A stretch of 64,000 nt of DNA from Methanoregula sp. PtaU1.Bin051 (lineage in GTDB: Archaea; Halobacteriota; Methanomicrobia; Methanomicrobiales; Methanospirillaceae), in assembly GCA_002067895.1 (NCBI GenBank), contig MVRE01000015.1, forward strand, positions 1 to 64,000, in the 5' to 3' direction. Positions 1 through 64,000 of this stretch are shown here, in pieces. The position numbers were made by a program, and so were the translations under genes. The notes below the pieces were generated by a model. It had not been told where the DNA came from. It worked only from the letters and a program-made list of their open reading frames with translations, and ran no database searches. The first letter of the stretch is position 1; the number at the start of each line of letters is the position of its first letter.

Positions 1-186
1 GTGATCCTCTATAACCTCTCAAGAATGATCTCTACTTTGTCATTTCTGGTTCTTGTTGAGGAATTCTACAGAGCCAGAATAACTCCTTTTTATTTGTTAT
101 CCAGGAGATAGTAAACAGATAAAAAAGCAATCCGCGAGGTCCGGGGAATCAGAGATGCGTAAATGTAATCGAAATTATCGTGAAGT

Positions 187-193
187 AAAAAAA
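187..193 (-). terminator. T-run terminator after tRNA-Gly
   Basis: Seven A residues on the plus strand read as seven T residues on the minus strand, 26 bases beyond the 3' end of tRNA-Gly. Oligo-T tracts are the usual intrinsic terminators in archaea. No hairpin is needed or seen. Confidence 0.5.
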
Positions 194-218
194 TAGTTTT
201 CTGGATATCAAGACCAAG

Positions 219-290
219 TGCGCCGACCGGGACTCGAACCCGGGTTTAGGCGTTGGCAACGCCTAGTGATAACCACTACACTATCGGCGC
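219..290 (-). tRNA. tRNA-Gly (anticodon GCC)
   Basis: Read on the minus strand this is a 72-base cloverleaf. The acceptor stem GCGCCGA pairs with TCGGCGC. The anticodon stem AGGCG/CGCCT encloses the loop TTGCCAA, which gives anticodon GCC for glycine. The T arm has the standard GGTTCGAGTCC core, the discriminator base is A, and no CCA is encoded. A TTTAAA element lies roughly 20 bases upstream on the minus strand and could be its TATA box. No intron is visible. Confidence 0.96.
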
Positions 291-519
291 AATTGTAAAA
301 ATTGTGCTTTAAATGGTGGGCATTCCTAGAATAAAAGTATATCGAAAACCCGGCTATGGAAAGATCTGAGCAAACGGGTTTCACTCCACGAGTCTTGGTT
401 GGTTCTGCGGGGATTTCATCAGTCAGAGCCTGATCGTTATTACAGAACAATAACCCATATCTGAATCCCCCCAACTAATCCAACATCTTAATGTAACGTA
501 CTTCTAAACATTAGAACCG

Positions 520-1146
520 ATGATACCCCTCTTTGCCGATCTCACCGGACGACGTGTTGTTATTTTCGGCGGAGGTAACGTTGCTGCACGGAAAGCGGCA
601 TATTTTGTCAAAGAAGCTGATGTCGAGGTCGTGAGTCGTTCCCATGGAAAGGCAATCTTATCGCTCCCGGCCACACGAAACGTGCTTGATGTGGCGGGAG
701 CAAGCGAGAAGGAGCTCAATGAGATTGTTAAAGATGCATTTATCGTTATTGCAGCCCTGCCTGACAAGGCACAGAACAACCGTATCGGCAGGATCTGCAG
801 AAGGAAGAAGATCCTCTTCAACAATGCAGACGGTGATTCTGGCGATCTTATTATCCCGGCCATTTCATCGGGTAGGAAATACACAGTTGCGATCTCGACC
901 CATGGAAAGAGCCCGATGGTTTCCCGGTTTATCCGGGAGCATATTGACCAGACATTCTCTCATCTTGACGGCATGATTGCATTGCAGGAATCTCTTCGCA
1001 GGGAACTTAAAATCACAAAACAATCACAAAAACAACGGAGCGCGATTCTCCGGAGTATTATCATCGATCCTGAAATCTGGGACGCCCTGTCGCAGTCTCC
1101 GCTGAAGGCCGAAAGGATCGCACGGAGGAAGTACCTGTATGAGTAA
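520..1146 (+). CDS. precorrin-2 dehydrogenase / sirohydrochlorin ferrochelatase family
   Basis: This 208-residue protein belongs to the Met8p/CysG N-terminal family, which oxidises precorrin-2 to sirohydrochlorin with NAD and may insert iron or cobalt. A Rossmann motif GGGNVAARKA lies near residue 17 after a hydrophobic strand, and the rest matches the family's length of about 200 residues without the C-terminal methyltransferase domain of full CysG; that activity is supplied by cobA at 7454. It opens the tetrapyrrole cluster and overlaps hemA by 8 bases, so the two are probably co-transcribed. The ATG has no clear ribosome binding site, which suggests a leaderless or short-leader transcript. 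Whether the ferrochelatase activity is retained cannot be judged from sequence. Confidence 0.88.
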   Translation: MIPLFADLTGRRVVIFGGGNVAARKAAYFVKEADVEVVSRSHGKAILSLPATRNVLDVAGASEKELNEIVKDAFIVIAALPDKAQNNRIGRICRRKKILFNNADGDSGDLIIPAISSGRKYTVAISTHGKSPMVSRFIREHIDQTFSHLDGMIALQESLRRELKITKQSQKQRSAILRSIIIDPEIWDALSQSPLKAERIARRKYLYE

Positions 1147-2431
1147 CTCTGTCAGAATCCCCGTAGCCGTGGCCGGACTGAGCCATCACCATGCCCACGT
1201 CACGGATCTCGAGACATTCAGGTTTCCGGATGAAACAGAGTTCCTGCGCAGCGCGGGAGAGCGATTCAAGGGAGCAATCCTTCTCCAGACATGCAACCGC
1301 GTAGAGGTGATTGTAGAGGGCGAAGGACTCGCTCTCACCGATTTCCTTCATGAACGCGGAAGAAGGGGATTCTCCTTGCAGGAAGGGGCAGAATCACTCC
1401 ATCATCTTTTCGAACTGGCATCAGGGGTAGACTCGATGATCGTTGGAGAAGACCAGATTATCGGGCAGCTTAAAAAGGCGCTTGCCGATGCGAAGCTGGC
1501 AGGAACTGCAAGCAGCCTGCTTGAGACCTGCATCAACAAGGCGGTCCATGTAGGAATCGAGGTCCGCCGGCGCACGGAGATCAACCGCGGTGCCGTTTCG
1601 GTGGGATCTGCAGCAGTGCTTCTCGCTGAATCTCAACTTGAGAGTCTTGAAGGAAGGCATATCCTCGTTATTGGAAGCGGGGAGATGGGTCTCCTTGTCG
1701 CCCAGGCTCTGGCAGCAAAACACTTGACTGCGATATATGTTGCGAACCGCACCTATGGGAGGGCGAAGGCTCTCGCAGACAAGATCGGGGGAAAAGCAGT
1801 CCGGCTCTCAGAGCTCTACCACTACATAACTCTCTCTGATGTCGTGATCTCCTGCACATCGGCACCACATCCGATCATCCATCGCCGCGAACTTACCGAT
1901 GCGATGAAAGCCCGGTGCTGGCCGGTTGAAGGGCATCCGAGGCCGTTGATTATCATCGATATTGCACAACCACGAGATGTTGAAGAGGGTGCTGACAGGA
2001 TTGACGGGGTCAGGCTTTTTTCCATCGACAACCTGCGCGTTATCAACGAGCAGACCATGACTAACCGGAAGGAGGAAGCAAAAAAGGCGCGGCAGTTCAT
2101 CAATGACGAGCTAGATCTCTTTTTGCGTCAGTTACGGCGAAAGTCAGCCGATGATATTCTTGCTGCGCTCTATACCTGGGCCGAGGCAGTACGGACCCGG
2201 GAGAGGGATCGGGCAATCACCCGTCTGGGAAGTGAAGATGCGCGAATCGCAGAAGTAATAGATGACCTTTCAAGGGTACTATCAAAAAAACTCTTAACGG
2301 ATGCGACTTTTGCTGTGCGGGCGAGTGCAGAAGATGGAGATTTGGAATCAGCAGAGATGCTAGTCAAAGCGATAATTCAGGGAGAACGTTTCTCCTTTGG
2401 TAAAAACAATTCTGATGAATTGAACAGATAA
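1139..2431 (+). CDS. hemA: glutamyl-tRNA reductase
   Basis: The 430-residue product reduces glutamyl-tRNA(Glu) to glutamate-1-semialdehyde, the first step of C5-pathway tetrapyrrole synthesis. The catalytic segment LLQTCNRVEV (about residues 47-56) carries the active cysteine. A VDSMIVGEDQI segment follows, then the NADP-binding VIGSGEMG near residue 178, and a long helical dimerisation region at the C terminus. Length is normal for the family. The start ATG lies inside the end of the preceding dehydrogenase gene (8-base overlap), which indicates an operon. The next gene is convergent, so hemA ends this short transcript; the later hem genes are in a separate plus-strand unit from 4368. Confidence 0.95.
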   Translation: MSNSVRIPVAVAGLSHHHAHVTDLETFRFPDETEFLRSAGERFKGAILLQTCNRVEVIVEGEGLALTDFLHERGRRGFSLQEGAESLHHLFELASGVDSMIVGEDQIIGQLKKALADAKLAGTASSLLETCINKAVHVGIEVRRRTEINRGAVSVGSAAVLLAESQLESLEGRHILVIGSGEMGLLVAQALAAKHLTAIYVANRTYGRAKALADKIGGKAVRLSELYHYITLSDVVISCTSAPHPIIHRRELTDAMKARCWPVEGHPRPLIIIDIAQPRDVEEGADRIDGVRLFSIDNLRVINEQTMTNRKEEAKKARQFINDELDLFLRQLRRKSADDILAALYTWAEAVRTRERDRAITRLGSEDARIAEVIDDLSRVLSKKLLTDATFAVRASAEDGDLESAEMLVKAIIQGERFSFGKNNSDELNR

Positions 2432-2470
2432 CAATTTTACTGCCAGTTATTTCTTGGAAAAAGAAGTTTT

Positions 2471-3142
2471 TCAAGTTTTGTTAAATGCTGTCCTAGCAAG
2501 TCCAAGAAGAATCTCGTAATCTGTGGATGGACCACTCATACGGAATATCTCGTATATATTCCCACGTGTAAACGCAATTTCATAGTAAGCGGGTTGTTGC
2601 CCTGCCACCTGGACGTTTGAGGCCGCTGAATATGGTACCTTCAATCCGGAACTGACTGGGTCTATCATGGTGATTTCCGGCTTTGTATTTTCATAAGCTG
2701 CGATTGCGGTACTGATATCGCCAATATCTGGATTTGGGAGATCCATAATAAGGTACTGGTCCTGTGAACCGGCCATGGATCGTCCGCGATGGAGGATCTC
2801 CGGCAGGTTCTCTGCCGGATAAACCGCAATGTTCTGGGAAATAATCGTCGGAGGTATGGATGGGCCCTCATTTTTCTGGTACCTTACGATGTAGCCCCCT
2901 CTCCATCCAAGGTCTAGCGCGAGCCTGCTCATATCAATTTCATCCTTCGTTCTGTTTTCGATTACGAAAAAATCCTGTGGGATATCATCTGGCAGAAGGA
3001 TCAGCTGTGCAGATTGTTTCTCATGAAAAGAATCACCAGCTGTGTGTTCCGAACCTGCAACGGGTCCGGTCGAACATCCGGCAACAAAAACAAGTGAGGC
3101 AAGAACCAGCAGGGAGACAATTCTGAACGATTTTATCATCAT
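2471..3142 (-). CDS. predicted lipoprotein of unknown function
   Basis: This 223-residue product starts with a lysine-containing signal sequence and a hydrophobic stretch that ends in VAGC, a lipobox-like cleavage site with cysteine at residue 23, so the mature protein is probably lipid-anchored outside the membrane. The remaining 200 residues are mixed polar and hydrophobic without a recognised domain or metal motif. It is convergent with hemA (39-base gap containing a T-rich stretch) and stands alone. Two adjacent methionines make the exact start uncertain by one codon. I do not recognise the family. Confidence 0.75.
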   Translation of the reverse strand: MMIKSFRIVSLLVLASLVFVAGCSTGPVAGSEHTAGDSFHEKQSAQLILLPDDIPQDFFVIENRTKDEIDMSRLALDLGWRGGYIVRYQKNEGPSIPPTIISQNIAVYPAENLPEILHRGRSMAGSQDQYLIMDLPNPDIGDISTAIAAYENTKPEITMIDPVSSGLKVPYSAASNVQVAGQQPAYYEIAFTRGNIYEIFRMSGPSTDYEILLGLARTAFNKT

Positions 3143-3207
3143 TCAATGGTTTACAGTGGTATTAAAAAACATATCGCCACCTGCTCCCCGGCGGAGGATC
3201 CTGACGG

Positions 3208-3510
3208 TCATAACCCTTGTGCAGTCGACCGCTGCTCCTGCTTCGATCCCCGGATACAGAAATAGGTCCTGGATAGACCCGCAAGCTTGGTGACAGGGCA
3301 CGTCGGGCAGGTACAACCTTTCTTCTCAAACGTGCAGGAAGGACTCCTGCCCCGAATGCAGAAAAGAAGTTCTCCTTTCTCCCTCATGCACTCATTATAG
3401 GTCAGACAACTATTGCAGATGCAGAGTTCATGGAGACGGTCAATATCACCAGCCCGAGCTGTTGCATCTGATCCGGCAATCTTTTGTAAAAACACCTCTG
3501 ATGAGTTCAT
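3208..3510 (-). CDS. small cysteine-rich protein, DUF2769-like
   Basis: I take the ATG at 3510 (100 residues) because GGGGGGTC precedes it at the right distance; a longer frame to 3570 lacks a binding site. Ten cysteines are arranged as CxCxxC near residues 30-35, single cysteines at 41, 51 and 59, a CxCxxC at 66-71 and one at 85, separated by charged stretches. This pattern suggests one or more metal or Fe-S sites and resembles small methanogen proteins annotated DUF2769, a family of unknown role. It is divergent from the flavoprotein gene at 3574, with only 63 bases between starts, so the two may share a promoter region and a redox context. The family assignment is from memory of the cysteine pattern. 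Confidence 0.7.
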   Translation of the reverse strand: MNSSEVFLQKIAGSDATARAGDIDRLHELCICNSCLTYNECMREKGELLFCIRGRSPSCTFEKKGCTCPTCPVTKLAGLSRTYFCIRGSKQEQRSTAQGL

Positions 3511-3573
3511 GCGACCCCCCGTTGATCGGTTTTGGAATAAGTACATAATGAAAAACAAGGGATATTTCAATAC

Positions 3574-4311
3574 ATGCCTGCCCCACTAGTTGGACGGAAA
3601 TTCGGGATTCATACTGTTCCCCCGCTGTCGTTCGAACAGGCTAGGACAATTAAAGTTGTCGGAATCTCCGGCTCGAGCCGGCAGCAGCCCATGATGAGCA
3701 AGTCCGAACGCCTGCTTGACCGTGCCCTGGATAAGTACCGCAGCTATGGCTGCACTGCAGAATTTATCCGGTTAAAAGACCTCGTCATCCATGACTGCGA
3801 AGGCAATTACTCGGAGAATCCCGCGTACTGCACTTATCCCTGCCAGAGCTCGATGAAGTACGAGGATGACCAGATGCAGGTGGTTTACGATGCGATCCTC
3901 GGTTGCGATATACTGATCCTGGCAACCCCGATCCGGTGGAACAATCACTCTGCGCTGGTGCAGAAATTTGTCGAGCGGATGAATGCGATCGAGAACCAAT
4001 ATTCGTGGTTTGGGAACCAGATGATAAAGAATAAAGTCTGTGGCCTTATCATCATCGGCCATGTGGACGGAGTCCAGCATGTTGCGGGAAACCTGCTCAA
4101 TTTCTTTTCATGGCTCGGGTTCCATATTCCGGAAGACGCGATTGCATCATGGGTTGGGGAGAATGATGAGGATACGACAAGGGACTGGGAACTCATCGAA
4201 AAAAACCGGTACACAAAGGAAGATCTTGAGAACCTCGTTACCAGTTCTCTCCAGCTAGCGTATAACCTCAAGACGGCAAATCCCGACGGAGCGGAAGCTA
4301 AAATATTGTAA
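3574..4311 (+). CDS. flavodoxin-fold NAD(P)H-dependent FMN reductase / iron-sulfur flavoprotein-like
   Basis: The 245-residue protein has the flavodoxin-like FMN-binding start VVGISGSSR at about residue 28, followed by an alternating beta/alpha pattern with ILATPIRWNN near residue 125, typical of NADPH-dependent FMN reductases and methanogen iron-sulfur flavoproteins. Three cysteines lie between residues 74 and 91, where iron-sulfur flavoproteins have their cluster motif, but the compact CxxCxxC pattern is not present. A 4Fe-4S cluster is therefore doubtful. The N-terminal 27 residues before the first strand are an extension. It is divergent from the cysteine-rich gene at 3510. The physiological electron partner is unknown. 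Confidence 0.8.
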   Translation: MPAPLVGRKFGIHTVPPLSFEQARTIKVVGISGSSRQQPMMSKSERLLDRALDKYRSYGCTAEFIRLKDLVIHDCEGNYSENPAYCTYPCQSSMKYEDDQMQVVYDAILGCDILILATPIRWNNHSALVQKFVERMNAIENQYSWFGNQMIKNKVCGLIIIGHVDGVQHVAGNLLNFFSWLGFHIPEDAIASWVGENDEDTTRDWELIEKNRYTKEDLENLVTSSLQLAYNLKTANPDGAEAKIL

Positions 4312-4367
4312 ACCATAAATAGCATCGCCGTTCATGGTACATCAGAAGTAAGACCGGCCGGTGAATC

Positions 4368-5354
4368 ATGGTATTTCCTGTACGACGGATGAGAAGGGCA
4401 AGAATTAAGGCCATCCAGCCGATCCTCCGGCAGACCCGTATCACTCATGAGGATCTTGTTGTCCCCCTCTTTGTAGACCACAATCTCAAAAAAGCCAGCC
4501 CGATCGCATCAATGCCCGGTCAGTTCCGCTACCCGATTAGTGAGATGGGGGCCATTGCCGAAGAGATTCGGGATTCGGGACTGCGCGCCGTCCTCTTGTT
4601 CGGGATCCCGAAACATAAGGACGAACGTGCGACCGGTGCATATGAAGAAAACGGCGTCGTTCAGGAGGCAATAAGGTCGGTAAAGAGGGCTGTGCCGGAG
4701 ATGGTCGTTATCACGGATGTCTGTGCCTGCGAATATACGGATCACGGCCACTGTGGTATCATTGGCAAGACCCGGAGGGGGATTGATCTTTTAAACGACC
4801 CGTCGCTCGAACTGATGGATCGGATCGCTGTCAGTCATGCGGAGGCGGGTGCCGATATCGTAGCCCCTTCCTGTATGCTGGACGGGATGGTTAGCTCACT
4901 CCGTTCGGCGCTGGATGGGGCAGGATCTTCCGAAACCCTGATCATGTCATACTCCACGAAGTTCGCATCGGCTTTCTACGGGCCGTTCAGGGAGGCTGCA
5001 GACTCCGGCTATTCTTTCGGAGACCGGACATCCTACCAGATCAACCCGGCAAACAGGCGCGAGGCATTTCTTGAGTCCGAGCTTGATGCCGGGGAAGGAG
5101 CGGATATCCTGATGGTCAAACCTGCCGGTTTCTATCTCGATGTGCTTGCCGAAATCGCAACCCTCGGACTCCCAGTTGCAGCATACCAGGTGAGCGGAGA
5201 GTACGCAATGATCAAGGCCGCTGCGGAACGCGGGTGGATCAGGGAGAAGGAAGCGATCCTTGAGAGCCTCATCTGCATAAAAAGGGCCGGGGCAGATATT
5301 ATCATATCTTACTTTGCACGCGACGTAGCGGGGTGGCTTGTTGAAGAGCAGTGA
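4368..5354 (+). CDS. hemB: delta-aminolevulinic acid dehydratase (porphobilinogen synthase)
   Basis: This 328-residue enzyme condenses two 5-aminolevulinate molecules to porphobilinogen. The zinc-site segment [14 protein letters not shown] (about residues 123-136) has the three cysteines of the metal-dependent class. The two Schiff-base lysines lie in [12 protein letters not shown] and [11 protein letters not shown]. Length matches the family. GGTGA sits a few bases before the ATG. The gene overlaps hemL by 17 bases, so hemB, hemL, hemC and cobA form one transcription unit. No heme pathway specific to respiration is implied; in a methanogen the products are coenzyme F430, corrinoids and siroheme. 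Confidence 0.96.
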
Positions 5355-6582
5355 CCTTTTTGCCACGGCACGGCAGCTGATCCCGGGGGGGGTGTCGAGC
5401 CCGGTCCGTGCGATAAAGCCGTACCCGTTTTATACGGCGGAAGCATCCGGATCCCATATCCGCACCGTTGATGGCCGGGATCTTATTGACTGCTGCTGTG
5501 CTTACGGCCCTTTAATCCTCGGCCATGCAAATCCAGTAATACGCGGGGCGATTAAGTCCCAGCTGGAAAAGGGCTGGCTATACGGAACCCCGGTACCACT
5601 TGAGCCTGAATTTGCCCGGCTGATCACGTCAGACCACCCGGGTATGGATATGGTACGGTTTGTCTCAAGCGGGTCGGAGGCAACAATGGCCGCGATACGG
5701 CTTGCCCGGGGGTTTACCGGGAAACCGGACATCGTTAAAATAGAAGGGGGATTTCACGGAGCCCATGACGGTGTGCTGGTCAAGGCCGGGTCCGGTGCGA
5801 CAACGCTGGGTATTCCGGATTCCGCCGGGGTACTTGCGGACATTGTCGCCCATACACGGCAGGTTCCGTATAACGATCCCGAAGCACTTGAGTCCCTGTT
5901 ATCAGGCAATCCTGATATGGCAGCCCTGATCTTAGAACCTGTGATGGGGAACATTGGCCCGGTGCTTCCTGAGAAGAATTACCTGCAGGAGATCCGTTCG
6001 ATAACGAAAGCGCACGACGTCCTCCTCATCTTTGATGAAGTAATCACCGGGTACCGGGTCGGCATCGGGGGCGCACAAAAATATTTTAGGGTGCGGCCGG
6101 ATTTGACAACTCTTGGCAAGATCATTGGCGGGGGGCTCCCGATCGGCGCTTTTGGCGGACGCAGGGAGATCATGGAGATGACAGCACCGGCCGGCCCGGT
6201 TTACCAGGCAGGAACATTCTCCGGTAATTCGCTCTCTCTCTCGGCAGGAATTGCTACCGTGCGCTTCCTGCAGAAGAACCGCGGAATATACGGGGATCTT
6301 GAAAAGAAGAGTGCTGCAATAAAGGATTGTATCCCGAAAGATGCTGACGGTTCGTTTGTCTCTCTCGGATCCATGTTCAAGTATTTCTTCCGGCCTACAC
6401 CGCCGCGCAACTACCAGGAGGTCAAGGAGTGCGATACTGGAGCATTTTCAAGGTTCTGGACCTGTATGATGGACCGTGGAATTTTCCTTCCCCCGTCACA
6501 GTTTGAGACAAACTTCCTTTCCTCTGCGCATACCGAAGATGATCTCGAACGGATTATGGCGGCGTATGCATCATGCATCTGA
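5338..6582 (+). CDS. hemL: glutamate-1-semialdehyde 2,1-aminomutase
   Basis: This PLP enzyme of 414 residues converts glutamate-1-semialdehyde to 5-aminolevulinate, linking hemA to hemB. Family signatures are [11 protein letters not shown] near the N terminus, [20 protein letters not shown] for the cofactor aspartate, and [17 protein letters not shown], whose lysine forms the Schiff base. The start is a TTG at 5338 inside hemB; a second TTG follows at once at 5341, so the first residue is uncertain by one codon. It overlaps hemC by 10 bases. Length and motifs are complete. Confidence 0.95.
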
Positions 6583-7457
6583 AGGTCGGTACACGGAGCA
6601 GTAAACTCGCGCTCGCCCAGACAGAAATTGTGATCAGCAGGCTTACCGCGATGGGCATATCAGCGGAGAAGGTAATGATAACGACGCAGGGCGATGCAAC
6701 TACGGGAGTCCCGCTCCACGAGATCGGGGGGCAGGGGGTTTTTGTCAGGGCCCTCGACGATGCGATTCTCTCCGGTGAGATCGACTGTGCCGTACATAGC
6801 ATGAAAGACATCCCGGCCTACCGCCCGTCCGGGCTGTTTACGGCTGCCGTTCTGAAGCGGGATCCACCGACTGATTACCTTGCCTGTACAAAGGACCTTG
6901 ATGATGTAGAGATTATCGGGACTTCCAGCACCCGGAGGCGTGCCCAGCTCCTGCGCCATGATCCTGATCTTGCTATCCGGGACCTCCGGGGAAACGTGGA
7001 TACAAGGATCCGGAAACTGAATGCCGGCGAATATGATGCCATCGTGTTGGCAGAAGCCGGGTTAATCCGGCTATCGATCGATATCCCCGGCGAACGGCTT
7101 CCTGCAGACAAGTTCGTCCCATCGCCCAATCAGGGGACTATCGCCATTGTCAGCCGAGCCGATCCATCGCTAATGGAGATCTTCTCGGCACTTGATGATC
7201 CCGCAACCCGGACGGATGTAGCAGCCGAACGCGTGGTCATGGAGCAGCTGGGTGGCGGCTGTTTTACCCCTCTTGGAATCTACTGTAGATCCGGTCATCT
7301 TATCGCGGAGGTTCTTTCTATTGACGGGAGCCGTACTCAGCGGATCGAAGTCGATGTGCCGAGTATCGAAAGTGCGCGGGAGCAGGGACGTATCCTCCGT
7401 AACCGTGCCGACGACCTGATCGCAGAAGCGTATGCAGCATTGAAGGTGAGGACATGA
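6573..7457 (+). CDS. hemC: porphobilinogen deaminase (hydroxymethylbilane synthase)
   Basis: The 294-residue protein polymerises four porphobilinogens into hydroxymethylbilane. It has the N-terminal [12 protein letters not shown], the SMKDIP active-site loop, RRRAQLL substrate-binding arginines and the GGGCFTPLG segment with the cysteine that carries the dipyrromethane cofactor. It overlaps both hemL and cobA by a few bases. The gene that should act next, uroporphyrinogen-III synthase, is not adjacent. Confidence 0.96.
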
Positions 7458-8215
7458 CTGGAAAAGTCTATCTTGTAGGATCCGGCCCGGGAGGCACCGG
7501 ACTCCTTACACTCCGGGCACGGGAAGCAATAGATGCGGCAGATGTCGTGCTGTACGACCAGCTTCCGGGCGATGAGATATTATCGACCCTTCCGGCCCAT
7601 GCCGAAAAGATCGACTGCGGCAAGTATGGCGGAAGGCATGTGCTGGAGCAGGATGAGATTGAGGCCTTGATTATCGATCGCGCGCAAAAGGGAAAAACCG
7701 TTGTCCGGCTCAAGGGCGGCGACCCGTTCCTGTTCGGGCGCGGCGGTGAGGAACTGGAAAAAGTCCGCGCGGCAGGGATTGCGGTCGAGATGGTGCCGGG
7801 CATCACAAGCGCTCTTGCTGTCCCGGCATCGGTAGGCATTCCCCTGACGCACCGGAACTATGCCTCGCAGGTAACGATAATTACCGGCCATGAGGATCCG
7901 GCCAAAGGCGAATCGGCGGTTGACTGGCAGGTTCTTGGTAAAAGCCGGGGCACGATCGTGATCCTCATGGGGGTCGCAAACCTCCCCGCGATCGTTGAAA
8001 CTCTTATCAACAACGGGAAGAACCCTGAAACACCGGTTGCAATTATTGAACGGGGGCTCCGGAAGGATCGAAGAGTAACAACCGCTCCTTTAAAAACGAT
8101 TGCAGCCGTCGCACGAATAGCGGAAGTGCGGCCTCCGGCCGTGATCGTAATCGGGGATGTCGTGAAATTATATAATCCGGACGCACCGGATCTTATACCG
8201 GTTAATTCTGACTGA
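7454..8215 (+). CDS. cobA: uroporphyrinogen-III C-methyltransferase
   Basis: This 253-residue SAM-dependent methyltransferase makes precorrin-2 from uroporphyrinogen III, the branch point to siroheme, F430 and cobalamin. The SUMT signatures are present: VGSGPGGTGLLTLRA at the N terminus, VRLKGGDPFLFGRGGEE, and VPGITSALAVPA. ATGA overlaps hemC by 4 bases. Its product is the substrate of the dehydrogenase at 520 and of CbiL at 9335, both in this window. Confidence 0.95.
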   Translation: MTGKVYLVGSGPGGTGLLTLRAREAIDAADVVLYDQLPGDEILSTLPAHAEKIDCGKYGGRHVLEQDEIEALIIDRAQKGKTVVRLKGGDPFLFGRGGEELEKVRAAGIAVEMVPGITSALAVPASVGIPLTHRNYASQVTIITGHEDPAKGESAVDWQVLGKSRGTIVILMGVANLPAIVETLINNGKNPETPVAIIERGLRKDRRVTTAPLKTIAAVARIAEVRPPAVIVIGDVVKLYNPDAPDLIPVNSD

Positions 8216-8228
8216 GGGGAAAAGATCA

Positions 8229-8663
8229 ATGCTTCTTGAATTTGTCCAGAAATATGAGCGGTTGATATATGGTGCCCTGATCGTGATGCTGATGGTTGTG
8301 CTGACATTTGCAATCATCGAGCTGGCGTGGGTTCTTATAACGAATTTAATCAATCCGCCGATCCTGCTGATGGAGAACCACGAGCTGGTCAATGTCCTTG
8401 GTATCTTCCTCCTTGTCCTTATCGGGGTCGAGCTTCTGGATACGATACTCGCGTATTTCCGGGAGAATACGATCCATGTTGAGATTGTCGTTCTTCTCGC
8501 ACTGATTGCAATATCCCGCAAAGTTATCCTGCTTGATCCTTCCCAGAGCGAACCTATGGAACTAATCGGTATCGGTATCATGATAATCGGTATAGCGGCA
8601 GCATACTACCTCGTCAAAAGGGCAGGAATCGGACATTTGCCTGACAAAGTACGGAAAGAGTGA
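8229..8663 (+). CDS. PsiE-like membrane protein
   Basis: This 144-residue protein has four hydrophobic segments (about residues 14-36, 54-72, 85-103 and 110-130) and charged loops, and resembles the phosphate-starvation-inducible PsiE family. GAGGGG lies just before the ATG, 13 bases after cobA, so it is probably co-transcribed with the hem/cob genes although no biochemical link is known. The PsiE name does not imply phosphate control here. It occupies the place where hemD is found in many related clusters, but its sequence is a membrane protein and not a synthase. Confidence 0.78.
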   Translation: MLLEFVQKYERLIYGALIVMLMVVLTFAIIELAWVLITNLINPPILLMENHELVNVLGIFLLVLIGVELLDTILAYFRENTIHVEIVVLLALIAISRKVILLDPSQSEPMELIGIGIMIIGIAAAYYLVKRAGIGHLPDKVRKE

Positions 8664-8704
8664 AAAATTCAAACTACCATCAGATTTTTAGATCCGGTGG
8701 TCGA

Positions 8705-8718
8705 ATTCCATATGGAAT
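8705..8718. promoter_or_regulatory. perfect 14-base palindrome upstream of the cbi operon
   Basis: ATTCCATATGGAAT is its own reverse complement and lies 80 bases before cbiT in the 135-base gap between the psiE-like gene and the cobalamin genes. Perfect palindromes of this size are typical of dimeric regulator sites. It is the only such element noticed around the cluster. A role as an operator is an inference. Confidence 0.4.
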
Positions 8719-8798
8719 GGTTGTTATTTTCTCGTCGGTTTCTATGCCTGCATTTCCTGAACAAGTCTTAATACCGTAACACAACTAAAATTTAGAAG

Positions 8799-9341
8799 AT
8801 GAGTGCCGAAAAAATTCCCGGTGGACCGACACAGGACGAGGTTCTTGCAATTGACCTGTTCAAGCTTGGGATCCGGCCCGGTGACGTTATCCTCGATCTC
8901 GGTTGTGGGACAGGAAAAGTCAGCATAGCTGCTGCACGGGCGGCACACCATGTCGTTGCGATCGACAGGCGGGCAGAAGCGATACGATTCGCAAAGCGCG
9001 AAGCGAAGAGATCCGCCATTGATAATATCGAATTCCGTACGATCGAAGGAGCAAAATTTCTCGGGATGGACAATCGTATTTTTGACTGCGCGTTTGTCGG
9101 CGGATCGCGCGGCCTGTCCGGTTTTCTCCCGGCACTCTCGCAAAGGGTGCGCCGGACAATTGTCGTAAACGCGGTGCTTCTCTCAACAATCAATACTACG
9201 GTATCACTGATGCAGGACCTTGGTATATTTCGCGAAATCTTGCATGTCCAGGTATCACGGTCACAGGATATTGGAGGCAGTCTTATGTTCAGGCCCATTG
9301 ACCCCGTATATATCATCGTAGGAAATGGTGGAACATGCTGA
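8799..9341 (+). CDS. cbiT: cobalt-precorrin-6B/7 C15-methyltransferase (decarboxylating)
   Basis: This 180-residue protein has the class I SAM-binding motif ILDLGCGTGKVS near residue 30 and GPTQDEVLAIDLFKLG before it, which is characteristic of CbiT. It methylates C15 and decarboxylates the C12 acetate in the anaerobic cobalamin route, working with CbiE (13912), its fusion partner in aerobic CobL. It starts the eight-gene cbi run and overlaps cbiL by 7 bases. The gap before it carries the palindrome at 8705. Confidence 0.92.
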   Translation: MSAEKIPGGPTQDEVLAIDLFKLGIRPGDVILDLGCGTGKVSIAAARAAHHVVAIDRRAEAIRFAKREAKRSAIDNIEFRTIEGAKFLGMDNRIFDCAFVGGSRGLSGFLPALSQRVRRTIVVNAVLLSTINTTVSLMQDLGIFREILHVQVSRSQDIGGSLMFRPIDPVYIIVGNGGTC

Positions 9342-9940
9342 TCGGTCTCGGTCTCGGACCTGGTAATCCGGAGCTCCTGACGCTTCGTGCTGTCCGGTTG
9401 CTCAAAGAGGCAGACAAGGTCTTCGTCCCTGGCAGGATCGCATACGATCTCGTTGCACCGTACCGGACGCCCGTCCTGCTGGAATTTCCCATGACCGATG
9501 ATGAGGTACGGATCATGGCATGCTTAAAAGACAATGCAAAACGAATTGCCCCTGTGGCGGAGAAAGGGTGTGCGGTCTTTGGGATCCTTGGCGACCCCAA
9601 CTTCTTCTCCACCTTCTCCCGTCTCTGTGCCGTGATCGCAGAAGAGCATCCTGATATCGAATACCGTACAGAACCCGGCATATCGTCCATTACGGCATTT
9701 GCTGCAGCCGCGGGCCTAACGCTTTCTGACGGTTTTATCGTCTCAGATGGAGGGGTGCCGGATGTGCGGATCCTGCTTAAAGTCAGGCGCCCGAAAGAGA
9801 TGGCGGAGGAACTAATAGCAGAAGGATTTTCACGGTTCGTGCTGGTAGAGAAGATGTACTTCCCGGATATGAAAATTTACAGGGACGATGAACTACCGGA
9901 AAAGAGTGAATATTTAAGCGTCATGTATGCGAGGAAGTGA
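9335..9940 (+). CDS. cbiL: cobalt-factor II / precorrin-2 C20-methyltransferase
   Basis: This 201-residue enzyme is a tetrapyrrole methylase that adds a methyl group at C20 of (cobalt-)precorrin-2. The N-terminal GLGPGNPELLTLRAVRLL and the GDPNFFSTF loop are the two standard signatures. RVLLKVRRPKE-like residues and a VEKMYFPDM end fit CbiL. It is slightly shorter than the usual 220-240 residues but no motif is lost. It overlaps cbiT by 7 bases. Confidence 0.9.
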   Translation: MLIGLGLGPGNPELLTLRAVRLLKEADKVFVPGRIAYDLVAPYRTPVLLEFPMTDDEVRIMACLKDNAKRIAPVAEKGCAVFGILGDPNFFSTFSRLCAVIAEEHPDIEYRTEPGISSITAFAAAAGLTLSDGFIVSDGGVPDVRILLKVRRPKEMAEELIAEGFSRFVLVEKMYFPDMKIYRDDELPEKSEYLSVMYARK

Positions 9941-9941
9941 C

Positions 9942-10670
9942 ATGGCCAATTCAAAGGATCCGATCATCTATATTGTTGGTGCAGGCCCGGGTGATCCGGA
10001 TCTCATTACGGTAAAGGGAAAGACACTTCTTGAAAAAGCAGAAGTGCTCATTTACGCAGGATCGCTTGTCAACCCTGTACTTATAGCCTCCTGTCCAGCA
10101 GACGTGAAGGTTGACAGCTGGGGGCTGGAACTTGAGGAAATCGTAGCCCGGATGGAACAGCATGCAAAAGCCGGTCGGATAGTTGTACGTCTCCATTCCG
10201 GCGACCCATCCCTTTTCGGGGCAATTGTCGAACAGATGGAAGAGCTGGAACGGCGTGGTGTTAAAACCGAGATCATACCCGGCGTCTCCTCGCTTTTTGC
10301 TGCAGCGGCTGCGCTCCAGATCGAGCTGGTTCTCAACGGTATTACGGATGCGGTTGCCATTACCCGACCTGCAGGAAAAACTCTTGAAGAAGATCATATT
10401 CCCGAGCTGTCTGCGCTTGGGGCGACAATCGCGGTGTTTCTGGGCACTGACCGGTTCGGGGAGGTTACACAAAAACTCCGCTGTCCTCCCGATATGCCTG
10501 CTGCAGTCGTCTACCATGCTTCATGGCCGGACCAGAAGATTATACGCGGCACTGTCTCAGATATCGCAGCAAAAGCACGGGGCGCCGGCATCACGAAGAC
10601 TGCGCTCCTTATTGTCGGGCGGGTCGTAGATCCGAAGGGAGAGTACCGGAGGTCGCATCTTTACTCATGA
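9942..10670 (+). CDS. cbiF: cobalt-precorrin-4 C11-methyltransferase
   Basis: The ATG at 9942 is chosen over an in-frame ATG at 9927 because GAGGAAG precedes it by 7 bases; this gives 242 residues. The tetrapyrrole methylase signatures are VGAGPGDPDLITVKG, the CbiF/CobM-type IYAGSLVNP and LHSGDPSLFGA. It transfers a methyl group from SAM to C11 of cobalt-precorrin-4. It lies directly after cbiL and overlaps cbiG by ATGA. Confidence 0.93.
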   Translation: MANSKDPIIYIVGAGPGDPDLITVKGKTLLEKAEVLIYAGSLVNPVLIASCPADVKVDSWGLELEEIVARMEQHAKAGRIVVRLHSGDPSLFGAIVEQMEELERRGVKTEIIPGVSSLFAAAAALQIELVLNGITDAVAITRPAGKTLEEDHIPELSALGATIAVFLGTDRFGEVTQKLRCPPDMPAAVVYHASWPDQKIIRGTVSDIAAKARGAGITKTALLIVGRVVDPKGEYRRSHLYS

Positions 10671-11539
10671 CAGGAACTGTCGTAATCGCATTCCCGCGAT
10701 CGTCAAAATATGCACAAAAGATCGCAGACCACCTCAAAGCAACGTACTATCCCTACGATCCTGAGATATTCTCCCGGGTCTTTGCATCCGCCGACAGGAT
10801 CATCGCACTGATGGCAACTGGCATCGTTGTCCGTTCAATCGCCCCGCTCGTTCGGGATAAGTGGGTTGACCCTGCAATTGTCGTCGTCAGTCCGGACCTG
10901 TCATATGCAATCCCTTTAATCGGGGGCCATCATGGCGCAAACGATCTTGCCAGAGAGCTTGTGCCCCTCGGGATCCGTCCGGTCATTACGACGGCGACCG
11001 AGGCTCTCGGTAAAGAGGCTGTCGAAGCCATCGCCGTAAAAGAACAATGCGAGGTCCTCAACCGAGAATCCACGCGCCACGTGAATTCGGCAATACTCGA
11101 AACCGATGTCCCCGTACATCCCATTAACGGCCCTGCAGTCGTTATCGCCGGTCCCGGTGTGTCCGTACTGACAAGAAAGGGTAAATACGTTGTCGGTATC
11201 GGGTGCCGGAAGGGAGTGCGGAGCGGGGAAGTCATGTCGGCAATCGGACAGGCGCTTGCTACGTTAGGGATAGCGCACGATGATGTTTTTGTATACGCAA
11301 CAACGGTTAAGAAACTCCACGAACGCGGCCTTGCAGATGCGATCAACTCCTTATCTTCCGGCCTGATATTCCTAGATGACGATACTGTCAATGCACAGTC
11401 AGCACCTTCATCCTCGAAGGCTGGGAAGATCGGCCTTGCCGGGGTCGCTGAACCATGCGCTATTGCGATATCAAAGAAAAAGGAGCTTGTCATGAGAAAG
11501 ACTGTATACGGGAAGGTGACGCTTGCCATCGCACGCTGA
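10667..11539 (+). CDS. cbiG: cobalt-precorrin-5A hydrolase
   Basis: The ATGA overlap with cbiF fixes the start at 10667 (290 residues). CbiG opens the delta-lactone of cobalt-precorrin-5A and releases the C20 unit as acetaldehyde. The N-terminal half has the ATGIVVRSIAPLVRDKW and GGHHGANDLA segments of the family, and the C-terminal domain begins at VVGIGCRKGVRSGEV. Both domains are present, so this is the full-length form. It overlaps cbiH by 17 bases. Confidence 0.92.
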   Translation: MTGTVVIAFPRSSKYAQKIADHLKATYYPYDPEIFSRVFASADRIIALMATGIVVRSIAPLVRDKWVDPAIVVVSPDLSYAIPLIGGHHGANDLARELVPLGIRPVITTATEALGKEAVEAIAVKEQCEVLNRESTRHVNSAILETDVPVHPINGPAVVIAGPGVSVLTRKGKYVVGIGCRKGVRSGEVMSAIGQALATLGIAHDDVFVYATTVKKLHERGLADAINSLSSGLIFLDDDTVNAQSAPSSSKAGKIGLAGVAEPCAIAISKKKELVMRKTVYGKVTLAIAR

Positions 11540-12302
11540 GCAGGGATGGCTTGCCATTGTCGGCATAGGTCCGGGAAACCGTCAGCAGATGACAGCCCGG
11601 GCATTAAAGGTGATTGCGGGTGCCGATATCGTAATCGGCAATGATACGTACCTTGACCAGCTCGAATCACTTCTCACCAGGAAGGAAATTATCAGGAGCA
11701 CGATGGGGAAAGAGGTTGAGCGTGCGAAGGCAGCGATCGAATATGCAACGGAGCGGCGTGTTGCAATCGTTTCTGGAGGCGATGCAGGAGTATACGGGAT
11801 GGCCGGAATCGTCCTCGAAGTTCTCGAACATACGGGAATCGATCTGCATATAGAGATCGTGCCGGGGGTCACTGCGGCAAATGCTGCAGCGTCCCGGGTC
11901 GGTTCCCCGCTTTCCGGGGATTTCGCAGTCATCAGTCTCTCTGATCTCTTAACTCCTCTTAAAGTCATCGAGAAGCGTCTTTCCGCGATCTTCTCAGCAG
12001 GCATCCCGGTTGTCCTGTACAATCCAAAGAGCCGGGGCAGGCCGCACAACTTCGCCCGTGCCGTTACGATTGCCCGCAAGTACATGCCCGATACGGTCCC
12101 GGTTGCGATGATAAAAAACGCGTACCGTGACGGGGAAGAGATCTGCATAACAACGCTCGGGGAAGCGGAAAAGCACGAAGACTTCGTTGACATGCATACG
12201 ACTGTTATCATCGGTGGCGAGGAAAGCAGGATCTGGAGGATGGGAACTGATGTCAAAGGAATCATCACACCGCGAGGCTACCACAGGAAATATGTATACT
12301 GA
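11523..12302 (+). CDS. cbiH: cobalt-factor III C17-methyltransferase
   Basis: This 259-residue tetrapyrrole methylase carries out the ring-contraction methylation at C17. The signatures are VGIGPGNRQQMTARALKV, IGNDTYLDQL and VSGGDAGVYGMAG, all typical of CbiH/CobJ. The start is a TTG at 11523 inside cbiG; no ATG is available before the conserved N terminus. The late motif NPKSRGRP is also family-specific. The 4Fe-4S-binding C-terminal extension seen in some bacterial CbiH proteins is absent. Confidence 0.92.
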   Translation: MPSHAEQGWLAIVGIGPGNRQQMTARALKVIAGADIVIGNDTYLDQLESLLTRKEIIRSTMGKEVERAKAAIEYATERRVAIVSGGDAGVYGMAGIVLEVLEHTGIDLHIEIVPGVTAANAAASRVGSPLSGDFAVISLSDLLTPLKVIEKRLSAIFSAGIPVVLYNPKSRGRPHNFARAVTIARKYMPDTVPVAMIKNAYRDGEEICITTLGEAEKHEDFVDMHTTVIIGGEESRIWRMGTDVKGIITPRGYHRKYVY

Positions 12303-12936
12303 TCTTGGTGCCGAGACGCCGGAAGCGTACGCGATATCGAAAAAGTCACGGATGCTGGCACGTTCGGCGATTGGCAACACTAGCGTAGAAGACCGGATCC
12401 GCCAGCGGTGTGCGGTTGCGGTCGGTGATTTTTCATTCGCCCCGCTCATGCGATTCAGCCACGATCCCGTAGCTGCAGCCCTTTCGGCCCTTGACAACAG
12501 GGCTGTGATCATAACAGACATCCGTATGGTGCAGGTCGGCATCCTGAAGAAAGGGCATAACTCGGATGTGATCTGCGCGCTGGATTTCGGTTCGGCGCTT
12601 GCAAAGGAATGCGGGATCACCCGGAGCTCGGCAGGTTTCATTGCCCTTGGCGATCGCATCTGCGATGCGATACTCGTTATCGGAAATGCACCTTCAGCTC
12701 TCTTAACGATATGTACCATGGCGGGCGACGGCATTCGCCCGGCTGTAGTGATCGGAACTCCTGTCGGTTTTGTCAATGCGGCGGAATCGAAAGAAGTCCT
12801 GCGCGGGCTCGACATCCCGTCTGTGTCAAATGAAGGGACACGCGGTGGTACCCCGGTTGCCGTTGCGGCGATGAACGAGTGCATCACGATGTATGCGGAG
12901 AATGTCACTCATGCGAGATCCGGTAACCGGGTTTGA
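12250..12936 (+). CDS. cbiC: cobalt-precorrin-8 (precorrin-8X) methylmutase
   Basis: The enzyme moves the methyl group from C11 to C12 to give cobyrinate. Family segments are RCAVAVGDFSFAPL, DIRMVQVGILKKGHN and GTPVGFVNAAESKE, near the middle and the end. I start it at the ATG at 12250 because GGAGG lies 10 bases before it (228 residues); the ATG at 12292 gives 214 residues, closer to the usual length, and overlaps cbiH by only 11 bases. Either is possible. Confidence 0.9.
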   Translation: MSKESSHREATTGNMYTDLGAETPEAYAISKKSRMLARSAIGNTSVEDRIRQRCAVAVGDFSFAPLMRFSHDPVAAALSALDNRAVIITDIRMVQVGILKKGHNSDVICALDFGSALAKECGITRSSAGFIALGDRICDAILVIGNAPSALLTICTMAGDGIRPAVVIGTPVGFVNAAESKEVLRGLDIPSVSNEGTRGGTPVAVAAMNECITMYAENVTHARSGNRV

Positions 12937-13915
12937 GTACCCTGAAGAATGGGTTGCAAAGTGCCGGTCGACTGAATTATTGGAGCAGGCCAGCAAGGGT
13001 CTTGCAGTCCTCACGGCATCCGGTGCAGTCCTGCGCAGGGGATATACCACCGGTACAACGGCAGCGGCCGCCTGCAAAGCTGCAATACTTTCACTGAAGG
13101 ACGACATCGAATCCGTCACCGTCACGATTCCGTGCAGCCTTACGGTTGACGTACCGGTCAAGGCTGCAGGAGGAACAGCGGAATGCAGGAAGTATGGCGG
13201 TGATTATCCAAGTGATGAGACTGCCGGTATAACCGTTATTGCAACTGCAGTGGCGAAGGACAACGGGCTCGATCTCGTACCTGGTGCAGGCATAGGGATG
13301 TTTGTCCGTGACACCCCCCGGTTCAGGAAAGGTACCCCTGCAATCACCCCGGCCCCACTCGCCTGCATTCTCAGGTCGATGGAAGAAGCTTTAAAAAAGA
13401 CCGGTCTCTCCGGCGCTGCGGTCCTCCTTGAAATTCCGGAAGGTGCGGCTGTGGCAGCCCGCACACTCAACAAACGAGTCGGTGTCGAAGGCGGGATCTC
13501 TGTACTTGGTACTACAGGTCTCGTCGAACCTTGGGATGATCACCTGACGGCTTCAGCAATCGACCGGATTACCCGTGCCTCCAAGGTCGTACTAACCACA
13601 GGACGGATTGGACTCCGCCATGCCCGCCTCCGTTACCCGGATTATGAGGTTGTCCTTATTGGCTCAAAGATCCGAGATGCACTGGCTGCATCCTTGGGCG
13701 AAGTGATACTTTTCGGTCTACCCGCACTTATCCTGAAGTATATAAAGCCGGATATTCTCGCGGGCACCGGCTATACAACAGTTGAGGAGTTGAGTATATC
13801 GCCCGGTTTTGCCGGCATTGTTGCAGAATCCCTTGCAGAGTTCCAAAAGGAGATGCCGGATGTCCGCGTTGTCCTTATCAGCCGCGAAGGGGAAGTCATA
13901 GGTGAGAGTCGATGA
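12911..13915 (+). CDS. cbiD: cobalt-precorrin-5B C1-methyltransferase
   Basis: CbiD methylates C1 of cobalt-precorrin-5B. The family signature LRRGYTTGTTAAAACKAA starts near residue 37, and GIGMFVRDTPRF, GGISVLGTTGLVEPW and TGRIGLRHARLRYP follow in the usual order. The start at 12911 (334 residues) is favoured over two upstream ATGs because GGAG lies 11 bases before it. Its frame overlaps cbiC, and ATGA links it to cbiE. Confidence 0.93.
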   Translation: MRDPVTGFEYPEEWVAKCRSTELLEQASKGLAVLTASGAVLRRGYTTGTTAAAACKAAILSLKDDIESVTVTIPCSLTVDVPVKAAGGTAECRKYGGDYPSDETAGITVIATAVAKDNGLDLVPGAGIGMFVRDTPRFRKGTPAITPAPLACILRSMEEALKKTGLSGAAVLLEIPEGAAVAARTLNKRVGVEGGISVLGTTGLVEPWDDHLTASAIDRITRASKVVLTTGRIGLRHARLRYPDYEVVLIGSKIRDALAASLGEVILFGLPALILKYIKPDILAGTGYTTVEELSISPGFAGIVAESLAEFQKEMPDVRVVLISREGEVIGESR

Positions 13916-14493
13916 AGATTGTGGGAGTGGGATGCGGGCCAGGTTTCCTGACCGAGCAGGCAATCCGTGTCATCCGGGAAGCATCTCTGATTTATGGATC
14001 AGATCGGGCCATCAGGATCATCCAGCCTCATATCAGGCCCGGCTGCCGTGTACATACTATCGACGATTTCAAGGCACTTCCATCTCTCCCGGAAGAAGCG
14101 GTCGTGCTATCGACCGGAGATCCTATGCTTGCAGGTCTCGGTTACCTGAATGGCGAAGTAATCCCGGGTATCTCTTCCCTTCAGGTCGCGGCAGCTAGGC
14201 TCCGGATTCCCCTTGCCCGGATTATACCGATAGTTGCTCACGGGACCGGGCATACAAAGGGCATGGAGCAGGCACTTGTAGAGCTGGACCGGGGGAACAT
14301 TGTGTTTGTAATCGCTGATCCGAAATTCAAGTGCTCCGATCTTTACCGGCGCGCAGCAGATCTGAAGATCCCCCTCCGTATAGCTGTCTGCGAAAATCTC
14401 GGATACCCAGACGAACGGATTATAACCGGAACAATCGAATCCCCTCCGTATCCTTCCGGAGTTCTTTATTCCCTGATTATGGGGAACTTTTAA
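13912..14493 (+). CDS. cbiE: cobalt-precorrin-7 C5-methyltransferase
   Basis: This 193-residue tetrapyrrole methylase adds the C5 methyl group; CbiT at 8799 supplies the C15 activity. It has VGVGCGPGFLTEQAIRVI at the N terminus and VLSTGDPMLAGLG in the middle. It overlaps cbiD by ATGA and ends the cbi run. Not seen in the window are the cobaltochelatase (cbiX/K), the precorrin-6A reductase (cbiJ), the amidases cbiA/cbiP and cbiB, which must be elsewhere if the pathway is complete. Confidence 0.9.
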   Translation: MKIVGVGCGPGFLTEQAIRVIREASLIYGSDRAIRIIQPHIRPGCRVHTIDDFKALPSLPEEAVVLSTGDPMLAGLGYLNGEVIPGISSLQVAAARLRIPLARIIPIVAHGTGHTKGMEQALVELDRGNIVFVIADPKFKCSDLYRRAADLKIPLRIAVCENLGYPDERIITGTIESPPYPSGVLYSLIMGNF

Positions 14494-14564
14494 CAGTGGA
14501 TCCTTATAACAAATCTGTTCTTATAAACCGGAAGCCTTTTTCCCCGGCATAGGAAAAATATATC

Positions 14565-14741
14565 ATGGACAAGGCAACCAGAACCCAGTTCTCGCTTGCA
14601 TTTTTTGCGATCGGTTTTTCCATGATTGTTATTCAGGATTTAAAGAAAATCGAATCCATTCCTCTTGGAATCACTCAGTATTTTCCTGTTATGTTCTATC
14701 TTGGGCTTATCTTCATGGTAATCGGATATTACCTACGATAA
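14565..14741 (+). CDS. small two-helix membrane protein, 58 residues
   Basis: An ATG at 14565 with AGGA about 11 bases upstream opens a 58-codon frame ending in TAA at 14741. The product begins MDKATRTQ, then has a hydrophobic segment (about residues 9-23), a short charged turn DLKKIE, and a second hydrophobic segment (about residues 38-55) ending in YYLR. The two helices, the lysine-rich N terminus and the good codon pattern support a real gene. It follows cbiE by 71 bases on the same strand. The function is unknown. Confidence 0.65.
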   Translation: MDKATRTQFSLAFFAIGFSMIVIQDLKKIESIPLGITQYFPVMFYLGLIFMVIGYYLR

Positions 14742-14810
14742 AATCTTAGATGTCTTTTTTTAGCAGGTATCTGAAGCGATCCTGAAATAAATTAGCTCAA
14801 TGGCAGGGGA

Positions 14811-15341
14811 TCAGGTATTTTCCTTATCGGACCTTTTTTGCTCTTCGCCTTTCTCTGCTTCAACCTTGATCTCGCATTGTCGGTCGCCCATGCACATCGC
14901 CCGGACGAACCGGGACCCATATTTCCGGTTGAGATTCTTTTGTGCTGAAAGGGTAAAGGCCATGCAACGGTTAAAGGTCCCGTTATGAACCGCGCCCATG
15001 ACTGCATTCTGTTTGAGGAACGGGCAATGCTTGACCATGATTACGGCCCCATCATCTCCGACCTCGATCATCTCTCCCTTGTAGTCAGGCCCGAACAGAA
15101 TGGCTGTCACCGTCCGCAAGCTCTCTGCAATCTCCTGTGCATTTCTGACAGGGAGTTGAAGGGAGCGGGCAATCTCAAAGGCGAATTTCGCGAGATCCAT
15201 CCAAATCTCGCGTTCAAGTTGATCATACTTATCTTGGAGTACCGGTCGAAAGACAACATCGTACATCGCCGGCAGGCGTGCAGCGCACTGTGCAGAGAGC
15301 TGCCATTTTGTATTATCCGGGATGGATTTGAGATCATGCAT
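14811..15341 (-). CDS. conserved-looking cytosolic protein of unknown function
   Basis: I start at the ATG at 15341 (176 residues) because GGAAAGGGAAAG precedes it; an ATG 27 bases upstream lacks a site. The protein is soluble and alpha/beta-like, with a HCPFLK motif near residue 119 and a C-terminal CMGDRQCEI pair of cysteines. This spacing recalls small-molecule sensing V4R-like domains and the L-2-amino-thiazoline-4-carboxylate hydrolase-like group, but the match is too weak to name. The last 20 residues are highly charged. It lies between the small membrane gene and the repair operon. Confidence 0.7.
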   Translation of the reverse strand: MHDLKSIPDNTKWQLSAQCAARLPAMYDVVFRPVLQDKYDQLEREIWMDLAKFAFEIARSLQLPVRNAQEIAESLRTVTAILFGPDYKGEMIEVGDDGAVIMVKHCPFLKQNAVMGAVHNGTFNRCMAFTLSAQKNLNRKYGSRFVRAMCMGDRQCEIKVEAEKGEEQKRSDKENT

Positions 15342-15433
15342 GACTTTCCCTTTCCTGTGATTGTGCATTGGGCTGTAAAGATATCAAATCATGGGTCGTC
15401 TATACCCGAACAAGATATCAATCGTAACCAACT

Positions 15434-16172
15434 TTATTGGTTAGTGATACGAAGCTGTGAGCCGGTACGTTCAAGAAATCCTTCTGAAATGAGATTATTA
15501 ATAATCCTGCGCGTCCGCTCCGGCATTTCCTTGGAGGTTTTTCGGATAAGATCTTCCTCTTCCAGAGCCGAATTATTAATCAAGAGTCTTTGTAACAAGG
15601 GGGAGAATATCGCGATCAGCAACAGTATCTCTGCCGGCAAAAAAGAAGTGGATGAAGATACGCCGGATGTTAGTCTCGATAAAAACGACCGGTTCGTTGA
15701 AAGCAAATGCTGCAATTGAATGCGCCGTTGCATTTCCGATACCGGGAAACAATGCAAGGATTTCGGGATCCCGTGGCACCTGACCGTCATATCTCTCCAC
15801 AATCATCCTCGCACATCCTGAAAGGGCGATAGCACGCCGGTTGTATCCCATGCCCTGCCAGACGGACAGTAGTTCCGGTAACTTGGCCCGTGCAAGATCA
15901 AAGCAGGTGGGATAAACAGCAATAAATTCAGGGAATTTTTTAATAACACGATCCACACGGGTCTGCTGGAGCATAATCTCTGAGACAAGAATGTGATAAG
16001 GGTTCGTCGTCTGTCTCCAAGGGAGATCCCTGCCACTTTTCTTATAGAAGGTAAGGATTATCTTGCGGAAACGGGAGATTACCTTTGGGGAGACACCTTC
16101 AGATTTCAGCAGTTCGTGGAACCGGCCAGCCTGATCTTTGTTATAAACCTGATTTCCGGAATTTCTGGTCAT
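15434..16172 (-). pseudogene. A/G-specific adenine glycosylase-like gene with an internal deletion and frameshift
   Basis: The N-terminal 198 codons (16172 down to 15576) encode an HhH-GPD DNA glycosylase: LPWRQTTNPYHILVSEIMLQQTRVD-type start (in part residues 55-78), then LFPGIGNATAHSIAAFAF and FIETNIRRIFIHFFF. This frame stops at TAA just after LVTKTLD. The usual C terminus reappears in another frame from about 15600 to 15434 (LINNSALEEEDLIRK, then PERTRRIINNLISEGFLE). The roughly 40 residues that join these parts in family members, including the usual WYYALMDYG segment, are missing, so an internal deletion that also shifted the frame is the simplest reading. The N-terminal part alone might still fold. 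It follows mutS and mutL on the same strand. Confidence 0.75.
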
Positions 16173-16275
16173 AATTGCTATTATCTCGGAGTTCGTGGTA
16201 CTGATTTACCCGCCCGTAGGCAATAAAATAGGGATTGATGCAAAAGGTTCTATGAACCGGATAGGCACCCGGTTT

Positions 16276-18078
16276 TCAGGTACTAGTCCTCTTGAACAGC
16301 GTGTCCAGCTCGGCACGGCTGAAACGGATCATTGTAGGCCTGCCATGCGGGCAGGTATGGGGATTACGCGTACGGGACAGCTGCTGGAGGAGTCGCCGGC
16401 ACTGCTCCCCGGTGCACACGGTACCTGCCTTGATCGCCCCCCGGCAGGCTATGATCCGGGTGATCTGCTCACGACGGGTGACAGGGTTCTTCAGATCTTC
16501 ACGGGTCAGATCATCTGCAATATCGGTGACTGTGGCTGCCGCTTCCTCAGCCTTCCCGAGAATCACGGGAACGGCGCTGATCATAAAACTGTTCCTGCCA
16601 AATTCCGTAATCAGGAATCCCTCATCCCTCAGTTCAGGCAGGATACTGCGCATCACGGCAGCGTCCCGTGCTGAACGTTCAAGGACGACCGGGACAATAA
16701 GTTCCTGGGATAGCGGAATTGTTTTGTCCCTTGCACGGACCTGTTCGTACAGGATCCGCTCGTGCGCTGCATGCTGATCGACAATGATCAAATCCCCGCC
16801 GGCTGTTGCCGTAAGGAGATAAATGCCGCCAAACTGACCGATCAGGTCCATCTCCGGGATCCGGTCAGTAACCGGTTCCGATCCTGTAGGGAGCTCGGTC
16901 TGTCTGAGCTGCCGATCGGTCATGCTGATGCCTGTATGAGTTGACTCGCTGATTCCTGCAACCGGGGCCGGTGCATGGTCATAGAGGGTCTTTACGACCG
17001 GTGGAAACGTCTTTGGTGATGCAAGAGGCAGGGCCCCCGTCAGTACTGACGGGACAAGGTCGGCACCGCGCAGGGCAGTCCTGATAGCATCCCGCACGAT
17101 CTCCCTGACCTGTCCTTCGCGGCTCAGCCGAACCAGTTTCTTTGCAGGATGTACGTTTACATCTATCAAGCGCGGGTCGATAGATAATGAAAGGAAGGCG
17201 ATCGGGTACCGGTCTTTCGGCAGGAGTGTCCCATACCCTTCAATGATCGCGCTGGTGATCACCAATGAGGAAACATACCGGCGGTTGATAGCAATGATGA
17301 TACGGCTCTGGTTCTTGCGCTGGACTGAAGGGAGGGAAATAAAACCGTTGATGGAGAGGAACGGGTGGCGGTAATTGACCGGGATCATTGATTGCGTCAC
17401 ATCTTCTCCGAAAATGCGTACAACAGTATCGATAAGTTTTGCCGACTGTTCTGTTGTGATAATATTCTTTCCGTTGTGCGTCAAAAAGAACGTGATTTCC
17501 GGGTGGGCAAGGGCGATTCCCTCGACAACTCCTGTGATTCGGGCGATCTCTGTTGGAAGGTTTTTTAAAAATTTTTTTCGTGCCGGCGTATTAAAAAACA
17601 GATCTGTTACAAGCACATCGGATCCCTCGGGGACACCGGTCTCTCGGGATTCCATGACAACACCTCCCTCGATAACGATTTTGGTTCCCGCAACGGCCCC
17701 GGTACCGCGCTCTCTGGTCGAGAGTATGACTCTGGAAACAGCGGCAATGCTTGCGAGGGCTTCCCCACGAAATCCGAGAGTTGTTACCGAGTCCAGATCG
17801 GAAGCATGGGCGATCTTGCTTGTTGCATGGGGCGTAAAGGCAAGCCGGGCGTCAGCCGGGGACATCCCCGTTCCGTCATCGACAACCCGGATGCCAGTGA
17901 TTGCACCATGGGCAGATGTCACATCGATCCGGATCCTGCCGGCATCGGCATCAACCGAGTTCTCGACTAGTTCCTTGACAACCGATGCAGGGCGCTCGAC
18001 GACCTCCCCGGCCGCGATCTTGTTGACCGTTGCAGGATCGAGGATATGAATCTTCCCGGCAGGTCTGGACGTCATCAT
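16276..18078 (-). CDS. mutL: DNA mismatch repair protein MutL
   Basis: This 600-residue GHKL ATPase couples mismatch recognition by MutS to strand processing. The ATP-site motifs are ELVENS (E36, N40), DDGTGM (67-72) and GFRGEAL (102-108). A linker of about 90 residues follows. The C-terminal domain contains DQHAAHERILYE (434-445), a match to the DQHAx2Ex4E endonuclease motif, and later an ACRGAIKAG segment and CPHGRP near residue 580. This is therefore a nicking-type MutL, as expected where no MutH exists. It overlaps mutS by 4 bases and is clearly translated with it. Confidence 0.96.
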   Translation of the reverse strand: MMTSRPAGKIHILDPATVNKIAAGEVVERPASVVKELVENSVDADAGRIRIDVTSAHGAITGIRVVDDGTGMSPADARLAFTPHATSKIAHASDLDSVTTLGFRGEALASIAAVSRVILSTRERGTGAVAGTKIVIEGGVVMESRETGVPEGSDVLVTDLFFNTPARKKFLKNLPTEIARITGVVEGIALAHPEITFFLTHNGKNIITTEQSAKLIDTVVRIFGEDVTQSMIPVNYRHPFLSINGFISLPSVQRKNQSRIIIAINRRYVSSLVITSAIIEGYGTLLPKDRYPIAFLSLSIDPRLIDVNVHPAKKLVRLSREGQVREIVRDAIRTALRGADLVPSVLTGALPLASPKTFPPVVKTLYDHAPAPVAGISESTHTGISMTDRQLRQTELPTGSEPVTDRIPEMDLIGQFGGIYLLTATAGGDLIIVDQHAAHERILYEQVRARDKTIPLSQELIVPVVLERSARDAAVMRSILPELRDEGFLITEFGRNSFMISAVPVILGKAEEAAATVTDIADDLTREDLKNPVTRREQITRIIACRGAIKAGTVCTGEQCRRLLQQLSRTRNPHTCPHGRPTMIRFSRAELDTLFKRTST

Positions 18079-20756
18079 GGGTTCTCTCCTTCTTTATCCA
18101 GATTCGATCTCAGTTCATGCAGCTTTACGAGAGCCTGAACGGGGGTCATGCTTTCAGGATTGAGCCGGCGCAGTTCTTCCAGTACAGGATGGGAGGGCGT
18201 AGGTTTCTGTGCCTGGGGGGCATCATCCGAAATCAGGAGCTGGGTGTAGCGCTGGACCCGTGATCCCTGATTAGATGTACCGTCTAGTGCCTGAAGAAGA
18301 ACTGTATCAGCCCGGTCGGTCACCTTTTTTGGAATCCCTGCGAGCCTAGCCACATGGATACCATAGCTCCGGTCGGTCGCCCCGGGGATAAGTCTGCGAA
18401 GGAAAATAACCTCATCCTTTGTCTCCCTGACCGCAAAATGGAAATTTCTCACCTGTTTTAATTCGTGCTCTACATTGACGAGCTCATGGAAATGAGTTGC
18501 AAAGAGCGTCTTTGGGCCAGCGACAGGCGACTTTCCGTGCAGGTATTCCAGCACTGATCTCGCGATTGCGTATCCGTCAATCGTGCTGGTACCCCGCCCG
18601 ATCTCATCGAGGATGACAAGGCTTTTTACTGTCACGTTGTTGAGGATGTTTGCAAGTTCGAGCATCTCGACCATGAATGTGCTCTGCCCGCTTGCGAGGT
18701 CGTCAAAGGCTCCGACACGTGTGAAGATCCTGTCGATTACACCAATCTCCGCGTGTCGTGCCGGAACGAAACTGCCGGCCTGTGCCATGATGCAGATGAG
18801 TGCGACCGCTCTCATATATGTGGACTTTCCTGCCATATTGGCACCGGTGATGATCATGATCCGGGTCCCGCTTCCCGAGAGATCGGTATCATTCGGAACG
18901 AACCCGGCCGGTGAACTGCGCTCCACTACGGGATGCCTGCCGTCCCGGATCACGATACTGTCACGGTTATTGACCAATGGCCGGATATACCCACCGGCCT
19001 TGGCCGTTTCGGCAAGCGCGCTATACAGGTCGAGTTCCGCAATCCCCAGCGCCGTTTCCTGGATCTCCGGAACCACATTCTTCAGGATATCGAGGAGCGA
19101 CGTGTAGAGATCCCGTTCGAGGGAGAGCAGGCGCTCGTCAGCATTGTTGAGGAGTGTTTCCTTCTCCCGAAGCTCAGGCAGGGTATACCGCTCGCCGGTT
19201 GCCGTGGTCTGTTTCCGCTCATAATAATCCGGCACCAGAGGCAGGTTGGGTCTGGTCACGTCGATATAATAACCAAAGATCCGGTTATACCCGATCTTTA
19301 AGGATTTGATACCTGTTTTCTCCCGTTCCCTGTTCTGGAGGCCGGCGATCCAATCCCTCCCCTCGCGAAGGACGCCTCTGAGTTCATCTAGTTCCCTGGA
19401 ATAACCTTCACGTATCACACCGCCGTTGCGCGGCGTAGCCGGGGGATCATCAATAATTGCGCGTTCGATGAGGGTGGCAGTTTCCGGAACCGGATGGAGG
19501 CGGTTCTTAGCCTGTGCAATAAGTGAGGGAATATCCGTTTCCTCTGATCCAATCTGGTCCCTGATTTCCGGAATCTTCCGGAGCGTTGATGCAAGCGCGA
19601 TAAGGTCACGGGGGCCGGCATTGCCATACGCAATCCGCGCCGCGATTCGTTGAAGATCGGCGAGGCTGGCAAGACCGGCCCGCAAAATATGCCTTTTTGT
19701 GGGATTCTTTACCCAGAATTCCACGGAATCAAGCCGCGCATTAATCTCATCTGTGTCGATAAGGGGACGCGTGAGCCTGAACCGGAGCAGCCGGTTCCCC
19801 ATGGGTGTTTTTGTCTTATTGAGACAGGAGAGCAGGGTGTTCCCTCTTGTTGCCGGGCGGATGCTTTCGGTTATTTCCAGATTGCGCAGGGTGACGGCGT
19901 CAAGAAGCATGCAATGGGCTGTCGTGCGCGTAGAGAGTCCTCTCACATACTCGAGCGATGACTGTTGCGTCTCCTTTGCGTATCCCAGTGCAGCAGCTGC
20001 CGCTCCCAGTGCAGCCGGTATTGACTCGCACCCGTAACCGGCAAGGGAGAGAACATGGAATTGATCAAGGAGGACTTGCCCTGCCTGTTCGGTGTCAAAT
20101 GCATCATCCCTGAACGTATGGACAACGACCCCGCGATCTGCAATCGCCGAAGAAATTGTCTTCGGCACGTTAGCCGGGATGATACATTCGGCCGGGCGGT
20201 ACCGTACAACTTCAGAAATGATGTCCTGTAATGGATTGTCCGGTGGGATTATGGAGACGAAGAACTCACCGGTCGAAATATCGAGAAAGGCAAGTCCCCA
20301 GTCCGCCCCGCCCGTTCCGGGGCATAATGCCATCAGGTACCTGGCATCCGATGATGGTAGCATGGATGGATCGATTACCGTGCCGGGCGTGATTACCCGC
20401 ACGACATCCCGCTTTACGATCCCTTTAGCCTTTTTCGCATCCTCCAGCTGGTCGCAGACCGCAACCTTGTAGCCTTTGGCCACGAGGCGTGCGATATAAC
20501 TGTCGGCCGCATGGTACGGCACGCCGGCGAGAGGTACACGCCCCTCATTACCCTTAGACCGGGAGGTAAGCACCAGATCGAGTTCCCGGGAGATCAGTTC
20601 AGCGTCTGAACCAAACGTTTCGTAAAAATCGCCGATATGAAAAAATAGGATTGCGTCCATGTACCGTGCCTTGATTTTCTGGTACTGGCGCATTCCGGGT
20701 GAGATATTCTCCCGTATGTTCTCATCAGATCCGCACACCTCCGGTCTTTTTTTCAT
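18075..20756 (-). CDS. mutS: DNA mismatch repair protein MutS (bacterial MutS1 type)
   Basis: This 893-residue protein has all MutS1 domains. The mismatch-reading F-x-E motif is F44-Y45-E46 in GDFYETF. The lever and clamp regions occupy about residues 260-580. The ABC-type ATPase has Walker A GANMAGKST at 638-646 and Walker B LDEIGRGTST near 716. The C terminus carries the short dimerisation segment. It starts the minus-strand repair operon with mutL. MutS1-MutL is sporadic in archaea and is generally attributed to transfer from bacteria. The ATG at 20756 lacks a clear binding site; an ATG at codon 22 is the alternative. Confidence 0.96.
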   Translation of the reverse strand: MKKRPEVCGSDENIRENISPGMRQYQKIKARYMDAILFFHIGDFYETFGSDAELISRELDLVLTSRSKGNEGRVPLAGVPYHAADSYIARLVAKGYKVAVCDQLEDAKKAKGIVKRDVVRVITPGTVIDPSMLPSSDARYLMALCPGTGGADWGLAFLDISTGEFFVSIIPPDNPLQDIISEVVRYRPAECIIPANVPKTISSAIADRGVVVHTFRDDAFDTEQAGQVLLDQFHVLSLAGYGCESIPAALGAAAAALGYAKETQQSSLEYVRGLSTRTTAHCMLLDAVTLRNLEITESIRPATRGNTLLSCLNKTKTPMGNRLLRFRLTRPLIDTDEINARLDSVEFWVKNPTKRHILRAGLASLADLQRIAARIAYGNAGPRDLIALASTLRKIPEIRDQIGSEETDIPSLIAQAKNRLHPVPETATLIERAIIDDPPATPRNGGVIREGYSRELDELRGVLREGRDWIAGLQNREREKTGIKSLKIGYNRIFGYYIDVTRPNLPLVPDYYERKQTTATGERYTLPELREKETLLNNADERLLSLERDLYTSLLDILKNVVPEIQETALGIAELDLYSALAETAKAGGYIRPLVNNRDSIVIRDGRHPVVERSSPAGFVPNDTDLSGSGTRIMIITGANMAGKSTYMRAVALICIMAQAGSFVPARHAEIGVIDRIFTRVGAFDDLASGQSTFMVEMLELANILNNVTVKSLVILDEIGRGTSTIDGYAIARSVLEYLHGKSPVAGPKTLFATHFHELVNVEHELKQVRNFHFAVRETKDEVIFLRRLIPGATDRSYGIHVARLAGIPKKVTDRADTVLLQALDGTSNQGSRVQRYTQLLISDDAPQAQKPTPSHPVLEELRRLNPESMTPVQALVKLHELRSNLDKEGENP

Positions 20757-20909
20757 GGCTGTAGAAAGGTATCTGATTGTAAGAATAAAACGGATCTGAT
20801 CCTTCCGGCATTTAGTCTTGTAAATACCTTTACGTCCATTTATATGGGATCATCGGCATCTGGCAATGCATGTATACCTGCACTGGCAAACAGTAGTAGG
20901 AGCTGATGT

Positions 20910-21377
20910 ATGGCTGAAGTACCGGCAACAACAGTTGTGCTGCACACGAACAAGGGGAATGTTATAATCCGGCTTGATCCCGCAATGCCGATAACGGCAG
21001 GAAATTTTGAGAAACTCGCGCGATCGGGATTCTATAACGGGGTTATTTTCCACCGGGTGATCCCTGGATTCATGATTCAGGGGGGGGATCCAACCGGGAC
21101 CGGTAAGGGGGGGCCGGGATATGTTATCCGTGACGAATTCACCGGAGAAAACCGGAATGACAGGGGCACAATCTCGATGGCCAACGCCGGCCCCAATACT
21201 GGAGGGAGCCAGTTCTTCATCAATCTGGTCAATAACAATTTCCTTGACGGAAAACACCCGGTATTCGGAAAAGTGATCGACGGCATGGATGTTGTCGACA
21301 CCATTGCAAAAGTTGAGACTGATATGAATGACCGGCCCTGTACTGAGATGAAGATCATCAGCGTCGAAGTTGTCTGA
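20910..21377 (+). CDS. cyclophilin-type peptidyl-prolyl cis-trans isomerase
   Basis: The 155-residue protein is a compact cytosolic cyclophilin that speeds proline isomerisation. Its motifs are [20 protein letters not shown] with the catalytic-site [37 protein letters not shown] and [14 protein letters not shown], all in normal order. AGGAGCTGA precedes the ATG, and TTTATATG at about 20839 is a candidate TATA box. It is divergent from mutS and its 3' end overlaps the convergent membrane gene by 20 bases. Confidence 0.95.
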
Positions 21378-22110
21378 ATCTTTTTATCCCCATTTTAATC
21401 CCATAAATAAGAAGGAATGGCAGGGAGACGACTGCCACAATCACCTCGAAGATAATCCCGACAGTAAAGATGTATCCCAGCATGGCAAGAATACGGTCGA
21501 GCAGGTTGATGACCGGCGCAAAGCCGCTCATGATGACGAGCAGGCATGTTGCGGCAATGAGAGCAATGCCGATTGCTGCGTTGGTGAAATCCTGCGCACT
21601 CGGGCCAAGGGAGAGGATGATGGTGATACAAACGTAGAGATACAGAATGAACCAGCCGTTGAACCGGACAGTCAGGTTGTTGTAGAAGAGGTTGGTTACG
21701 GTTGTGATAATGACCGGGAATGTCAGATCGCCATCTGGTGGAGGCATGACAATTCCTAGAGGAACGTTAATAACAGACTGGAAGATCCACGTCAGGAGAA
21801 CGAGGAACAGCGGCAAAAGGAGAAGCGGTGCCGTGCTGATGATAACTGATCCAAGAAGCGGGATCTCCGGTTCTGCATAGGTGACAGATCCGCCGTCTCT
21901 CGAAAAAAGAACAACGTTCCTGATCTTTGCACCAGTTATGAGGCATCCGATGATATGGGCCAGCTCGTGAAGAACAATCCCTGGCATCCGAATCGCATGA
22001 TAAAGTGTGCGCAGGGGCAGGATCTGCGCATATAGCCTGTCGAAACCATAAGAGATGAGTATGACTGTTGCAGCGAGCAACAGAAATGTAAAAAAACCAA
22101 AAACGTCCAT
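21358..22110 (-). CDS. membrane protein with HExxH motif (M50-like)
   Basis: This 250-residue protein has about six hydrophobic segments. After the first segment comes [17 protein letters not shown] (about residues 46-62), an HExxH zinc motif in a membrane-proximal setting like that of M50 intramembrane proteases. The other family hallmark, a distal NPxxD-type motif, is not evident, so proteolytic activity is uncertain. The C terminus ends in a basic tail ([12 protein letters not shown]). It is convergent with the cyclophilin gene (20-base overlap at the ends). It stands alone, and its substrate is unknown. Confidence 0.7.
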
Positions 22111-22247
22111 TCCGGAGCAATCCTTTCACGATGATTTGAGCGGCCCGTGTAAAAAATGTACTATCATTCCCGACCCCACCTGTCTTTTCAGGTATGCTGA
22201 TATTTCCTGACCGGAAATATGAAAAAAAGGATCAGGTATAACTAGGT

Positions 22248-22724
22248 TCAGAGGTTTTTTAAGGCAACAAGATCCTTGACCCCGACAAGTTTCCAGACAA
22301 GGGAGCGCTCTTCCCGTGCGATTGCAACCGGCGCATCGTCGGGAGAATGGCCAAGGGCAGCAAGGATATTGCAGGAAAGATCTTTTTCGACAATCATATC
22401 GACAAATTTTTCACGGATCATTTTCTTTTCGATGGAATCCGTCACTTCCTCAAGATATCCCTGCAGGGTTACGAACATGAACGAGGAGAGATCCTTTGAG
22501 TACTTGTCGACTTCTACCGAAACGTAGGGGCTCTTCCTGAAATAATCGATTTTTTTGCCGTACTTTGTTGACAGGAAGTAGAGGAATGAACCGTCGAATA
22601 TGTAGAGAAACGGTGCGATGTATGGATATTTTTCACCTTGGAATGCGATTCGGCAGATGTATGCTTTTTCAATGAGCCGGTCATATTCCTTTTTCTCCAT
22701 GCGGGGAATCTTGACAATCTCCAT
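22248..22724 (-). CDS. pyridoxamine 5'-phosphate oxidase-like flavin-binding protein
   Basis: The 158-residue protein has the split-barrel pattern of the PNPOx/NimA-like family: IPRMEKKEYDRLIEKAYICRIAF at the N terminus (in part), YPYIAPFLYIFDGSFLYFL strands, then KIDYFRKSPYVSVEVDKY. Such proteins bind FMN or F420 and reduce various small molecules; the substrate cannot be told from sequence. The end has LVWKLVGVKDLVA. It is a single gene with its own gaps on both sides. Confidence 0.8.
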   Translation of the reverse strand: MEIVKIPRMEKKEYDRLIEKAYICRIAFQGEKYPYIAPFLYIFDGSFLYFLSTKYGKKIDYFRKSPYVSVEVDKYSKDLSSFMFVTLQGYLEEVTDSIEKKMIREKFVDMIVEKDLSCNILAALGHSPDDAPVAIAREERSLVWKLVGVKDLVALKNL

Positions 22725-22789
22725 AAGTCAACACCATCTGATGTGAATAAATAGATGATAAACTTTTTTTATATGTATGCCGGAAGCCG

Positions 22790-24163
22790 CTAAGGCAACT
22801 TCTCAACAGGGAAACCGGCATTAATCCATGCCGTCATGCCGCCCAGAATATTTGTGATTCTGGAAAATCCGTTTTTCTGAAGGAAACTTGCTGCTAGACT
22901 GCCTTTGAAACCGGTATCGCAGATGACGACGATCCATCTGTTTTTGGGAAGGTTATGAATGTGCTGCGGCAGTTCACCGACATATATCTGATGCGCTCCA
23001 TTGATGTGGCCGACAGAGCTGAAATTTTTGATGTCGCGTACATCGAGAATAAATAGGGACTCCGTCTGGAGCCTCTCATACAGTTGCTGGACTGTGCAGG
23101 TCCCAAAGGACACTGTCTTCTGCGCGCCCTTGAACCATGCTGCAAAACCGCCAGCAAGGAAACCTGCAATGTTATCGTATCCGAGTCGGATGAGCCACCT
23201 TACGATATCTTCGGGATCGAGGTTAAAGTCATCAATAATGACGATCGGGCTGTCATAACCCAGGTACCATCCGGCAAATGCCGGAACCCCGTCGCGCCAG
23301 ATGGATAGGCTGTCTGGGATGTGGCCGGATGCAAAACTTATGGGGGATCTGATATCGAGAAGCTGAGCCCCCTGGTAAATGAATTCATTTATCTGGCCAA
23401 TCGAAAGGTGAGGCGGCCGTGGAATTTGTGAAAGGATTGCAGGCCCGTTCAGGTTGCACATTTCCATCCTGCGAAAGTACGGGGGTGTGTAAGGGGATTC
23501 CCCACTCCGTTTTTTTATGAATTCTTCCCGGCCTATGGTAAGATTGTGGTTTGTCTTCCGCTCGTACCCGATTGTTGTCAGGGAGTGATCCGCGATATTC
23601 CCCCCGCAGACCGAACCTGCCCCATGCGCCGGGCAGACAATCACGCCATCACCGAGAGGGATGATCTTTCTGCTAATGCTGTCATAGATCTTACCTGCCA
23701 TCTCCGCATATCTTTCCCTGCCGAAGAAATCCGTGCGAGCGATATCGCCTGCAAACAGTGTATCGCCGCAGAAGATCATGTAAGGCTCCGGCGAAACCTC
23801 GTGATCCGTAAGCAGGATCGAGACGCTCTCCTCAGTATGGCCCGGGGTTTCAAGAATGGTTAGTTCAAGATTCCCGAGTTTGAAGCAGTCACCGTCATGC
23901 AGGGGCCTGCCGTATACGAATGGCAGTTGGGAACCATGGTAAATCTCCGCACCACTCTGCGCAGCAAGCTCCAGTGATCCGATACAGTAGTCCTCGTTCC
24001 TGTGTGTTTCAAAAATATGGGTGATTGCCATGTCAGCCCTATAGGCAATTTCGGTATAGATCTCGCAGTCGCGACGGGGGTCAATGACCGCGGCTTTTCC
24101 CTGCGATCCGATAAGATAGGAATTATGAGAGAGTCCTTCAGACCTGATAATCTCAAAGAGCAT
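22790..24163 (-). CDS. metallo-beta-lactamase fold protein with two rhodanese domains
   Basis: This 457-residue cytosolic protein has three domains. Residues 1-230 form a metallo-beta-lactamase fold of the persulfide dioxygenase/glyoxalase II type, with GHTEES, CGDTLFAGDIARTD and CPAHGAG. The HxHxDH metal motif is replaced by THRNEDY (residues 53-59), so two histidines are lost. Residues about 250-350 form a rhodanese domain without an active cysteine, and about 360-455 a second with VICDTGFKGS, whose cysteine is in the active loop. The set suggests sulfane-sulfur handling. The variant metal motif recurs in a subgroup of such proteins as far as I recall, so it is probably not a sequencing error. 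Confidence 0.85.
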   Translation of the reverse strand: MLFEIIRSEGLSHNSYLIGSQGKAAVIDPRRDCEIYTEIAYRADMAITHIFETHRNEDYCIGSLELAAQSGAEIYHGSQLPFVYGRPLHDGDCFKLGNLELTILETPGHTEESVSILLTDHEVSPEPYMIFCGDTLFAGDIARTDFFGRERYAEMAGKIYDSISRKIIPLGDGVIVCPAHGAGSVCGGNIADHSLTTIGYERKTNHNLTIGREEFIKKRSGESPYTPPYFRRMEMCNLNGPAILSQIPRPPHLSIGQINEFIYQGAQLLDIRSPISFASGHIPDSLSIWRDGVPAFAGWYLGYDSPIVIIDDFNLDPEDIVRWLIRLGYDNIAGFLAGGFAAWFKGAQKTVSFGTCTVQQLYERLQTESLFILDVRDIKNFSSVGHINGAHQIYVGELPQHIHNLPKNRWIVVICDTGFKGSLAASFLQKNGFSRITNILGGMTAWINAGFPVEKLP

Positions 24164-24239
24164 GCAAACCGCCTGTATCGGGAATACATGTTGAATCTGT
24201 ATATAGATTGTGAATGCGGATAATGCATCAAATCGGTTA

Positions 24240-25553
24240 TCAGCGGAGAAGTAATCTCTTTATATCAGGTTTCATCCGGTGATCCCTGATTATCTGGCTG
24301 ATTGCCGTAAGACTGACCGGACGGTATTTGACAATTTCCGCACTGACATTTATCCGTTGCTTCTCGAAATTGATGAACGGGTACTCCATCAGATTGTTGT
24401 TGTGGTGATGACCATGGACAATCCAGTCACCGGCTTCTGCTTGCGCGCTATCCGGATCATGGACGAGCGTGAAGGGGATACCCTGCCAGACTAAGGATTT
24501 CACCTGACAGGAAGATTCCATACCGGTATCGTGGTTTCCGTGAATCAGGGTAATAGATCCGTTCAGGCGCCTGGCATAATCGCTTAGGCTTTTTGCGTGC
24601 GGCCCATAACAGAGGTCGCCGAGATGATAAATGAGATCCCCGTCATGTACTGTATAATTCCAGTTCCGAATCAGTACATCATCCATCTCTTCTATCGAAT
24701 CGTGGGGGAATGGGCGGGAACAGTATTTGATGATATTGGCGTGGCTAAGGTGGAGGTCGCTGATAACATAGATGTCATTTTTAACCCCGTTCTGCCGTGC
24801 TGTAAGCTCAATCCCATTATGTATACGGAACTGCTTGAGAGACCGCCGCCATTCGGAACCTGAATCGGATTCATTTGTAGACACCCAGCAATGCCGGATA
24901 AGATCGTATTCGGAGAGGATCTGATCGCCATGGATAACTGAAATGCGGATGCCGTCATCATCGAGGAGCGGCGGGTGAGGACATTTTTCCCCGTCATGTC
25001 CGGTAGGATGATTAAGTGGAAGCTGAATCTTATCTGTAATGTGAGAAACTGCCCCCTTTTTTTGAACCGAAACCGCCTCCTGTCCCTTAAGCCATTGGAA
25101 GAAAATAGAACCCTCTCTGCGGTCGAGCCTGTTGGCAATTGTAACGTGATACCATTTCCGGTCAGGATCCATATCCCAGACATTGACAGCCTGTGCAAGC
25201 GGGCGGACCGACGATGATATTGCTCCGCTCAGGCTGATAAGAGAATCATCCGGTACGATGCGATAGGCGATCACGGCTCCGTTGAGCCCTTGGTTCATAT
25301 CATATCCATCGATCAAAAAGGGGACGGAAGAAAACGGCGCTGCAGCAATCTCAATGGCATTTAGAAGTTTTTCAACAGGAACGTCATCTTTCAACGAAAA
25401 CGGCCCGAACAGGGTGACATGAGGGTGTTTTTCTGCATAGTTTTCTATCGAAAAAAGACGCACAATTGTTTCTGTTGTGCGCTTAATTCTCCATTTTGTC
25501 CGGGTGAGCCGGATCTCGATAAGATAACTGTTCTCTGAGGGTATCTCTGCCAT
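24240..25553 (-). CDS. LigT-type 2H phosphoesterase fused to a calcineurin-like phosphoesterase
   Basis: The 437-residue protein joins two phosphoesterase folds. The N-terminal part has two HxT motifs, H45-V-T47 and H136-V-T138, as in 2'-5' RNA ligase/cyclic phosphodiesterases. The C-terminal part has the metal ligands of calcineurin-like phosphoesterases: D266-L-H268, GDL at 312, GNHD at 339-342 and HGHHH at 380-384. Between them is a linker of about 80 residues. A plausible reading is sequential opening of a cyclic phosphate and removal of the resulting monophosphate, perhaps on RNA ends or a nucleotide, but this is inference. It is a single-gene unit on the minus strand. Confidence 0.85.
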   Translation of the reverse strand: MAEIPSENSYLIEIRLTRTKWRIKRTTETIVRLFSIENYAEKHPHVTLFGPFSLKDDVPVEKLLNAIEIAAAPFSSVPFLIDGYDMNQGLNGAVIAYRIVPDDSLISLSGAISSSVRPLAQAVNVWDMDPDRKWYHVTIANRLDRREGSIFFQWLKGQEAVSVQKKGAVSHITDKIQLPLNHPTGHDGEKCPHPPLLDDDGIRISVIHGDQILSEYDLIRHCWVSTNESDSGSEWRRSLKQFRIHNGIELTARQNGVKNDIYVISDLHLSHANIIKYCSRPFPHDSIEEMDDVLIRNWNYTVHDGDLIYHLGDLCYGPHAKSLSDYARRLNGSITLIHGNHDTGMESSCQVKSLVWQGIPFTLVHDPDSAQAEAGDWIVHGHHHNNNLMEYPFINFEKQRINVSAEIVKYRPVSLTAISQIIRDHRMKPDIKRLLLR

Positions 25554-25642
25554 GCGTGCAGCCTTATATGGGTACCATATTGCCCTAAAAAAGGGTAAAA
25601 CCTTCCACTTGGTATTCTCTCTGTAAATTCAGCAGAAACTTA

Positions 25643-26212
25643 ATGAAAAACAAAGAATCATTAAAGATCATGTTCGTTCCGACAAGGATCTTCTTCACAA
25701 AAGGTGTTGGAGTCCACAAAGATCGTCTCGCCTCGTTCGAACTGGCGCTCCGGAAGGCCGGGATCGAGCGATGCAATCTTGTCCACGTTTCCAGTATCTT
25801 CCCCCCGTTTTGTAAACAGCTATCAACAACACGCGGCCTTGCCCAGCTGAAGTCTGGTGGTATTACGTACTGCGTCATGGCACGTAATGATACGAACGAG
25901 CCTAACCGGCTTATCTCTTCCGCAATAGGGCTTGCACTTCCGGCAGATGAACAGGAGTACGGGTATCTCTCCGAACATCACGCGTTCGGGGAGACGAAAG
26001 AGAAGACAGGTGAATATGCAGAGGATCTTGCAGCAACAATGCTTGCAACAACGCTTGGCATAGAATTTGACCTGAATGCAGCCTGGTCGGAACGTGAGCA
26101 GATTTACAAGGCGAGCGGGAAGATCATCAAGACAAAGCACATCTGTCAGTCTGCAGAAGGGGACAAGAACGGCCTTTGGACGACGGTTATAGCGGTTGCC
26201 GTATTTTTATAA
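25643..26212 (+). CDS. pdaD: pyruvoyl-dependent arginine decarboxylase
   Basis: This 189-residue proenzyme makes agmatine from arginine, the first step of archaeal polyamine synthesis. The self-cleavage site is in HVSSIFPP (serines near residues 52-53), where the second serine becomes the pyruvoyl group. The preceding [13 protein letters not shown] and the following [13 protein letters not shown] and E-rich segments fit the short class of the family. The start at 25643 is the first ATG; an ATG at 25670 just before VPTRIFF is also possible. It is convergent with the CooC gene. Confidence 0.93.
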
Positions 26213-26255
26213 CTTTTCTATAAAAAATATTTCTTATTCACGTCCGAATCACAGA

Positions 26256-27038
26256 TTATTTTTTTAAGACTGTTATCTCCTTCCGCAGTTTACCCATTTC
26301 GATAATCTTCTTTGCAAGATCCCTGACCCTAATCCGCGCCGGATTATCTTTGGGAATCAGCGAAACGGGTTTTGCGTCAAGGTCTGCGGATTCTATCGCA
26401 GGATCATCGGGTATGAAAGCGATCGGGTTCTCACTTCCGGTATCGCCGATGGCTGTGCCTGAATGGAACCGGTTTATGACAACTTGGATCTTTTCTCGTT
26501 CGGTTCCGAGCTGGACAGCGATCTCCCGTATCCTGGTTATGGTTCTCAAAGCCCGAGCACCGGGATCGCTTACGATAAGGAGCATATCCGGTTTCCCGAT
26601 CGTGCCACGGGCGATATGCTCCATACCAGCTTCTGAATCGATTACGACGAACCGGTAGTCACGTTCAAGCTGCTGCATGCATTCCGATAGAAGGTCATTG
26701 GCAAAACAGTAGCACCCGCTCCCTTCCGGTTGCCCCATCGCAATCAGGTCAAAACTTTCAGCTTCTACAAGAGCCTGACGGAACCGGTACATCACATACT
26801 TGTGGCGGTTCATGCCCGGGGGAATAGCCCTCGTAAACGCCTCTTCACGCATCGACCCCAGCGTCTCGCGCACCGGAACCCCAAGCGCCTCATGAAGATT
26901 GGCATTCGGATCGGCATCTACTGCAAGTACCGGTGTATATCCGGCCTCGATTAGGGAACGGATCAGCAGAGAGGCAATAGTAGTCTTGCCGGTACCGCCT
27001 TTTCCGGCTACCGCGATCGTGAACGGATGTCCGGTTAT
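26256..27038 (-). CDS. CooC-type nickel-insertion ATPase, apparent ATA start
   Basis: Read from 27038 this frame gives 260 residues of a MinD/ParA-like P-loop ATPase. VAGKGGTGKT lies at residues 10-19, then VDADPNANLHEAL, LIVSDPGARALRTI and a VINRFHSG segment, as in CooC proteins that load nickel into CO dehydrogenase or acetyl-CoA synthase. No in-frame ATG, GTG or TTG precedes the P-loop; the first canonical ATG, at 26873, would remove it. ATA at 27038-27036 overlaps the TAA of the preceding gene as ATAA, exactly where an ATGA junction would be expected, and GGGGGTG lies 7 bases before it. It ends the acetyl-CoA synthase operon, which fits a maturation role for the A-cluster of AcsB. Confidence 0.85.
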   Translation of the reverse strand: MTGHPFTIAVAGKGGTGKTTIASLLIRSLIEAGYTPVLAVDADPNANLHEALGVPVRETLGSMREEAFTRAIPPGMNRHKYVMYRFRQALVEAESFDLIAMGQPEGSGCYCFANDLLSECMQQLERDYRFVVIDSEAGMEHIARGTIGKPDMLLIVSDPGARALRTITRIREIAVQLGTEREKIQVVINRFHSGTAIGDTGSENPIAFIPDDPAIESADLDAKPVSLIPKDNPARIRVRDLAKKIIEMGKLRKEITVLKK

Positions 27039-28078
27039 GGTCCGGCACCCCCTCTGCCCCTGATTCTTCGGGAGATCTCTGCTGCAGCCTGCATGATGGC
27101 CACTGCGCCACCCCTGTCGGCAAACCGGATTCCGCAGGTAGGTGTAATCAGGGACTGGGCGTCAAAAAGTACCGGGTCCATCCGGGAACAAAGCTGTGCC
27201 CTGATTGCAAGATATTTTTCATACAAGGTGTCTACAGTTTCCATTGCAAAGATCTTGTATTCGGCCGGAACAATCCCCCATGCGACAACCCCGCCCAGTT
27301 CCATGTATGAGATCACTGCATCGGAATAGAGCAGGAACTCCCGTGCCGTAGTATATGCATCGAGTGAGATAACGGACGGTTTCAGCCCGATTACAAATCC
27401 CCAGTCCGTATTGGAACAGCAGTGGATCCCAAGCCCGCCCTCAATAAGCCCGGCAATATCGTCCCACCCGGTCTGGACGGTTCCGTGATCGACGGGCACG
27501 ACCGATGAACCCAGCGAGGCGAGATATGGTTCGTTCAGGATGACGAGTGTGTCTGCAGTCTTTGTCTTTGAACGGATCTCCATTTCGCACCAGCGGGCTT
27601 TGAGGGCTATCAGTTTCGAGAGCACGTCCGCGAGCTGGCTGTCGTAATAGATCGGCCGTTTGTTGGCATCTACCACCTGCATGCCGAATGTGACCGGCCC
27701 TGTGACCTGGCACTTGAGTACCGGCAGGGGAGGGAGGTTTCGCGTCATCATGTCAAGGAATGCCGATGCATATTCCCGGTGGAAACCATAGGGGGAATAG
27801 TTTCTCTCGACATAATCCATGTACACCTTTTCCATTGCGGCTGTCTGGTCCCTGGTGCTGTCAAAGAATAGCCGGTCTTCCTTAAGTATCCTGCCTGGCA
27901 GCTGTTCGGAGTCGTTGAAAACGATGCTCTCGAGCTGCCCCCTGTTTGGGAGTGTCGGGATATAGGGAAAATCCGGAAAAACGGCAAGCACATCGTCATT
28001 TGCCAATCGCGGATCCGTATGCGGCAGGGCACCGACACCGGTAGCCCGCGATTGGGGCGGGGAGATCATCTTCGCCAT
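27035..28078 (-). CDS. MetE-like methyltransferase, candidate corrinoid-dependent methionine synthase (MesB type)
   Basis: I start at the ATG at 28078 (347 residues), which has AGGGTG upstream. It matches only the catalytic half of cobalamin-independent methionine synthase. The zinc ligands of that family are visible as H219 and C221 in GIHCCSNTDW and C315 in TPTCGIRF; the usual glutamate is replaced by D240. ILNEPYL (180-186) is the substrate-site strand. Short MetE proteins of this kind encoded beside acetyl-CoA synthase and corrinoid protein genes are known as core-MetE/MesB and take the methyl group from the corrinoid iron-sulfur protein. The neighbours here fit that role exactly. Assignment to MesB rather than another short MetE family is inference. 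Confidence 0.78.
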   Translation of the reverse strand: MAKMISPPQSRATGVGALPHTDPRLANDDVLAVFPDFPYIPTLPNRGQLESIVFNDSEQLPGRILKEDRLFFDSTRDQTAAMEKVYMDYVERNYSPYGFHREYASAFLDMMTRNLPPLPVLKCQVTGPVTFGMQVVDANKRPIYYDSQLADVLSKLIALKARWCEMEIRSKTKTADTLVILNEPYLASLGSSVVPVDHGTVQTGWDDIAGLIEGGLGIHCCSNTDWGFVIGLKPSVISLDAYTTAREFLLYSDAVISYMELGGVVAWGIVPAEYKIFAMETVDTLYEKYLAIRAQLCSRMDPVLFDAQSLITPTCGIRFADRGGAVAIMQAAAEISRRIRGRGGAGP

Positions 28079-28082
28079 TACT

Positions 28083-29984
28083 TTACACCCTTTTGATACG
28101 GCACGCATCCAGCATTTTCTGGACCATCGGAAAGAGGGTGAGATCCGTGTGAGGGAGGAACGAACTCATGGTATACTCGTCCATGAATGATGGCTCTGCG
28201 TTCAGTTCGATATACGCCATCCGGTTTGCGATTTCGTCGAGGGTTTTCCGCTCCCTGCGGTTGATAAGTGCAATGTTTGCCCCGGTCACAGCGCCGTTGC
28301 CGATATTCCGGATCTGGTCTGGATTTATCTCCGGGATAAGGCCGATGATCGTGGCATTTTTCTTGTTGATATAATTGCCGAATGCCCCGGCAAAATAAAT
28401 GGCGGTGATATCGTGGCGGGTGACGTCGGCCTCCTTCATCAGGGTAACGCAGGCGGCATGCACAGACGCCTTGCTCATGATCAGGTTTTTGATATCGTTT
28501 TCCGTTATCACAACGTCTTTGTTAATATCGGTATCTTTTGCCCAGGCAACAACGTATTCCGGAAAGTGGGCCCCGATCCGGATCCGGGGGTTTCCGATAC
28601 CGGTATCGATCCGTCCATTACGGTCGATGATGCAGGCAGCAAACAGTTCGGCTAGCAGGTCGATAAGTCCTGAACCGGTTATCCCACGTGGTTTCAGATT
28701 GTTAATCGTGGAATACGACGGTATAAGTGTTTCGGGATCGATTACGATCTTTTCGATCGCACCGGGGTTTGCCCGCATGCCGAAAAGGACTTCCCCGCCC
28801 TCAAGTGCCGGCCCGGCCGCTCCTGCACAGGAGAACATCCATTCACGGTTACCAAGGACAACTTCGAAGTTTGTACCGATATCGATGAGGAGGGAGACTC
28901 CCTCCTGTCCCGCCATGCCACAGGCAAGGATATCGGCAATGATATCTCCCCCGATGAAATCGCTGACCGCAGGAAATGCAAACAGGCCGCAGTTCCTGTT
29001 GCATGCGATCCCGATCCGGCTCGCAGCAACCGAGAGTGCCCTCTGGACGACCGGTACGTAGGGTTCGGCAATGATGTAGGCCGGGTCGATGCCGAGAAGC
29101 ATGTGCGTCATGACCGTATTGCCGGCAACAACGACCTCATAAATATCCTCGCGGTCGATGCCGGCATTGTCAGATGCGGTGGTCAGTGCCGTATTCACGC
29201 TTTCGATCGCAAGCGATTGGAGCTTTACAAGTCCGTTCTTGCGTGCATAATTCACCCGTGCGAGGATGTCCTCACCGCAACTGATCTGCCGGTTGTAATT
29301 CGAGGCAACTCCGACAACCTTCCCCTCCACCAGATCCCAGAGGTAGGCAACGATGGTTGTAGATCCGAGATCGACTGCCGCGCCGTAAACCCTTTTTGCG
29401 GTATCGTTCTCCTGGAGATCGATGAGGCGGTAGCCCCCGGGAACGAGTCCGACGGTTCCGGTCACTTTCCAGTCGCTGTGGCGAAGGATGGCAGGAATCT
29501 CCCGCATGACCTCAAGCGGGACATAGATCTTTTCCGCGGCCGGGCCGCCGTTTTTCTGGATACCCCAGAGAAGCCGGGTCAGGTCCGGTGAAGGGTCGGC
29601 CAGTGTCGGAGGCTGAAGTTCGACATAGAATTTCCTTACAGACGGGCGGAGATCGATCTTCTGGTCCCGGTGTTCAATTAGGATCTTCTGCTCCTGGATA
29701 AGCGAGCTTTCAGGAATAAAAACCTGAAGGTCACCCTGCACAGTCGTCTGGCAGGCAAGACAGGCCCCCTTTGCCAGTTCTTCTTCAGTGAAGAACCGTA
29801 AATACTTCTGCCGGTCGAACTCGGTTTTGCCGGATTGGATGTATACGATGCACTTTCCACATTTACCCTGACCGCCGCAGACCACGTTCATGTTCAGGCC
29901 GGCATTCTGGGCCGCATCCAGAATTGTTTTTCCCCTCTCGATATCGATCTTCCGGTAGCTTGGAAGGAATGTGACGGTGCGCAT
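28083..29984 (-). CDS. acsV: RACo-type ATP-dependent activator of the corrinoid iron-sulfur protein
   Basis: The 633-residue protein has an N-terminal plant-type [2Fe-2S] ferredoxin domain with C36, C41, C44 and C75 or C78, a linker domain, and a large actin-like ATPase region with VDLGSTTIVAYLWDL, LLIDIGTNFEVVLG, AGPALEGGEV and YFAGAFGNYI. Such proteins reductively reactivate the cobalt(II) form of corrinoid proteins. It lies directly between the corrinoid protein subunit genes and the MetE-like gene and abuts the upstream stop. This places it with the methyl-transfer machinery of the operon. Confidence 0.92.
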   Translation of the reverse strand: MRTVTFLPSYRKIDIERGKTILDAAQNAGLNMNVVCGGQGKCGKCIVYIQSGKTEFDRQKYLRFFTEEELAKGACLACQTTVQGDLQVFIPESSLIQEQKILIEHRDQKIDLRPSVRKFYVELQPPTLADPSPDLTRLLWGIQKNGGPAAEKIYVPLEVMREIPAILRHSDWKVTGTVGLVPGGYRLIDLQENDTAKRVYGAAVDLGSTTIVAYLWDLVEGKVVGVASNYNRQISCGEDILARVNYARKNGLVKLQSLAIESVNTALTTASDNAGIDREDIYEVVVAGNTVMTHMLLGIDPAYIIAEPYVPVVQRALSVAASRIGIACNRNCGLFAFPAVSDFIGGDIIADILACGMAGQEGVSLLIDIGTNFEVVLGNREWMFSCAGAAGPALEGGEVLFGMRANPGAIEKIVIDPETLIPSYSTINNLKPRGITGSGLIDLLAELFAACIIDRNGRIDTGIGNPRIRIGAHFPEYVVAWAKDTDINKDVVITENDIKNLIMSKASVHAACVTLMKEADVTRHDITAIYFAGAFGNYINKKNATIIGLIPEINPDQIRNIGNGAVTGANIALINRRERKTLDEIANRMAYIELNAEPSFMDEYTMSSFLPHTDLTLFPMVQKMLDACRIKRV

Positions 29985-31319
29985 CTATTGTTTCCACTCC
30001 TCGTGAAGAAACTCGCCGATATCGGCGGCATCCCTCGGCCCGACCATGACTTTCCAGCCGGTCGTCTCCTCGATCCTCCCTGAGAGGGGGGCTGCATAGC
30101 CCGGGATTATAAGCGTTCTGTGGGACACTTCGTTCTCAAGCCCGAATTTTTTGATCGCATCACGGACGAGAGTCTCGCTGAATTTACCGGAAGCTACCGC
30201 TGTCAGTACCGACAGACCCTCGGTATCGATGATGAACATAAAACAGGGGATACGGCTGGATTCGAGATAGCCTTCAAGCGTAAAGAACGTGAGGGAGAAA
30301 TTTACGGTCAGCAGGACCGGTGCATCCTTCGCCGGCGATCCGATGCGGTAGATGCCCGGGTTCATCTGGATGGGTTTCTGGGGATCTGTATAGATGTTCT
30401 GACGAAGCGTGAGCGAGGCCTTTGTCGCTTCGGGGGAAAGAGGATCGCAGATTATCACCGAAGCGTACTTCACGATGCCCAGTGCAAGATACGCATCCCG
30501 CAGGGCATTTCTGGCCGCATCGAGATATACCGGGTAACCGAGATCCGGAACGGTACGGGTGATGGCAAGCTGGCGGATTGCGGTCGATCGTACAATGAAA
30601 TCGTTGAGCGATTGCGGGGCGGGATCGAGCAGCAGGTCCTGTACGCCTTCGGCTGCGCAGTCCTTTGCGAGTATAGCCAGGTCATCAAGGTCTGGTGCTC
30701 TCACCACCAGCAGGCAGCCATGCTGCTTTGCAAGGGCGCACATCTCCCGGTAATTGGATCGGGTGGCTGCGTGGATGATCGGGCGGTAAGTCCCGCAATG
30801 GACGAGGGCTGCGGCAAGGGCATCCGTTGTTTCTGCGACCAGCACGAGAGGAAGGTCAGCGGTATTTTCCACGGTTTCTACGGCCTTTGCGAATACCTGG
30901 GGAGATTTGCTGGAATTTATGATGGTAATGCCATTGAACATGAGCCCCGTCCCGACACGGGTGAATGTCTCGTCCCTGACACGGGCAGCTACAGATGCGA
31001 TCTCGTCTCTGCTCTGCGTGTCCGAAACCCGCAGCATGATCCCCGGCGGGTTGTTGAAGGTCTTGTCGTGCCTGTACAGGACAAACTCCTCGCCTACGGT
31101 AAAGGATCGTTCACCGATCCCGATCTTCAGGCGCCTGATCGGGGGGCGCGTAGTTGCTCCGAGCACAGATTTTGCATTATCGTCCAGGTACGGGCAGAGA
31201 TCCACGTCAGCTTTTCCCGCGGCAAGTTTCATGGCGAAGGTGAGGCAGGTGGGATCCCCGCACTCCTTGCAGTTTTTCTTCGGAAGGATCTTGTAGATAT
31301 CGAGGGCTTTTAATGCCAT
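29985..31319 (-). CDS. cdhE: corrinoid iron-sulfur protein large (gamma) subunit
   Basis: I start at the ATG at 31319 (444 residues) because GGGAGGGG precedes it and the family begins there; a longer frame to 31355 overlaps the previous gene. The N-terminal domain binds one [4Fe-4S] cluster through C17, C20, C25 and C42, followed by a TIM barrel and a C-terminal B12-binding domain ending near GWKVMVGPRDAADIG. The subunit carries the methyl group between pterin, acetyl-CoA synthase and, perhaps here, the MetE-like protein. One base separates it from cdhD and its 3' end abuts acsV. Also called acsC in bacteria. Confidence 0.94.
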   Translation of the reverse strand: MALKALDIYKILPKKNCKECGDPTCLTFAMKLAAGKADVDLCPYLDDNAKSVLGATTRPPIRRLKIGIGERSFTVGEEFVLYRHDKTFNNPPGIMLRVSDTQSRDEIASVAARVRDETFTRVGTGLMFNGITIINSSKSPQVFAKAVETVENTADLPLVLVAETTDALAAALVHCGTYRPIIHAATRSNYREMCALAKQHGCLLVVRAPDLDDLAILAKDCAAEGVQDLLLDPAPQSLNDFIVRSTAIRQLAITRTVPDLGYPVYLDAARNALRDAYLALGIVKYASVIICDPLSPEATKASLTLRQNIYTDPQKPIQMNPGIYRIGSPAKDAPVLLTVNFSLTFFTLEGYLESSRIPCFMFIIDTEGLSVLTAVASGKFSETLVRDAIKKFGLENEVSHRTLIIPGYAAPLSGRIEETTGWKVMVGPRDAADIGEFLHEEWKQ

Positions 31320-31320
31320 T

Positions 31321-32271
31321 TCAGTCCCCTCCCGTTGGAACTTTACTATGTGCAAGGCTCCTGAAAGCCTCTTTCAGTTTCCCGATGCTATCCGGGTGAC
31401 GGACGCAGATAATCTCCGCGCCGGCTGCAGCGGCGGCAATTCCGGTATAAAACTCCCAGGCAACGGCCATGGTGTCCCGCGTTCCGGGCTCTGCATCCCG
31501 GACCTCTTTTACCGAGAGCGAATCGACAGCGGAACAGATCATGGGCATCGCAAGATCCGTATCTCCCTTAAGCGCTGAGAACCGGATACGTTCCATGGCG
31601 GAGTACGAGTACTCAAATCCGTACCCGAGCGTTCCTGTATACGGGTCGATCACAATATGATCCTGCGGGACGCCGATCTCTTTTAAGAGGATATTCAGCT
31701 GTTTTGCAAGGTTAATGTCGATAGGCGACTGGGCGATCAGCGAATGGTTGTACGCAAGGGCTGCAGCAGCGATGCTGCGGTACCGGCTGGCCTCCGCAGT
31801 GCCCAGAAGCAGCCGCTCGCCCTGCCCCGCCTCCCCGCATTTCAGGAAGACCTCGCTGTCGATCTTCGGTTCGTTGCTTCCCTCGATTATCAGGGGAAGG
31901 CCGGTTGCGTCCAGAACCAATTCGACGGTTCGTTTTACTGCCTCAAAATCCGAGTAGTTCCGCTGTCGCGTGCTCGTCAGATAAAGGCGGATAATGTCGG
32001 CTCCATAGGCTGAACCGGCAGTTTTTGCCCATTCGGCAGGACTGTTCACTACGTCGCCGCAATAGTTCGTGATGATAGGTGACCAGTACTGTGGGCTGTC
32101 ACAGAGCTCGAAGGCGATGAGGGGGGGCTTTGGAGTCTTTTCAAGAAACGGGAGGGTTGTTCCCCCTCCGATCCTGTAAGAGACGGCCCTCGTCCCGCCA
32201 TCGCTTTTTGTCGCCCCGATGACCACTTCGCGGATTACGGAATTCCAGTCGAACATGGCAGGCAGTCCCAT
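31321..32271 (-). CDS. cdhD: corrinoid iron-sulfur protein small (delta) subunit
   Basis: This 316-residue TIM-barrel protein is the partner of the gamma subunit. The order of segments (FDWNSVIREVVIGA, then ALAYNHSLIAQSPIDINLAKQ in part, VIDPYTGTLGYGFEYSYS and the RIRFSALKGDTDLAMP region) fits AcsD/CdhD. GAGGGG stands before the ATG. It lies 9 bases downstream of acsB and one base upstream of cdhE. The length is like that of the bacterial AcsD; archaeal CdhD proteins are usually longer, which again points to a bacterial-type gene set. Confidence 0.92.
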   Translation of the reverse strand: MGLPAMFDWNSVIREVVIGATKSDGGTRAVSYRIGGGTTLPFLEKTPKPPLIAFELCDSPQYWSPIITNYCGDVVNSPAEWAKTAGSAYGADIIRLYLTSTRQRNYSDFEAVKRTVELVLDATGLPLIIEGSNEPKIDSEVFLKCGEAGQGERLLLGTAEASRYRSIAAAALAYNHSLIAQSPIDINLAKQLNILLKEIGVPQDHIVIDPYTGTLGYGFEYSYSAMERIRFSALKGDTDLAMPMICSAVDSLSVKEVRDAEPGTRDTMAVAWEFYTGIAAAAAGAEIICVRHPDSIGKLKEAFRSLAHSKVPTGGD

Positions 32272-32280
32272 GCGATCCCC

Positions 32281-34311
32281 TCACACCAGCGGTTTCATGG
32301 TAAGGGCCGGGTGACCGGCCTTTTCCAGATAAATTGCGAGATCCTCGATAGTGACAGCCTTGGTTTCATCAGCAATCTTGTCAAAGAACCCGCCGAGTCC
32401 CTGTTTTTCCAGTTTTTCGGTAAACCGGTTTTTCAGTTCATCCTTGAGCTGTTGTGGCATCCATACAAGGCGCTCGATCCCCCCGTCGCCCTGCAGGAAC
32501 CGGTTGGAGATGATAAAATTTTTCGAAATACCGGTAAAACCCGGAGTCTGCGCCCCGCCCCCGATTGTTCCTGCGAGAGTGGAAAAAGTCATCCCTGAAG
32601 GCGTTACCCCCTTGAACTCACGGTTAACGACCATTATTCCGTTCACTTCCGGAAGCATGAGCGCTATGCACTCGAAACAGCCACAACAGGTCATCGGATA
32701 CTCCATGACGCTGTACAGGGAACACCGGTCAACCTCGCCATGACTTGCTTTCTTCACGAACTGATTAACCCCTTCATATTCTCCAGTCACCTGATTGATG
32801 ACCGCGCCTTTGCGGATGGGCTGGTTCGCACCGGCCGGGGATATCTCGTAGGCAATCCTCCCGTCAAGCCAGCTGATGGCACCACAGAGGGCGGGGCGTT
32901 CAGGAGTTATTACGCAGACATGGTTCGGGGCGAAGGTCTGGCAGAGTGTACAGGAATAGTAGGTATCAACGTCAGTGTCCAGCATCCCTTTAATACGGGC
33001 GTCCCGTTCGTCATATACTTTCTCGGCCGTGATTTTTGCTGCAAGAACCTTTTCCTGATCGGTAATGAAAGTGACCGAGACGGCGTCCAGCAGTTGTGGG
33101 AAATCCATCCGGAACTTGTTTGCAAGCAGTTTACCGATATGCTGAATCTTTACTCCCTTTGCCACAACTTCTTTTGAGATCCTGACCCAGATGAGGTCAC
33201 GCTGGGCGACATGCCAGGAGCCTTCGCCGTAATTGACAAAATTATGGATACGGCGTTCGAGAACAGGTTCGTAATCCTTCTTCATGGCCCTGCCTGCGAC
33301 GTGGATGAGGATGGCGAGGGGGTTTGCAGAGCCTTCCTTCATGGCATCGATCTCGGGTCCGATCACCGTCACCTCGCCATCCTTCACTTCGGCCGCATCT
33401 TTCATGGTCAGTAGCTCGAACGCCGGTGATCGCCCGCCGCCGAACTCGACATACATCTCTTCTTTCCGGATGCTCTTCCCTTCGAATGCCGGTGAGCATC
33501 CCATGGGAATGGGGATTGCGGTTACGGTAACTCTTATACCTTTTGCCTCCATTCCGCGTGCAACGGCATCATCCGGCGTTGCCTTGATCCACTGGTCTGA
33601 TTCGTACTGCCCGAGCGACACGATGGGGAAACCCAGCACCCGCATCGCATCAACAAGTGCGAGTTCTTCGTCAGAGAGGCCTGGGAAGACCAGTACGATT
33701 GCTTTAGCTCTCTCGACAGCGTATGATAACAGCCTGCCGGCATCTCCAGGAACAACACCACCAAACATCATGGCGACTCGAGCAACGATATCAATGAAAT
33801 GGACACCATGAAAATTCGTCGGACCGAGCGGGATGAGCCGGTAATCCAGCCCGACTTTTACACCCTCATTGGCAAGGGCTGAAACGACATCGCCGGCAAG
33901 GAATGTAAGCATGTATTTTTCCTGTAGCTCGCGGCAGATCCCTGCAGCGGCAGATCCCTGCTCAGGTTTCCCGATGAGGAGGGCGAGCCCGATGATACTT
34001 CCGTCAACAAGAGAGTATCCAAGCTTCCGCAGCACCGTATCCGGGATAAAACCTGTATAAGGAGCAGGGGGCCGCCCATCAAGTTCTGTTTTCTGCGCGA
34101 GGAGGCATTCGTGGGCAATGATCGGATTGTCCTGCATCTTTGTATAGGCTAAAGCAGCTGCTGCAGGATTGTGAACCGCGATACCGGTCAAAGCATAGGA
34201 CACCGGCAGGTGATATGCAGTTTCTTCATAGGCAAACGATGACGTGAGCGAATTCATTCGTTGTTTCAGAATCGTCTGACCGGAACTGACTGCAGTATTT
34301 ACGTCGATCAT
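32281..34311 (-). CDS. acsB: acetyl-CoA synthase, bacterial AcsB type
   Basis: The 676-residue protein assembles acetyl-CoA from CO, a methyl group and CoA. The A-cluster ligands are all present: C454, C457, C466 and C476 for the [4Fe-4S] cluster, and the C543-G544-C545 motif that holds the distal nickel. It also has the N-terminal region (about residues 1-300) that in bacteria contacts CO dehydrogenase and forms the CO tunnel. The archaeal CdhC lacks this region and is about 470 residues. No CO dehydrogenase gene is in the operon. It is the first gene of the minus-strand unit and is separated from the divergent surface-protein gene by 167 bases. Confidence 0.95.
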   Translation of the reverse strand: MIDVNTAVSSGQTILKQRMNSLTSSFAYEETAYHLPVSYALTGIAVHNPAAAALAYTKMQDNPIIAHECLLAQKTELDGRPPAPYTGFIPDTVLRKLGYSLVDGSIIGLALLIGKPEQGSAAAGICRELQEKYMLTFLAGDVVSALANEGVKVGLDYRLIPLGPTNFHGVHFIDIVARVAMMFGGVVPGDAGRLLSYAVERAKAIVLVFPGLSDEELALVDAMRVLGFPIVSLGQYESDQWIKATPDDAVARGMEAKGIRVTVTAIPIPMGCSPAFEGKSIRKEEMYVEFGGGRSPAFELLTMKDAAEVKDGEVTVIGPEIDAMKEGSANPLAILIHVAGRAMKKDYEPVLERRIHNFVNYGEGSWHVAQRDLIWVRISKEVVAKGVKIQHIGKLLANKFRMDFPQLLDAVSVTFITDQEKVLAAKITAEKVYDERDARIKGMLDTDVDTYYSCTLCQTFAPNHVCVITPERPALCGAISWLDGRIAYEISPAGANQPIRKGAVINQVTGEYEGVNQFVKKASHGEVDRCSLYSVMEYPMTCCGCFECIALMLPEVNGIMVVNREFKGVTPSGMTFSTLAGTIGGGAQTPGFTGISKNFIISNRFLQGDGGIERLVWMPQQLKDELKNRFTEKLEKQGLGGFFDKIADETKAVTIEDLAIYLEKAGHPALTMKPLV

Positions 34312-34432
34312 ATTTCGTTTTCCCAGATCAGATGATGGAACCCGTCATACAAATAGTTTCGTTAAGGGGTATAATCGCGTATCAAATCAGCAATTGCAAT
34401 CATTTTTCCCGGAATCCACTGAAATGCTAAAA

Positions 34433-34440
34433 ACATATAT
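34433..34440 (+). promoter_or_regulatory. TATA-box candidate for the 34479 surface protein gene
   Basis: ACATATAT lies 39 bases before the ATG at 34479. With a start point about 25 bases downstream this would give a short leader that includes the GAGG ribosome binding site at 34468-34471. The placement is right for an archaeal promoter. Confidence 0.45.
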
Positions 34441-34478
34441 TCTTTCAGATAATACGATTGTTAACATGAGGCTGATTC

Positions 34479-35354
34479 ATGGCTATGTCCCGTTTTAATT
34501 TCTGGTTTCCGGTACTTGTGTTGTTATGTGCCGGATTGTGTTGCATGCCGGCTCTGGCTGCAAATGAGACAATAACAATAGCTTACCGGTCATCTGGCGG
34601 ATACTACATTGGCGATACTATCATATTCGATGGGATTAACAAGGTCGGTAATATGACGGTTATCAAGATTACCGGTCCAGGTCTTCCGACAGAAGGTGTG
34701 CCGTTGTATGACTTAAGCGGGACTCCCGGAACCGGTAATACCGTGCCGGTAGACTCGCGGAATTATTGGATCTTCGCATGGGACACATGGCGCATTGATG
34801 ACTCCAAGCTCCAGACTGCCAGGTATACTTTTATCGCTTGGGATAAGGATAATCCGTCAGCTACAGCGACGACATCCATAATTCTCAAAAAACCCGAGTT
34901 CTACATGATCGTAAAACCATCAACGGCACGTATGGGGGATTACGTTGAATTAGATGGTATGGCTGAAAAAGGAGTCACCTATATGAAGATCGATGTTACC
35001 GATTCGGCGGGAACTACCTTCCATACCTTCATAGCACCGGTCAGTGCAACAGGTTTTTTCCAATACGGGTTCCATGTTGATATGAAACCGGGCGAATATT
35101 CTATTAAAGGGACTAACCCCACGATGAGAAACGATCTCACTGTTGGTCTGAGTATATCAGCTCCGAATACAACCGGGATGCAAATTCCTGAACCGGTTCA
35201 AACAACCCCGTCAGCTTCTCCGGAAACTACTATAGTACCCTCAGTCACAACCCCTACACCGATCAAAACTCAGGCCGGGACTGCAGCAACTACTGTCCTT
35301 CTTTCTGTCTGCATATTGGGGGTCATAATCGCTTTCAGTAGACGGGATCAATAA
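34479..35354 (+). CDS. cell-surface protein with signal peptide and C-terminal anchor (DUF3821-like)
   Basis: This 291-residue protein has a signal peptide (about residues 1-28, ending CCMPALA), a beta-rich extracellular part, a threonine/proline-rich stalk (about 235-265) and a C-terminal membrane helix followed by SRRDQ. Segments such as ITGPGLPTEGVPLYDL and the ARYTFIAWDKDNPSAT region recall the DUF3821-type repeats of Methanomicrobiales surface proteins. GAGG lies 7 bases before the ATG. Probably glycosylated and S-layer associated; the role is unknown. It is divergent from acsB. Confidence 0.8.
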   Translation: MAMSRFNFWFPVLVLLCAGLCCMPALAANETITIAYRSSGGYYIGDTIIFDGINKVGNMTVIKITGPGLPTEGVPLYDLSGTPGTGNTVPVDSRNYWIFAWDTWRIDDSKLQTARYTFIAWDKDNPSATATTSIILKKPEFYMIVKPSTARMGDYVELDGMAEKGVTYMKIDVTDSAGTTFHTFIAPVSATGFFQYGFHVDMKPGEYSIKGTNPTMRNDLTVGLSISAPNTTGMQIPEPVQTTPSASPETTIVPSVTTPTPIKTQAGTAATTVLLSVCILGVIIAFSRRDQ

Positions 35355-35408
35355 TACTCTCCTTTTAATTTAATCCGAAGATATCTATTTTGCTTTTAGG
35401 CTCCAATC

Positions 35409-36950
35409 GTGAATAATACTTCAATTCAGGATGGATGTATCTTGAGGAAATATTCATTCATCACCAGAATGCCTGATGAGGCCGGGGCCCTCCACCTGGC
35501 CGCAGCGATTATCCGGAAGTATAATGGTAATATCAACCGGCTCCAGTTTGATCGTAGGATTGATCCCGCTACGGTCTTTTTTGAAGTAACCACTGAAGAA
35601 ACGTCTTATGATGCGATCACCCGAGAGCTTGCTGCTATTGGGTATCTCCAGACTTCAATCCAGCCGATCAGTTTCTTGAAATTCTATATAGACGTCCCCA
35701 ACAGGAGCGGGGCACTCGATGAATTTCTCCGCTATACGACCGAGGCCGGGGCAAATATAGCGTTCATCGATTTCGATGATGCCGGTCGGCATCCCGGCAG
35801 GTTAACTGTGAGTCTGCATGTAGGGCCGGGGGCAGGGACACTTATGGAGCAAATAAAATCAAAATACCGTATGGAAATCCTCGAATATGATAATACCGGT
35901 GAACACTTAGATGATACGGTCTTTTATGTAAAGCTCGCACAAAAGATTCGCAACATTATTGGCGATTCGGAAGATGATTTTTTATTATCATTCCTTGCCG
36001 ATACAAATCACATCGCGCAGGAGCTGATGGACCGGGGCAATGATCCGAAGAAAGCCTTTTCCTGCGTTCTTGAGACCGGGCAGACAATCCGGGCAACAAC
36101 AGGCAGCCGGTTTTATTCCGATGCGCAGAGAATTCCAATAACGGGTCGGCATACCCTCTTTTGCTTCCAGATGCCCTGTGGCGGCAGTGTTTTTGCGATC
36201 AAGACCCCTGACGAGGCAGTGCTTGTCGATACCGGGTACGGAATCTATCATGAGGATGTCTTGATAATGCTGGAAAAATACGGGATTGGAAAACCGTCCG
36301 ATATTTCCAGGATCTTCATCACACATGCCGACGCAGATCACTGCGGGGCCGCGGGATTTTTTTCCGCACCATCATACATGCACCATACTACACTGGGAAT
36401 TATCAAAGAGAATAACCGGGCTTATGGTTCACGGAGCGATAAGCTGATCCTTGAGACATTCTATACCAAGATGATCAACCTCTTTTCTGGTTTTACACCG
36501 CCGGAGAATGTGATATTTTTCAACAAAGAACCGATCGGTATGCGGGGGGAATTCCCGGTTATCGGCATGTTCGAAGTCGATGGTATCCGTTTTGAGATAC
36601 TTGAAGGCCTTGGTGGCCACATTGGGGGACAGGCTTATCTGTTTTCCGCTGATGAGGGTCTTCTCTTTGCTGCTGACAGCATCATCAATGTTCCAAGCCT
36701 GACACCGGCCCGAATGAAATACAACTCCCTTGCCGAGTTCCTCGTTGCCTCGGTCAACGTGAACAATGATCTGGCGAAAAAGGAAAGAAGGGCCCTACTC
36801 AATCTTGTTGAGGAAACGGATAATATGCTCAAAGAGAAAGGGAAACAGTGCCTTGTATGCGGCGGGCATGGCGCGGTTTCTGTATATGAGGGTGGGAAAC
36901 TGGTGGCCTATGGGGATGTGGAGCACTACGGGGCGGTGGCGCTGCCTTAG
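35409..36950 (+). CDS. tandem ACT-like domains fused to a metallo-beta-lactamase fold
   Basis: In this 513-residue protein two ACT-like regulatory domains occupy about residues 12-85 and 92-165: both start with a beta strand and have the loop pattern PDEAGALH and PNRSGALD. After a linker comes a metallo-beta-lactamase domain with ITHADADHCGAAG, a full HxDxDH-type motif with the first histidine, and later a LGGHIGGQAYLFS and LFAADSI segment. ACT domains usually bind amino acids, so this may be a hydrolase or oxygenase regulated by an amino acid. It is a single gene, with 54 bases before it and over 1 kb of gene-free DNA after it. Confidence 0.82.
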   Translation: MNNTSIQDGCILRKYSFITRMPDEAGALHLAAAIIRKYNGNINRLQFDRRIDPATVFFEVTTEETSYDAITRELAAIGYLQTSIQPISFLKFYIDVPNRSGALDEFLRYTTEAGANIAFIDFDDAGRHPGRLTVSLHVGPGAGTLMEQIKSKYRMEILEYDNTGEHLDDTVFYVKLAQKIRNIIGDSEDDFLLSFLADTNHIAQELMDRGNDPKKAFSCVLETGQTIRATTGSRFYSDAQRIPITGRHTLFCFQMPCGGSVFAIKTPDEAVLVDTGYGIYHEDVLIMLEKYGIGKPSDISRIFITHADADHCGAAGFFSAPSYMHHTTLGIIKENNRAYGSRSDKLILETFYTKMINLFSGFTPPENVIFFNKEPIGMRGEFPVIGMFEVDGIRFEILEGLGGHIGGQAYLFSADEGLLFAADSIINVPSLTPARMKYNSLAEFLVASVNVNNDLAKKERRALLNLVEETDNMLKEKGKQCLVCGGHGAVSVYEGGKLVAYGDVEHYGAVALP

Positions 36951-38033
36951 GGAGTAAAAAAACAGAGTCAGAATTTTATGTCCGGGCCGGAATTCGCCGG
37001 TTTCACAAAATTTTTTAAATTTTTTACGATGGAAAATTTCCAAAAAAAAATTCTTAAAAAAAATTTCCGGAAAATTTTCTGGAAAAAATAATCCCGCCGC
37101 TGCAAATCTCCCTCTTATCCTCCCAAAACCACCACATTTCTACACCTCTTAACTCCCCGAATCCGGGCCCGATACGACCTCCGTTTCAAAACGGGGCTCA
37201 ATATGGGCTCTGTTTGGGATCCGACGACCCCCTGTTTGGGTCATTCCACCAGGACTTTTTGCATAAAGTGAAGGTCCATCAGGATCCCGAACTTCCAGGA
37301 AAAACGGCAGTTTTTCCGTGAAGATATGGATCAGAAGATCGGCCGAAATTCACGTTGGCATTTATCGAAAAAAAGCAGGGATCCGGTCATCCGATTTTCA
37401 CGTCGGTGTCCGACGGTGGAAAGGTATGAAATCAGGGCAATAGAAGCGTTCTAAGCACTTTTAACATGCTGCACCCCATCCGGGCCTGAGATCGCCCGTC
37501 CAATTAGTGCTAATTATTGATATTTTTGGAGGCCGGTTTATACCGATTTTAGCCAATCGGGGCTTATTATAAGATTTTCGAAAAACAATAGTGTTGTTTT
37601 TTCACGAATTGTTGTCGTACGTGGCCTTCCGGCCCTGCAGGATTGCAATCCCTTTCAGGAACTCCCCGTCAGAGAACACTGTTCACCGGAAGCCGGGACA
37701 GTTACATGGATCCCCACGCTCCTGAAACTCTGCCCCAAACGGGACACCAAGGGAAACCATAGCACGATCCCTCCATGCCACTGCAACATGTTGGCAAATT
37801 TTCCTGCAGCAGAATTTTTTTCCGGAATGGAAAATTTCATCGAAAAAATGGCCGGACTTTTTCGCGGATGATATTTTTTTGCCGGTTTTTCCATGCGTGA
37901 AGTATTGAAGAACAATGAGCGGCAATGCAATGTCATCCGGTTGCCGGTTCCGGATCGTCCGCGTTTCATATCAGCGTCTCACTCATCAAACAACGCTTTA
38001 TATATTCATTGTCGAAAGTGATAGTACCGGATC
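36951..38033. other. gene-free 1.1-kb region, AT-rich with inverted repeats
   Basis: I find no convincing gene on either strand; the longest frames are low-complexity. The first 130 bases are dominated by A and T runs with GGAAAATTTCC-like elements at 37031-37041 and about 37065-37085, and related sequence recurs near 37811-37847. Inverted repeats are CCGTTT/AAACGG at 37191-37204 and CCGATT/AATCGG around a 6-base loop at 37543-37560. CTGTTTGGG occurs twice, 22 bases apart, at 37220 and 37242. The end carries the promoter of the 38034 gene. It could be a decayed insertion or a site for DNA-binding proteins. Confidence 0.5.
37997..38006 (+). promoter_or_regulatory. TATA box of the 38034 gene
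   Basis: TTTATATATT is a near-perfect archaeal box A and lies 28 bases before the ATG at 38034. This spacing predicts a transcript with almost no leader. GTGATAG between them is only a weak ribosome binding site. Confidence 0.6.
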
Positions 38034-38903
38034 ATGGCATGCAATGATGTTTCAACAGAATCGGTCGAAATACCATTGTTTTCTGAGATGGTGTCTGTGT
38101 CTGCACACCTGATGAAAGACGTATACCTGCCTGCCTCTTTAAAAAAAACAGGTGATGAAAGATCCGGCCCCCGCCCGGGATCCAAAGACCCGTTGCAAGA
38201 TAAAAAAGGATCCGGGCCGGAAGCCACGATCTACGTAACGAAGATAGCCGTCCGGACCCCCGATGAGGTGATATCCGGCATTCTTACGGAAAATTACCGC
38301 CGGGACACGATCCTGCAAAACAATGAGTATTACACGGTTGTACTGGCATCCAGCCTGTCAGTCGGCGATCCGTCCACGACCCGTTTCATCAATGCAACGA
38401 TAACCGTCGATCTTCTCCAGAATATGGAAATTCTCGCGTATGCGCCGAAAGGAAAGGGCATCATTGCGGGGATCATCGAAAATGGTGGAAATGGGATCTC
38501 CATTTCAAAGACTTTGGATTTCACTGTGGCTTCATCAGTGAAAATATCCGGCCGGTCCGATGACCCGGAAAACCGGTTGGAAGTCCCGGTCGGCCCCGAG
38601 AGGACGATGACGGTTGCCTGCAGCAGGACAACCGGTTGCACCTTTGCACTACCGGTCAGCGAGCTGCTCGAGTACGGTGGAATGCTCCAGAACAGCCATC
38701 GTATGTTCTGGGAGGTTTACCCGCCGATGCTCCCCCAGATCATCGGAAATCCGGGAAACGAGCACATGGCGCTGCTCTCCTTCATCATCCAGGTCCCTCG
38801 GAATACCGTGCCGGTACTGAACGTCAGCATCGAAGGCAAGGTAAAAGGCGATCTCTGGGGCGTTGTACATCTCAGGGGATCTGCCGGGTTATCGAAGCCG
38901 TAG
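38034..38903 (+). CDS. hypothetical protein
   Basis: This 289-residue product has no signal peptide and no clear membrane helix. The first 60 residues are polar and charged; from about residue 65 the sequence becomes beta-strand-rich (ATIYVTKIAVRTPDEVI and similar) and stays so to the end, with conserved-looking glycines. A strong TATA box precedes it. I do not recognise the family. Its isolation next to a gene-free region and an orphan methylase suggests an accessory gene. Confidence 0.65.
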   Translation: MACNDVSTESVEIPLFSEMVSVSAHLMKDVYLPASLKKTGDERSGPRPGSKDPLQDKKGSGPEATIYVTKIAVRTPDEVISGILTENYRRDTILQNNEYYTVVLASSLSVGDPSTTRFINATITVDLLQNMEILAYAPKGKGIIAGIIENGGNGISISKTLDFTVASSVKISGRSDDPENRLEVPVGPERTMTVACSRTTGCTFALPVSELLEYGGMLQNSHRMFWEVYPPMLPQIIGNPGNEHMALLSFIIQVPRNTVPVLNVSIEGKVKGDLWGVVHLRGSAGLSKP

Positions 38904-38954
38904 CCGGGCAGTGCAGGCCGGCCCGGCAAAATGCGGCAATCATGAGACCTGATA

Positions 38955-39899
38955 TCAGGTCTTAACCGGCCGGTAATTGGTTATGACCAGCTCATTGATC
39001 GCCCCGCGACGGGCCCCGTTGCAGTTGATGATCCGCCGTGCGGGAACACGTTCGATCCAGTACCCCTCGTAAAGGTCCTCCAGGAATGTATCGTCAGGTC
39101 TCTCATTCCGGGGATCGGAGTTACTGAGCATCAGCTGCGCACCGGTCCTATCGAGTTCCCTGAAGAAATCCGCAAGCCTGCGCTGATCCTTATCGGAAAA
39201 TCCCTGTTTCGAGTAGGATGTGAACGATGCCGTTCCTTTGAGAGGCCGGTACGGGGGATCCAGGTACACAAAAGTCCTCTTGTCGGCAAGATCCCTGCAT
39301 TGCGTGAAATCCCCGGAAAGGATCTGCGTTGTTTTCAGGAGCGTTGCGACATCCTTCAGGTTGTCCTCATGCAAAATTTCAGGATTTGCATAGCGGCCGA
39401 AGGGAACATTGAACTCACCTTTCCGGTTGACACGGAAGAGGCCGTTATAACAGGTGCGGTTAAGGAAGATCATCTGGGCTGCACGCACAATCCAGTCGCC
39501 GGAATATCTTCTGTAGTCTATCTTTGTTTTGTTCCGGTTGAAAGAATCCCGCACATTGTAATAAAAAAGTTCCCGTTTTTGGTCGTTTTTTGACAGGTAC
39601 CTGTCTTCGAGATCTTCCAGTTCGGCGATCAGCTTCTTTACCGATCGCCTGATAACCCGGTACGACAGGATCAGTTCCTCGTTGGCATCGCAGATAGTGC
39701 AGCGTTCGAATGAAAACCTCTGGTTCAGGTAAAAAAACACGGCTCCCCCGCCGATGAACGGTTCGACATATTTTTTAATCTTCCCCGTTTTCAGTCCCGG
39801 AGGGAAGCGCCGGGAAAACTCCCGGAGCAGCTGGGTCTTGCCACCCGCCCATTTCAAGAACGGGCGGGCATCGGGAACGGATTTGTTTTGTCGTGCCAT
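38955..39899 (-). CDS. D12-class DNA adenine methyltransferase (Dam-like)
   Basis: I start at the ATG at 39899 (314 residues); a GTG at 39998 extends the frame over sequence that does not look like the family. The N-terminal FLKWAGGKTQLL and FIGGGAVFFYL form the SAM site, and DPPYRPL near residue 203 is the catalytic motif. The length and motif order are those of Dam/DpnM-type N6-adenine methylases, which usually modify GATC. No restriction endonuclease gene is adjacent, so it is an orphan in this window. Its partner on the left is an unknown protein. Confidence 0.9.
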   Translation of the reverse strand: MARQNKSVPDARPFLKWAGGKTQLLREFSRRFPPGLKTGKIKKYVEPFIGGGAVFFYLNQRFSFERCTICDANEELILSYRVIRRSVKKLIAELEDLEDRYLSKNDQKRELFYYNVRDSFNRNKTKIDYRRYSGDWIVRAAQMIFLNRTCYNGLFRVNRKGEFNVPFGRYANPEILHEDNLKDVATLLKTTQILSGDFTQCRDLADKRTFVYLDPPYRPLKGTASFTSYSKQGFSDKDQRRLADFFRELDRTGAQLMLSNSDPRNERPDDTFLEDLYEGYWIERVPARRIINCNGARRGAINELVITNYRPVKT

Positions 39900-39979
39900 A
39901 ACTATCGGTCCGAGTTGTGATATCCACCACTTGTTTTTTAAGTCCCCTTCATCGGGCGGGGGATAAGCGTTCTTGCCGT

Positions 39980-40112
39980 CTACCAGTAAAAATTCCACTC
40001 GCCGTCATAAAGATCTTCTCCCCCGGTCATCGTAATCTCATACAGGCCCCTTGCACGGGCTTTTGCGAAATTCTCTTCTACTTCTGCGTTGATATGGATG
40101 CTAAGGAGGAGT
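39980..40112 (-). other. possible remnant of a gene 3' end
   Basis: On the minus strand an open frame without a plausible start runs from about 40112 to a TAG at 39982-39980. Its last 35 codons read as a protein-like sequence (residues such as EENFAKARARGLYEITMTGG, then LYDGEWNFYW). The upstream part of such a gene is not present; the space is taken by the hexuloisomerase gene on the other strand. It may be the end of a gene whose beginning was lost. I cannot name it. Confidence 0.3.
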
Positions 40113-40712
40113 ATGGAGAGCCACCGGGTTCAGGAAATGATGCAGCTGATGGGATCGAAGATCCGGCTGATCGCAAAGGCAATCCCCGATGAGGAAGTGG
40201 AGACCTTCCTGTCAGAGCTGCTTCACGCACGGAGGATCTACGTGATGGGGGCCGGACGGTCCGGGCTTGTGGCAAAAGCATTCGCGATGCGTCTCATGCA
40301 TCTCGGCATGCAGGCCTACGTTGTCGGCGAGACGATCACGCCTGCTCTCAACAAGGACGATGTAATGGTCATCTTCTCGGGATCGGGAAAGACCAAGACG
40401 ATCGCCGATATCGCCGAAACAGCGCACGGGATCGGGGCGCACATCTGCCTGATCACGTCCAATGCCGATTCCCGGATCGGGAGGCTTGCCACCTGCAACG
40501 TGATCATCCAGAGCTTCCGGGACGAGGTGAAGGACGATGCGGCCGAGTTCGAGATCCGCCAGATGCTGGGCGACCATAAGTCGTTTGCCCCGCTCGGTAC
40601 GCTCTTCGAGACGGCGTCGATGGTCTTTGCCGATGCGGCCATCTCCCGCTTGATGGAGATCACCAAGACCGATGAGAGTGCGCTCAAGAACCGTCATGCA
40701 AATATCGAGTGA
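40113..40712 (+). CDS. hxlB: 6-phospho-3-hexuloisomerase
   Basis: The ATG at 40113 (199 residues) has AAGGAGG 8 bases upstream. This SIS-domain enzyme interconverts 3-hexulose-6-phosphate and fructose-6-phosphate, which archaea use to make ribose-5-phosphate. The SIS signature IYVMGAGRSGLVAKAFAMRL lies near residue 42 and IFSGSGKTKT near 88. It lies 9 bases before the aminotransferase gene, so they are probably co-transcribed. The partner 3-hexulose-6-phosphate synthase is not in the window. Confidence 0.92.
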   Translation: MESHRVQEMMQLMGSKIRLIAKAIPDEEVETFLSELLHARRIYVMGAGRSGLVAKAFAMRLMHLGMQAYVVGETITPALNKDDVMVIFSGSGKTKTIADIAETAHGIGAHICLITSNADSRIGRLATCNVIIQSFRDEVKDDAAEFEIRQMLGDHKSFAPLGTLFETASMVFADAAISRLMEITKTDESALKNRHANIE

Positions 40713-40721
40713 GGAGCTACC

Positions 40722-41825
40722 ATGAACCATTCATTCCCGGCGCGGATCCGTGCCATCGAGATTTCAGGCATTCGGAAGATTTTCGAATCGGCCGGCCCGG
40801 ACTCCATCAACCTCGGTCTCGGGCAGCCGGACTTTGACACGCCCCTGCATATCAAGGAAGCGGCAATGAAAGCCATCAGGGAAGGAAAGACCGGCTACAC
40901 GACCAATAACGGTATCCCGGAGCTGAGGGCTGCGATATGCGAAAAGTTCAGGAACGAGAATGGCATCACGTATAGCCCCGACCAGCTGATTGTAACTGCG
41001 GGAGCGAGCGAAGCACTGCACATCGTGATGCAGGCGATGCTCAATGAAGGCGACCGGGTCCTCTGCGCCGACCCGGGTTTCGTCTCGTATGCCGCCCTCG
41101 CCTCCATGGCAGGCGGGAAACCTGTCAGCGTGCCGCTAGATAAAAACCTCCATATCGATGTCGAAAAGGCAAAGGCACTGCTGGATGGTGCAAAACTCTT
41201 CGTCCTCAATTCGCCGGGAAACCCGACAGGGGCGGTGGAGAGCAAAGAATCGATCAAAGCGCTGGTCGAATCCGCGAATGACAAGGGAGTGACCGTTGTC
41301 TCCGACGAAGTATACGAGCACTTCATCTACGGTAAAAAGCACTGGAGCGCGGCGCAGTTTGGTGATGATGTTATCACCATCAACGCAACCAGCAAGACCT
41401 ATGCGATGACCGGCTGGCGGCTGGGGTATCTTGCCGCACCGGCGGATATCGTGAGCCAGTGCATCAAGGTTCACCAGTACTGTCAGGCCTGTGCCACATC
41501 CATCTCCCAGTACGCCGCTCTTGCCGCATATACCGGCGACCAGAAAGAAGTACCGGTGATGCGGGACGAGTACCGGGCACGACGGGATCTGCTCTGCACG
41601 GCGCTTGCAAAGCTCGGATTCTCTTTCCCGGCGCCGGAGGGGGCGTTCTATGCTTTCGTTCCAATGAAACCGGATCTGGTTGACCGGATCATTGCGTCTG
41701 GCGTCGTGATTGTGCCGGGAAGCGCGTTCGGTGCCAATGCACCGGGTTACGCCCGGCTCAGCTATGCAACATCGCGGGAAAATCTGAACCGGGCACTTGA
41801 AAGGATCGCCCGTGCAATGGAGTAA
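40722..41825 (+). CDS. class I/II pyridoxal-phosphate aminotransferase (aspartate aminotransferase-like)
   Basis: The 367-residue protein has the fold I aminotransferase motifs in order: LGLGQPDFDTP, YTTNNGIPELR, NSPGNPTGAVESK, VSDEVYEHFIY, and NATSKTYAMTGWRLGYL with the Schiff-base lysine. It probably transaminates aspartate or an aromatic amino acid; the substrate cannot be fixed from sequence. GAGGAG is 10 bases before the ATG. It lies between hxlB and the peptidase gene on the same strand. Confidence 0.9.
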   Translation: MNHSFPARIRAIEISGIRKIFESAGPDSINLGLGQPDFDTPLHIKEAAMKAIREGKTGYTTNNGIPELRAAICEKFRNENGITYSPDQLIVTAGASEALHIVMQAMLNEGDRVLCADPGFVSYAALASMAGGKPVSVPLDKNLHIDVEKAKALLDGAKLFVLNSPGNPTGAVESKESIKALVESANDKGVTVVSDEVYEHFIYGKKHWSAAQFGDDVITINATSKTYAMTGWRLGYLAAPADIVSQCIKVHQYCQACATSISQYAALAAYTGDQKEVPVMRDEYRARRDLLCTALAKLGFSFPAPEGAFYAFVPMKPDLVDRIIASGVVIVPGSAFGANAPGYARLSYATSRENLNRALERIARAME

Positions 41826-41829
41826 GAGA

Positions 41830-42867
41830 ATGACACTGGATCTATTGAAGAAACTGTCCAACGCCCACGGCGTATCCGGTAGCGAAGGCAGCATCTATGC
41901 CGTGATCAGGAAAGAGCTGAAAGGCTGCGTTGACGAGATCTACGAAGACACGATGGGAAACCTGATCGCAATAAAGAAAGGCAACAAATTCAAGGTCATG
42001 ATTGCAGCCCACATGGACGAGATCGGGCTGGTGGTCAAGTACGTTGATGATAAGGGTTTTATCCGGTTTGCCGCACTTGGCGGATGGTATGCCCCGACGC
42101 TCTACAACCAGCGCGTCGTCCTGCACGGGACAAAGGGGCCGTGCTATGGCGTAATCGGTGGAAAACCCCCTCACATGATGGACGAGGAAGAACGCAAGAA
42201 AGGCGTCAAGACGGACGACATGTTCATCGATGTCGGGGCCTGCAACCGCGATGACGTTGAGAACATTGGTATAACCGTCGGAACACCGGTTACGATCGAT
42301 CGGGAGTTCGCAAAGATAGCAAACGACCGGGTGACGGGAAAGGCATTCGACAACCGGGCAGGTGTTGCCGTCCTGATCAAGACGCTTCAGCAGATCGACT
42401 CGCCGTTTACGATCTACGGGGTCTTTACGGTACAGGAAGAGGTGGGGCTGAAAGGCGCACGCACGAGCGCCTATGCACTCGATCCCGACATTGCCATTGC
42501 AACTGACGTGACTGTCCCCGGCGACCACCCGGGCATCGAGATGAAGGACGCTCCCGTGGAGATGGGCAAAGGGCCGGTGATCACGATCCTGGATTCCAGC
42601 GGGCGCGGATTGATCGCACACAAATCAGTCGTGAACTGGTTAAAAGAGGTTGCCGAAAAGCACCGGATTCCGGTTCAGCTTGAGGTGGGGACCGGGGGGA
42701 CGACCGATGCGACAGCCATCCACCTGACCAAGGGAGGAATTCCGAGCACGACCGTCAGCATCGCGTCACGCTACATTCATTCGCCGGTCGAGGTGCTGGA
42801 TATGAAGGATATCGATGCCGCTGTTGAATTGCTGGTAGAAGCGCTGAAGGTAAAACCAAAAATTTGA
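41830..42867 (+). CDS. M42-family aminopeptidase (TET/glutamyl aminopeptidase type)
   Basis: The ATG at 41830 gives 345 residues and has GGAGTAAGAG upstream; an upstream in-frame start lies inside the previous gene. The two-metal site is recognisable in AAHMDEIG, FDNRAGVAVL, VQEEVGLKGA and IATDVTVPGD, and the final ligand in ASRYIHSPVE. M42 enzymes form dodecameric tetrahedra that degrade short peptides in archaea. It follows the aminotransferase by 4 bases, so both are likely in one transcript. Confidence 0.93.
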   Translation: MTLDLLKKLSNAHGVSGSEGSIYAVIRKELKGCVDEIYEDTMGNLIAIKKGNKFKVMIAAHMDEIGLVVKYVDDKGFIRFAALGGWYAPTLYNQRVVLHGTKGPCYGVIGGKPPHMMDEEERKKGVKTDDMFIDVGACNRDDVENIGITVGTPVTIDREFAKIANDRVTGKAFDNRAGVAVLIKTLQQIDSPFTIYGVFTVQEEVGLKGARTSAYALDPDIAIATDVTVPGDHPGIEMKDAPVEMGKGPVITILDSSGRGLIAHKSVVNWLKEVAEKHRIPVQLEVGTGGTTDATAIHLTKGGIPSTTVSIASRYIHSPVEVLDMKDIDAAVELLVEALKVKPKI

Positions 42868-42880
42868 TCGGGCAATATTT

Positions 42881-42886
42881 AAAAAA
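42881..42886 (-). terminator. T-run terminator after tRNA-Arg
   Basis: Six A residues on the plus strand (six T on the minus) lie 7 bases after the 3' end of tRNA-Arg. Short T-runs are sufficient for termination in archaea. Confidence 0.4.
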
Positions 42887-42892
42887 GGTCAA

Positions 42893-42964
42893 CGCCCCGG
42901 CCGGGACTTGAACCCGGGTCAAAAGCTCCGCAGGCTTCTAGGATATCCACTACCCTACCGGGAC
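42893..42964 (-). tRNA. tRNA-Arg (anticodon GCG)
   Basis: On the minus strand a 72-base cloverleaf is formed. The acceptor stem GTCCCGG pairs with CCGGGGC (one T-G wobble), the anticodon stem GAAGC/GCTTT holds the loop CTGCGGA with anticodon GCG, and the T arm has GGTTCAAGTCC. The discriminator is G and no CCA is encoded. A TATTTAAG element about 40 bases upstream on the minus strand is a good TATA box. Confidence 0.95.
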
Positions 42965-43094
42965 ATAATAAACGTGCCTGCCTTAATCAGATTACTTTCC
43001 GCGCTTAAATACTTCACCTATTTTTTAAGGATGGCCATCGTCCGTGGTCAGATCCCTTGTTCCTTGATAAAAGAATAATCTCTTTTAGAGTTCA

Positions 43095-43751
43095 TCACGA
43101 AGGACTGGTTGTATTGGCAATATTTCCTTCCTTTTCAACACTCATATCAATACTCGCAGTAACCTGATTTCCGTCCATTTCTATAAGGAGATTGCCTTGG
43201 TTTAAGATCTTCATCGTCTGGTTCAGATTCTGGGAATATTGCCGGCCAAATCCGGCCTGCTTGAGGATCTTACCGTCGCTCTTATTCCTTACCGTTATTT
43301 CAAACCAGGAGTATGGACTGTAATAATCGTACTCAACAGACTCTTCTGTCTGATATATGCCGCTGTGACGGGTAATAATATGGGTTCCTGTTACATTCAC
43401 GGGTTTTACAGAAAAATTTACAATCATGGGAGGGTTCCTTAAATCGAATGAAATTGCTGTTTTATTATAACCGAACGACCGTGTTTGACGATATATCTCC
43501 AGCCATTCCGCCGGCGCAGGTGTGGTTGGTGTTGGAATCACCGTTCTCTGGGGTGTTGCCCCATACGGGGTCTCGATAGTGACATACAATGGGGTTGTTA
43601 CAACTGATGTGACCGTGGCCCATGAGCTGGCACCGTCAGATATATCAGCTGACGGCGTGCTTACGGGAGCTGGTGGGGCAACACAAGCAGCGGCATTAAC
43701 GAATGCGAGGAGTAATACAAAACTGCAGAAGTATAGGATTCCTTGCTTCAT
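43095..43751 (-). CDS. predicted secreted lipoprotein of unknown function
   Basis: The 218-residue product starts with a signal peptide ending in FVNAAAC, a lipobox-like site at cysteine 23. A threonine/proline/serine-rich stretch follows to about residue 80, as in archaeal surface proteins, and then a globular domain with many asparagines that may be glycosylated. The start is the first ATG. It is divergent from the GT39 gene. No family is recognised. Confidence 0.75.
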   Translation of the reverse strand: MKQGILYFCSFVLLLAFVNAAACVAPPAPVSTPSADISDGASSWATVTSVVTTPLYVTIETPYGATPQRTVIPTPTTPAPAEWLEIYRQTRSFGYNKTAISFDLRNPPMIVNFSVKPVNVTGTHIITRHSGIYQTEESVEYDYYSPYSWFEITVRNKSDGKILKQAGFGRQYSQNLNQTMKILNQGNLLIEMDGNQVTASIDMSVEKEGNIANTTSPS

Positions 43752-43865
43752 TGATGAGTATTTCAGATGTGATGGGTTATTATTGTATTTACTTTATTTT
43801 GATGGATTTGCCATACCGGAACGCATATCTGGAACCGCCTGCAATGATCGTACGGAGACTCTATT

Positions 43866-45395
43866 ATGGGAAAAGGATCGAAGCAGATGAGGGAACTTGC
43901 TAAAAAGGCTCCACCGCAGATTGAACCCGGACAGACCGAAAATATTATTTCAAACCGGTATTATCTGGGTCTGGCAGGCATTTTTATTGTGGGAGTATTC
44001 CTACGGCTGTTCGAGCTTGCCAGAAGACCATTATGGCTCGATGAAGCCTCAACAAATTACCTTGTTACTCAGCCAGATCTGGCTGCAGTCTTTACGGCGG
44101 CCTCTGCCGACCATCATGCCCCGCTCCATTTCATGACTATCTGGTTTGTCAAAATTTTCGGATCTTCAGAATTTTTATTGCGGTTACCTTCTGCGATTGC
44201 CGGGGCTTTTACGGTCATTGTGATATTTTTTATTGCGAAGGAATTGTATAATGAAGAGGCGGGAATAATTTCTGCTGCCTTTCTCGCATTCTCTCCATTC
44301 CATATTCTCTACTCTCAGGAGGCACGGATGTACGGGATGGTTGTCCTTTTTGTCGCACTTGCAATCTGGATGTTCTTCCGTGCTGCACGGACCGGCAGCC
44401 TTTGGGATTGGCTGTTTTTCGGTGCTTCATGCGCCCTTGCATTTTCCACGCATTTCTACTCAGCGTTCGTTATTGTTGCACTTATTCTTGGTTATTTCAT
44501 TCTCAGATCAGATGAGTTCCGTATCAAAAGAACCCAGGATGGTGAAAATACAATCCCCGTCTCGCTTCCCCATGATCTTAAGAATTTTCTTGCCGGTCTC
44601 GCTTTTGCAGGGGTACTCGTTCTACCTGTGATGGGATCTTTTTTTGGCCAGAGTGGATATTTTGTTTCCCGTTCATTCAACTGGGGCCTTTCGATGTGGA
44701 GCATTCCTTCAGAAACCTTTCTCGATTTTTCCTATTACATTGAATTTATCGCAATCCTCTTTGTATGCCTGATGCTTGTCGGATTTGTCATGATCTGGAT
44801 GCAGAAGAAACAGCAGGCTGTTGCGGTTGCTGTCATCCTCTTTGTACCGATGGGGATCAGTCTCTATCTATCCCAGATTATCCCGTTTAATGTCCGCTAC
44901 CATCTCTATCTGATCGTCCTGTTTCTAGCCCTTGTCGCAATTCCTCTTGCTTATTTATCTAGGAAAATCAACTCGCGGCATGGAGCCCTTCTGATAATTG
45001 GTGCAATCCTCGCTCTTTCGATTATTCCATTATTATCATATTATTCAGCACCATTGCAGGAGGACTGGCGAACATTCTCCAACAATCTCAGAGAGACAAC
45101 TCAGCCAGGGGACAATATCGCCCCTCTTCCATGGTACATATACCTCCCGCTCAGTTATTACTATGATAATTCTTCAGATGGTACTTTTTACAAGAACTTT
45201 GCACTTGACGAGTCTGGTTTTCTATCACTTGAAAATACAACGGGTTCTGTTTATTATGTCGTTACCTGGGATATCACCGCCGCAGATCCGACCGGCTACT
45301 CTGTCCAGTATCTCAACGAACACACTGCGAAAATGCCTGGTGGTGTTTCAGGGATCCTGTTACTGAAAAAATCTCATAACTGTTTTTCTCTCTAA
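43866..45395 (+). CDS. GT39-like membrane glycosyltransferase
   Basis: This 509-residue protein has about eleven hydrophobic segments. The first external loop after the first helix has RPLWLDEASTNYL, with the Asp-Glu pair that catalyses transfer in GT-C enzymes. YSQEARMYGM near residue 143 is typical of archaeal dolichol-phosphate-sugar-dependent glycosyltransferases (GT39/PMT type). It probably adds a sugar from a lipid carrier to a lipid-linked glycan or protein on the outer face. It starts a group of membrane and sugar genes with the flippase-like gene. Confidence 0.85.
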   Translation: MGKGSKQMRELAKKAPPQIEPGQTENIISNRYYLGLAGIFIVGVFLRLFELARRPLWLDEASTNYLVTQPDLAAVFTAASADHHAPLHFMTIWFVKIFGSSEFLLRLPSAIAGAFTVIVIFFIAKELYNEEAGIISAAFLAFSPFHILYSQEARMYGMVVLFVALAIWMFFRAARTGSLWDWLFFGASCALAFSTHFYSAFVIVALILGYFILRSDEFRIKRTQDGENTIPVSLPHDLKNFLAGLAFAGVLVLPVMGSFFGQSGYFVSRSFNWGLSMWSIPSETFLDFSYYIEFIAILFVCLMLVGFVMIWMQKKQQAVAVAVILFVPMGISLYLSQIIPFNVRYHLYLIVLFLALVAIPLAYLSRKINSRHGALLIIGAILALSIIPLLSYYSAPLQEDWRTFSNNLRETTQPGDNIAPLPWYIYLPLSYYYDNSSDGTFYKNFALDESGFLSLENTTGSVYYVVTWDITAADPTGYSVQYLNEHTAKMPGGVSGILLLKKSHNCFSL

Positions 45396-45480
45396 TATTA
45401 ACATCCTGATATGGGTCCGCGATACGTTTTGCAGCATATGAAAAAGCATAACTAGCAGCCTTCTGAAACGTTTAACGACA

Positions 45481-46443
45481 ATGAAGATCCCGGTCCGTGT
45501 GTTCAGTGTTATCGGCTTCGTTCTGTTTATTTTTATCCTGACCCGTATCGATATATCGTCGCTTCTTACAATCTTTACGTCAATTAATCCTGCGCTGCTC
45601 CTGCTTGCACTAGCCGTAAATTGTGTTGCCGTTGTTATGAAATCATACAAATGGAAGATCATTGTTGGCACGGTAAACAACAGTTTCTCCCTTTCAGAGA
45701 GCATCAGGGCGTTTCTGATCGGCTTCTCGTTTTCGGTCCTTACACCAGCCAAGCTGGGGGATTTTATCAGGGCTTTCTATGTTAAGAATGAGAACTGTAG
45801 CACAGGGATTGCCCTCTCTACGGTCGTGACAGACCGGCTGATCGATATCGTGATGCTGGTTGCAATCTCCAGTGCCGGTATCTTCCTATTTTCTTATGTT
45901 TACCATATCGAAATCCTCTCTATTTTACTCCTTCTTCTGATGGCTGCGGGTATTGCCTGCGCTGTCGCAGTTATAGCGAACAAATCCTTGCTCTCCCGCA
46001 TCCTCCGACCGTTTTTTAATCTTTTTGTACCCGATGCAATGAAGCAGAAAATTTCGGATTATTATCACGAATTCTACGAAGGCCTCTTTGCTTTTTACCG
46101 GCACCGGGTTGCTTTTTTCTTAGCCATTATCATAGCACTCATCTCATGGATCCCGCCGTTCATATACGGGTACCTCCTCGCAGCGTCGATTGGGATTCCA
46201 ATCGGCATTTCATATTTTGTCATCATCATCCCGATAATCAGCCTTCTGGATCTCCTCCCCATAAGTATCTCGGGAATCGGCACTCGGGACGCAGCCCTGA
46301 TCTTCTTGTTCGGCCTGCAGGGCGTCACCCCCGAATCTGCCGTGGCTTTTTCCCTCCTGTACCTTTTCATGAGCTACTGGCTGGTTGCTCTTGCGGGGGC
46401 ATTCTTCTGGGTCAAGCACCCGATCCAGACTGATAGCAGGTAA
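45481..46443 (+). CDS. flippase-like (UPF0104 / LPG-synthase TM domain) membrane protein
   Basis: This 320-residue protein has about eight membrane helices and the family pattern KSYKWKIIV, LIGFSFSVLTPAKLGDFIRAFYVK and VVTDRLIDIVML, then ISISGIGTRDAALIFLF near the C terminus. Such proteins are the transmembrane half of lysylphosphatidylglycerol synthases and are often found with lipid-linked sugar genes. It follows the GT39 gene by 85 bases. Transport of a lipid-linked sugar is a plausible role but is not shown. Confidence 0.85.
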   Translation: MKIPVRVFSVIGFVLFIFILTRIDISSLLTIFTSINPALLLLALAVNCVAVVMKSYKWKIIVGTVNNSFSLSESIRAFLIGFSFSVLTPAKLGDFIRAFYVKNENCSTGIALSTVVTDRLIDIVMLVAISSAGIFLFSYVYHIEILSILLLLLMAAGIACAVAVIANKSLLSRILRPFFNLFVPDAMKQKISDYYHEFYEGLFAFYRHRVAFFLAIIIALISWIPPFIYGYLLAASIGIPIGISYFVIIIPIISLLDLLPISISGIGTRDAALIFLFGLQGVTPESAVAFSLLYLFMSYWLVALAGAFFWVKHPIQTDSR

Positions 46444-46513
46444 ACGTTCAGGATATGCTTTTAAAAAAAATCTGAAGAAAATCGTCGGTATATTATAATG
46501 AGAATATACTCTT

Positions 46514-47212
46514 TTACATTTTCTGTGCTATGATTCCGACCGCGTAAGCATAATACTGTTTACCGGGCAGAATATTTTCGAACCGACCAATCGCTTGCCT
46601 TATCCCAACCGGAAGCAGCTCGTGCGCGTTGGTCGCAAGAGGAGGAAATGCCTGGAGCCCAAAACTTTTAATAACAGTCAGGCCGGATGCCTCAATGATA
46701 TTCTGCAGTCTAGAGACAGAATAGTCTTCTTCATATCCGAACTTAAAATTTTTTAGGGCTACTGCAACCTTCTTTCCCATTTTATACCACGGGCAGAATG
46801 TGTTGGGGACAATAACGATTACATACCCCCCTATCCGCGTAATGCGGGACATCTCCTGTACAGCCTTGGTATTGTGCGGGTCTTTGAAATGCTCGATGAC
46901 TCCGGAGTTGTAAACGAGGTCGCAGGATTCGTCTCGCAGCGGTATGGAAAATATCGTTCCGAGGATCAGTTCTGGTTCGGCAGCCTTTCGTGCAAGAACA
47001 AGGGCATGCGGCGAGAGGTCTAGCGCAATCGTAGTATGCCGTTTTGAGAAGAGCGAAAGGGTCTGGCCGGTCCCGCACCCGATTTCTGCAACGGTCGCAT
47101 GATCCGGCAGCGTCTTTTCAAACCGCTCCATGAAACCGAGGTACTTGAGGCTGTAATCGCTTGTGATAAGGGGCTTGTTCCAGACCTTCTCCCAGACTTC
47201 CTCTGACATGAA
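46514..47212 (-). CDS. class I SAM-dependent methyltransferase
   Basis: The ATG at 47212 (232 residues) is used because the longer frame needs a TTG and reads through an unlikely extension. VAEIGCGTGQTLSLF is motif I, ALDLSPHALVLARKA motif II, and the CDLVYNSGVIEHF segment motif IV. It belongs to the UbiE-like/methyltransferase-11 group. Its substrate may be a sugar or lipid of the neighbouring glycan genes, but this is inferred only from position. The gene ends 70 bases from the flippase-like gene, on the opposite strand. Confidence 0.88.
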   Translation of the reverse strand, partial: FMSEEVWEKVWNKPLITSDYSLKYLGFMERFEKTLPDHATVAEIGCGTGQTLSLFSKRHTTIALDLSPHALVLARKAAEPELILGTIFSIPLRDESCDLVYNSGVIEHFKDPHNTKAVQEMSRITRIGGYVIVIVPNTFCPWYKMGKKVAVALKNFKFGYEEDYSVSRLQNIIEASGLTVIKSFGLQAFPPLATNAHELLPVGIRQAIGRFENILPGKQYYAYAVGIIAQKM

Positions 47213-47412
47213 ATGCACGCTGCCTGATGATCCCGTGGATCGGTACAGTGAGTTGGTTACCAAGACATAAAATACGTGGATATTACCCGGAGCGGTCGCA
47301 TTTCCGGTAACAATAAACCGGTGAAGACGGCACGATCTTCCTCATGACCGGCCCGAATTGCCGCATAAAGTCCTATAAAGGCGGCCGGCCAATTGATCTG
47401 AAAGGACAGTTC

Positions 47413-48144
47413 ATGATATCCATTATCATCCCTCTTTTCAATGAACGCGATAATGTCGTGCAATATCCAACGGATCTTTTCCCTGTCATGGATCGTATCG
47501 CGCTGGAGTACAACGAGACGTTCGAATACTTGATGGTGGATGACGGGAGCAGGGACGATACGGTGGAACGTCTCAATGAGATTGCAGGACAACGCGGGGA
47601 TGTCATCGTTCTCCGCCATGAGAAAAATTCCGGTATGGGCACGGCTATCCGGACCGGTATTGCCAAGGCCAAGGGGGATCTCATCGTTACCATGGATTCC
47701 GACCTTACGTTCCGGCCACAGGATGTTCAGGTATTGATCGAGGCATACCGGAAGACTGGCGCCGACTGCGTCTCGGGTTCGCCGTACCTCAGGAAGGGGC
47801 TGATGGGGGAGGTCACCCCTCTCCGTCTCCTCATGAGCCGCTCGGTCAACTTCCTCTACCGGCTGCTGCTCGGGGGGAACATCTCCTGCGTCAGCCCGAT
47901 CTTCCGGCTGTATAAGCGCAGGATATTCGATGAAATCCCGGTCACAAGCAATAACTTCGAGATAAATGCCGAGATCATCTCAAAGCTTCTGATTGCCAAA
48001 ATGAATGTTGTCGAAGTGCCGGTACCGCTCCTGAAACGCCGGCACGGGAGTTCCAAGATCCGGATCACGAAGGAGATACGGAACTACCTCTGGCTACTGT
48101 ACAGGATCTTCAGGACAAAATATCTGCATCAGGAATGGGTCTAA
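47413..48144 (+). CDS. family 2 glycosyltransferase (dolichyl-phosphate mannosyltransferase-like)
   Basis: The ATG at 47413 (243 residues) has AAAGGA upstream. The GT2 fold shows ISIIIPLFNERDNV at the start, MVDDGSRDDTVERL, and MDSDLTFRPQDV, a DxD motif that binds the nucleotide-sugar metal. RRHGSSKIRI near the end is typical of polyprenol-phosphate sugar synthases, which make the donor used by GT-C enzymes like the one at 43866. No C-terminal membrane helices are present. The last four bases overlap the convergent M20 gene. Confidence 0.9.
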   Translation: MISIIIPLFNERDNVVQYPTDLFPVMDRIALEYNETFEYLMVDDGSRDDTVERLNEIAGQRGDVIVLRHEKNSGMGTAIRTGIAKAKGDLIVTMDSDLTFRPQDVQVLIEAYRKTGADCVSGSPYLRKGLMGEVTPLRLLMSRSVNFLYRLLLGGNISCVSPIFRLYKRRIFDEIPVTSNNFEINAEIISKLLIAKMNVVEVPVPLLKRRHGSSKIRITKEIRNYLWLLYRIFRTKYLHQEWV

Positions 48145-49325
48145 TCATTTTTTTTTTGCAACACATAGTCCTGCATGACTGCCAGATAAACGGTTACTGC
48201 TTTCTCTAACGATTCTGTTTTCACGTGTTCGTCAATCGCGTGCAGGAGCCGGAGCTCCCCGGGCCCGTATTCGGCAACCCTGAACCCTGCCGCTCTCAGG
48301 TGACGCGCATCACTGGCCGCCCACTGGACGATAGGGGATGCCGGTCTGCCGTATGTCTTTTCCACGGCACGGCATATCGCTGTTACGATACGGGATTCCG
48401 GATCGGTCAGTGATGGCGTATGGGAGGTCTCTGATACGATAGTCCCATAAGGAGCATGTTTCCGGAGATCGTCGATCAGAGCCGGGATATCACATCCCCA
48501 CGGTATCCGCATCTCAAGGTCGAGATCGCACCGCTGCGCCACGATATTGGACTTCTCTCCTCCGGCGATGATACCCGGGTTGAACATGATGCTTGTCAGG
48601 ATCTCGGACGTGTGAGGGAGCCCAAATTCTTCCGAAAGGACGTTTGACGATCGTGAGATGATCTCTTCAAGACTTCGGCTATGGGGGAATTTCCGGTCCG
48701 GAAGGGACCCGATGTATTGCATAAACGAAAGCGCCTCGGCAATTGCGCTCCTTCCGATTGCCGGGTAGAGGGATCCATGCCCGGGGGAGCCAGAGAACCG
48801 CATTTCCAGCCGCACGAGCCCTTTCTGCCCGATATTGGGGTGGAGCGCGGGTGTTGGTTCCGCAATGAGACAATCGCAGGGGAGGACGAGATGGTGCGCG
48901 ACGAGGTGCCGTATCCCGCAATCCCCGCCGGTCTCCTCATCGCAGACAAAAGCAAGCTGGGCCGGGGCCTGCCCGTTGGCTTCAACGAATGCCATGAATG
49001 CGGATATCAGGGCAGCGCATCCCCCTTTCATGTCCGTTGCACCACGGCCCCACACAGAACCGTCCCGTAGTATTCCTGAGAACGGATCGACCGACCATCC
49101 GTCGCGAATCGCCGGCACGACATCGACATGGCCGCAGAGCAGCAGCCCAGTCCCTGCCGGTTCCGTGATGAGGTTTGACCTGCCGTCCCTGCATTTCGTG
49201 GTGGTAAAACGAATACCGCCTGCGGCCAGCAGTTCACCGATATAGTGTACCGCTGCCTCTGTATTCCCCGGAGGGTTCTCACTTCGTATCTTTACGAGAT
49301 CCGAACAGAGACGCGTGACATCCAT
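48141..49325 (-). CDS. M20-family amidohydrolase (ArgE/DapE-like)
   Basis: The ATG at 49325 (394 residues) lies just after the stop of the upstream gene. The dinuclear zinc site is visible in LCGHVDVVP, RGATDMKGGCAAL and DEETGG, and the dimerisation domain lies in the middle. The family includes succinyl-diaminopimelate desuccinylase, acetylornithine deacetylase and dipeptidases. With dapA, dapB and asd in the same window, a DapE role is possible, but the gene is 5 kb away and methanogens often use DapL instead. It is encoded with the unknown gene at 49334. Confidence 0.85.
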   Translation of the reverse strand: MDVTRLCSDLVKIRSENPPGNTEAAVHYIGELLAAGGIRFTTTKCRDGRSNLITEPAGTGLLLCGHVDVVPAIRDGWSVDPFSGILRDGSVWGRGATDMKGGCAALISAFMAFVEANGQAPAQLAFVCDEETGGDCGIRHLVAHHLVLPCDCLIAEPTPALHPNIGQKGLVRLEMRFSGSPGHGSLYPAIGRSAIAEALSFMQYIGSLPDRKFPHSRSLEEIISRSSNVLSEEFGLPHTSEILTSIMFNPGIIAGGEKSNIVAQRCDLDLEMRIPWGCDIPALIDDLRKHAPYGTIVSETSHTPSLTDPESRIVTAICRAVEKTYGRPASPIVQWAASDARHLRAAGFRVAEYGPGELRLLHAIDEHVKTESLEKAVTVYLAVMQDYVLQKKND

Positions 49326-49333
49326 GAGATGGG

Positions 49334-49852
49334 TTACCCCTGTTTCTCCGCGCACGAGGCGGTATACTGTCTGAAAAGAGACGCGAGCGACGCATCGTCA
49401 TAAAGGCTCTTTAAGAAATCCTGTGCAAAGAACTCGTCGATCATGGCATACAGGACGTCGGCAGGGATCTGGTTCTGGCTGTCCGGATCCAGTACGATCC
49501 GGAAACTCCGGTAGCTGGCCGGGTCTTCGGAATCGTAGATCATCTGCCAGAGCGAGGGCAGTTCGGAAAATCTCGAGGGTTGTTCAAGTCTGAGCCAGTT
49601 GACAAATGCCGGGAAGAGCGCCCGCTCCCCCTTCTTTTCCTCGTCAATTCTCCAGCGGAGGTACTCCGCGCCAATGACGTTCTTCGGTGACTGGTAGTGA
49701 TAACAATAAAGGCTGATGGTATAGTCGATATGGGCGAGCGAATCGATCAGGTAGAAATACAGTACCTTATTGAAGAGCGCAGGATCGTGAAGGACAAGTG
49801 ATTTCTCATAGAGGTAGTTGAGCACAGGGAGATACTCGTTGTCATTATTCAT
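49334..49852 (-). CDS. helical protein of unknown function
   Basis: This 172-residue protein is acidic and mostly helical, with many tyrosines and tryptophans (for example RWRIDEEKKGERALFP and SLWQMIYDSEDP). There is no signal peptide, membrane segment or metal motif. It precedes the M20 gene by 8 bases and is probably co-transcribed with it. No family is recognised. Confidence 0.7.
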   Translation of the reverse strand: MNNDNEYLPVLNYLYEKSLVLHDPALFNKVLYFYLIDSLAHIDYTISLYCYHYQSPKNVIGAEYLRWRIDEEKKGERALFPAFVNWLRLEQPSRFSELPSLWQMIYDSEDPASYRSFRIVLDPDSQNQIPADVLYAMIDEFFAQDFLKSLYDDASLASLFRQYTASCAEKQG

Positions 49853-49908
49853 GCCCTGTTATTTGGCAAAAAAACCTAAATACATTGCCCATCGGGCAGT
49901 AAAATTTT

Positions 49909-50796
49909 TTACTTGTAGAACGGCTCGCGTTTTGTGACAGCCTGGATGAAAAGTGCTTCCAGTTCTTCGCCGCGTTTTCCCCGGATGTCGATGTGGTTGT
50001 CCGCCCGGAGCAGGCAGGGCTTGAGCTTACCGTCAGACGTAACCCGCAGGCGGTTGCAGAACCTGCAGAACTCAGTGTTGTGAAGCGGGCGGACTACTTC
50101 CACTTCAGCTCCGTCAAGACAATATTTCTTCCGGTGATGCATCCGCCGGGTCATGATGGTCTTGGAACGTTTCTCGAGGTCCCGTTCCAAGACAGCAAGA
50201 TCCCCGTGTTCCGTACAGCCGGAAAAGTGCATCAGCTCGATCAGCTGCAGGATCAGGTCCCGCCGGCCCCGTACAAAAGCAAAGAAATCCTCTATTTCAC
50301 TATCATTGATGCCGGAAAGGACGACCATATTCAGCTTGATCGGCTTCAGACCTACCTCAAGTGCAGCATCTATGCCGGCAAGAACTTCAGAGAGCCGGTC
50401 ACTCCCTGTAATACGTTTATACGTCTCATGATTCAGGCTGTCGAGGCTGACATTTAACCGTATGAGGCCGGCTTTTTTAAGATCCATTGCTAGGGAAGCG
50501 AGCAGGATCCCGTTGGTTGTTATTGAGGATTCCATGCTCTTTGGTACGGAGGAGATGATCTCGGTCAGGTCCGGGCGCAGCAGAGGCTCGCCCCCGGTGA
50601 ACTTGACGTGGCGGATCCCGAATTTGTCGGCGATCCGGAGGATCTCCCTGATCTCACCAATGCTCATCGAGTCCGCCGGTGAGTGTTCCCCCTCGGCATG
50701 GCAGTATATGCAGGAAAGGTTGCAGCGCGGAGTGAGGCTGATGCGCAGGTTGCTCACCGGTCTATTGTAAGGATCTGTCAGAACCACGTGGATCAC
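49909..50796 (-). CDS. moaA: GTP 3',8-cyclase, molybdopterin biosynthesis
   Basis: This 295-residue radical SAM protein starts pyranopterin synthesis from GTP. The N-terminal cluster motif CNLSCIYCHAEG has the CxxxCxxC triad, the GGEPLLRPDL segment holds SAM, and the second cluster site appears as CRFCNRLRVTSDGKLKPCL. It is shorter than bacterial MoaA (about 330 residues), as is usual in archaea, and lacks a terminal GG. It overlaps the rlmE gene by 4 bases. The cofactor would serve formylmethanofuran dehydrogenase in a methanogen. Confidence 0.93.
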   Translation of the reverse strand: MIHVVLTDPYNRPVSNLRISLTPRCNLSCIYCHAEGEHSPADSMSIGEIREILRIADKFGIRHVKFTGGEPLLRPDLTEIISSVPKSMESSITTNGILLASLAMDLKKAGLIRLNVSLDSLNHETYKRITGSDRLSEVLAGIDAALEVGLKPIKLNMVVLSGINDSEIEDFFAFVRGRRDLILQLIELMHFSGCTEHGDLAVLERDLEKRSKTIMTRRMHHRKKYCLDGAEVEVVRPLHNTEFCRFCNRLRVTSDGKLKPCLLRADNHIDIRGKRGEELEALFIQAVTKREPFYK

Positions 50797-51374
50797 CCGG
50801 TAAAGTTTTTTGCAATGATATAGAGCTCAGTACTTCCTTTCCGGGTTGCCTGTGTAACGAAAGTTCTCACGGAATGAAAATGCCTGCGGGTTTGTAACAG
50901 GAGTTCCGGAAAGTCGGATCCCTGGAATGACTTTACGACAAAATTTCCCCCGTACTTCAGTACGCTACAGGCAAAGCCTAGCGATTCCTCACCAAGAGCA
51001 ATAGCTCTCGCCTGGTCATAGCTCTTATGTCCTGAGAGTTTTGGAGAGGCATCACTAAGGACGACATTCACAACCCCAAGTGCTGACTTCGCTAACACTT
51101 GGATCTCCGGATCTGAAAGATCCCCTTCGATCGACTCTACGCCCTCCATGGGCGGGATTGTATTGAGATCAATTCCCAGTACCCTGCCATCAGTGAGTGT
51201 ACGGGCTACCTGCAACCAGCTGCCCGGGGCCGCACCCAGATCGATTATATTATCTGACCTGCGGATCACCTCAAACTGGTGCTGGATCTCGATGAGCTTA
51301 TACGCAGCACGGGAACGGTATCCCTCCTGTTTTGCCCTGAGATGAACTTTATCCCGTCCCCATTGTGAACCCAT
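50793..51374 (-). CDS. rlmE: 23S rRNA 2'-O-ribose methyltransferase (RlmE/FtsJ)
   Basis: The 193-residue protein has YRSRAAYKLIEI with the catalytic lysine, IDLGAAPGSWLQVA as the SAM site, and VLSDASPKLSG with the catalytic aspartate, followed by VVKSFQGSDF with the second lysine. This is the K-D-K-E tetrad group that methylates a uridine of the peptidyl-transferase loop. Length is normal. It is translated with moaA (4-base overlap) and divergent from PCNA. Confidence 0.94.
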   Translation of the reverse strand: MGSQWGRDKVHLRAKQEGYRSRAAYKLIEIQHQFEVIRRSDNIIDLGAAPGSWLQVARTLTDGRVLGIDLNTIPPMEGVESIEGDLSDPEIQVLAKSALGVVNVVLSDASPKLSGHKSYDQARAIALGEESLGFACSVLKYGGNFVVKSFQGSDFPELLLQTRRHFHSVRTFVTQATRKGSTELYIIAKNFTG

Positions 51375-51429
51375 GATAATTACTCCGCATGATCCTTCGG
51401 ATCCAAAACGCTATAATTAAAGTATGACG

Positions 51430-51437
51430 ATATATTC
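51430..51437 (+). promoter_or_regulatory. TATA-box candidate of the PCNA-priL operon
   Basis: A GATATATT element lies about 30 bases before the PCNA start at 51466, the position expected for box A with a short leader. It is in the 91-base divergent gap with rlmE. Confidence 0.45.
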
Positions 51438-51465
51438 TATAAGACAGTTTGTCAAGGGGTAAGCG

Positions 51466-52209
51466 ATGTTAAAAGCAACGATTGATGCAGAGATATTCAG
51501 GGAAGCTATCGATGCGATCTCGGCCCTTGTTCCCGAGTGCCGGCTCCATACTACGGACAGTGGTTTTTCAACACGCGCTGTCGACACAGCAAACGTTGCA
51601 ATGGTCTCACTCGAATTAAAAAAGGAGGCTTTCGAGTCCTATAAGGCAACAAAAAGCCAGCTGGGTATTGATATCTCGAAGATGAAAAATATCTTCAATA
51701 TGGCAGGCAAGGGAGATCTCATCAGTCTCGAGCTTGGGGATAATGCGCAGAAAATGCAGGTGAGCGTGCACGGTTATCATTACTCAATCACGCTTCTGGA
51801 TACGAACACGATACGAAAAGATCCCAATCCACCTACAATCAACCTCCCGGGGAAACTTACGATTGCAGGGGAGGATCTGAACAATGCTATCAAGGCAGCC
51901 GCAGTGATATCGGATAAAATTGCGATGGGCATCAACGCGAAAGACCAGACCTTCTTCATGATTGCCGAAGGAGATACCGACAACATCCGCAGGGAATTTT
52001 CTAAAGACGAACTCAAGTCCCTGTCGGCAAATGAAGCCCGATCGCTCTTCTCCCTTGATTACTTAAAAGACATGGGCAAAGTTATGAGCAGGGCTCAGGA
52101 GGTTGAAGTATTTCTCGGCATGGATCACCCGGTCCGCTTTTCCTTCGATATTGCAAATGGCAACGGCCATGTCGAGTACCTCCTTGCCCCCAGGATTGAG
52201 GCTGACTGA
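51466..52209 (+). CDS. pcn: DNA polymerase sliding clamp (PCNA)
   Basis: This 247-residue protein forms the trimeric clamp that tethers replicative polymerases. It starts MLKATIDAEIFREAIDAI, has the LGIDISKMKNIF core, the interdomain loop after residue 115, and ends with EYLLAPRIEAD, which matches the PCNA C-terminal LAPRIE hallmark. The gene directly precedes the primase large subunit with a one-base overlap (TGATG), so clamp and primase are co-expressed. Confidence 0.97.
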   Translation: MLKATIDAEIFREAIDAISALVPECRLHTTDSGFSTRAVDTANVAMVSLELKKEAFESYKATKSQLGIDISKMKNIFNMAGKGDLISLELGDNAQKMQVSVHGYHYSITLLDTNTIRKDPNPPTINLPGKLTIAGEDLNNAIKAAAVISDKIAMGINAKDQTFFMIAEGDTDNIRREFSKDELKSLSANEARSLFSLDYLKDMGKVMSRAQEVEVFLGMDHPVRFSFDIANGNGHVEYLLAPRIEAD

Positions 52210-53261
52210 TGGTGTATGAACCATCAGGAAAGGAACTTGCCCATTTCCCTTTTTTGAAAAAAGCCAATGACCGGATCCGATCACTGCCGCCGGTTGAAAC
52301 GCTGCTCACCGAAGATCGGGGCGCATTCATCAAACGGCTTGCTGAAGAAAGGATCAGCCAATCTCTCGCATCGGTAAAAAAGATAAATCCTCATATCGAA
52401 CATGCTCCTGAAGATGAGATTGCGGGATATATCCTGTCGCGGGTTATAGTCTCCTCTATCGGGGAAAGGCAGTTACTTGACCGTCTTGTCCGATACGAAG
52501 CGGACAGGGCGTATAATTTCCTTAGGAATGAAGATTCTTGGAACTCCAATTTTATAAAAACCGAATCCGGTTATTCACAACTTTTTTTATATATTGCAAA
52601 TGAACTGGGAATTCCCATTCAGCAAGGCACGATTCCCATGGTTGATTATGTAGAACTTGTTTCACCGATACGTGAGGGCCGGTTCCGGCTTATCAATCGG
52701 ATGGTAACAAAAGGTCAGGTATATGTTGGGGATGACGAACTATACGATCTCCTGTGTGAGAGAATCCGCGTAATCCTCCGCAGAGATTTGCCCTATAAAA
52801 ACGTCCCGAAATCGCTTAATAAGAAGATTGCAGAATCCGCGGAGCAGATTAAGATGCAGCACAAGGAGATGATGCTGGAGAATTTCGGGGCAGTTGAAGA
52901 GACCGCATTCCCTCCCTGTATCCAGGCACTTGTTTCAGCTATCACTTCCGGTGCCAATCTCACGCACCCGGGCCGGTTCTCGCTGACGGCATTTCTCCAC
53001 ACGATTGGCATGGATAACAATCATATTGCAGGTCTCTATGCCCGTGCCCCTGACTACGATCCTGAGAAAACTATGTACCAGGTGGGACACATTACCGGGG
53101 GAGGCGGGACGGAGTATACGGCCCCTGCATGTGCGGCGATGAAGACGACCGGGCTGTGTGTGCGGCCGGATAAACTCTGCGAGACCATAAACCATCCGCT
53201 CAGCTATTACCGGAAAAAGAAAAGGCAGAAAAAGCAGGCTTTCCGGGAATCAAAGCCTTGA
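52209..53261 (+). CDS. priL: DNA primase large subunit
   Basis: The 350-residue regulatory subunit of the archaeal-eukaryotic primase supports primer initiation and length control. The iron-sulfur domain lies in the C-terminal half: one cysteine in AFPPCIQAL, then PACAAMKTTGLC and KLCETINHP provide the others. HPGRFSLTAFLHTIGM is a family segment. The basic tail KKKRQKKQAF ends the protein. It overlaps PCNA by one base. The catalytic small subunit is not in the window. Confidence 0.94.
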   Translation: MVYEPSGKELAHFPFLKKANDRIRSLPPVETLLTEDRGAFIKRLAEERISQSLASVKKINPHIEHAPEDEIAGYILSRVIVSSIGERQLLDRLVRYEADRAYNFLRNEDSWNSNFIKTESGYSQLFLYIANELGIPIQQGTIPMVDYVELVSPIREGRFRLINRMVTKGQVYVGDDELYDLLCERIRVILRRDLPYKNVPKSLNKKIAESAEQIKMQHKEMMLENFGAVEETAFPPCIQALVSAITSGANLTHPGRFSLTAFLHTIGMDNNHIAGLYARAPDYDPEKTMYQVGHITGGGGTEYTAPACAAMKTTGLCVRPDKLCETINHPLSYYRKKKRQKKQAFRESKP

Positions 53262-53262
53262 T

Positions 53263-53439
53263 TCAGGCTATCTGCTTGTTGACAAGATAGCCGGCACCGG
53301 ATAATGCAAGAACAAAGAGGAATATTGCAGTCACGTATGCGATTCCTGCTTCCATCACCATAGGGAGCAGGGCAAGGAGTACGAGAAGGAGTGCAAAGCA
53401 GGCAAGACCGATGATTACGTCAAGGAGCCGGGTATCCAT
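53263..53439 (-). CDS. small two-helix membrane protein, 58 residues
   Basis: An ATG at 53439 opens a 58-codon frame that ends with TGA at 53263-53265, two bases from the convergent priL stop. The product begins MDTRLLDVIIG and has two hydrophobic helices (about residues 7-26 and 33-52) joined by MVMEAG, and ends VNKQIA. Compact placement and a clean two-helix pattern support a real gene. No binding site is obvious. The function is unknown. Confidence 0.6.
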   Translation of the reverse strand: MDTRLLDVIIGLACFALLLVLLALLPMVMEAGIAYVTAIFLFVLALSGAGYLVNKQIA

Positions 53440-53577
53440 AGCATAGAATAGTTGGGTGCCTGATCATTAAATCATTACTCGCGGAATCTCCACAACAAGG
53501 TACCAATTACCGATGAGGCCCCTTGGCAGACGGGCCGAAAGCATGCTTATTTCTGAAATGATCACACATAGTCAGTA

Positions 53578-54120
53578 ATGGCTGGTGTAACATCCGAACG
53601 GAATGATGTCATTGTAAAGCTTACCGAAGCTGTAGTTCATCTCGCCCGTGAAACGGATGTGCGCCTTATTCCGCCGTCAGAAGGTAATATCGGTTATGCG
53701 ATCCGGGGTGCCCGGGGCGCCAGCGATATTGCTGCGGTTACCGGAGGATTCGTCACTGACGGAACGTCAGTACACCGCGGTGGGCCCGTGGCATTCGGTG
53801 CGGACGAAGGAATATCCCGTATCATCCTTACAGTTATGAAATTCGATCCTGTAGTCAGGAGTGCTGCCATAATACGGTATTCTGAAAATATTTATTCGAT
53901 CCTTTCTGATATGTTCATCGAATGCGAAGAAACGAATCCTGGAAAGTACAAAGGAAGTATCAGTTCAATGGACTGGGCTGTTGCTTCCTGTTGTTCGGAG
54001 GGAGTGCCCGAAGTCATAGCACTCCATGGGCCGGATACGATGAACCCTCTGATCTGTATGTTTTCTGAAGAACCGGGGATTCTTGCCAGCAATATTATTA
54101 TCCTCTCAAACCGTATATAA
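53578..54120 (+). CDS. stand-alone ThiN-domain protein (thiamine-phosphate synthase family)
   Basis: The 180-residue protein matches the ThiN domain: LIPPSEGNIGYAIRGARGASDIAAV near residue 37, FGADEGISRIILTVMKFDPVVRSA in the middle and a later MDWAVASC segment. In archaea ThiN is usually fused to the HMP kinase ThiD and joins the two thiamine halves; a stand-alone form may also be part of a regulator. No DNA-binding domain is seen here, so it would be an enzyme subunit or ligand-binding protein. The gene is the first of a run through S17e to alba. Confidence 0.8.
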   Translation: MAGVTSERNDVIVKLTEAVVHLARETDVRLIPPSEGNIGYAIRGARGASDIAAVTGGFVTDGTSVHRGGPVAFGADEGISRIILTVMKFDPVVRSAAIIRYSENIYSILSDMFIECEETNPGKYKGSISSMDWAVASCCSEGVPEVIALHGPDTMNPLICMFSEEPGILASNIIILSNRI

Positions 54121-54143
54121 TAAGGAAACCAGAAGGAACCTCC

Positions 54144-54335
54144 ATGGGAATCAAGCCATCCTATATCAAAACCCTCGGTCAAGAAGTCCTTGCAAAGAAC
54201 CGGGAACGGTTCTCTAACAATTATGACGAGAATAAGCAGGCACTGACGTCCGTTGCATCGATTGAGAGCAAACGCGTGCGGAACCGCATCGCAGGATTCA
54301 TCACAAGAAAGATAAATACCAAGAGGCACCAATAA
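54144..54335 (+). CDS. rps17e: 30S ribosomal protein S17e
   Basis: This 63-residue basic protein has the S17e sequence pattern: MGIKPSYIKTLGQEVLAKN, then NYDENKQALTSVASIESKRVRNRIAG in part and a lysine-rich end. S17e is found only in archaea and eukaryotes. AAGGAAC precedes the ATG. It follows the ThiN gene by 23 bases and precedes dapA by 7 bases. Confidence 0.95.
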   Translation: MGIKPSYIKTLGQEVLAKNRERFSNNYDENKQALTSVASIESKRVRNRIAGFITRKINTKRHQ

Positions 54336-54342
54336 ACGCTTT

Positions 54343-55299
54343 ATGTTTGAAGGTGTCCTTCCAGCTATTATAACCCCTTTTTCGAGAAATTCATCCCAGA
54401 GCCTCGACACAAGAGGCCTTGTTGAAAACCTTGAGTATCTTATTTCTGAGGGTATTGATGGGGTTGTGCCCTGTGGATCGACCGGCGAATCGGCAACACT
54501 CTCGTTTGAGGAACACGAGAAGGTAATCGAGCTTACTGTTGATACGGTCAACGGCAGGATACCTGTCGTAGCCGGTACCGGCTCCAACAACACTGCTGAA
54601 GCAGTCCGGCTCACGAAGGCAGCAAAAGATCTTGGGGCGGACGGAGTGCTGGTCATCAGTCCGTATTATAACAAACCGAACAAGGCCGGGCTCATCAAGC
54701 ATTATACGAAACTGGCTGAAATCGGTATACCGGTTATTATGTACAATGTTCCGGGCAGAACCGGGCAGAACCTTGAACCGGATCTAGTTGCAGAGCTGGC
54801 AAAGCACCCCGGTATTGTCGGTATCAAAGAAGCAAGCGGGAATATCAGCCAGATCTCAAGAATCATTGAAGACACGCAGGACGAAGACTTTGTTGTGATC
54901 TCAGGTGACGACAACATGACCCTGCCAATCATGGCACTGGGTGGGGCAGGGGTTATCTCCGTCGCAGCAAATATCGTGCCAAAACGCATGGTTGCAATGT
55001 CCGATGCCCTAAGGAGGGGGGATCTTAAAAAGGCATTGGAGATCCATTATGAGCTCTCACCGTTGTTCCGCGCGATGTTTATCGATACCAACCCAATCCC
55101 GGTAAAAAAGGCGGTCGAACTATGTGGCATGGCAGCAGGACCGGTCCGCCTCCCGCTGGATGAACTGGATGCAAAGAAGACTGAACAGCTTGCTGCCATG
55201 CTGGTATCCGCGGGATTGAAAAAAGCTGGAAGGGGAAAAACGGAACCGGTAAGAAAGAAAGGAATGGTTAAATCCGCCTCTAAGAAGCGGAGGCGCTGA
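54343..55299 (+). CDS. dapA: 4-hydroxy-tetrahydrodipicolinate synthase
   Basis: This TIM-barrel aldolase of 318 residues condenses pyruvate with aspartate semialdehyde in lysine/diaminopimelate synthesis. CGSTGESATLS near residue 40, VISPYYNKPN, MYNVPGRTGQN with the catalytic tyrosine and GIKEASGN with the Schiff-base lysine are present. The normal enzyme ends near residue 292; here a tail of about 27 residues very rich in lysine and arginine (RKKGMVKSASKKRRR at the end) follows. It lies between S17e and dapB with gaps of 7 and 3 bases. Confidence 0.95.
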   Translation: MFEGVLPAIITPFSRNSSQSLDTRGLVENLEYLISEGIDGVVPCGSTGESATLSFEEHEKVIELTVDTVNGRIPVVAGTGSNNTAEAVRLTKAAKDLGADGVLVISPYYNKPNKAGLIKHYTKLAEIGIPVIMYNVPGRTGQNLEPDLVAELAKHPGIVGIKEASGNISQISRIIEDTQDEDFVVISGDDNMTLPIMALGGAGVISVAANIVPKRMVAMSDALRRGDLKKALEIHYELSPLFRAMFIDTNPIPVKKAVELCGMAAGPVRLPLDELDAKKTEQLAAMLVSAGLKKAGRGKTEPVRKKGMVKSASKKRRR

Positions 55300-55302
55300 T
55301 CG

Positions 55303-56070
55303 ATGATCAAGGTGGTCGTCTGCGGCGCGAGCGGGCGCATGGGCCAGACGATCGGGAGAATGGTCTCTGATTCATCAGACCTGCAACTGGTTGGTGGGGT
55401 CGATGTCAGACCATCAACCTTCTTTGGTCAGCCGATCGTCGCTTCCTCAGAGATCGAAGCATTTCTTGCGGAAAAGAAGCCGGATATTCTGATAGACTTT
55501 ACGGTAGCAAATGCAGCTGTCGAGAACGTTAAATCTGCCGCACGACATAATATTGCCTGCGTCGTTGGGACGACTGGTTTCACTCCCGAACAGCGCAAGG
55601 TATTGGCAGAAGCGGTTACCGGACACTGTCCTATGGTTATTTCGAGTAATTTCTCTATCGGTGTTAATATTTTCTGGGAGATCCTTCGATCAGCAGCACG
55701 GATGCTGAAAGAGTATGATATCGAGGTCATCGAAGGGCATCACCGGAACAAGAAGGATGCCCCAAGCGGGACTGCAAAGACCATCCTCCAGATTCTCGAT
55801 GAAGAGGCCGGAACCCGCCATAAGATCTATGGCCGGGAAGGTGTGACCGAACGCAAGAACGAGATTGGTGTCCATGTTATCCGTGGCGGAGATATTGTCG
55901 GAGATCATGCTGTTATGTTCTCTAAAAATTTTGAGACGATAACCTTGTCGCACAGAGCATACGACCGGGCAGTTTTTGCAAGCGGTGTCCTTATTGCGAC
56001 AAAATGGATTATCGGAAAGAAGCCGGGTATCTATGGTATGGGCGATGTCCTGAATCTTGCGATGAAGTAA
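55303..56070 (+). CDS. dapB: 4-hydroxy-tetrahydrodipicolinate reductase
   Basis: The 255-residue enzyme reduces the product of DapA with NAD(P)H. It has VCGASGRMGQTIG at the N terminus, the VGTTGFTP loop, and EGHHRNKKDAPSGTA, the substrate-binding and catalytic signature. It starts 3 bases after dapA, so the two are translated together. Length is normal. Confidence 0.96.
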   Translation: MIKVVVCGASGRMGQTIGRMVSDSSDLQLVGGVDVRPSTFFGQPIVASSEIEAFLAEKKPDILIDFTVANAAVENVKSAARHNIACVVGTTGFTPEQRKVLAEAVTGHCPMVISSNFSIGVNIFWEILRSAARMLKEYDIEVIEGHHRNKKDAPSGTAKTILQILDEEAGTRHKIYGREGVTERKNEIGVHVIRGGDIVGDHAVMFSKNFETITLSHRAYDRAVFASGVLIATKWIIGKKPGIYGMGDVLNLAMK

Positions 56071-56135
56071 CCGTCAAGCAATATCGAAACCCTTTTTTTG
56101 TATTTTGAGCAACAAGTATGATGGAGTGAACCGTT

Positions 56136-56309
56136 TTGGTTGCTGTCATTGACAAGGAAAAATGTACCGGATGTGAAACATGCGTAAACGAGTGTCCTGC
56201 GTCAGCAATTTCTATGGAGAATGAGAAAGCAAAGGTTGACAAGGATATGTGTGTTGACTGCCAGACCTGCGTCGATGTCTGCCCGTCAGAAGCAATTCAC
56301 ATGGAATAA
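56136..56309 (+). CDS. 2[4Fe-4S] ferredoxin, 57 residues
   Basis: A TTG at 56136, 6 bases after GGAGTGA, opens a 57-codon frame ending in TAA at 56309. The product carries two cluster motifs, CTGCETCVNECP and CVDCQTCVDVCP, and closely matches small clostridial-type ferredoxins. It transfers low-potential electrons. It lies between dapB and asd, where no electron carrier is needed by those enzymes, so it may serve another pathway. No ATG is available, which makes the TTG start likely. Confidence 0.9.
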   Translation: MVAVIDKEKCTGCETCVNECPASAISMENEKAKVDKDMCVDCQTCVDVCPSEAIHME

Positions 56310-56494
56310 GAGGAATCCCGAAATATCCATCTTATTTTTCAAAGATATTTTATCCTGAAAACAGGATATTAGTCTTTATCCGATAAACAAGATCCAAATC
56401 ACAAACCTTTTTTCCCTCCTCACCAAATTGAGTCATTACCCCGCATAACAAAGGGATATCCTACAGAGAGAACGATCCAGGATCTGATAATGCC

Positions 56495-57514
56495 ATGATC
56501 AATGTTGGAGTGCTCGGTGCCACAGGTGCGGTTGGCCAGCGGTTTGTTGAACTTCTTGCGGATCATCCTTGGTTTAACCTCGTCACGCTCGCCGCTTCTG
56601 ATCGAAGTGCAGGAAAACCATACGGGAAAATAGTCAACTGGCGCCTTGACACGCCATTTCCCGATAAGATTGCCAAAGTGAAAATTGCTGCTACATCGCC
56701 CAAGAGCATGAAAGATGTCGATCTTGTCTTCTCTGCCCTCCCGGCCGAGATCGCGATAGATGTTGAGCAAGAATTCGCTGACGCAGGCATTGCTGTCTGC
56801 AGTAATGCCAGTTCCCATCGTATGGAGCCTGACATCCCGCTTGTTGTCCCGGAAGTCAATCCCGACCATCTCGGTCTTATCGATGTCCAGCGAGACAAAG
56901 GGCGGGACGGTTTCATCGTCACAAACCCAAACTGTTCGACAATTATGATGGTTACTGCGCTTGCACCGCTCAGGAAGTTCAAATTCAACGATGTTCGTGT
57001 GGCAACAATGCAGGCAATCTCCGGGGCAGGGTTTGCCGGGGTCGCTGCGATGGCGATCTATGACAATGTTATCCCTTATATCGGCAAAGAAGAAGAAAAG
57101 ATGGAGACAGAATCCCTCAAGATCATGGGGACACTGAAGGGGAATCGTGTGGTAGATGCCCCCTTTACTGTGAGTGCAAGCTGCCACAGGGTTCCTGTGA
57201 TTGACGGCCATACCATGGCAATCTGGGTGGATATTAAAGATCCGGTAAGCAAGATCAGAAACGCATATCTGGACTACAAGCCCCTGATAAAGGGACTGCC
57301 CACACAACCTGCGGAATCGGTTCATTTCTTCGACAATGAACCCGACCGCCCGCAACCGCGGCTTGACCGAATGCGGGGCAAGGGAATGACGGTGTCGGTA
57401 GGCAGGCTTCGCGAAGGCATCCGGTTTGTAGCCATGGGGCATAATACAATCCGGGGAGCTGCCGGAGCAAGCGTACTGAATGCAGAACTAATTACCAAGA
57501 AAAAGTATCTCTGA
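56495..57514 (+). CDS. asd: aspartate-semialdehyde dehydrogenase
   Basis: The 339-residue enzyme reduces aspartyl phosphate to the semialdehyde that DapA uses. VLGATGAVGQRFVELL is the NADP site, SNASSHRM and VTNPNCSTIMMV contain the catalytic cysteine, and ISGAGFAG and SCHRVPVIDGH are later family segments typical of the archaeal/fungal type. It is separated from the ferredoxin by 185 bases, so it may have its own promoter, and precedes alba by 23 bases. Confidence 0.95.
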   Translation: MINVGVLGATGAVGQRFVELLADHPWFNLVTLAASDRSAGKPYGKIVNWRLDTPFPDKIAKVKIAATSPKSMKDVDLVFSALPAEIAIDVEQEFADAGIAVCSNASSHRMEPDIPLVVPEVNPDHLGLIDVQRDKGRDGFIVTNPNCSTIMMVTALAPLRKFKFNDVRVATMQAISGAGFAGVAAMAIYDNVIPYIGKEEEKMETESLKIMGTLKGNRVVDAPFTVSASCHRVPVIDGHTMAIWVDIKDPVSKIRNAYLDYKPLIKGLPTQPAESVHFFDNEPDRPQPRLDRMRGKGMTVSVGRLREGIRFVAMGHNTIRGAAGASVLNAELITKKKYL

Positions 57515-57537
57515 ACCGATCCTAACGAGGTGTACCA

Positions 57538-57816
57538 ATGGAGCAGAAAGAGAATACAGTGTTCGTTGGAAACAAGCCGGTCATGAATTACGTGCTTGCA
57601 GTGGTAACACAGTTCAATAACGGTGCAAATCAGGTTGCGATCAAGGCAAGAGGCAAGGCAATCTCTAGAGCGGTTGACACTGCAGAGATCGCCCTGAACC
57701 GCTTCCTTGAGGGTGTTGCCAAAAAGGAGATCCTGACCTCAACGGAGATCATCGATACTGACTCCGGAAAGACCAATGTTTCAAGTATCGAGATTATACT
57801 TGTAAACACAAAATAA
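57538..57816 (+). CDS. alba: Alba chromatin protein
   Basis: This 92-residue DNA/RNA-binding protein starts after [25 protein letters not shown] at the N terminus and the loop [17 protein letters not shown] with basic residues are typical of Alba; the lysine that is acetylated in Sulfolobus corresponds to K17 of the GNKPVMNY motif. Alba coats DNA and RNA as dimers. The gene follows asd and precedes a T-rich stretch that probably ends transcription. Confidence 0.95.
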
Positions 57817-57920
57817 TCGTTTTTCGGATTTGTTTTATACGGGGACTGTGCCCGTTTGGTTAGTACGGTCATTTTATTTACAGAAACCCTTTAATGGCAC
57901 GACGACAGATGCAATAAGGC

Positions 57921-58412
57921 ATGCGAACGATTGCTGTCGTTTTCGGGATGATCCTTTTTATCAGCATAGTGGCGCATGGAATGGCAGCAAGTGAAGAGAG
58001 ATACGGTTACATCACGGTACAGGATGTTACGATCAACCTTCAAAACGATTCTGCAATTATCGATGTAGAATATTCTGTAGACGAAGGAACAAGGATTATC
58101 TTTTTTTTATTGGGAAAGCAGGATCTAAAGAACAAGTTGTATCATATCCTTAATTATCCGGAAGCCCAGGCCCGGAAGATCAACCTGAATGCCGCTGAAT
58201 TTTATGTTGAAAATGCAGCATATTCGTATGGCAAGGGAATTTACTGGTACCCTTCCCATGAATTTAATGTTGTTATCCCCTCCCTGACAATACGTTCCCC
58301 TCAGGTCACAAGGACCTTTTCCATGACCAGTTCGTTTCCTGATGGGATCGGGTATTTTGATGATGGATCCACTGGAAGATCTCCCCTGTCGCCGCCTTCA
58401 GATTCCGGATAA
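57921..58412 (+). CDS. predicted exported protein of unknown function
   Basis: The 163-residue product has a signal peptide (about residues 1-22, ending GMAAS) and then a beta-strand-rich domain (for example ITVQDVTINLQNDSAIIDVE). The C terminus is serine/proline-rich. No lipobox or C-terminal helix is visible, so it may be secreted or loosely bound to the S-layer. It follows alba by 104 bases and is convergent with the DUF373 gene. No family is recognised. Confidence 0.7.
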   Translation: MRTIAVVFGMILFISIVAHGMAASEERYGYITVQDVTINLQNDSAIIDVEYSVDEGTRIIFFLLGKQDLKNKLYHILNYPEAQARKINLNAAEFYVENAAYSYGKGIYWYPSHEFNVVIPSLTIRSPQVTRTFSMTSSFPDGIGYFDDGSTGRSPLSPPSDSG

Positions 58413-58527
58413 AAATCAAAAAAATCGTGAAATCCGGCCTTTAAATACTTTAAAATCGTATGATGCATTTATTGTTATCCGGATTGCAGGAATCATATTA
58501 CCCCCAATCCTGAAAAATATGAAGATA

Positions 58528-59661
58528 TTAAATTACTTCAATAATTGCCTGCCGTCGCTCCTCAGCCAGCTTCTTGTTAACAAAGTATTGGGCAATCACG
58601 CCGATGATGGCCGACAGAAGCCCCGCTCCCGTGGCATACATGATGTACCCGTTGGCTTCTGACTGGGTGAGTGGAAACTCAGGGACACCATTTACTGAGA
58701 TAAGGAAGACGCTGGCACCATATAAGATCAGGCCCAGTGCTATGACAAAAAACGGGAAGACGATCACTTTACCCAGCTGCTCCCTCTCATTGAGATAGAC
58801 ATCAATAAGAATTCCAATCGATACGACAATCCCTGCAAAGATCAGCCATTCGATCGCCCCATAAATAAAGGTCATAAGGTAGATTAGGATGCCAAGCCCC
58901 TCTTCACTTGAATAGAACTTCATCATAGTTATAAGGCCGTTGACAAACCCGACTATGGCCAGTAAAATTGTGGTCGTATAGGTAACAAATGAAAATCTGC
59001 CTCTCGACAATGATGCCCTGAGTGCATCCAGTATGTTATGGAAAATTTCATCGATCCCGAATCCTTTTACAAGGAGATAGATGCCAATCACACCGACAAC
59101 AATAATAGTTGCAGTATCGGGATATCCGAGCAGGAATGCAGTGGCGTATAGTAACATTGCCAAGCCTAGGGGGACAAGTACTACTCTTGATATTTTCGGG
59201 TCGTCAAGAAGTTTTTTGAAGATATAATACGTGCCCTCCAGGTTGGGCATCTGGTTGACGATGACACGGCGGATGCTGCTGATCGAAATCTTTGACTGGA
59301 TGATCGGGACAACGAACTCGTCTTCTGCGCCGTCCGTAACAAGAATACACTGGGTGACCCCGGTTTCCTTGACAACCTCGCTTAAGGTCGTGGTAATTTT
59401 ACGATCGCCTTCGATCATATGCAGGTGGTTTCCAGCAATAACCGCCACTTCTGCATCTTCGCCCTTGACTATAAGTTCATCGAAGATTTTAACGGCTTGG
59501 AAAATCGCATTTATATCCGAATCTTCGGGATCTGCAAGAGCGAGAGAAGTTGCGGCTTTCAGGCATGCGGCCCGCCCGACGCAGGGACTACTCACTTGCG
59601 CTTTAAACCCGATATCGTCGTCGCGGTCGACACTGAGGACTAACGTTTTACCCTGCGCCAT
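58528..59661 (-). CDS. DUF373-family membrane protein
   Basis: This 377-residue protein has a cytosolic N-terminal domain of about 150 residues starting TLVLSVDRDDDIGFKA, with ALADPEDSDINAIFQAV and AGNHLHMIEGDR, then about six membrane helices. This is the DUF373 arrangement, found across euryarchaea. The start region with its acidic cluster resembles a metal or nucleotide site, but no reaction is known. It is downstream of the coiled-coil gene on the same strand, with a T-run between them. Confidence 0.85.
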   Translation of the reverse strand: MAQGKTLVLSVDRDDDIGFKAQVSSPCVGRAACLKAATSLALADPEDSDINAIFQAVKIFDELIVKGEDAEVAVIAGNHLHMIEGDRKITTTLSEVVKETGVTQCILVTDGAEDEFVVPIIQSKISISSIRRVIVNQMPNLEGTYYIFKKLLDDPKISRVVLVPLGLAMLLYATAFLLGYPDTATIIVVGVIGIYLLVKGFGIDEIFHNILDALRASLSRGRFSFVTYTTTILLAIVGFVNGLITMMKFYSSEEGLGILIYLMTFIYGAIEWLIFAGIVVSIGILIDVYLNEREQLGKVIVFPFFVIALGLILYGASVFLISVNGVPEFPLTQSEANGYIMYATGAGLLSAIIGVIAQYFVNKKLAEERRQAIIEVI

Positions 59662-59705
59662 GCTCAGTACTCACTTGGTGTAAATCTATTAAATTATTCC
59701 TGACT

Positions 59706-59717
59706 AAAAAAAAAAAA
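59706..59717 (-). terminator. 12-base T-run after the coiled-coil protein gene
   Basis: Twelve consecutive A residues on the plus strand read as twelve T on the minus strand, immediately after the coiled-coil gene's stop at 59721. This is a strong archaeal terminator and separates that gene from the DUF373 gene. Confidence 0.65.
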
Positions 59718-59720
59718 GAA

Positions 59721-60581
59721 TCAGATGAGTTTTGAACGCTGGAGAAGAAGGATATCGTCTGTTGTAAGTTTCTCGCCTGCCCGGAAATTTTTGAAAAGGT
59801 GTTCTGCTTCTTTCCTGACTGCTTTCTGCTCTTTTGTGACTTTAACCTTCTTGGTCTTTTTGCGCAGTCCTGATATGACCTTGTCATAGTCCCGAAGCTC
59901 TTTCTGACAGGCAATGAAGAATTTGTGCTCCGCATCGGCAGATTCCTGTGCCTCGACAAAACTCTTGTGCGCAGCATCTGCTGATTCACGGGACTTGTCA
60001 GCTTTCCGGTATGATTCCACCATCAGGTCGTGGTGCTTCTGCGCAAGTTCGGCAACCTCGGTCACCTTTGCGTGCAGTTCCGATGCCTGTTTTCGAAGTT
60101 CTCTCGCGGACGCAATTTTACTGCGCATCTCCTTATTCTGCTCGAGCTCGGCTTCCTGTTCCTTGACCTGGTTCTTCATCTGTTTGATCTTATCGATTAG
60201 CTCCCGTTCTTTTTCCGTGGAGAAGACTTGGGTCTGCTGCATCATTTCGAGGTGTTCTATCTGCTTCTGAATCTCTTTTATACCCCTTGTCTTGGGGCTG
60301 CCATGCTCCCGTTTGAAGGATTCGATTTCTTCGAACAGGACGTTGGCCTTATCATTATATTCATTACGTTTTACCTTGAGCTCGATTACTTCCTGGTTGT
60401 ATTTATCCCGGAGATCCTTGTTCTTCTGCGCATCATCAACGCACTCCCGCGTCTGGTTATTGAGAGTATTGCGTTCGCGGGCCCATTTGCTAGCAGCTGA
60501 GTTGAGTTCATTGCGACGGTTCTTGTGCTGCTCGGATTCTGCAAGGATCTTCTTTCGTTTCTCGATAAGGTCATTGATCAT
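59721..60581 (-). CDS. long coiled-coil protein (COG1340-like)
   Basis: The ATG at 60581 (286 residues) has GGAGG 9 bases upstream; a longer frame to 60713 runs through structured noncoding sequence and is rejected. The protein is almost all charged heptads (for example EKRKKILAESEQHKNRRNEL) from residue 5 to about 245, then a basic KKTKKVKVTKEQKAVRKEAE segment and an end with LTTDDILLLQRSKLI. The COG1340 group is sometimes named phosphoserine phosphatase in databases, which the sequence does not support. Its place near ftsZ makes a structural role in cell division or chromosome organisation possible. Confidence 0.82.
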   Translation of the reverse strand: MINDLIEKRKKILAESEQHKNRRNELNSAASKWARERNTLNNQTRECVDDAQKNKDLRDKYNQEVIELKVKRNEYNDKANVLFEEIESFKREHGSPKTRGIKEIQKQIEHLEMMQQTQVFSTEKERELIDKIKQMKNQVKEQEAELEQNKEMRSKIASARELRKQASELHAKVTEVAELAQKHHDLMVESYRKADKSRESADAAHKSFVEAQESADAEHKFFIACQKELRDYDKVISGLRKKTKKVKVTKEQKAVRKEAEHLFKNFRAGEKLTTDDILLLQRSKLI

Positions 60582-60649
60582 ATGTATCTGTCCTCCGTGA
60601 TCCCGTTGTTGGGGGAATGAGAGTGGTAAGGCAAATGTATGAGGTTGCG

Positions 60650-60665
60650 GAGAACCTGTTCTCCC
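60650..60665. promoter_or_regulatory. inverted repeat upstream of the coiled-coil gene
   Basis: GGAGAAC and GTTCTCC flank a two-base centre, 69 bases before the coiled-coil start. It can be an operator or a hairpin in that gene's leader. It is one of four inverted repeats in this gap. Confidence 0.35.
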
Positions 60666-60704
60666 GACTGTCCCTATAACGACTCTGCATGCAGGATGCA
60701 GGAT

Positions 60705-60853
60705 AAAAAACACCAGAAAAAAGTCTGACGATTGCTGGTATGCAAGACCCCGGCCGGGGATCTTTGTTCGACGCTCTGTTCATGATGTTCAACTCCCGGT
60801 ACCGGGTTGCACATGTATGCGGTGCAACCCTCATCCTCCCAATCGGGGATTGG
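60705..60853 (-). ncRNA. candidate structured small RNA
   Basis: Reading the minus strand, three hairpins follow each other: CCAATC/GATTGG with a 3-base loop (60839-60853), GGGTTGCAC/GTGCAACCC with a 9-base loop (60804-60830), and AAGA-CCCC/GGGG-TCTT around GGCC (about 60744-60763). T-runs at 60717-60722 and 60705-60710 follow and would end transcription. TATA-like elements lie upstream at about 60865-60874 and 60885-60896. No protein frame fits. The stems match no RNA family I know; RNase P RNA and the SRP RNA are larger and have different motifs. Confidence 0.45.
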
Positions 60854-60975
60854 TCAAATGTACGAATATTAAATGACTGGAATTTACTTAAGCATTTCGC
60901 AGATGGGGCTGAATAATGCGCCGGATATTGTAGTGTAACGAAGAAACACAACCGTGGAGAAGAGCAAAGAAATGT

Positions 60976-60999
60976 GATGTTGGTTCATTAACCAACATC
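60976..60999. terminator. 10-base-pair hairpin downstream of ftsZ
   Basis: GATGTTGGTT and AACCAACATC pair perfectly around a CATT loop, 73 bases beyond the ftsZ stop. A second hairpin with TCTCCC/GGGAGA follows at about 60998-61018, with T-rich sequence to its right. They may end ftsZ transcription or protect its 3' end. Confidence 0.4.
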
Positions 61000-61071
61000 T
61001 CCCGCACAAGTGGGGAGATCAGATCTTTTCAGGTTTTATGAATGTGGTGAAATTGCATTTGTCAGGGTCCT

Positions 61072-62232
61072 TTATCCGACCCATTCGAGAACTCCGCCAC
61101 CGCTCGGCTGGTCGCGGGTCCTGCCCTTTACTGGCATCTCGACAGCTTTGGGATTGGATCGCTTGTTCTCAATCTCCTGCACGACCGTCTTGTATGACTG
61201 GCGTGTTCCAAGGATTTGTGCACTCCTTACACCGGTCATGATGGCGAGGACACGAATCTTGCCTTCCATGTCATTGCGCACGCGGGCCCCCCAGATGACA
61301 TCTGCATGAGGATCAAGTTCGTATGTTAACGAGGTTGCAACTTCTTCAGCATCCTGAAGTGTCAGGTCGGTACCTCCGGTGATGTGGATCAGGCTTCCGG
61401 TTGCGCCACGATAGTCGATATCCAGCATCGGGTTGCTTAAGCATTCACGGACAACGCTTTCAGCCTTGTTCTGCTGCTTGCTCTCGCCAACGAGCATTAC
61501 CGCGACACCCCCCTTGCTCATGATAGCCCGGACATCGGCATAGTCGATGTTGATGAGTGACGGTTCGGTGATTGTCTCGGATATGCCCTTGACGGTTTCG
61601 CCAATCAACTGGTCCATGACAGAGAAGGCTTGGCCAAGAGGCAGGTTCGGAACAAAGTTCTTCAGACGGTTGTTATCGAGTACGATAACAGAATCTGCGG
61701 CTGCTGCGAGCGCTTCAAGCCCTTCCTCTGCACGGATCAGGCGGGCTTTCTCTACCTGGAACGGGTAGCTGACCATTCCGACAACGATTGCGCCTTGCTC
61801 CTTTGCGATCTGGGCCACAACTGGGGCTGAACCGGTACCGGTACCTCCCCCCATACCTGCCGTGATAAAGCAGAGATCCGCAGACTCCAGAAGCGCCTCA
61901 AGGGTCGGGCGCGCCATCTCGGCTGCGCGTTTACCGACATCCGGGTAACCCCCGGCACCGAGTCCTTTTGTCAAGGATTTTCCGATCAGCACGCGTTTAT
62001 CAGCCTGCACCATGTCAAGGTGCTGCTTGTCAGTGTTGATCGCGATCGTTTCTGCACCGGCAACGCCCATGTGGTGGATGCGGTTGACGGTGTTGTTCCC
62101 TGCGCCTCCACAGCCGATGATGACGATCCTTGGCTGTCCGACAAAGTCGTCCTCCATCGCATTGGCGCCGGGCTTGTTGATTTCTTTTTCCAGCTCTGCG
62201 TTTTTTAACGCGTCGTTGATAATGCTCTGCAT
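61072..62232 (-). CDS. ftsZ: cell division protein FtsZ
   Basis: The 386-residue tubulin-like GTPase forms the division ring. The nucleotide site shows [15 protein letters not shown] near residue 37, [15 protein letters not shown] as the tubulin signature near residue 125, and the T7-loop segment [14 protein letters not shown], whose aspartates drive GTP hydrolysis. A variable tail from about residue 350 ends [14 protein letters not shown] precedes the ATG. The ribbon-helix-helix gene ends 12 bases upstream on the same strand, so the two are probably one transcript, as in other euryarchaea. Confidence 0.97.
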
Positions 62233-62244
62233 GTCTCTACCCTC

Positions 62245-62424
62245 TCATACCTTGAATGAAACCTGGTCGCTGTCCTTCAAGACACGGTTGGCACGTTTTT
62301 CAACAAGTTCACGGACTGCAGCCCTGACTGCTTCTGAGACGCTGGGATACTCCCCAGCATCGACCATCTGCTGGAGCAGATTGATTTGTTGTTCAGGTAA
62401 TCGCAGTGTGATCCTTTGCATCAT
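62245..62424 (-). CDS. ribbon-helix-helix regulator, CdrS-like
   Basis: The ATG at 62424 (59 residues) is chosen; an earlier ATG at 62445 lies inside a repeated operator-like element. The sequence [21 protein letters not shown] is the beta-strand and first helix of a ribbon-helix-helix dimer, and [17 protein letters not shown] the second helix. A short RHH protein encoded just upstream of ftsZ corresponds to CdrS, which controls ftsZ2 and cell division in Haloferax. The three upstream repeats support direct autoregulation. The functional equivalence to CdrS is inferred. Confidence 0.88.
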
Positions 62425-62440
62425 AGTATCTCTCGTGTCC

Positions 62441-62498
62441 GACATATGTCAGTCTTCTGTCATTCATATGTCAGACAGAGAGAACCTTCATGTCTGAC
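62441..62498. promoter_or_regulatory. three direct repeats at 22-base spacing upstream of the RHH-ftsZ operon
   Basis: The sites ATGTCAGTC (62446-62454), ATGTCAGAC (62468-62476) and ATGTCTGAC (62490-62498) begin exactly 22 bases apart, two helical turns, so they lie on one face of the DNA. The first is part of a perfect palindrome, GACATATGTC at 62441-62450, and CATATGTCAG is shared by the first two. They lie between the RHH start and a TATA-like TTTTTATA on the minus strand at 62532-62538. They are good candidates for cooperative binding of the RHH protein. Confidence 0.6.
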
Positions 62499-62619
62499 TG
62501 AACCAGATGAAACAAAGTAACACATAAATGTATAAAAACTTTCTTCTCTGCTGATTCTCTTCTTCAAAACGCATTTATGGATTCCCATGCAACAAAATGG
62601 GTGATTATCTGGGTTTTTC

Positions 62620-63618
62620 ATGGCTGCCGGAATGTTGAGAAAAGTAATTCATGGGGGTTCTGGGAAGCGGCAGCGGGAAAAAACTGAGAAAAATGTGCTG
62701 GATTTCAGCGCGAGTACTAATCCATTCCCTCCAGATATAAAATGGAACTGCGATCCGTTTCTTCTGGAAAATTATCCTGATGATAATTATACACTTCTGA
62801 AAGAACTTATCGCTGATACGTTTCACCGGAAACCGGAAGAGATAGGTGTAGGGAACGGATCAATTGAACTGATCCGTGTCTGCTGTAATGTAGTCCTTTC
62901 AAAAAACGGAACTTATTTTACAGAAAATCCGACATTCGGGGAATATGCGTTTTCTGCAGAACTTGCCGGCGGAAAGCCTGTTTACCGGATGAGGGACGCA
63001 GATCTCCTTTTTATCTGCAATCCGAATAATCCGACCGGTTTCCTTCGTTCACTCGATGAAATGCGAATTATTCTTGATGAGCGGCAAAAGGATGGCGGGG
63101 TGCTCTGCGCCGATGAAGCATTCATTGAACTTTCAGATCCTTCCCAGAGCCTGATTGCTGACAGAAGCGATTACTTAATCGTCCTCAGATCCCTTACAAA
63201 ATGTTTCTCGGTTCCTGGCATCCGGTTTGGCTATTGTATCGGAAATCCTGATCTAATCGAAAAGATCGAAGCAACCCGTCTGCCATGGACTGTCAATGCA
63301 TATGCGGAAGCATTTGCGCTTGAAGCATTCCGGTACTATGATGAACTGGCGGAATCCAGAAGGCTAATCGCGCAGGAACGATCATTCCTCTCAGCCTCTT
63401 TATCCGCTCTCGGGCTTTACTGTGAACCGTCATCGGTTAATTTTATTCTTGTCAAGACCGGTTCTGATGTCAGGACTCTCTGCGAAAAACTAGAGAAAAG
63501 GAACATTCTGGTGAGGGACTGCACTTCGTTTGGCCTTCCGAAGTCTATCCGTGTTGCCATACGAACCCGTGACGAGAACCAGTGCCTGCTGGAGGCGCTG
63601 CAGTCATGCTTGCGTTGA
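62620..63618 (+). CDS. cobD: CobD-like threonine-phosphate decarboxylase / HisC-fold PLP enzyme
   Basis: This 332-residue fold I PLP enzyme has VIHGGSGKR then LDFSASTNPFPP at the start, the pattern of CobD, which makes aminopropanol phosphate for the nucleotide loop of cobamides. ICNPNNPTGF, CADEAFIEL and LRSLTKCFSVPGIRFGY with the Schiff-base lysine follow. Histidinol-phosphate aminotransferase has the same fold, but the HGG-SASTNP start and the CobY-like gene that overlaps by 13 bases favour CobD. A TATAAAA at 62531 may be its promoter, shared with the divergent RHH-ftsZ operon. Confidence 0.85.
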   Translation: MAAGMLRKVIHGGSGKRQREKTEKNVLDFSASTNPFPPDIKWNCDPFLLENYPDDNYTLLKELIADTFHRKPEEIGVGNGSIELIRVCCNVVLSKNGTYFTENPTFGEYAFSAELAGGKPVYRMRDADLLFICNPNNPTGFLRSLDEMRIILDERQKDGGVLCADEAFIELSDPSQSLIADRSDYLIVLRSLTKCFSVPGIRFGYCIGNPDLIEKIEATRLPWTVNAYAEAFALEAFRYYDELAESRRLIAQERSFLSASLSALGLYCEPSSVNFILVKTGSDVRTLCEKLEKRNILVRDCTSFGLPKSIRVAIRTRDENQCLLEALQSCLR

Positions 63619-64000
63619 TCATGGCCGGTGGCGAGGGGAGCCGTCTTGATCTTGGCGAAAAACCGCTTGTCGCCGTGGGGGGAAAGCCCATGGTTGCCCA
63701 CGTCATCAACGCTTTTCAGGAATATGGCTGCCATGTCGTTGTTGCAGCATCTCCGAAAACTCCCATGACACAGAACTGGTGCAGGGTAAATGGTATAGAT
63801 GTGATCTCCACCCTTGGAGAGGGGTATGTGGAAGATATGGTCTCCGCTGTAAAAGATCTGGGCGAAATGAATCCGTTGTTTGTCTCCGTCTCTGATCTTC
63901 CATGTCTGCTGCCAGATATTGTTGAAAAAATCCGGATTGCATACCGAAAGTCGGGTATGGATGCCTGTTCTGCTTGGATACCGTTATCTCTTGCCCGAGA
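63606..64000 (+). CDS. cobY: CobY-like adenosylcobinamide-phosphate guanylyltransferase, partial
   Basis: The frame starts at the ATG at 63606, overlaps cobD by 13 bases and runs past the window edge, so only the first 131 codons are seen. MLALIMAGGEGSRLDLGEKPLV is the nucleotide-binding start of nucleotidyltransferases in the MobA/CobY group (residues 1-20 here), and VSVSDLPCLLPDIV carries the metal-binding aspartate. With cobD next to it, the archaeal CobY role of attaching GMP to cobinamide phosphate is likely. A MobA-type role cannot be excluded from the fragment alone. Confidence 0.85.
   Translation, partial: MLALIMAGGEGSRLDLGEKPLVAVGGKPMVAHVINAFQEYGCHVVVAASPKTPMTQNWCRVNGIDVISTLGEGYVEDMVSAVKDLGEMNPLFVSVSDLPCLLPDIVEKIRIAYRKSGMDACSAWIPLSLAR

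Follow-up and report, generated by a model that had tools for sequence, protein, structure and literature searches.

A conserved acetyl-CoA synthase operon without CO dehydrogenase in a methanogen, possibly a methyl-transfer module for methionine

The closest described counterpart of the operon reported here is the incomplete Wood–Ljungdahl pathway of Dehalococcoides mccartyi. This pathway comprises acetyl-CoA synthase (ACS; AcsB), the corrinoid protein AcsCD (‘CoFeSP’) and a core-MetE protein of the HCDC type, termed ‘MesB’, and includes neither CO dehydrogenase (CODH) nor AcsE. CO accumulates in this organism, and it has been proposed that acetyl-CoA is cleaved, that CO is released and that the methyl group passes to homocysteine (PMC7005905, PMC6113397). 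Price et al. (2021, PMC7857596) link the MesB family to CoFeSP; in the literature, too, methyl transfer from CoFeSP to these proteins is put forward as a prediction. Passages of the same paper report that some Methanomicrobiales possess both MesB and a second core methionine synthase, MesA, and that in some methanogens mesB shares an operon with acsC and acsD. Those passages give no account of the absence of CODH from these methanogens, of a bacterial-type AcsB, of its separation from the archaeal complex (ACDS; CdhABCDE), or of a fixed six-gene unit. What Cdh does in acetate-requiring Methanospirillum has been called undefined or unclear (PMC4704411, PMC11346949).

The window analyzed here is a 64,000-nucleotide stretch of a Methanoregula contig. 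As the initial annotation had read it, positions 26256–34311 hold six genes on the minus strand, separated by gaps of 0–9 bases:

32281..34311, minus strand: acsB, full-length bacterial-type acetyl-CoA synthase with A1, A2 and A3 domains, 676 aa (NF040764, PDB matches to ACS, tree, AF2 model)
31321..32271, minus strand: acsD/cdhD, CoFeSP small subunit, 316 aa (NF003376, 367 bits, cut-off 280; top PDB match 4djd_D; tree)
29985..31319, minus strand: acsC/cdhE, CoFeSP large subunit, corrinoid- and Fe4S4-binding, 444 aa (NF003195, 548 bits, cut-off 306; top PDB match 2h9a_A)
28083..29984, minus strand: RACo/AcsV-like reductive activator of CoFeSP, 633 aa (Pfam domains, PDB 3zyy)
27035..28078, minus strand: MesB-type core methionine synthase (zinc ligands, AF2 model, Foldseek, hhalign)
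26256..27038, minus strand: AcsF/CooC-like P-loop ATPase (CYC metal motif, top PDB match CooC 3kje, start-codon comparison)

Three starts need comment. By homology acsC begins at the ATG at 31319 and mesB at the ATG at 28078, within reading frames that open at 31355 (TTG) and 28108, respectively. The last gene starts with none of ATG, GTG or TTG; its probable start is ATA. A search of the window for riboswitches found none; only two tRNAs were detected. AcsD is short, as had been noted from its length (archaeal ACDS CdhD proteins have 391–461 aa). RACo aligns with 3zyy over its full length and contains the C-terminal (RACo_C_ter), middle (Raco_middle), linker (RACo_linker) and Fer2 domains; it scores 557 bits against NF040756, under the model's cut-off of 800. 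Its domains were thus confirmed, but the suggestion that such an activator is typical of acetogens is weakened, as several Methanomicrobiales have RACo next to their ordinary archaeal ACDS genes as well. The final gene had been called CooC, and its best PDB match is indeed CooC, in an alignment that takes in the CYC motif (the CxC metal motif of AcsF/CooC nickel insertases). Since the genome has no CODH to serve, it is better named AcsF/CooC-like, and from its sequence is likely the nickel insertase for the A-cluster.

AcsB matches the NCBIfam model for full-length alpha/beta ACS (910 bits, cut-off 800) over model positions 4–705, and therefore possesses the N-terminal A1 domain, the bacterial region to which the initial annotation drew attention. 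Residues 7–675 align with PDB 6ytt, and the AF2 model (pLDDT 82) displays a helical bundle and Rossmann elements. All of the A-cluster cysteines (454, 457, 466, 476, 543 and 545) are present, again as first read. Across the order, the four Fe4S4 cysteines are kept in 91/91 AcsB sequences and the Cys-Gly-Cys motif in 90, the remaining sequence being gapped there. The CO alcove is less orthodox. Its Ile/Val (Ile146, Moorella numbering) is tyrosine in all 91 Methanomicrobiales AcsB sequences examined (Tyr99 in the window's AcsB); the other positions, G145, V149, F229, F512 and the nearby R142, are kept, so that five of the six are conserved. This set is typical of characterized AcsB proteins rather than strictly defining, and to judge from the alignment the tyrosine is a variant within the AcsB family. 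It is a clade-level trait, found in CODH-bearing genomes too, and so does not track loss of CODH. The bulk of the residue at the alcove Ile position has been proposed to strain the Ni-acetyl intermediate and favor C–C cleavage, and the ACS N-terminal domain is reported to be critical for the reverse reaction (PMC12289521). The tyrosine may, then, affect the direction of the reaction.

MesB matches no Pfam or NCBIfam model, and its identification comes therefore from its fold and zinc ligands. Its AF2 model (pLDDT 92.6) has the MetE catalytic-domain fold, and the 24 best Foldseek matches to that model are all cobalamin-independent methionine synthases (E down to 1e-7). The ligands H229, C231, D250 and C325 (357-aa numbering) form an HxC...D...C pattern that is invariant in 92/92 MesB sequences; this HCDC pattern, with D for E, is the one reported for MesB (PMC7857596). 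The gene had been read as MetE-like: the fold bears this out, and the ligands and lack of a family match make it MesB-type. Compared by hhalign, MesB and MesA give E 0.00026 and a probability of 42%. In-frame stops were flagged in the MesB of relatives; those in the re-examined copies fall either before the start or at the C-terminus, outside the catalytic core, and give no sign of recoding. The genome also encodes MesA itself (PRK00957, 391 bits, cut-off 258; G000:C12), and MesB is therefore neither its sole methionine synthase nor needed merely for making methionine.

No CODH occurs in the operon, as had been observed, or anywhere else in the source genome, which is 96% complete. Profile searches with TIGR01702 and TIGR00314 gave no match, and the only Prismane-family (PF03063) proteins are two hydroxylamine reductases (Hcp). 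The earlier thought that a CODH might be encoded elsewhere thus fails for this genome. AcsE was not found either; the sole PF00809 match is dihydropteroate synthase.

What looked like an isolated case is not one: 84 of 199 Methanomicrobiales genomes (42% of the sampled order) carry AcsB. The gene order AcsB–AcsD–AcsC–RACo–MesB–AcsF is identical in all 72 complete copies, and all but one of the partial copies end at a contig boundary. Contamination was considered and rejected, as over 70 complete copies of this operon recur across many separate assemblies, some of them single-contig genomes. AcsB and MesB are both present in 83 genomes, and each occurs once without the other (Fisher p 2e-54, ignoring genome relatedness); this supports the suspicion that the methyl branch is the important one. 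AcsB and CooS, by comparison, are not associated (odds ratio 1.02, p = 1). Neither CooS nor CdhA was found in 17 carriers, spread over 10 genera; nine of these are at least 90% complete, and one (G004) is a single 1.98-Mb contig. We considered that CODH genes had been missed through incompleteness, and rejected this on the strength of these 17 genomes. Between G004 and a second CODH-less genome of its genus (G112; genus g19), all six genes are under purifying selection, with dN/dS of 0.12–0.19 at an unsaturated dS near 0.67. A bacterial-type AcsB occurs in a second archaeal family also, there as a CooS–AcsB fusion.

We rate at about even the chance that the operon encodes a CODH-independent ACS/CoFeSP/MesB module for methyl transfer to methionine, probably fed by cleavage of acetyl-CoA as proposed for Dehalococcoides. 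In this scheme AcsF would put nickel into AcsB, and RACo would hold the cobalt of AcsCD as Co(I). AcsB would split acetyl-CoA into CoA, CO and a methyl group, the last being exchanged between AcsCD and the A-cluster of AcsB; transfer from AcsCD to homocysteine by MesB would then yield methionine. The likeliest source of the methyl group would be acetyl-CoA from assimilated acetate; acetyl-CoA synthetase homologues are encoded in the genome. The CO would leave the cell or, where a separate CooS is present, be oxidized by it. On our analysis, the module probably moves acetate-derived methyl groups into methionine rather than fixing carbon. Among the points against this explanation are these: MesA is present in this genome and in 188 of the 199 genomes of the order, and 67 of the 84 carriers do have CooS or ACDS. 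A bolder version, which we hold more tentatively, is that this ACS has become dedicated to breaking acetyl-CoA: bacterial in type, its alcove Ile changed to Tyr, part of its A1 bundle lost and permanently without CODH, it would supply methyl groups for methionine and discard CO as a waste product, leaving the usual CODH/ACS chemistry to a separate archaeal ACDS in genomes that have one.

Several other explanations deserve consideration. One, which we think unlikely, is that AcsB works in the synthesis direction with free CO, capturing it from partner organisms or a separate CooS and combining it with a methyl group, obtained by AcsCD from methyl-H4MPT, to form acetyl-CoA; the methylated AcsCD would serve MesB as well. 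The intact A-cluster and the retention of every alcove residue except Ile146 suit this, as do the 45 of 84 carriers that have CooS and the CooS unit found ~2 kb downstream of the operon in L101, L178 and L179. The 17 CODH-less carriers and the independence of AcsB from CooS do not, and neither does the tyrosine in every copy, given that another alcove change, F229A, reduced CO affinity and blocked autotrophic growth (PMC11321310). Methanospirillum strains with CODH/ACS genes, moreover, still require acetate (PMC11346949, PMC4704411).

A further explanation, also rather doubtful and next in likelihood, keeps methionine as the product and changes the source: AcsCD would take methyl groups from methyl-H4MPT and pass them to MesB, as a second route beside MesA, with a minor role for AcsB such as removing surplus methyl or CO. 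Methyl-H4MPT is abundant in hydrogenotrophic methanogens and a cheaper methyl source, which counts against acetyl-CoA; in archaeal ACDS, the CdhDE pair is able to accept its methyl group. AcsCD, RACo and MesB are always found together, and the lack of AcsE fits too. But this leaves two things unexplained: that acsB always opens the operon and acsF always closes it, both under purifying selection as strong as that on the other genes, and that MesB is absent from ACDS-only genomes, which possess CdhDE and in many cases RACo (0 of 16 genomes with archaeal CdhA and without bacterial-type AcsB).

It is improbable that the operon works with CODHs generally, the CODH-less genomes being either incompletely assembled or left with a relic in decay. 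Most carriers do have CooS or CdhA; against this stand the single-contig carrier and the eight others at least 90% complete, the low dN/dS between two CODH-less genomes and the statistical independence of AcsB and CooS. Linked CooS units, besides, are rare, and that of L178 has its own CooC.

The initial annotation saw transferred acetogen machinery, and proposed AcsB phylogeny as a check. In the tree, AcsB groups with bacterial ACS, apart from archaeal CdhC, including the CdhC of the same genomes (100/100 branch). The Methanomicrobiales sequences form one deep clade (100/99) that spans several families and, as gene order is invariant as well, this fits an old acquisition. The earlier reading is thus half right: the lineage is of bacterial type, yet it is an old one in this order. 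The four bacterial AcsB sequences sampled identify no donor, and the best 80 of 195 genome-contig matches to AcsB are all from Methanomicrobiales. A plasmid search returned one bacterial AcsB, on an Acetoanaerobium noterae record; viral contigs yielded none. It is very improbable that this genome received an acetogen operon recently: the bacterial side of the tree is what that predicts, but the deep clade, the invariant operon in 42% of the sampled order and the different gene order and lack of MesB in the acetogen operon examined (L175) all oppose it.

If methyl transfer to methionine is indeed its function, the operon gives a testable reason why genomes retain ACS genes though unable, or not needing, to fix CO2 with them, and carries over to the archaea the CODH-less, CO-releasing route that has been proposed for Dehalococcoides. 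About 40% of the methanogen order, as sampled here, carries bacterial-type AcsB, and the Ile-to-Tyr change provides a natural experiment on how the direction of acetyl-CoA synthase is set.

Like D. mccartyi, then, this genome combines ACS and CoFeSP with an HCDC-type MesB in the absence of CODH and AcsE. The D. mccartyi pathway is compared here by its published description; the two differ in that ours belongs to an archaeal methanogen, its six genes form one conserved operon, its AcsB has the alcove tyrosine and a shortened A1, and MesB, which in a Dehalococcoides-type pathway would be the sole methionine synthase candidate, is accompanied by MesA. With the CODH/ACS of acetogens (AcsAB) the operon shares a full-length, three-domain AcsB, AcsC, AcsD, RACo and AcsF; it differs in having no AcsA or AcsE, in the addition of MesB, in tyrosine for the alcove Ile/Val and in an A1 shorter by 16 residues. 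With archaeal ACDS it shares the A2/A3 core of ACS and homologous CoFeSP subunits, and RACo and CooC, too, often accompany ACDS in Methanomicrobiales. The catalytic CODH subunit of a CODH/ACS complex, bacterial or ACDS, is missing from this genome; unlike ACDS, the operon has no CdhA or CdhB, its AcsB retains the A1 domain, its proteins form separate clades in all trees, and it includes the MesB that ACDS-only genomes lack.

The six genes acsB, acsD, acsC, RACo, a MetE-like gene and a CooC-like ATPase gene form an almost gapless run on the minus strand (window 34311 to 26256), as the initial annotation had it. The window belongs to contig C15 of the host, a methanogen (2.31 Mb, 23 contigs, 96% complete) whose relatives under named records are Methanomicrobiales and whose closest placement by AcsB is the Methanoregulaceae. 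AcsB, the acetyl-CoA synthase (ACS), scores 910 bits against the model for full-length bacterial alpha/beta ACS, covering positions 4–705; AcsD and AcsC, the corrinoid iron-sulfur protein (CoFeSP), and RACo give near full-length matches to solved bacterial proteins. The alignment of the ATPase with CooC takes in the CYC metal motif. Because the operon has an ACS and no CO dehydrogenase (CODH), the ATPase is best read as AcsF, the nickel insertase of ACS. Its conserved start position lacks ATG, GTG or TTG (window 27038; loci L180, L190 and L067); the codon there is ATA or ATC in the host genome and near relatives, preceded by a short stretch rich in purines (GGTGA/GGGGTG-like), which suggests a conserved non-canonical start codon. 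The window that carries this corrinoid-dependent operon also has genes that, by reading, resemble those of tetrapyrrole (hemA/B/L/C) and corrinoid (cbiG, cbiD) biosynthesis (1139–7457 and 10523–13915).

The MetE-like gene matched no family in Pfam or NCBIfam. H229-x-C231, D250 and C325 are invariant in 92 of 92 sequences, and agree with the HCDC zinc pattern of the core methionine synthase MesB, in which Asp replaces Glu (PMC7857596). The 24 best PDB matches of its AlphaFold2 model (pLDDT 92.6) are all cobalamin-independent methionine synthases. Profile comparison with MesA, the second core methionine synthase of this genome, pairs the H-x-C and the last Cys (E-value 0.00026, probability only 42%). 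Zinc residues and modelled fold mark the product as probably MesB-type; the family itself is defined by a score against a D. mccartyi protein. Already published are the link between MesB and CoFeSP, operons of some methanogens that combine mesB with acsC/acsD, and the finding that certain Methanomicrobiales carry both MesA and MesB (PMC7857596).

The absence of CODH from the operon, noted initially, extends to the whole genome: searches for CooS and CdhA, the bacterial-type and archaeal catalytic subunits, gave no match, and the two members of the Prismane/CODH family are both hydroxylamine reductase (Hcp). The proposal that a CODH is encoded elsewhere is not supported for this genome. AcsE, which in bacteria transfers the methyl group of methyl-THF to CoFeSP, was not found in the genome either; the sole pterin-binding-family match is a dihydropteroate synthase, within a glyA-folD-folP cluster. 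(That locus, contig C13:183000-188000 of the host genome G000, L196, is a glyA-folD-folP-cofE-like cluster, a set of folate-type one-carbon genes in a methanogen.) One AMP-forming acetyl-CoA synthetase homologue scores above the cut-off, with one TAA within the matched stretch, and a second scores below it.

We surveyed 199 genomes of Methanomicrobiales. Full-length AcsB occurs in 82, fragmented AcsB in two more, and MesB in 84; the two proteins coincide in 83 genomes, with AcsB alone in one (a short contig) and MesB alone in one. MesB occurs in none of the 16 genomes with archaeal CdhA but no bacterial-type AcsB. AcsB occurs independently of CooS (odds ratio 1.02; the co-occurrence p-values ignore relatedness). 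Forty AcsB carriers have archaeal CdhA as well, 27 CooS only, and 17 neither; these last span ten genera. Completeness is 90% or more for nine of the 17, and G004 consists of one contig only (1,980,381 bases). Between G004 and G112, both CODH-less and of one genus (g19), dN/dS is 0.12–0.19 for all six genes (dS ~0.67), so purifying selection acts on the operon where CODH is absent. Pairs at greater distance are mostly saturated at synonymous sites, and their agreement is only qualitative.

The order AcsB-AcsD-AcsC-RACo-MesB-AcsF recurs in 72 complete copies (some loci counted twice). Partial copies stop at contig ends, with the sole exception of a Methanoregula assembly (L073:5994-8059) in which the operon ends after acsC, followed by 2 kb of unrelated sequence; the operon is truly truncated there, or the contig was wrongly joined in assembly. 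Only three relatives have a CooS within reach of the operon, ~2 kb downstream of AcsF: L101, L179 and L178 (identical to L100). The L178 copy (3423-6256) stands apart, with a CooC-like ATPase of its own and unrelated genes between it and AcsF. Elsewhere in the phylum, full-length AcsB was seen in one family only (f7), joined to a CooS-type CODH in a single open frame of ~1,400 aa (L189:6555-10775, G217:C47; also L163, L164, L165 and L167). By its sequence, the frame is a natural CODH–ACS fusion; acsD and acsC follow it, and mesB is absent.

A 100/100 branch divides the tree of the A2/A3 core. The AcsB of Methanomicrobiales fall on its bacterial side as a single clade (100/99), and archaeal CdhC, same-genome copies included, on the other. 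The operon's versions of AcsD, AcsC and RACo likewise form one clade each, separate from the copies of the archaeal CODH/ACS complex (ACDS). Thus AcsB is bacterial-type, as first proposed. The accompanying idea of transferred acetogen machinery holds to that extent, but the AcsB clade is deep and spread across several families, a pattern more in keeping with an ancient acquisition than with a recent one, and the acetogen operon compared (Acetoanaerobium, L175) differs in gene order and has no MesB. No donor was found among four bacterial AcsB sequences, three of which are in the tree. RACo, thought typical of acetogens, also stands beside ordinary ACDS genes in several genomes, and is therefore no mark of them. 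The Acetoanaerobium noterae record itself (NZ_CP154629.1, 2.63 Mb, with acsB and the acs operon) is listed as a plasmid and looks like a chromosome deposited as one.

The A-cluster Cys of AcsB are kept, as are five of six second-sphere residues (R142, G145, V149, F229, F512; Moorella numbering). The sixth, I146, is Tyr in 91 of 91 Methanomicrobiales AcsB, and Ile or Val in seven comparators. Alcove residues are highly conserved among bacteria (PMC11321310), and this position holds Ile, Leu, Val or Thr (PMC12289521). Since its residue is proposed to strain the Ni-acetyl state and aid C–C bond breakage (PMC12289521), the larger side chain of Tyr could favour acetyl-CoA cleavage. The N-terminal domain is critical for the reverse reaction (truncation work cited in PMC12289521). 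A1, the CODH-docking domain in acetogens, is described as lacking in all modern archaeal ACSs (PMC11474084); in the Methanomicrobiales copies inspected the A1 helical bundle is short by 16 residues, between predicted helices 49–58 and 63–78. We found no open-access report of a bacterial-type, A1-containing, CODH-less ACS in methanogens, nor of Tyr at the I146 position.

The best reading of the operon is a methyl-transfer module for methionine. AcsF would supply nickel to AcsB, RACo would reactivate AcsCD, the methyl group would be exchanged between AcsB and AcsCD, and homocysteine would receive it through MesB. The main weakness of this reading is that MesA already gives methionine synthesis in nearly all genomes (188 of 199). 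Moreover, sequence does not tell in which direction AcsB works; a rival reading has AcsB synthesizing from free CO, and another has methionine formed by a methyl-H4MPT-dependent route. For the methyl-transfer module, the methyl source would be acetyl-CoA, after the model of Dehalococcoides, which is documented to lack CODH and to accumulate CO (PMC7005905, PMC6113397).
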